The position numbers were made by a program, and so were the translations under genes. Below are positions 1-20,687 of a stretch of 20,687 nt of DNA, one piece after another. The notes under the pieces were generated by a model. The model saw nothing but the letters and a program-made list of their open reading frames with translations. It had not been told where the DNA came from and ran no database searches. Positions within the stretch are counted from its first letter, which is position 1. Every line of letters starts with the position of its first letter. This DNA comes from Lysobacteraceae bacterium (GTDB lineage: Bacteria > Pseudomonadota > Gammaproteobacteria > Xanthomonadales > Wenzhouxiangellaceae). The stretch spans positions 1 through 20,687 of the forward strand of contig JAIVHD010000245.1 in NCBI GenBank assembly GCA_020201235.1, written 5' to 3'.

Positions 1-1168
1 GGCTTAAATAGCGTGCCGCCGCACGCGCCAGTCCAGGTTCCGCCGGTTTCGGCGAGCGGTTATCCAGCAGCGGCCGCCGGGACGGCGAGTACGCTTGTTG
101 CTCAATCAGCCGGCCCAGCTCTGCGGCGAGGCCGCCATAGACCTTGTCGGAATCGAGTTGGGCGCGCGCCAGCTCAAGCGCGTTGGCCGCACGGCGGCGC
201 AATTCGACGCGGTCGGCATCGATCGATTCCAGCAATGCCGGCAATTGCCCGGGCGTGTCGATGACCCAACCGGCCTCAAACCGCGCAAGCTGTTCGGCCA
301 GCGGCAAAAAACCATTGCAGATCACCGGCACCCCCAGGCAGAGCGCGTCGGTCATCCGGAAAGACTGGCTGAAACGACGCTCGACATTGTCATCGGCCAG
401 CTCCAGCGCCACGTCGGCCCCGCTCAATCGAGCCAGGTAGTCATCAAACCCGAGCAAAGCGCCGGTGTCGCCGCAAGCCTCTGGCGGAGGCCCTGCGGCG
501 TCGATCAGCAGCCAGCCCGCAGTGTTGCTGCTTTTCAGCGGCTCAAGCCAGCGGGCAGAATTTCGCCATGGCCAGTCGCGCCCACCGTAAAAAACCGACA
601 GTCGACCAGCGACCGTGTTTTGCGCGAAGTCGTCGGTCACGCGACCGGCAATTGGCACGATCCTGATCGGACTGTGAAATCGGCAATCGTGGCCAGCCAG
701 GATCATCCACGACAGCATCAAATCATGTTGCGGCCGGTTGCCCACCCAAACCTGATCGCAACGCGAAAGCAGCGGCACCAGGCGCTCGACGTCCGCTGCC
801 AGACGGTCGTCGTCCTCGAACGCCGATTCGACAATGCGCGGAGCGATGTAATCCAGCACCAGGGGTGCCGGCAGCCGGGCCGGCAGCCAAGCACTCAATT
901 CCCAGTAACCGAGCACGACGACCGACGGCGGGTCTTGGCGCAGCCGTTGTTCGAGCTCCGCCGGCGAGCGCAGCGGCACGCTCGCGTACGGCCTGTTTTC
1001 GGTGACCTTGCGCTCGCCGACGCTCGCCGGCCAGACATAGGTCACATCAACGCCGCGACAGGCCAGCGCCTCGGCCATGCGCGTATGTCGCACCGCCAGT
1101 CCGCTAGCGGGCGCGGAAGGCGTTAGCGGCGGGCTTTCGGAAACAATAACGGCATGTTGTCTGGACAA
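1..1168 (-). CDS. Glycosyltransferase, GT-B (GT4-like), 3' end beyond window
   Basis: A continuous minus-strand reading frame runs from a TTG at 1168 (in-frame stop just upstream, near 1198) to the left edge, with ATG at 1078 as the alternative start. From the TTG the N-terminus reads as a hydrophobic strand followed by a Gly-rich region (SGLAVRHTRMAEAL), typical of a GT-B first Rossmann strand and helix. The C-terminal half carries ELADDNVERRFSQSF and DALCLGVPVICN, the pattern of the donor-sugar domain of GT4-type enzymes. About 390 residues are visible, so little is missing. It probably transfers a sugar to a cell-envelope polysaccharide or lipid, but donor and acceptor cannot be read from sequence. 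I prefer TTG because the conserved N-terminal strand lies upstream of the ATG. The opposite strand is also open over most of this gene but encodes a low-complexity Arg/Gln-rich shadow. The family is likely; the specific function is unknown. Confidence 0.75.
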   Translation of the reverse strand, partial: MSRQHAVIVSESPPLTPSAPASGLAVRHTRMAEALACRGVDVTYVWPASVGERKVTENRPYASVPLRSPAELEQRLRQDPPSVVVLGYWELSAWLPARLPAPLVLDYIAPRIVESAFEDDDRLAADVERLVPLLSRCDQVWVGNRPQHDLMLSWMILAGHDCRFHSPIRIVPIAGRVTDDFAQNTVAGRLSVFYGGRDWPWRNSARWLEPLKSSNTAGWLLIDAAGPPPEACGDTGALLGFDDYLARLSGADVALELADDNVERRFSQSFRMTDALCLGVPVICNGFLPLAEQLARFEAGWVIDTPGQLPALLESIDADRVELRRRAANALELARAQLDSDKVYGGLAAELGRLIEQQAYSPSRRPLLDNRSPKPAEPGLARAAARYLS

Positions 1169-1331
1169 GCGACGAACCTGTCGTGAAATGGGTCCCTATG
1201 CTACCCCAGCTTATGGATCGCACGCTCACCGCAGGCGGCTGGCGGCGCGTCTTGCACTCAAAGGCAGGGCAGGCCGACGGGTCGCGATGTCGGGCAACCC
1301 GGCTTGCCGCACACCGCCGACCGGTTTATAG

Positions 1332-2282
1332 TGGCTGGAAGGACGCTGGGGGCAGCGGCCCAACCTGACCGCGCTGACGACGCTGACGGCCTGCGTGGTG
1401 CTGGTCGTGATTCCGGTTCTTCTGGTGTTGGGATCGTTCATGCAGCAAGGCATTGCCATTTACCAGCGAATCGATGCCGGAGAGATCCGTCCGGGCCAGC
1501 TCATCGATCAGATCCGCAATGCCTTTCCGGCGGTTCAGGCGTTTCTGGAGCGTTTCAATATCGACATCCGCGCGCTGCGCGAGGGGGCGACCAATGCCGC
1601 CATCACCGCCAGCCGATTGCTGGGCCAGAACGCACTTGCCGTCGGCCAGGGCACCTTCGAGTTCGTACTCAAGCTGGCCCTGATGCTCTACATCACATTC
1701 TTTCTGCTGCGCGACGGCCGGCGGCTGGTCGAGAAGCTGATCCATGTTCTCCCACTCGGCGACGAACGCGAACGGATGCTATTTCAAAAGTTTGCCGAAG
1801 TCGCGCGCGCAACCGTCAAGGGCAATCTGCTGGTCGCGATGGTCCAGGGCGCACTGGGCGGGATCATTTTCTGGATTCTCGGCATCCCGGCCGCCCTGTT
1901 GTGGGGCGTGATCATGACCGTGCTGTCGCTAATTCCAGCGGTCGGCGCCGGGCTGGTCTGGCTTCCGGCGGCGATCTATCTCTACGCCATCGGCGAATGG
2001 ATTTCGGCCAGCGTGCTGATCTCCTACGGTCTGGTGGTGATCGGACTGGCCGACAATATCCTGCGCCCCATCCTGGTCGGTCGCGACACCAAACTGCCCG
2101 ACTGGATGGTGCTGTTATCGACGCTGGGCGGGCTGGCGCTGTTTGGCATTAACGGCTTCGTGGTCGGCCCGTTGATCGCCGTTCTGTTCATCGCCTTCTG
2201 GCAGATTTTCGGCGACGAATTCAGCAATCGGCAGTCCGCAGAACAGCATTCGGCCGAAACCCGCTCATCACCCGAAGACTAA
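1332..2282 (+). pseudogene. AI-2E transporter / PerM-family permease, N-terminus missing
   Basis: The open frame begins right after a TAG at 1329-1331, with no ATG before the conserved sequence WLEGRWGQRPNLTALTTL. That segment normally follows the first one or two membrane helices of this family (about 350 residues), so roughly 60 N-terminal residues are absent. Only about 160 bp separate it from the divergent glycosyltransferase, too little for the missing part plus a promoter. The rest is well preserved: a helix near 1383-1440, a soluble domain to about 1660, then several membrane segments including LIPAVGAGLVWLP and the family's loop DNILRPILVGRDTKLP, followed by a short polar tail. PerM proteins are membrane permeases linked to autoinducer or ion export, and the substrate here is unknown. 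A GTG at 1395 could start a shorter product lacking helix 1. Either this is a real truncation or bases are missing at about 1331. Confidence 0.7.
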
Positions 2283-2456
2283 TCGGCCAAGCCGGCCGCA
2301 GCTCCTGCAACCGTCCATGACGCCTTCCTCTGAAAAAAGCTCCAGCAGCGCATCGGCCCGACCGGTTCCAAGCACGTGCGCTCCAGGCGTTGCCAACGCC
2401 GCCGCGCCTCGGGGATCGGATCGCGTGCAGGGCCCGACAACGCGCAGCGCCGGCTG

Positions 2457-4343
2457 ATGGCTCAATTCCGGCTGTTGGCCAATCGTCGTTTCGGGCCATT
2501 TTTTGCGGTCCAGGCACTGGGCGCGCTGAACGACAACATTTTTCGCAATGCACTGGCCACACTCATCGTATTCGGCATCGGGGTCGAGGCCGGCTGGGAC
2601 GCGAGCGGCCTGGTCAACCTGGCCGCATTGCTATTCATCCTGCCGTACTTCCTGTTTTCGGCCGTGTTCGGGCAACTCGCCGACCGCTTCGAAAAATCGC
2701 GCATGATCCGACTGATCAAGCTATTTGAAATCGCCATCTGCCTGTTTGCCGGCGTGGCGCTGTACCTGGGCGACATGCTGCTGCTGATGTCGGTGGTGTT
2801 TCTGCTGGGCCTGCAGTCGACGCTGTTCGGCCCGATCAAGTATTCAATCATCCCGCAGTTGCTGGAAAAACGCGAGTTGATCGGCGGCAACGGGCTGGTC
2901 GCAGCCGGCACCTACGTGGCCATCCTGGGCGGTACCATCCTCGGCCCGATCGTGGCTGGCGTACCGCTGGACTGGCCGTGGCTGGTGCTGGCGGCAACGC
3001 TGCTGGTCGCGATTGCCGGGTATCTGGCCTCGATCCTGGTGCCGCGAGCGGCCATTGGTGACGGCGACCTGGCCCTGGACCTGAATCCGGTGAGCGCGTC
3101 CTGGACCAACCTCAAGCTGCTCGGTCGCGACCGCAAGCTGCTGCACAGCGTACTCGGCGTTTCCTGGTTCTGGTTTTACGGCACGGTCTTTCTGGTCCAG
3201 ATTCCCGCCTGGACACAGGCTGTGATCGGAGGCAACGAAGCCACGCTTTCGGGCCTGCTGGCGCTGTTCATCGTCGGCATCTCGAGCGGTGCGCTGCTGT
3301 GCGAAAAGCTGTCCCGCGGCGGCGTCGAAATCGGCCTGGTGCCGATCGGTGCAATCGGCATGACGATCTTCGGGCTGGACCTGATGTTTGCCAGCCCGGC
3401 AGTTCCGCTGTTCGATGCCGGGATAGGCCAATTCCTGACCATGCCCGGCAGCGGACGAATCGTTTTCGATCTGCTGGCCATCGGTGTCAGCGGCGGTTTG
3501 TTCATCGTGCCGCTGTACGCGCTGATCCAGAGCCTGTCGGAAAACGCCGAGCGGGCCCGCGTAATCGCGGGCATGAACATCCTCAACGCGCTGTTCATGG
3601 TGCTCGCCAGCATCCTCGCGATCGTACTGCTCAGCGTGCTGGACTTTTCCATTCCGCAACTGTTCGGCATCGTCGCGGTCATCAATCTGCTGGTGGCCGT
3701 GTATGTGTTCACGCTTGTGCCGGCGTTCGCACTGCGGTTTCTGATGTGGGTGCTCAGCCGGTTGGTCTACCGTGTCCACGTGAGCGGCCACAGCATCGAC
3801 AAGCTGCCGGAGACAGGCCCGGCGCTGATCGTTTGCAACCATCTGAGCTATATGGACCCGCTGATCATCGGCGGCAGTCTGCAGCGCCCGATCCGGTTCG
3901 TGATGACCCACAGCATCTACAATATCCGCGGGCTGAAATGGCTGTTCCGGCTGGGCGGCGCGATCCCGGTAGCACCGGCCAAAGTCGACCCCGAGTGCAT
4001 GCGCCAGGCATTCGACAGCGTCGATGCCGCGCTGGCCAACGGCGAACTGGTCGGGATCTTCCCGGAAGGCGGACTGAGCCCGAACGGCGATGTGCAGTCG
4101 TTTCGTTCCGGCATTTCCGAAATTCTTCAGCGCCGACCGGTGCCGGTGGTACCGATGGCGCTGGAGGGTTTGTGGGGCGGCATATTCAGCCGCGCTCCGG
4201 ACCGCTGGAACCGGCGCGAACGGGGTTTCTTCAGCCATGTGCAATTGAACATCCTCGAACCGGTACCGGCCGGCGAGGCCAAGCGCGAGAAGCTGGAAAA
4301 TTCGGTTCGCCGTGCCTATCAGGACTTGCGCCAAAAAGCCTGA
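2457..4343 (+). CDS. MFS transporter (LplT-like) fused to PlsC-type acyltransferase
   Basis: A 628-residue protein. Residues 1 to about 420 form an MFS-type membrane domain resembling lysophospholipid flippase LplT (QALGALNDNIFRNAL near the start, FGQLADRFEKSRMI in the helix 2-3 loop, then many hydrophobic segments). Residues from about 435 form a glycerolipid acyltransferase domain with the catalytic HX4D box (His462, Asp467 in NHLSYMDPL) and the FPEGG box (535-539). E. coli splits this job between LplT and Aas, and Aas also has an acyl-ACP synthetase domain. No AMP-binding domain is present here. The likely role is inward flipping and re-acylation of lysophospholipids at the inner membrane, or acylation of lysophosphatidate. 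ATG 2457 is preferred over GTG 2376 because the family begins at MAQFRLLANRRFGPFF and the upstream stretch is Arg-rich. No clear Shine-Dalgarno precedes it. The gene lies 174 bp after the permease and looks intact. Confidence 0.85.
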   Translation: MAQFRLLANRRFGPFFAVQALGALNDNIFRNALATLIVFGIGVEAGWDASGLVNLAALLFILPYFLFSAVFGQLADRFEKSRMIRLIKLFEIAICLFAGVALYLGDMLLLMSVVFLLGLQSTLFGPIKYSIIPQLLEKRELIGGNGLVAAGTYVAILGGTILGPIVAGVPLDWPWLVLAATLLVAIAGYLASILVPRAAIGDGDLALDLNPVSASWTNLKLLGRDRKLLHSVLGVSWFWFYGTVFLVQIPAWTQAVIGGNEATLSGLLALFIVGISSGALLCEKLSRGGVEIGLVPIGAIGMTIFGLDLMFASPAVPLFDAGIGQFLTMPGSGRIVFDLLAIGVSGGLFIVPLYALIQSLSENAERARVIAGMNILNALFMVLASILAIVLLSVLDFSIPQLFGIVAVINLLVAVYVFTLVPAFALRFLMWVLSRLVYRVHVSGHSIDKLPETGPALIVCNHLSYMDPLIIGGSLQRPIRFVMTHSIYNIRGLKWLFRLGGAIPVAPAKVDPECMRQAFDSVDAALANGELVGIFPEGGLSPNGDVQSFRSGISEILQRRPVPVVPMALEGLWGGIFSRAPDRWNRRERGFFSHVQLNILEPVPAGEAKREKLENSVRRAYQDLRQKA

Positions 4344-4472
4344 GCAGAACACGCGCAATGCAATGTAATAATCTGCGGAATTTTGCGTAAACTGCGGTTC
4401 TCTTGGAAAAGGCTAAAACACGCACTGACCCCCCCCGAGTCCGATCCGGACACGCCCGCAAACCAGGCGAAT

Positions 4473-5026
4473 TTACGGCTTGCGCGCAAAAACATACATG
4501 CGTTCAGATTCGAAGTCGTAGGGTGTGCCCTCCAGGTCACCGTCGATGGCATCCAGTTCCAGCCCGGCCGATTCGACCAGGCGGGCGATTTCGCCGGCCG
4601 ACCAGACGCGGTGTGAAAACAGGGCCCGATCGGCGCGCTCGCCGTCGATCAGGATCCACTCGTTTTCGACCCGCGTATTGTGGTTGACCAGTAGCGGACG
4701 CTCGACCAGCAGGCGGCCATCGGCATATTCGGTCAGGTGCACCGGCTCCAGCGTGCGGCACAGGGTTTCCAGTCCGAGCAGGTCGAGCACCAACAGGCCG
4801 CCGGGCTTGAGGCTTTCGACGATTCTTGCCAGGACACGATGGCCCGCGCCAGCGGCAATGCGTGCCGGCCGGGCCCACAACCCAGGTCCAGCACAGTGCC
4901 GCGCTTAAGCCCGATTCGTATCAGCAGGTTCGGCACTTGTCCGGCAGCCTCGCTAAACTGATCGTCTCCGAACATCAGCGGGCCAAACGTGCGCCAGAAC
5001 CCCTCATCGTTATACCAGTCGTTCAT
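4473..5026 (-). pseudogene. SAM-dependent methyltransferase, internal deletion with frameshift
   Basis: The first 62 codons (5026 down to about 4841) encode a class I methyltransferase start: MNDWYNDEGFWRTFGPLMF, then motif I VLDLGCGPGRHALPLARA. At about 4841 that frame leaves homology. A different frame continues with HRVLARIVESLKPGGLLVLD (the motif IV/V region) through to the C-terminus MYVFARKP. The segment between, which normally holds the acidic SAM-ribose residue (motif II) and motif III, is absent. From family spacing about 60-70 codons are lost, and the two halves are out of frame. A functional product is not expected if the sequence is correct. The family is close to small-molecule methyltransferases with an N-terminal Trp/Tyr-rich extension, and the substrate is unknown. 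A good Shine-Dalgarno precedes the ATG. The start overlaps the divergent peptidase start. Confidence 0.75.
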
Positions 5027-6065
5027 GATCGTGTTCCTTGGTGTTTTGCTGTTGTCTTCCGGCGGCTGCGCCACGCTGGGCTGGTACGGCCAGGCCGCGC
5101 GCGGTCAGATGGAGTTGCTGATCAAGCGCAAGAATATTGAAAAACTGATTGCCGCGCCCGACACGCCGGAAGAAAGAAGGCACAAACTCGAGCTTGTGCT
5201 CGAACTTCGCGAATTTGCCGACAAGCGGCTGGGTCTGCCCGATAACGGCAGCTACTCGGGCTTTGTCGAGCTCGACCGGGATGCGGTAGTCTACAACGTG
5301 ATCGCCGCGCCCACGTTCAGCGTGGTGCCGAAAATCTGGTGCTACCCGCTGGTCGGCTGCCTGGCCTACCGCGGCTATTTTCGCGCGAGCGCGGCCGATC
5401 AGCAGGCCGCACAACTAAAAGCCGACGGCTACGATGTGGTGGTCTCGCCGGTCGCGGCCTATTCCACCCTGGGTCGCTTCAACGACCCGGTCACCAGCCC
5501 GATGCTGAAATTCAGCGATGTGCGCCTGGCCGGGCTGCTGTTCCACGAGCTGGCCCACCAGCGGGTTTTCGTCAAGGGTGAGACCGCCTTCAACGAGGCT
5601 TATGCGAGCTCGGTCGAAAACGCCGGAATCGAACGCTGGCTGGCCCGGGACCCAAGCCCGGAGCGGCTCGAACAATGGCGTCATTCGCGCACGATCGAGG
5701 ACGCCTTCACGGATCTGCTGCTGCTCGCACGACGCGATCTCGAAGCCCTCTATCAACGCAACGTCGAGCATGGCGAACGGGCCAAACTGAAGCGCCAGAG
5801 CTTCGCGAAACTTCAATCCGACTATGCCGACTTTCGAAAACGCCACGACAGCCAGCGGTTCGACGCCTACATGCAGCAGGACCTGAACAACGCCCATCTG
5901 GCCTTGCTGGCGACCTACCGGGCGGGAACCGACGCGTTCGATCAACTTCTGGCAGAATATCGCGGAAACTTTGAGCGCTTTCACCAGGCCGTAGAGCGAC
6001 TGGCCGGGGCCGATCAGGAAGTGCGCGCCCGTTTTTTGAACTGCCAGACCGGAACCTGCCCGTGA
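5025..6065 (+). CDS. Predicted lipoprotein zinc aminopeptidase (PF10023-type)
   Basis: A 346-residue protein from ATG 5025, matching the family of predicted proteobacterial aminopeptidases formerly called a DUF. A short hydrophobic signal ends in a lipobox (LLSSGGC, Cys15), so it should be lipid-anchored on the periplasmic side. A zinc site is visible as HELAH (His174, Glu175, His178) with FNEA about a dozen residues on, where Glu191 is the likely third ligand, as in gluzincin-type peptidases. The C-terminal third is helical and charged. Family-specific stretches such as LPDNGSYSGFVEL and FSVVPKIWCYPLVGC are present, so length and content look complete. The start is uncertain: ATG 5025 gives a signal with no basic n-region, while GTG 4989 adds Arg2 but overlaps the methyltransferase by 38 bp. 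Neither has a convincing Shine-Dalgarno. The natural substrate is not established. Confidence 0.8.
   Translation: MIVFLGVLLLSSGGCATLGWYGQAARGQMELLIKRKNIEKLIAAPDTPEERRHKLELVLELREFADKRLGLPDNGSYSGFVELDRDAVVYNVIAAPTFSVVPKIWCYPLVGCLAYRGYFRASAADQQAAQLKADGYDVVVSPVAAYSTLGRFNDPVTSPMLKFSDVRLAGLLFHELAHQRVFVKGETAFNEAYASSVENAGIERWLARDPSPERLEQWRHSRTIEDAFTDLLLLARRDLEALYQRNVEHGERAKLKRQSFAKLQSDYADFRKRHDSQRFDAYMQQDLNNAHLALLATYRAGTDAFDQLLAEYRGNFERFHQAVERLAGADQEVRARFLNCQTGTCP
5034..5039 (-). promoter_or_regulatory. Ribosome binding site of the methyltransferase
   Basis: On the minus strand AAGGAA lies seven bases before the ATG at 5026. It fixes the methyltransferase start and sits inside the signal-peptide codons of the divergent peptidase gene. 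Confidence 0.55.
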
Positions 6066-6215
6066 ATCGCTTCAAAATGCTCATCCTGCCCGGTCCGAAA
6101 CCGGCTTCAGCTCACCGTATCCACCCTCAATGCGCCGCGAGCAGCCGACAGGTCCTGCGGCTGAGGCGGTTCGCTTGCGGGCGCGCCGCAAGCGGACTCA
6201 CCCGAAGCCAGGCTG

Positions 6216-8423
6216 GTGGATAAGGTGGGTTCAAGCACCGGATACACGCTGTGCGGCCTCGTGCTATCGGGTCTGATGGCCTGCGGCTTCGAAGCCGGTA
6301 CGGCTGCGGCCCAGCAGCCCGCAGCAAGTTCCGAGGCCCCGGTTGAGGCCTGCCAGCCTCCGGGCAGCATCCCCGAGCGTGGCCTGCTGGATCGTTCACT
6401 CAATCTGCCGATGGACATCCAGGCCCTGACCATGCAGGCCCCGGGTCGCGATCAGCCGATTCGCTTTGCCGACGATGTGTTATTGATCCACGGCGACCAG
6501 CGACTGAATACCGACGAGCTGATTTATGACCCGGAAACCGGCGAGGTTGTGTTGCCGGGCTGGCTGAACTACTCCGACGCGCTGGTGCGCATGCAGGCCT
6601 CGAGCGCGCGCTACAACACCCGGAGTTCAACCGGCGAGTTTCTGGATGTTCGCTATTTCATCGCCGGGGCACAGGGCGCGGGCCATGCCGGTGAGGTCCT
6701 CATGATCGACCAGTCCAATGCCCGGGTGCGACAGTTCGACTTCACGACCTGCGACATCAACGATCCGGACTGGCAGCTCAAGTCCGGCGATGTCCAGCTC
6801 GACTTTGAAGCCGGTGTGGGCACCGCTCGCCATGCCCGGCTCGAATTCAAGGGTGTGCCGATTCTGTACTCACCGTGGCTGAGCTTCCCACTCAACGACC
6901 AGCGCAAATCGGGCTTCCTGTATCCTCAAATCGGCTCCAGCAGCGACAATGGCATCGACCTGGCAGTGCCCTATTACTGGAATATCGCCACCAACCAGGA
7001 TGCTACCTTCACCCCGCGGGTGATCGGCGAGCGCGGCTTCATGCTGGGTTCGGAATACCGCCTTCTGACCCGCCGGCACGGTGGCAGTGTTCATTTCGAC
7101 TACCTGCCCGACGACAACGAGGCCGATCGCGATCGCTGGCTCGGGCGAATTCGCTACCAGGCACGACTGGCACCGGACTGGTCGGCGCGCCTGAATTTCA
7201 ACCGCACCAGCGACCAGGATTACTTTCTCGATCTCGGTGACGACCTCGACTCCAGCTCGACGCCGTTTCTGCGCTCGGATCTGGCCATCACCGGCCAGGG
7301 TCGCCACTGGCTACTGCAAACGACCTTCGACACGTTCCAGGTACTCGATCGCTCGGTGCCCCCGAGCCGCGACCCCTACAGCCGCCTGCCACGGGTGGAA
7401 TTGGACGGCGACTGGCCGCTGCCGGCCAACCTCAGCCTGCGGCTGGATAGCGAAGCGGTTTATTTCGATCGCAGCGAAGGTGTGACCGGTGCGCGCGTCG
7501 ATCTGCTGCCCGAACTGGCCATGCGACTGGTTCGCCCCGGCTGGTTCCTGGAACCCGCAGCCGGCCTGCGCGCGACCGCCTACAGCCTGCAAGATCAAAG
7601 CGGCGATGACGACACGCCCAGCCGGGTCCAACCCATCCTCAGCGTTGACGGTGGCCTGGTGTTTGAACGCGAAACCCAATCCGGTCGCCTGCAAACCCTG
7701 GAGCCGCGCGCGTTTTATCTCTACGTGCCGGGCGAAAAACAGGACGACATCCCGCTATTCGACACGCGCGAACTGACCTTCAGCTTCGCCCAGCTTTTTC
7801 AAACCAACCGCTTCTCCGGGGCCGACCGCCAGACCGACGCCAACCAGCTGGCGCTGGCTCTGACCAGCCGTCTGCTGGACGACGTCGACGGCCGCGCGAT
7901 TGTCGACGGCAGCATCGGCCAAATTTTCTTTTTTGACGACCCCAGCGTTTCTCTCAGGCCGGGTCCGAAGGAGAGCCGGTCGGTTTCGGCCACGGTCGGA
8001 GAAATCAACTGGCGTCCCGACGATCGCTTCCTGCTGACCGCCGGATTGCAGTGGGATCCGGAAGAAAGTGAAACTGATGTCGCCGCATTCGGTCTCAGGT
8101 GGCAGGGAAACGATGCCCGTCAGGTGCAATTCGGATATCGTTTCCGGCGTGATCGCGTCGACCAGGTCGACATGCGCTTTCGCTACCCGGTGACGCCCAA
8201 GCTGAACCTGATCAGCCGGGTTGATTATTCGTTTGAGGATGACACGGCTCTGGAGTTGCTCGGTGGAATCGAGTATGAAAGCTGTTGCTGGGCCATTCGG
8301 GCCTCGGTGCGCCGCTTCATTCGCGATCGCGAGTCGGAAAAACGAACCGCGTTTTTCCTCGAATTGCACCTGAAGGGGCTTGGCAGCCTTGGCCGCCGAC
8401 CCTATCGCCTGTTTAGTCAATAA
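6216..8423 (+). CDS. lptD: LPS-assembly outer-membrane protein LptD
   Basis: A 735-residue outer-membrane beta-barrel protein that with LptE inserts lipopolysaccharide into the outer leaflet. A signal sequence with a likely cleavage after TAAA (residues 29-32) is followed by an OstA-like jellyroll (about 80-215), with repeats such as ADDVLLIHGDQRLNTDELIYD, and then the barrel, rich in alternating aromatic strands to the C-terminus. The four cysteines of the LptD disulfide network are all present: Cys46, Cys179, and the adjacent pair Cys690-Cys691 (YESCCWA). Length is within the family range. The start is uncertain: GTG 6216 or GTG 6225, the latter with GGTGG just upstream; no ATG is available. 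surA follows after 32 bp, the usual arrangement in gammaproteobacteria. The 150 bp between the peptidase and lptD contain no gene I can support. Confidence 0.95.
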   Translation: MDKVGSSTGYTLCGLVLSGLMACGFEAGTAAAQQPAASSEAPVEACQPPGSIPERGLLDRSLNLPMDIQALTMQAPGRDQPIRFADDVLLIHGDQRLNTDELIYDPETGEVVLPGWLNYSDALVRMQASSARYNTRSSTGEFLDVRYFIAGAQGAGHAGEVLMIDQSNARVRQFDFTTCDINDPDWQLKSGDVQLDFEAGVGTARHARLEFKGVPILYSPWLSFPLNDQRKSGFLYPQIGSSSDNGIDLAVPYYWNIATNQDATFTPRVIGERGFMLGSEYRLLTRRHGGSVHFDYLPDDNEADRDRWLGRIRYQARLAPDWSARLNFNRTSDQDYFLDLGDDLDSSSTPFLRSDLAITGQGRHWLLQTTFDTFQVLDRSVPPSRDPYSRLPRVELDGDWPLPANLSLRLDSEAVYFDRSEGVTGARVDLLPELAMRLVRPGWFLEPAAGLRATAYSLQDQSGDDDTPSRVQPILSVDGGLVFERETQSGRLQTLEPRAFYLYVPGEKQDDIPLFDTRELTFSFAQLFQTNRFSGADRQTDANQLALALTSRLLDDVDGRAIVDGSIGQIFFFDDPSVSLRPGPKESRSVSATVGEINWRPDDRFLLTAGLQWDPEESETDVAAFGLRWQGNDARQVQFGYRFRRDRVDQVDMRFRYPVTPKLNLISRVDYSFEDDTALELLGGIEYESCCWAIRASVRRFIRDRESEKRTAFFLELHLKGLGSLGRRPYRLFSQ

Positions 8424-8455
8424 GCCAAACTTCACAACCAGGAATACCGACCTCC

Positions 8456-9742
8456 ATGATCAAAATTGCAAAACCTCTTATTTCCGCCATTGCCATGCTG
8501 GCGTTGTTGCTGCCGGTCGTGGCCGGCGGCCAGGACGTCGAGAAGATCGACGAAATTGTCGCCATCGTCGACGAAGGCGTGATTCTTCGCTCCGAGCTCG
8601 AAAGCTCAATCAACGGCATCGTGCAACAGATCCAGGCCCGTGGGGAGCGCCAGCCACCACGCCAGGTGCTGGAAGAGCAGGTGCTCGAACGGCTGATCAT
8701 GAGCGAGGTTCAGATTCAGCGCGCCGAGCAGACCGGTATCCGGGTGACCGACCAGGAAGTCGACCGCTCGCTCGAAGATGTCGCACGCCAGAACAATCTG
8801 ACGCTTTCGCAACTGCGCCAGGCGGTCGAATCCGATGGCGTTGAATTCAACGAATTTCGTGGCGATATCCGAAAGCAGTTGCTGACCTCGCAATTGCGTC
8901 AGCGCATCGTCGACAGCATGGACGATGTCACAGATACCGAGGTCGATATCCTGCTCGAATCTGATTTTTTCGAAAGTGACGAATATCACCTTTCCCAGAT
9001 CGCACTGCAATTCTCGCCAGCCGCAGGGCCGGTTGAAACCCGCGAGGTCGAGGCCAAAATGAGCGCCATTGCCGAGGAGATCAAAAGCGGCATGGATTTC
9101 GCAACCGCTGCCATCAACTATTCCGAAGCGCCCGACGCGCTGGAGGGCGGCGCGATCGGCTGGCGCAATCTCAACACCATGCCACGCCAGCTGGCCGACC
9201 GGATTCGCGACCTGCGACCCGGACAGGTGTCCGACCCGATCTTCGGCAATGGCAGCCTGATGCTGGTCAAGGTCAATGACCGCCGGATGCGCGGCGAAGT
9301 CATCGTCAATGAACTCAATGCCCGTCACATCATGATCCAGCCTTCTGAACTGATGTCGCCGGAAGCCGCGCGCGAACTGGCCGAGGACCTGTACCGTCGG
9401 ATATCCGACGGCGAGGATTTCGGCGCGCTGGCGCGCGAATTTTCCGACGACAACCGATCGGCCAACATCGGCGGCGAAATGGCCTGGTTCCCGGAAGGTG
9501 CCTACGGCGATACCTTTCAGGCCGTTTGCGACAGCCTCGCGCCCGGTGAAGTCAGCCAGCCTTTCCAGACCCAGCAGGGCTGGCACATCGTCCAGCTTGA
9601 AGGCCAGCGCCAATCCGACCGTACCGACGAGGCGCTGCGCGCCGAGGCGCGCAACATGCTGATGGATCAACGCACCCAGGCCGAGATCGATCGAACCCTG
9701 CGCCAGATCCGCGACGAGGCTTATGTTCAGATCAAGCTTTAA
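8456..9742 (+). CDS. surA: Periplasmic chaperone and peptidyl-prolyl isomerase SurA
   Basis: A 428-residue protein, the same length as E. coli SurA. It carries a signal peptide (basic start, hydrophobic core, about 25 residues), an N-terminal chaperone domain starting at EKIDEIVAIVDEGVILRSEL, two parvulin-type domains (first around 175-275 with EGGAIGWRNLNTMP, second around 285-390 with NIGGEMAWFPEGAYGDTF) and a C-terminal helix. SurA escorts unfolded outer-membrane proteins, notably LptD, through the periplasm. It starts 32 bp after lptD and is probably co-transcribed with it. pdxA begins about 100 bp later, in the order known from enterobacteria. The sequence looks complete, with no unusual residues. 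Confidence 0.96.
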   Translation: MIKIAKPLISAIAMLALLLPVVAGGQDVEKIDEIVAIVDEGVILRSELESSINGIVQQIQARGERQPPRQVLEEQVLERLIMSEVQIQRAEQTGIRVTDQEVDRSLEDVARQNNLTLSQLRQAVESDGVEFNEFRGDIRKQLLTSQLRQRIVDSMDDVTDTEVDILLESDFFESDEYHLSQIALQFSPAAGPVETREVEAKMSAIAEEIKSGMDFATAAINYSEAPDALEGGAIGWRNLNTMPRQLADRIRDLRPGQVSDPIFGNGSLMLVKVNDRRMRGEVIVNELNARHIMIQPSELMSPEAARELAEDLYRRISDGEDFGALAREFSDDNRSANIGGEMAWFPEGAYGDTFQAVCDSLAPGEVSQPFQTQQGWHIVQLEGQRQSDRTDEALRAEARNMLMDQRTQAEIDRTLRQIRDEAYVQIKL

Positions 9743-9846
9743 AGCACGTCAGTGCTGTCACGGCTGTTCGGCGCGGCGGCGCTGATGAACGTCATCGCCA
9801 CACGCTACACGGTCTGGGTCTCCGGCGGTCGCCGGGCTGATTGCAG

Positions 9847-10720
9847 ATGATCCAGCAGCCGTTGCTGCTGACGCCGGGCGAACCGTCCGGCGTCGGGCCA
9901 GAACTTGCCGTCGAGATCGCTCATTCATTGCCTGCCAATCCGGCTTGCGGTCGACGCGCTGCCCGGAAAGCTTGATCGCCGCAATGCCGCCTACGTTCTC
10001 GAATGCCTGTCGCGTTCAGTGCAGGTGATCCTGTCCGGCCGGGCCGCAGGCCTGGTCACCGGCCCGGTGCACAAGGCCATTATCAACGACGCCGGCATCG
10101 CATTTTCCGGCCACACAGAGTTTCTCGCCGACCTGGCCGGGATCGAACGCGTGGTCATGATGCTGGTTGCCGACCGCTTGCGCGTCGCGCTGGCGACCAC
10201 CCATCTGCCGCTGAGCAAAGTGCCGGCGGCGATCAGCCGGACCGGCCTGGAGCAAACGCTGCGGATTATCGCCGCGGACCTGGCAGGCCGCTTCGATATT
10301 GAACAGCCGCGTATCGCCGTGCTCGGACTCAATCCGCATGCGGGCGAAGGCGGGCACCTGGGTCGCGAGGAAATCGATGTCATCGAACCGGTGGTCGCCG
10401 GGTTGCGCGCCGAAGGTCTGCGCCTGGAAGGACCGCTGCCGGCCGATACGGCATTCGTCCTGCGCAATCTCAAGCGATTCGACGCGGTGCTCGCCATGTC
10501 CCATGATCAGGGCCTGCCGGTACTCAAATACGCAGGCTTTGGTCACGCGGTCAACGTCACGCTCGGCCTGCCGTTTATCCGCACCTCGGTCGACCACGGC
10601 ACCGCGCTGGACCTTGCCGGCACCGGCAAGGCCGACCCCGGAAGCCTGAAAGCCGCGATTGAGCTGGCACAGCGGATGACGCGGGCCGGCACTGCGGCAC
10701 ATGCGAAAACCGAATCATAA
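9847..10720 (+). pseudogene. pdxA: 4-hydroxythreonine-4-phosphate dehydrogenase PdxA, internal deletion
   Basis: PdxA oxidises 4-phosphohydroxy-L-threonine with NAD(P)+ in pyridoxal 5'-phosphate synthesis. The start ATG 9847 gives LLLTPGEPSGVGPELAVEIA, the correct N-terminus, but this frame stops at about 9975. From about 9945 a different frame resumes the family at LPGKLDRRNAAYVLECL and continues to the end through TGPVHKAIINDAG, GHTEF, the metal-binding region NPHAGEGGHLG, DQGLPVLKY and PFIRTSVDHGTALDLAG. By comparison with the roughly 330-residue family about 65-70 residues (E. coli positions near 32-100) are missing and the halves are out of frame. Everything else is strongly conserved, which argues against slow decay. 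The order surA-pdxA-rsmA-apaH is the standard gammaproteobacterial one, so the gene identity is secure. Confidence 0.9.
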
Positions 10721-10826
10721 ACAGCCGAAAATTTTCAGCCGAACGAAGCTTGCCGGAGCGACCTGCTACTGAACGCCCGGTGCGATACTCTTGACCTCTT
10801 GTCCTCTTGGCAATTTTGCAACCGGC

Positions 10827-11516
10827 ATGCGCCATACTCCGCGAAAACGATTCGGCCAGAATTTCCTGGTCGACGAATCCGTGATCCAGAACATCATGGG
10901 GGCCATCGCACCGGCGGCGCACGATCGCTTCGTCGAGATCGGGCCGGGCCTGGGTGCGCTGACGCGACCGCTGCTGCGGCGGGCGTTCGACTTTGCCGCG
11001 CTGGCCGAAGGCGAAATGCTGCGGGTGGTCGGCAACCTCCCCTACAATATTTCGACACCGCTGCTGTTTCATCTTCTTGACCAGACTGGCACGATCCGGG
11101 ACATGCATTTTATGCTGCAAAAGGAGCTTGTCGAACGACTCGACGCCGGGCCGGGCAGCAAGCTCTGGGGGCGGCTCGGCGTCATGACCGCAGCGCGGGC
11201 CGACGCGAGCTGCCTGTTCACGGTACCGTCGGATGCGTTTCGGCCCGCGCCCAAGGTTGAGTCGGCGGTCGTCCGGATTGTCCCACGGGCGCTTTCGGAG
11301 ACCGAAAAAAAGCGCTTGCCGGCGCTCGAGGCGATCGTTCGCAAGGCCTTCGGTCAGCGCCGCAAGACCCTTCGCAACACACTGGACGGCATGATCAGCG
11401 CAGGACAACTCGAAGATGCCGGCATCGACCCCGGCCAACGCGCCGAAAGCGTCTCGTTGGCGCAGTTCTGCCGTCTGGCCGATCAGTTCATCGCTCGACA
11501 GACGAACCGCCCGTGA
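10827..11516 (+). pseudogene. rsmA: 16S rRNA dimethyladenosine transferase RsmA (KsgA), in-frame internal deletion
   Basis: RsmA dimethylates two adjacent adenosines near the 3' end of 16S rRNA. ATG 10827 gives MRHTPRKRFGQNFLVDESV, followed by SAM motif I (EIGPGLGALTRPLL). At about 10983 the sequence jumps to FDFAALAEGEMLRVVGNLPYNIS, keeping the catalytic NLPY box (motif IV) and the rest of the protein. The stretch that should carry the acidic SAM-binding residue (IELDRDL in E. coli) and motif III is absent. About 35-40 residues are lost in frame, leaving 229 residues against about 270. A protein could be made, but SAM binding should be impaired, so I list it as damaged. pdxA ends 106 bp upstream, and apaH begins at a GTG overlapping this stop by four bases (GTGA). 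Confidence 0.9.
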
Positions 11517-12343
11517 GCACGCGGCGGCACATCTTCATCGGCGATCTGCAAGGCTGCTGGGAAGCCTTTGGCCGCCTGCTCGACAAGCTCCGTTTCGATC
11601 CGGCCAGTGACCGCCTGTGTCTGGCCGGAGATCTGGTCAACCGTGGCGGCCAATCGCTGAAAGTGCTGCGCGAGGTCGTCGGGCTTGGTGAGCCGCATTT
11701 CAGCGTGCTCGGCAATCACGATCTGCATCTTCTTGCCTACGCCCACCGGCACCCGAAAGTGCGCAAGAAAAACCCGGAATTCGAGCGCATTCTCGACCAC
11801 GCGCAAGGTCACGAGATGCTCGATTGGCTAAGAAGACAACCGCTGGTCTGGATGAACGACGACCTGCAAATTGCACTGGTGCATGCCGGAATCGATCCGC
11901 GTTGGGATCCGGATCAGGCAAGGCGCGCGGCATCCGAGGTGACCGCGGCGCTGCGCGGCCCACGATTCAGCAAGTTCATCGACCACATGTACGGCAATCA
12001 ACCGGCGCGCTGGATGCCCGAACAGAAGCGCTACGTCAGGCTGAGAACCACCACCAACGTGCTCACCCGGATGCGTTTCGTGCAAGCCGACGGGCACCTG
12101 GAACTGGAGTCCTCGGGCGACCTGCAAAATCCGCCCGCAGGCTACCGACCCTGGTTTGAACTGCTGAACCCATCCTGGCGCCACTGGTCGATCGTATTCG
12201 GACACTGGTCGATGCTGGGCTACCACAACCACGCCGACGGACGCGCCATCTGCCTGGACTCCGGCTGCGTCTGGGGCGGCGCGCTCACCGCCCTGGTCGT
12301 CGAGGATGGCCAGCGCTCGATGGTGCAGATTGGCTGCAAATAA
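11513..12343 (+). CDS. apaH: Symmetrical bis(5'-nucleosyl)-tetraphosphatase ApaH
   Basis: A 276-residue metallophosphatase that cleaves Ap4A to two ADP. The family's phosphoesterase motifs appear in order near the N-terminus: FIGDLQGCW, LCLAGDLVNRGGQS and SVLGNHDLH. Further on come LVHAGIDPRWD and FGHWSMLG, the later metal-binding histidines. Length matches E. coli ApaH (280). The GTG start at 11513 overlaps the rsmA stop in GTGA, implying translational coupling. A 13-bp tandem duplication covers the stop codon. A possible terminator for a convergent minus-strand gene follows directly. The gene looks intact. Confidence 0.96.
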   Translation: MSTRRHIFIGDLQGCWEAFGRLLDKLRFDPASDRLCLAGDLVNRGGQSLKVLREVVGLGEPHFSVLGNHDLHLLAYAHRHPKVRKKNPEFERILDHAQGHEMLDWLRRQPLVWMNDDLQIALVHAGIDPRWDPDQARRAASEVTAALRGPRFSKFIDHMYGNQPARWMPEQKRYVRLRTTTNVLTRMRFVQADGHLELESSGDLQNPPAGYRPWFELLNPSWRHWSIVFGHWSMLGYHNHADGRAICLDSGCVWGGALTALVVEDGQRSMVQIGCK

Positions 12344-12356
12344 GGGCTGCAAATAA
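12332..12356 (+). repeat. 13-bp tandem duplication across the apaH stop codon
   Basis: GGCTGCAAATAA occurs at 12332-12343, including the apaH stop, and again at 12345-12356. The second copy repeats the last codons and stop outside the gene. Confidence 0.85.
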
Positions 12357-12370
12357 AGCCGGGCACCGGC
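12351..12370 (-). terminator. Rho-independent terminator, minus strand
   Basis: Read on the minus strand, GCCGG-TGC-CCGGC (12370 to 12358) forms a short GC stem directly followed by TTTATTT (12357-12351). It lies 17 bases after a minus-strand stop codon at 12388-12390 and is placed to end a gene convergent with apaH. The stem is only 5 bp. Confidence 0.45.
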
Positions 12371-12387
12371 ATCTCCGGACGGCGCGC

Positions 12388-12432
12388 TCACCGTCCGAGA
12401 GCAGATTCGGCACTTTCGACGAATTCCCACGC
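12388..12432 (-). pseudogene. C-terminal remnant of an unidentified minus-strand gene
   Basis: Fourteen codons ending [14 protein letters not shown] and a TGA at 12388-12390 read on the minus strand, helix-like in composition, and are followed by a plausible terminator. Just beyond 12432 the sequence turns abruptly into plus-strand hutU from its middle. The simplest reading is that a gene convergent with apaH stood here and all but its last codons is missing. The fragment is too short to identify and could be chance. Confidence 0.3.
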
Positions 12433-12436
12433 AGCC

Positions 12437-13075
12437 ACCCAGGGGATTGTTCAAGGCACCTTCGAGACCTATGCCGAATGCGCACGCCAGCACTTTGGCG
12501 GCACGCTCAACGTCACTGCCGGTTGCGGCGGCATGGGCGGAGCCCAGCCACTGGCGATTACCATGAACGGTGGCACCTGCCTGATCGCCGACGTTGACAG
12601 CTCGCGCCTGGAACGCCGCAAGGCCAAGCGCTACCTCGACGAAGTGCACCACGACCTCGACATGGCCATCGACCGGTCGCTTGCGCTGAAAGCAGTATCC
12701 GCGCCGATCGTCATTGGCCGCGATCACCTGGACTGCGGCTCGGTGGCCTCGCCAAACCGAGAAACCGAGGGCATGAAGGACGGATCCGATGCGATTTCGG
12801 ACTGGCCGCTGCTCAACGCGATGGTCAACGTCGCCTCGGGCGCGTCCTGGGTCCGTTTCCACCTCGGTGGCGGCGTCGGTATCGGCTATTCGCAGCACGC
12901 CGGCCAAGTGATTGTTGCCGACGGCACGCCGGAGGCCGCCGCCAGGCTCAAGCGCGTGCTCGCCAACGACCCGGCCACCGGTGTGTTTCGCCACGTCTCG
13001 GCCGGTTACGACGAGGCCAGGACGTGCGCCGGGCAGCAGGGGCTGGACAGCCCGTTTGATCGGCGGGGCTTGTGA
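12437..13075 (+). pseudogene. hutU: Urocanate hydratase HutU, 5' end and centre missing
   Basis: HutU converts urocanate to imidazolone propionate in histidine breakdown and is normally about 555 residues. Here 212 codons remain, in two blocks. Block one begins mid-protein at [14 protein letters not shown] and runs through [14 protein letters not shown] to about [14 protein letters not shown]; about 130 N-terminal residues are missing. Block two resumes in frame at about 12690 with [20 protein letters not shown], then [18 protein letters not shown] and [17 protein letters not shown] to the C-terminus. Between them about 230 residues, including most of the NAD+-binding core, are absent. The product could not be active. 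Both blocks are otherwise highly conserved. hutG and hutI pieces follow at once, so a hut operon was or is present here. Confidence 0.88.
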
Positions 13076-13098
13076 GGATCAATCTGGCGCAGGCCCGG

Positions 13099-13123
13099 TA
13101 CAATTAGAAAGTTTTCAAACTTT
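13099..13123 (+). promoter_or_regulatory. Possible promoter -10 and palindromic operator before hutG
   Basis: TACAAT (13099-13104) resembles a -10 box, and the inverted repeat AAAGTTTTCAAACTTT (13108-13123, 7-bp arms around a TC) follows at once. GAGG (13126-13129) may serve as ribosome binding site for ATG 13141. No good -35 is seen at the proper distance. The palindrome would overlap the transcription start, fitting a repressor site, but it does not resemble HutC operators I know. Confidence 0.4.
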
Positions 13124-13140
13124 GCGAGGCTTTGATATCC

Positions 13141-13368
13141 ATGACCGAATCCTCATCCTCACCGACACTGCACTGCACGCCCGGAACCTGGCCCGACCGG
13201 CACCCCCAGCGCTTTGCCTCGGCCATCATCGGCACCCAAGGCATTGCCGAAACGCTGCAACAGCATCGCGAAGGGCAATTGATTGGCGCAGGCCACGGCT
13301 TTCGCGGGGTCGGCCTGCTCGGGCTTGCCGATGACCAAGGCGTTCGCCTCAACGGCGGACGGGTCGGT
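13141..13368 (+). pseudogene. hutG: Formimidoylglutamase HutG, N-terminal fragment
   Basis: ATG 13141 opens a frame of about 75 codons that ends in GLLGLADDQGVRLNGGRVG. This matches the start of the ureohydrolase (arginase) fold in formiminoglutamases, where the family reads LLGFACDEGVRRNQGR. After about 13368 homology stops, the frame becomes low-complexity, and none of the Mn-binding Asp/His motifs of the family follows. About 250 residues are missing. The enzyme would split N-formimino-glutamate into glutamate and formamide, the last step of one hut route. Its position after hutU supports the assignment. The join leads directly into an amidohydrolase C-terminus in another frame. Confidence 0.7.
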
Positions 13369-13369
13369 C

Positions 13370-13447
13370 ACCGACGCGCGCAATCTGGCCTTCGAGTTCG
13401 GCGGCAATCCGGTCGCACGGGTCATGATTTCCGGAGAGTGGGTCTGA
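13370..13447 (+). pseudogene. hutI: Probable imidazolonepropionase HutI, C-terminal fragment
   Basis: In a frame shifted from the hutG fragment, 25 codons ending ARNLAFEFGGNPVARV, a short tail GEWV and a TGA read like the C-terminus of an amidohydrolase of the imidazolonepropionase type. Those usually end in PAELAYxFGxNP followed by a beta strand. HutI catalyses the step between HutU and HutG, so the context fits well. The rest of the gene (about 380 residues) is absent. Another amidohydrolase such as HutF cannot be excluded from so short a piece. Confidence 0.45.
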
Positions 13448-13487
13448 ACCTGTGTACCCTGTGGGTCGCACCTAACAGACGGGCTTC

Positions 13488-14074
13488 ATGAACGAATTCG
13501 ACCTGATTGCAGAGATCAAGGCGTGAACATCGGCGTGACCGCACTGGGCGAAGTCGCGGTTGGAAGATTTGCCACGCGCGGCGGCGCGCGCGTCGGACAA
13601 CGCATCGTGGTCACCGGGACGCTGGGCGACGCGGCTGCCGGCCTGAAGCTTGAAAGACCCGTGGGCGACCCGCTGCGAGAAAGAGGGTTGAAGCCCGCGC
13701 CGCGGTGCGCTGCCGGGCACCAACTGGCCGGGATTGCAAACGCCGTGATCGACATCTCCGACGGCCTTCTCGCCGACCTTGCGCACCTGACCGGCCAACT
13801 CGGTGCCGAGATTCGCCTCGACCGGCTGCCGACATCATCGGCGCTGACCCACGCCGTACCCGACCAACGCGAACGCTGGCCGTTTCAGTTTTCCGGCGGC
13901 GATTACGAGTTGCTGGGGCTGATCGCGGAAGACGCGCAATTACCGGCCTCGGCCGGCGGCGTCATACTGACCGAAATCGGTCGAATCACCGGATCGGGCA
14001 CGATCGAGTGCCTGGACGAAAACGGCCGGGTGTTCGAAACCTCGGGGGCCGGTTGGGATCACTTCAGGTCTTAA
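13488..14074 (+). pseudogene. thiL: Thiamine-monophosphate kinase ThiL, internal deletion with frameshift
   Basis: ThiL phosphorylates thiamine monophosphate to the active diphosphate. ATG 13488 starts MNEFDLIAEIK, the family N-terminus, then hits TGA at 13524. The overlapping next frame (from 13523) resumes at NIGVTALGEVAVGRFATRGG, normally about residue 130, and continues to the end through VVTGTLGDAAAGLKL, IDISDGLLADL and GWDHF. About 110-120 residues, including the ATP/Mg-binding DDxA region, are missing. In addition SGGEDYELL reads SGGDYELL, one residue short. A shortened protein from GTG 13523 would lack the nucleotide site. pgpA follows after 2 bp, as in many gammaproteobacteria. Confidence 0.88.
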
Positions 14075-14076
14075 AT

Positions 14077-14583
14077 ATGGACAAGACATCGATCAGCGGC
14101 AGCACCGCCCGGCACGTGGCCACCCGGACGCCGGTCGGCTTTCTGGCTTTTGGCTTCGGCTCGGGCCTGGCACCGAAAGCGCCGGGCACGGTCGGCACCC
14201 TGATGGGCATGCTGGTCGGCCTGCCGCTGGCCGGCGTGCCGCTGTGGGCCGGGCTGGTGATTGTCGCGCTTGCCTTCCTGGCAGGCATCCCGATTTGCCA
14301 AAAGGCGTCCACTGCGCTCGGCGTACATGACCACAGCGGCATCGTGTGGGACGAATTCGTCGGCATCTGGCTGGTGCTGGTGCTGGTGCCGTTCGAGCCG
14401 GCCTGGTGGCTGGCGGCGTTCCTGGCATTCCGGCTCTTCGATGTGGTCAAACCGTGGCCGATCGGCTGGCTGGACCGCAAGGTCGACGGTGGCTTCGGCA
14501 TCATGCTCGACGACCTGATCGCCGCGTTGTATGCGGCAGCCGTTCTGATCGCAATCCGTAACCTGTTACCACCGGGCGGCTGA
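14077..14583 (+). CDS. pgpA: Phosphatidylglycerophosphatase A
   Basis: A 168-residue inner-membrane enzyme that dephosphorylates phosphatidylglycerophosphate to phosphatidylglycerol. Family motifs are clear: FGSGLAPKAPGTVGTLMG near the N-terminus, HDHSGIVWDEFVGIW with the catalytic acidic pair, and RLFDVVKPWPIGWLD, ending in a helix with DDLIAAL. Three to four hydrophobic segments are visible. Length matches E. coli PgpA (172). ATG 14077 follows the thiL stop (TAA 14072-14074) by two bases, implying an operon. It is intact despite the damaged thiL. It is the last plus-strand gene, convergent with the minus-strand operon. Confidence 0.95.
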   Translation: MDKTSISGSTARHVATRTPVGFLAFGFGSGLAPKAPGTVGTLMGMLVGLPLAGVPLWAGLVIVALAFLAGIPICQKASTALGVHDHSGIVWDEFVGIWLVLVLVPFEPAWWLAAFLAFRLFDVVKPWPIGWLDRKVDGGFGIMLDDLIAALYAAAVLIAIRNLLPPGG

Positions 14584-14647
14584 TTCACCCATCTGTTGCA
14601 AAAATGTATCTGATTGCGTACATGTTTCAGCCATTTGTAAAACGAAC

Positions 14648-14675
14648 CGCAGATTACGCAGATTTTCGCAGATTA
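14648..14675. repeat. Three copies of CGCAGATT(A/T) in the convergent gap
   Basis: CGCAGATTA, CGCAGATTT and CGCAGATTA stand at 14648, 14657 and 14667 in the AT-rich 109-bp spacer between the ends of pgpA and the SPOR gene. No GC-rich terminator stem is visible in this spacer. An imperfect inverted repeat ATGTA/TACAT lies upstream, near 14605-14625. Confidence 0.6.
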
Positions 14676-14692
14676 TTGAGTTTTCGCACTTT

Positions 14693-15322
14693 TCAGAAAC
14701 ACGGGATTTCGAACTGCACCGAGCCCGGTGCCGAGCGCAGGATGAAGCTCGACGGCGAGCGCTGGCCGGGGTCGATCTGGTAGTCGACCCAGAATTGCGG
14801 AATGTCTTCGCGGCGGACGGTCATTTGCGCATCGAAACCCAGCCTTCGAATTTGGGCCAGACGGGCGCGGGCATTGTCTGCCTGCTCGTACAGGCCCAGC
14901 GAAACGGCGTCGGGAAGCAACTCATCGGCAACCACGAAATAATCCTCGACGCCGCGTTCGGCCAGACGCTGCGCCAACTCGATGGCCGCCGCACGGCTGG
15001 CAGCAGCCACAAACACCCACCAGCCGCGATCGCGGTCGGCGTGTGTTGTGCGCAGCCGAATCCGGTTGGCGAAGGGCCGCAGACGATCCTCAGCACGGCT
15101 TTGCTGGACTGGCGTGGCAAGCGGTCCGATTGAGTAGCAGCGCGGTTCGCTGCCGCTGCTGCGGCGAAATGCATCGGCCACCATCTGCACCTGCGGCACG
15201 GCCGGCGCGGCCGGCAGCGGCTCGACCTCGACTACAGCTTCGGGCTGCAGGGCGCGCAACACCAGCAGTGCACTGTTGAGCACAAGCAGAGTCATGGCAG
15301 TCACAAGCCAAAAGCGATTCAT
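14693..15322 (-). CDS. SPOR-domain membrane protein
   Basis: A 209-residue protein with one N-terminal membrane helix (about residues 4-25), a Pro/Ala/Val-rich linker, and a C-terminal domain with the beta-alpha-beta pattern of SPOR-type repeats: CYSIGPLATP, WWVFVAAASRAAAIELAQRL, DYFVVADEL, SLGLYEQADNARARLAQI. SPOR domains bind denuded septal peptidoglycan, so a periplasmic, cell-division-linked role is likely. It is the last gene of the minus-strand operon and starts 12 bp after the coaX stop. A SPOR protein at this position beside coaX and birA occurs in related gammaproteobacteria. The exact function is unknown. Confidence 0.75.
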   Translation of the reverse strand: MNRFWLVTAMTLLVLNSALLVLRALQPEAVVEVEPLPAAPAVPQVQMVADAFRRSSGSEPRCYSIGPLATPVQQSRAEDRLRPFANRIRLRTTHADRDRGWWVFVAAASRAAAIELAQRLAERGVEDYFVVADELLPDAVSLGLYEQADNARARLAQIRRLGFDAQMTVRREDIPQFWVDYQIDPGQRSPSSFILRSAPGSVQFEIPCF

Positions 15323-15334
15323 CGGGGGTCCGCT

Positions 15335-16072
15335 TTACTCGATCCAGCAATCGACGGCCATCCAGAGGCCGCACAACACCAGGTCGGGTTCGTTTTGATT
15401 CGGTTCGAGCAAGGATTGTAACGATGCCGATGCGCCGCCAGTCAGAATCAGTGGCAATGACTGCTCGCAGTGCAGTAGCAACTGCGCCGATGCCAGCGCC
15501 AACCGGATGGCCCCTGCCTGTTGAAGCAGCAATCCACGTTCGATCGCCAGCACGGTATCGGTTGCCGGCTGCAACGGCTCGGAGACCGTTATGGCGGGCC
15601 GCTTGAGCACCGGTGCCCGGCTCAAAAGCCCCGAGCGCGAGGCCTCGATACCCGGCAGGATCCAGCCACCGCGATGGATACCGCGGTCGTCGACCAGGTC
15701 GATGGTCGTGGCCGACCCGCAGTCGACCACGCAAAACGCGGCCTGACGCTCGCGCCAGGGCGGTTGCACCGCCAGCCAGCGGTCGACCCCGAGGCCGGAA
15801 TAAGACGGCGCAACCGGCAGATCAACCGAGCCATTGCGGATTCGCCGGCAGTCCATGCCCGCCCGCGCCAGTCTGTCGGTGACCGTGGCAATCACAGCCT
15901 CTACCGGCACCGCTGCCAGCCAGAAACGCGTACCGGGTGCCGGGCGGGTGGCCTTCAGCCAGGCGGGGAAGTCCTTGAGCGGCATGGCCGTCGCCGGACC
16001 GGGTGCCGACTTGCCGCGCCGTGCCAGCTTCAGCCGCGTATGGCCCAGCTCAAGCAGCCAGTCAGCAAACAC
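15335..16072 (-). CDS. coaX: Type III pantothenate kinase CoaX
   Basis: A 245-residue ASKHA-fold kinase that phosphorylates pantothenate in the first step of coenzyme A synthesis. The second phosphate motif is well kept (VVDCGSATTIDLV, then GGWILPGIEASRSGL), as is LILTGGASASL near the end. The first motif, usually DxGNTxxK, reads LELGHTRLK, with Glu for the conserved Asp and His for Asn. Such changes are unusual and could affect Mg/ATP handling, though Glu keeps the charge. The GTG start at 16072 overlaps the birA stop by 11 bp, implying coupling. An upstream ATG start at 16105 is less likely because the family begins at the first beta strand. Many gammaproteobacteria pair coaX with birA. Confidence 0.88.
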   Translation of the reverse strand: MFADWLLELGHTRLKLARRGKSAPGPATAMPLKDFPAWLKATRPAPGTRFWLAAVPVEAVIATVTDRLARAGMDCRRIRNGSVDLPVAPSYSGLGVDRWLAVQPPWRERQAAFCVVDCGSATTIDLVDDRGIHRGGWILPGIEASRSGLLSRAPVLKRPAITVSEPLQPATDTVLAIERGLLLQQAGAIRLALASAQLLLHCEQSLPLILTGGASASLQSLLEPNQNEPDLVLCGLWMAVDCWIE

Positions 16073-17147
16073 GAATGCTGACCTCGGCTGCGGCCAGTTC
16101 CACAATCCCCTGATCAGTCGAAAGCCGCAGACCGCCCTGCCCGGTCACGCCCAGCGCCCGGCCGGTGACAGTCTGGCCCCTTCCATCGATCGCGTGCACG
16201 TCGCGGTTGGCCAGCAGATCGAAACTGGACCAGCGGCCGGCAAACGGCTCAAAGCCCAGGGCCTCGATCTCGCGGCAGGCGCAATCGAGCGCCGCGATCA
16301 ACTGCCCGGCCAGGCGATTCCGGTCCGGGCTGTCGAGCCCGGCGCGCACCAGATCGGTCCACGGCTGATCGGGTGGCCGGTAGACGCTGTCCGTCGGGCT
16401 GTCGGGCTGTTGCGCGACTGCTGCGCGATCCGCAAGATCAACGTTGAGGCCAAGCCCGATCACCACCTGACAGGGTCCGTCGCTGGGGCCACGGATTTCG
16501 ACCAGCAAACCGCCGAGCTTGCGACCGCCGACCAGCAGATCGTTGGGCCACTTCAAGCCCACATCGATCCCTTGCCCGGCAACCGTTTCAGCTACGGCAA
16601 TGCCAGCGACCAGGCTAAGCGGCCCCAGACGCGGTAAACCGCACTGGAATTCATAGCCAAAGCTCAGACAAATGCCGGCCGCCGGCGGCGATCGCCATTG
16701 CCGTCCGCGACGCCCGCGTCCACCAGTCTGGAACTCGGCCAGCACGGCGTGGCGGGGACGAAAATGCCTTCCCAGCCAGAGATTGGTCGATTCAGTGACG
16801 GCGTGTACCTCGACCGTCGGCCTGGCCGCCGCGTCGCTCAAAGAGCCGGCAGCGACGGCCTGCTGGATGTGCATGCCTGCTGGCGAAATTTTCAGGCCCG
16901 GCCCGGCCCGGTCCATGGACCAGGCGATTTCGCGCTCGATCACATCACGGTCGAGCAGGCCGATGGGCCGGTCGAGCTGGTAGCCGGCACCGGCGCGTGA
17001 ACGCACCACGACGCCAGCACGGCGAAGCGCCTCGACCTGCTTCCACACCGCCGCGCGTGTCAACCCGTGTCGCGCGGCGTGGCTGGCACCGTTCAGCGGC
17101 TCGCCCGAGGCCAGTGCCGCCAACAACGCAAATGCACCCGGACTCAT
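16062..17147 (-). CDS. birA: Bifunctional biotin ligase / biotin operon repressor BirA
   Basis: A 361-residue protein. The N-terminal winged helix-turn-helix (about residues 5-65: LTRAAVWKQVEALRRAGVVV, then a GYQL wing) would bind DNA. The central catalytic domain makes biotinoyl-AMP and transfers biotin to carrier proteins: TESTNLWLGR, the biotinyl-AMP loop GGRGRRGRQWRSP, KWPNDLLVGGRKLGGLLVE, and IGLGLNV. A C-terminal SH3-like domain ends at VSIRVC. It is about 40 residues longer than E. coli BirA. The largest extra piece lies between the wing helix and TESTN (around GPGLKISPAGMHIQQAV), where E. coli has a short linker. ATG 17147 overlaps the plsY stop in ATGA. The HTH domain suggests it also represses biotin genes, none of which lies in this window. 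Confidence 0.93.
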   Translation of the reverse strand: MSPGAFALLAALASGEPLNGASHAARHGLTRAAVWKQVEALRRAGVVVRSRAGAGYQLDRPIGLLDRDVIEREIAWSMDRAGPGLKISPAGMHIQQAVAAGSLSDAAARPTVEVHAVTESTNLWLGRHFRPRHAVLAEFQTGGRGRRGRQWRSPPAAGICLSFGYEFQCGLPRLGPLSLVAGIAVAETVAGQGIDVGLKWPNDLLVGGRKLGGLLVEIRGPSDGPCQVVIGLGLNVDLADRAAVAQQPDSPTDSVYRPPDQPWTDLVRAGLDSPDRNRLAGQLIAALDCACREIEALGFEPFAGRWSSFDLLANRDVHAIDGRGQTVTGRALGVTGQGGLRLSTDQGIVELAAAEVSIRVC

Positions 17148-17791
17148 GGCTTGCGCTTGAAAACGCGGATTTTGTCGAACCGGTTTTCGGTCCCCACGCG
17201 CAATCGCGCCAGGTTGCCTCGATGAGTGAACAGCAACAATCCAGCGAGTGCCACGGCCAGCGCGCCCAGCGATGGCGGCACCGGCGTTTGCGGTGCCAGC
17301 AGCCACATCGCCGGCACCAGGCTAAAGCCGGCCAGCACCGTGGCAAGCCCGACATAGCCGGTGCCGAGCACAGTGATTACCCAGACCAGTACCAGCGGCG
17401 CGATGCACCAGGGGGCGACCACGGCGACTACGCCGACGGCCGTCCCGGCACCCTTGCCACCGCGAAAACCGAAAAATACCGGCCAGACGTGGCCGATCAC
17501 TGCGGCAAGACCGCATGCGCCCGCCAGTGCCGGGCCCGAAAACGCGGCCTCGGCGCTGAACAGCATCGGCAATCGCGGCACCAGGCCGGCAGCGACGACG
17601 CCCTTGCCGACATCGATCATCACAACCAGTAGCGCAAACAGCCATCCAACGCTGCGAAACGCGTTGGTGCCACCGGCATTACCCGAACCCATCAAACGAA
17701 TATCGATACCCCGCAGGCGTCCAAGCACCAGCGAGCCCGAGATCGACCCGATCAGGTAGGCCACCATCACCATCCAGGTCAGATCAAGCAT
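17144..17791 (-). CDS. plsY: Glycerol-3-phosphate acyltransferase PlsY
   Basis: A 215-residue inner-membrane enzyme that transfers an acyl group from acyl-phosphate to glycerol-3-phosphate, making lysophosphatidate. All three family motifs are seen: GSGNAGGTNAFR, GHVWPVFFGFRGGKGAGT and HRGNLARLRVGTENRF. About five hydrophobic segments are visible, and length is typical. ATG 17791 overlaps the end of the DhaL-DegV gene by 8 bp, and the stop overlaps birA by 4 bp, so translation of three proteins is probably coupled. Being directly downstream of a predicted acyl-phosphate-producing kinase is the most informative part of its context. plsX is not in the window. Confidence 0.95.
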   Translation of the reverse strand: MLDLTWMVMVAYLIGSISGSLVLGRLRGIDIRLMGSGNAGGTNAFRSVGWLFALLVVMIDVGKGVVAAGLVPRLPMLFSAEAAFSGPALAGACGLAAVIGHVWPVFFGFRGGKGAGTAVGVVAVVAPWCIAPLVLVWVITVLGTGYVGLATVLAGFSLVPAMWLLAPQTPVPPSLGALAVALAGLLLFTHRGNLARLRVGTENRFDKIRVFKRKP

Positions 17792-19625
17792 CTTCGGCAC
17801 GCTCTGCGGCCCGTTTGTCCGGCGTCGTCCAGGGTTGCAGGCCAACGATCAGCGACCCGGGTCCGGCGTGGACACCAACCGCCGGACTGGCCTCCTCGAT
17901 CCAGCACGAATCGACTTCCGGATGCAGGCTCAGCAGCTGGTCGCGCAGGCTTCGCGCATCATCCAAACTATCGGTGTGGCTGATCAGGATACGGCAGACC
18001 CGGCCACGCGGCATGCGCCGGGCCAGGTAGCGGGCAAAGCGCGCCACGGCACGGGTGCGTCCGGGGATGACACCGCGCGCGACAAGCCGGCCATCCACGG
18101 TGTTGGCGAGCACCGGGTTCAGGCGAAGTCGGCGGGCCAGCCAATCCATCCAGGGCTTGACCCGACCGCCGCGCACGCCCCATGACAGATCGCGCGCCAG
18201 CGCATAGGTGCGCGTCACCGGACCGATGGCCCGCAGGCCATCGACGATCGCCTGCATCGGCCAGCCCCTGGCTGCGGTTTCAGCCGCGTACAACACCAGC
18301 AGGGCCTGCCCGCACGCTGCATTTAACGAGTCGTGGACGACGATTGCCGGATTGTTCATGCGCGCTGCGGTTTGTTCGGCGGCCTGGCAAGTACCGCTGA
18401 GCTTACCGGAAATCGGAATCGCAAGGACCGAATGGCCATGACTGGTGAGCAATTCAAACTGTCGGCGAAAATCGCGCGGCGGCGGCTGCGAGGTTTGAGG
18501 GTGCTGGTCTGAGCCTGCCAGCCGGGCATAAAATGCCGCCGGCTGCATCGAAAGCTTGTCGAGATACTCCGTGTCGCCGAAAAACAACCGCAACGGTACA
18601 ACGTGAATGGCGAGGCGATCGACTTCAGTGGCCGGCAGGTCGGCGGCAGAATCGGTGACCACGGCGATCTGGCCACGTTGGTTGATCAGGCCGTGCTGAC
18701 GCTGCATGTCGTCGGCTTTCTGCTGCTGGATCTCACCGATTTCGGCACAGATGCGAAACACCTCGCCGGGCCGGTTGGTATGAATATGCACGCGCGCGCG
18801 TCGTCCGCCGCCGGCCACAACCAGGCTGCTCGCATCCAGCCCCTCCAGCCGGCGACGAAGCCTTTGGATCGGCAGTTCCTCGCCAGCGATCAGGCATTCG
18901 GTACAGTAGCGGTGGCCGTCCAGCGCATCCATAGAATAATTTGGCGACGGCGACGACACGTCAACCGGCGACAGCCGGACTTCGGGAATTTTGCCGCTTC
19001 GGACGTAGCGCCAGATACCGTCGATGAAGTCGACAAAACCCTGGCCGCCGGCATCGACCACGCCGGCATCACGCAAAACCGCAAGCTGGTCTGGAGTGCC
19101 CGCCAACGAACGGTGAGCAGCCGAGCGAGCGCGCTGGAAAAGCAGGCGGATGTCTTCGATTCCCGATTCGACGCCTTCGGCCAGAGCGTTGCCGAATTCC
19201 TCAAGCACGGTCGGCATCGTACCGTCCACCGGCTTCGACATCGCCGACCAGGCCGCGATCGCACCTGCCCGGGCGGCAACAGCCAGTTGGCGGGCATCAA
19301 GGGTCGTCGCATCGCGGCAACTTTCGCTAATGCCGTGGAAATACTGCGCGATGATCGCGCCCGAGTTGCCGCGCGCACCATCCAGCGCCGCGTCGGCAAC
19401 ATCATCCAGCAATGAAGGCAGCCGATTGACGTCGCTCGATCGCAAACGCTGGCCGACACTGGAAAGCGTGAACACAAGGTTGGTCCCGGTATCGCCGTCA
19501 GCCACCGGAAAGACATTGATGCGGTTGAGCAGGTCGCGCCTCGATTGGACATTGGCGATGCCCGCGATCAATGCCGCGTGCAGTTGCGCAGGCTCGATCC
19601 GGACCAGCGACGAGACCAGGGTCAC
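17784..19625 (-). CDS. DhaL (FakA-like)-DegV (FakB-like) fusion, probable fatty acid kinase
   Basis: A 613-residue protein from GTG 19625. Residues 1 to about 205 are a DhaL/DAK2 nucleotide-binding domain: NVFPVADGDTGTNL (37-50), whose Asp residues bind Mg-ATP, then GARGNSGAI and VDAGGQGFVDFIDG. Residues about 230-320 match the middle domain of FakA (YCTECLIAGEEL, VHIHTNRPGEVF, DDMQRQH). From about 325 to the end is a complete DegV/FakB lipid-binding domain: VVTDSAADLP, ISGKLSGTCQAAE, WGVRGGRVKPWMDWLARRL and a GPGSLIVG end. In Firmicutes FakA and FakB are separate chains that phosphorylate fatty acids; here kinase and carrier are joined, and FakA's own C-terminal domain is replaced by DegV. 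The product, acyl-phosphate, would feed PlsY, encoded next with an 8-bp overlap. Kinase function is inferred; the domains are certain. Confidence 0.85.
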   Translation of the reverse strand: MTLVSSLVRIEPAQLHAALIAGIANVQSRRDLLNRINVFPVADGDTGTNLVFTLSSVGQRLRSSDVNRLPSLLDDVADAALDGARGNSGAIIAQYFHGISESCRDATTLDARQLAVAARAGAIAAWSAMSKPVDGTMPTVLEEFGNALAEGVESGIEDIRLLFQRARSAAHRSLAGTPDQLAVLRDAGVVDAGGQGFVDFIDGIWRYVRSGKIPEVRLSPVDVSSPSPNYSMDALDGHRYCTECLIAGEELPIQRLRRRLEGLDASSLVVAGGGRRARVHIHTNRPGEVFRICAEIGEIQQQKADDMQRQHGLINQRGQIAVVTDSAADLPATEVDRLAIHVVPLRLFFGDTEYLDKLSMQPAAFYARLAGSDQHPQTSQPPPRDFRRQFELLTSHGHSVLAIPISGKLSGTCQAAEQTAARMNNPAIVVHDSLNAACGQALLVLYAAETAARGWPMQAIVDGLRAIGPVTRTYALARDLSWGVRGGRVKPWMDWLARRLRLNPVLANTVDGRLVARGVIPGRTRAVARFARYLARRMPRGRVCRILISHTDSLDDARSLRDQLLSLHPEVDSCWIEEASPAVGVHAGPGSLIVGLQPWTTPDKRAAERAEDA

Positions 19626-19698
19626 GCCGACTGCCTCACGCCAGTAATGCCGGGCCCGGGCTGCGCGGCAACCGGCAAGCCGCATCGGCACCGCATCA

Positions 19699-19941
19699 TC
19701 AATCCAGACCGGCCAACTCGCGTACCTGCGACGCCGTAAACGGCCAGGTCAGCTTTTCGCCGGTTTGATCGTTGAGAATCACCGGAACCTGGTCGCCGTA
19801 GCGCTGGATGAGGTCGAGATCCGAGTCGATATTGACACCCTCGATCCGGCCAGACAACCCACCGAGGGTAATCAGCTTCCAGGCTTTGTCGCAAAGGCTG
19901 CAATCCTCCCGGGTATAAAAAATCAGTCCCATTCCAGGCAT
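19699..19941 (-). CDS. Glutaredoxin-like thiol protein (DUF836 type)
   Basis: A small protein of 80 residues (77 if ATG 19932 is used) with a thioredoxin fold start (LIFYTREDCSLCDKAWKLI) holding a CSLC redox pair. The typical cis-Pro region QVPVILND and a short C-terminal helix ending AGLD follow. Such proteins are thought to reduce disulfides or mixed thiols in the cytoplasm; no partner is known. It lies 73 bp before the DhaL-DegV start and is probably in the same minus-strand operon. The 121-bp gap upstream contains a hairpin ACCCGG/CCGGGT (20001-20018) without a T tract and a TAAAAT -10-like sequence on the minus strand, at best a weak promoter. Confidence 0.8.
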   Translation of the reverse strand: MPGMGLIFYTREDCSLCDKAWKLITLGGLSGRIEGVNIDSDLDLIQRYGDQVPVILNDQTGEKLTWPFTASQVRELAGLD

Positions 19942-20062
19942 CCATTGGCAAACGTAAACGCATCCGGCTTTATGGTCGCGCGGCCCGACCCGATAATTTT
20001 ACCCGGCGGCCACCGGGTACGGGTGCCGGCCTGCATGCGTCGAAATCCTGTGTGTCGATATT

Positions 20063-20686
20063 TCATCGGCGCTGCCGTTGGTCCAGCGTTGGTCTGCCTG
20101 CCAGGGCCCGGCTGGCCGCCAACAGCAGCAGTATCGCCAGCACAACCAGGACCGCAGGCGACAGCACCGGCACGGCCGCCGCTGCCGACCGGGCCGGCCG
20201 AATCGTTGCACGGATCATCAGGTTCTGCCCGGTCTGGATCATGAAAGGAACGCCACGATCGGCCAGCCAGCTTTTGCCAGCGGGTTCCGCGGACTGGTCG
20301 GACTCGATATTAAAATCCTCGCCGGCGTGCATTGGATCGCCTCGCGCCATGATCCAGAATACCGGCTCGGCAATCGGCCATGCGTGATCGAACACGACCT
20401 CGAACGCACCGCGGCCATCGCCGGTCGATATCGTGGCCTGGCGTTGCGGATTGTCAAGGTCGGGAATGCCGCCGAGGTCACGGTAAACGAACACTTCGTT
20501 CGGCCACGGGCCGCCTGCGGCGCTGAAATCGAGCTGGTTTCCGACACAGAAACCGGTCAGCTCCACAGTCCCCGGAGGGAGGCCGAAATCGGCCAGCTCG
20601 AACCGCACGCCAAGAAAATGGTCGTCTTCGCCGGCCTGGCCACCACCGAAAAAAATGGCGTTTTCAACGCTTCCGTCGTCATAGAA
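20063..20686 (-). CDS. Exported protein with C-terminal sorting-like tail, 5' end beyond window
   Basis: An open frame of 207 codons enters from the right edge and ends at TGA 20063. Its composition is that of a secreted beta-rich domain: many Asp, Gly and Phe, and segments such as ENAIFFGGGQAGEDDHF and FVYRDLGGIPDLDNP. The C-terminus is tripartite: a Pro-Ser motif (VPVLSPAV), a hydrophobic helix of about 17 residues, and a basic end (RPTLDQRQRR). This resembles IPTL-CTERM-like sorting tails, which predict surface anchoring or processing. An ATG at 20608 is internal, because similar sequence continues upstream to the edge. I do not recognise the main domain. It precedes the glutaredoxin gene on the same strand by 121 bp. 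Confidence 0.6.
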   Translation of the reverse strand, partial: FYDDGSVENAIFFGGGQAGEDDHFLGVRFELADFGLPPGTVELTGFCVGNQLDFSAAGGPWPNEVFVYRDLGGIPDLDNPQRQATISTGDGRGAFEVVFDHAWPIAEPVFWIMARGDPMHAGEDFNIESDQSAEPAGKSWLADRGVPFMIQTGQNLMIRATIRPARSAAAAVPVLSPAVLVVLAILLLLAASRALAGRPTLDQRQRR

Positions 20687-20687
20687 C

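What the first reader, a model, noticed from the sequence alone, without database searches (positions are those of the whole stretch)
1331..13524. Conserved genes repeatedly missing internal blocks: collapsed assembly gaps or a burst of deletions
At about 1331, 4841, 9945, 10983, 12434, 12690, 13368 and 13520 well-conserved protein sequence stops and a later part of the same or the next gene follows at once. The remaining parts show almost no other decay, and core genes (rsmA, pdxA, thiL) are hit. Bases 5025-9850 and 13530-20687 look clean. Deletions in a living lineage should spare core genes, so removal of gap characters from a scaffold, or misassembly of a low-coverage genome, is the leading explanation. 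Genuine rapid reduction would be striking.
Basis: partly seen in the sequence, partly recalled or inferred. Interest (0 to 1): 0.7.

Follow-up and report, generated by a model that had tools for sequence, protein, structure and literature searches.

The report
Genes cut short by assembly errors
Stretches of DNA are missing at eight spots in this bacterial sequence, and the same kind of silent gap turns up in other pieces of the same draft genome but was not found in the close relatives compared with it, so it is almost certainly a fault of genome assembly and not evolution.

Summary
All eight junctions are confirmed against two to five same-genus genomes. Each joins two conserved stretches bluntly. 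About 190, 131, 105, 606, 1,816 and 349 bp are missing at the six best-measured joins. pdxA, thiL and a methyltransferase-like gene are frameshifted; rsmA loses 35 residues in frame.

The deletions are not special to this window. In 98 kb of coding sequence on 23 other contigs of this draft (439 contigs, 83% complete) the same test finds 8 more silent deletions of 89-298 bp. The reverse test, 216 placements of the draft's ORFs on relatives, finds 0. The tested arms of broken genes are open and show pN/pS close to intact neighbours. Joins lack shared sequence, and 4 of 13 lengths are in frame, as chance predicts.

Best explanation: an assembly artefact in which contigs or read-sized islands were butt-joined across unassembled gaps. 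Wholesale removal of N characters is refuted, because 8 N runs survive in 49 readable contigs. No raw reads were available, so genuine deletions are very unlikely but not excluded. Ordinary; low interest.

The parts
1331..1332 (+). Junction J1: AI-2E family (PerM-type) transporter gene begins at about codon 48; at least 141 bp of its start missing
   Evidence: five relatives align from 1331-1347 on; Pfam AI-2E_transport from profile position 62
4838..4841 (-). Junction J2: SAM-dependent methyltransferase-like gene (reverse strand), 190 bp missing, frameshift
   Evidence: G005, G004 and G003 agree on 190, G002 gives 199. Gene name by inspection: Pfam gave no hit to either piece
9920..9929 (+). 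Junction J3: pdxA, 131 bp missing (122 against G004, 158 against G003), frameshift
   Evidence: pdxA in relative by TIGR00557, window arm by PF04166
10981..10986 (+). Junction J4: rsmA (ksgA), 105 bp missing in frame (35 residues after the GPGLGAL stretch)
   Evidence: TIGR00755 in the relative, PF00398 in two stretches in the window; G002 gave 153 and 105
12344..12428 (+). Junction J5 (within or at the end of this stretch): between apaH and the interior of hutU; 143 N-terminal residues of hutU missing
   Evidence: relatives with hut genes have 2.5-5.9 kb more here; G005 has no hut genes here
12693..12701 (+). Junction J6: hutU, 606-607 bp missing
   Evidence: G002, G004, G003; 606 in all three at protein level
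13368..13370 (+). Junction J7: hutG N-terminal part joined to hutI C-terminal end; 1,816-1,821 bp missing
   Evidence: G002, G004; families in the relative by TIGR01227 (below its cut-off) and TIGR01224
13522..13524 (+). Junction J8: thiL, 349 bp missing after codon 11-12, frameshift
   Evidence: (G005 and G002 agree to the base)
13369..13522 (+). 154-bp island between J7 and J8 (hutI end, intergenic, thiL start), about one short read in length
12428..12694 (+). 267-bp island between J5 and J6 (hutU interior)

Best explanation
The window comes from a fragmented, incomplete draft genome of a Wenzhouxiangellaceae-like gammaproteobacterium, and the missing blocks are assembly errors. In stretches that did not assemble, flanking contigs or read-sized islands were placed in the right order, presumably by read-pair links, but butt-joined with no gap character, so that 89 to about 1,800 bp (and at J5 perhaps kilobases) silently vanish. 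Shown: the deletions, their bluntness, their occurrence on several contigs of this draft, the lack of clear decay, and surviving N runs whose lengths do not always match the distance in relatives. Inferred: low local coverage as the cause of the gaps, and a zero or negative gap estimate by the scaffolder (IDBA-UD-like) as the cause of the joins.
For: Relatives agree on the missing length to the base at 349, 249, 238 and 89 bp, in two of two used at 105 bp and three of four at 190 bp, while only this draft lacks the block. The same events lie on seven other contigs: 8 strong events of 89-298 bp in 98,220 coding bases, and 0 in the reverse direction over 216 placements. At nine joins cross-junction similarity is near random and exact shared bases are 0-2, so neither repeat recombination nor a k-mer-sized graph error is needed. 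4 of 13 lengths are multiples of three. Eight tested arms each have a frame without stops, with pN/pS of 0.06-0.42 (0.52 for a 60-codon hutG piece) against 0.21-0.36 in four intact neighbours. N runs are present and inexact: 84 N where G005 has about 11 bases, 225 N where the protein comparison wants 349-598, 71 N where about 93-117 are expected. A DNA search of the bin with the G002 region covering pdxA to thiL found the missing pieces of J3-J8 nowhere else beyond matches of 38-66 bases (40 of 277 first-look candidates scored). PMC7111523 (passages read) describes local assembly errors and misplaced Ns at scaffold joins, the former suspected to be prominent in IDBA-UD assemblies.
Against: No reads, coverage or source record could be examined, and assembler and library are unknown. 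The longest losses (606, 1,816 and at least 2.5 kb) exceed what an ordinary short-insert pair would bridge, so they need longer inserts, intermediate unplaced contigs, or a partly real difference. hut genes are truly absent at this locus in G005, so part of the J5 distance may be real gene loss. pN/pS of rsmA (0.42 and 0.38) and of thiL against G005 (0.39) lies slightly above the highest intact value of 0.36. The assembly does write N runs at some gaps, so a reason is needed why these were not written. Apparent truncations of gene ends occur in both directions (25 forward, 14 reverse) and were not used, because they mix with start-codon choice.
Confidence: 0.88

Rival explanations
1. Genuine recent burst of blunt deletions in a lineage undergoing rapid genome reduction or with very error-prone end joining.
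For: Deletions are real in the deposited sequence, blunt and found on several contigs. hut genes are dispensable (recalled) and absent at this locus in G005. rsmA and thiL arms have pN/pS slightly above the intact neighbours. The draft is small (2.89 Mb), though incompleteness explains that equally well.
Against: pdxA, thiL and rsmA are hit and no second copy was found in the bin by DNA search. Every tested arm has an open frame and most have ordinary pN/pS. Lengths are random modulo three (4 of 13). At least 13 gene-interrupting deletions in about 118 kb of coding sequence would imply some two hundred or more genome-wide, all too recent to have gathered other lesions.
Confidence: 0.04
2. Gap characters were stripped from the scaffolds after assembly.
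For: Blunt joins in correct order and orientation with variable missing length look exactly like removed N runs. The window itself has no N.
Against: 8 N runs of 12-225 bases survive in 49 readable contigs of the same draft, so a general stripping did not happen. It could only have affected some scaffolds or runs of a certain kind.
Confidence: 0.05
3. Chimeric molecules from whole-genome amplification or library making were assembled as if real.
For: Deletion-like chimeras exist. In a thinly covered region one chimeric read could decide the consensus.
Against: In amplified DNA 85% of chimeras were inverted and only 11 of 475 joined segments in direct orientation less than 10 kb apart, mostly with short shared bases (PMC1855051, passages). 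In the window 8 of 8 joins are direct, and the joins measured lack shared bases. Outside the window the method could only see direct joins, so it says nothing on this point.
Confidence: 0.03

Closest known systems
Local assembly errors and faulty scaffold joins in metagenome-assembled genomes (Chen et al. 2020, PMC7111523; outline and passages read)
   Same: Wrong sequence at scaffold joins, incomplete protein-coding genes in an uncurated draft, and N runs whose length does not match the true distance
   Different: The defining test, absence of perfectly matching reads over the join, could not be made; the passages seen do not describe this exact form (no N and a missing block)
Pseudogenisation and reductive genome evolution
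   Same: Several neighbouring genes interrupted
   Different: No other clear decay in the tested arms, random reading frame, core genes hit, and similar lesions on other contigs of this draft but not in the relatives compared

Membership tests
Assembly error at a scaffold join | Lesion present in one assembly and absent in all relatives compared, and not reciprocal | tested here: met
   8 strong events outside plus 5 inside the window by one method; 0 in 216 reverse placements
Assembly error at a scaffold join | Occurs across the assembly, not at one biological locus | tested here: met
   C1, C11, C89, C155, C230, C274 (two) and C296 besides C313
Assembly error at a scaffold join | No read matches the join perfectly; coverage drop or broken pairs | not testable with these tools
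   no reads available
Removed gap characters | No N runs left in the assembly | tested here: not met
   8 N runs in 49 readable contigs
De Bruijn graph or repeat-mediated misassembly | Both flanks share a stretch of about k bases at the join | tested here: not met
   cross matches average about 3 of 12 (range 0-7), exact shared bases 0-2 at 9 joins, judged on relatives' sequence
Genuine gene decay or genome reduction | Raised pN/pS, stops or small frameshifts in the remaining arms | tested here: not met
   eight arms tested, each with an open frame (frame chosen for fewest stops); pN/pS mostly within intact neighbours (0.21-0.36), with rsmA 0.42/0.38, thiL 0.39 against G005 and a 60-codon hutG piece 0.52 above
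Genuine gene decay or genome reduction | Core genes spared, or replaced by a second copy | tested here: not met
   pdxA, rsmA and thiL are hit; no second copy found by DNA search; short contigs appear masked and the bin is 83% complete
Amplification chimera | Mostly inverted joins | tested here: not met
   8 of 8 joins in the window direct; not testable outside with the same-strand method; comparison from passages of PMC1855051

The most novel reading that the evidence does not exclude
A wild gammaproteobacterial lineage caught in a very recent burst of blunt, frame-blind deletions of about 90-1,800 bp across the genome, hitting even core genes, as after loss of a repair system combined with an active end-joining system.
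Probability: 0.03. Interest if true: 0.75.

Novelty: not a real feature. Interest (0 to 1): 0.08.

Why it matters
As an artefact it is a warning: draft genomes of this kind can hold silent gaps with no N to mark them. In this one they occur about once per 12 kb of compared coding sequence outside the window, even though estimated contamination is low (0.47%; completeness 83%). Gene absence, pseudogene counts, odd domain architectures and apparent loss of pyridoxal phosphate or thiamine synthesis read from it would be wrong.

Tried and rejected
Rejected as a general cause: removal of N characters. Rejected: repeat or k-mer-mediated collapse. Rejected for J3-J8: pieces moved elsewhere in the bin (the missing pieces of J1 and J2 were not in that query). 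Rejected: extreme base composition of the missing blocks, whose mean GC of 0.69 is close to 0.68 in the flanks. Thought unlikely: amplification chimeras. Not conclusive: whether the gene order around 2221-2480 and 14550-14692 is real or another join, because relatives differ there.

Led nowhere: a whole-collection protein search for same-species full-length genes (database off); a DNA scan of viral contigs for the thiL junction (0 matches); Rfam on the window and four contigs (0 matches); two literature searches for the exact error type, of which I saw the listings only. Four weak gaps of 64-72 bp (C1:5879, C89:10640, C331:9740, C230:3526) and one further loss of about 81 bp seen only at the DNA level (C296:7236-7260) were left out of the strong count. 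The gap at C1:10417 contains N and was counted as an N gap. Gene-end truncations were left out in both directions. G002 and G003 were left out of J4.
Full report
What the window is. The window is the whole of contig C313 (20,687 bases) of a draft genome of 2.89 Mb in 439 contigs, 83.1% complete and 0.47% contaminated. Five held genomes belong to the same genus, G001-G005. The contig lengths of G002:C15 and G005:C48 equal those of records titled 'Lysobacterales bacterium isolate SP244' and 'Wenzhouxiangellaceae bacterium isolate GSL_GB14_17', so the window belongs near Wenzhouxiangellaceae.

The observation. I located the joins by extending the left and right arms independently and summing over relatives. 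J2 at 4838/4841 lacks 190 bp (G005, G004, G003; 199 against G002). J3 at 9920/9929 in pdxA lacks 131 bp (G005, G002), 122 (G004) or 158 (G003 at the protein level). J4 at 10981-10986 in rsmA lacks 105 bp (G005, G004); G002 gave 153 and was left out, but gave 105 at the protein level. J6 at 12693-12701 in hutU lacks 606-607 bp (G002, G004, G003). J7 at 13368 joins hutG to the end of hutI and lacks 1,816 (G002) or 1,821 bp (G004). J8 at 13522 in thiL lacks 349 bp (G005, G002). J1 at 1331 removes the first 47 codons or so of an AI-2E-type transporter. J5 at about 12428 removes the first 143 codons of hutU; relatives with hut genes have 2.5 (G003), 3.0 (G004) or 5.9 kb (G002) more between apaH and that point. 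Relatives' full-length genes were named by NCBIfam models: pdxA, rsmA/ksgA, thiL, hutU and hutI above cut-off, hutG below cut-off. The methyltransferase name is by inspection; neither window piece had a Pfam hit.

Is it local? No. I sampled 60 of the 438 other contigs of the draft. Twelve were dropped for being at least 90% N; they are the twelve under 3 kb and presumably masked. That leaves 49 contigs with the window, 389,897 bases. Proteins from 1.41 Mb of relatives' sequence were placed on them: 189 placements covering 19,449 coding bases in the window and 98,220 on 23 other contigs. Outside the window there are 8 strong internal deletions without any N: C1:1889 (249 bp, two relatives), C89:11947 (238 bp, three relatives), C155:3634 (89 bp, two relatives here and a third at the DNA level), C11:3089 (298), C230:2623 (292), C274:2830 (169, two relatives), C274:10770 (116) and C296:7574 (231). 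Their genes, by family search on the relatives' copies, are HrpB helicase and, a MoxR-type AAA ATPase, a tricorn-type S41 protease, an HlyD-family adaptor, an MMPL transporter, a patatin-like phospholipase, an LppC-type lipoprotein and a PD-(D/E)XK nuclease. Four weaker gaps of 64-72 bp and one gap containing N were not counted. By the same method the window shows 5 (J2, J3, J4, J6, J8); J1, J5 and J7 cut gene starts or join two genes and are invisible to it. The rates are 0.26 per kb in the window and 0.08 per kb elsewhere, but the window was picked because it looked odd.

The control in the other direction. Placing the draft's own ORFs on G003, G005, G002 and G004 (54, 93, 50 and 19 placements) found 0 such deletions in the relatives. 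An earlier, smaller version with two relatives also found no internal deletion. That earlier version did list apparent truncations of gene ends in both directions, 14 and 11 forward and 8 and 6 in reverse; these mix with the choice of start codon and were not used.

Nature of the joins. At nine joins examined base by base, six in the window and three outside, the sequence beyond each arm matches the relatives' continuation at about 3 of 12 bases on average (range 0-7), which is near chance, while the arms match at 6-12 of 12; exact shared bases are 0-2. So there is no sign of repeat-mediated recombination or of a k-mer-length overlap, with the reservation that the draft's own missing bases cannot be seen. 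Of the 13 lengths found, 4 are multiples of three (105, 231, 249, 606; if J6 is 607, as G002 and G003 give at the DNA level, 3). Missing blocks have ordinary base composition (0.69 against 0.68 GC in flanks). Two islands between joins are 154 and 267 bp long, the size of one short read or read pair.

No clear decay. Eight arms of broken genes were tested; each has a frame without stops, the frame being chosen for fewest stops. Their pN/pS against G005 or G002 is 0.06-0.42, and 0.52 for a 60-codon hutG piece; four intact neighbours (surA, lptD, apaH and the MFS/acyltransferase gene) give 0.21-0.36. rsmA (0.42, 0.38) and thiL against G005 (0.39) are slightly above that range. The short arms of pdxA, thiL, hutI and the methyltransferase start were not tested. 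The missing pieces of J3-J8 were found nowhere else in the bin (DNA search with the G002 region, 40 of 277 first-look candidates scored; only matches of 38-66 bases elsewhere). Genes kept under selection until now and then broken in frame-blind fashion on several contigs, with no other lesion, is what an artefact looks like.

Which artefact? Blanket removal of N characters is refuted: 8 N runs of 12-225 bases are present in the sampled contigs. They look like scaffold gaps of estimated length. At C419 there are 84 N where G005 has about 11 bases; at C375, 71 N where relatives suggest about 93-117; at C1, 225 N inside a gene that wants 349-598 bp. The other N runs had no relative sequence to compare. 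I cannot fully exclude that some short N runs are masking by the operators. The most economical account is that the scaffolder or gap filler mis-estimated distances and joined contigs directly where the estimate was zero or below. Chen et al. (PMC7111523; [quoted passage not shown] That this draft was made with such an assembler is inference. Losses of 606 bp and more strain a short-insert explanation and may include unplaced intermediate contigs or, at J5, real differences, since G005 has no hut genes at this locus.

Amplification chimeras fit poorly: in that process 85% of 475 chimeras were inverted and only 11 joined nearby segments in direct orientation (PMC1855051, passages), whereas 8 of 8 joins in the window are direct. 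Outside the window the method could only see direct joins.

Limits. No reads, coverage or source record were available. About 13% of the draft was sampled, and less of it aligned. The artefact verdict rests on comparison alone. On checking, the odds of the best explanation were set at 0.88 instead of 0.90 so that the four readings sum to one.

Noticed in passing
window 4362-4420 (+) and 14623-14677 (-): A dispersed intergenic repeat of about 45-60 bases (core like AATAATCTGCGNAANNNTGCGTAANCTGCGGTT) occurs twice in the window, on other contigs of the draft and in G002, G004 and G005. The two window copies align but differ by more than 3 bases over 41.
   Followed up: partly
window 14550-14692 and 2221-2480: Gene order breaks against relatives: the part after pgpA maps to a distant place or another contig in G004, G003 and G005, and 2.7-4.9 kb present in G005 and G002 between the transporter and MFS genes is absent. 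Either rearrangement or further joins; the first break lies beside a repeat copy.
   Followed up: partly
window 12428-13440; L024 about 8700-10870: The histidine-utilisation genes hutU-hutG-hutI between apaH and thiL are patchy in the genus: matched in G002, G003 and G004, absent at the locus in G005, where other genes (by inspection a DMT-type transporter and a PfpI-like protein) stand.
   Followed up: partly
L056:14985-15135, L041:13210-13425, L048:5765-5910: A short element shared by several contigs and by G002 at about 89-92% identity, higher than most genes. The L041 copy, read on its minus strand, begins CTAGCAGCCTGTCGGACTT and ends in the inverted form, so it looks like a small non-autonomous transposable element; Rfam gave no match.
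   Followed up: partly
L060:4911-4994 (G000:C419): A run of 84 N stands where G005 has only about 11 bases, so N runs in this draft overstate as well as understate gaps.
   Followed up: yes
L130:7236-7260 (G000:C296): A further loss of about 81 bp against G005, close to the 231-bp one, suggests a second cluster of silent gaps on this contig.
   Followed up: no
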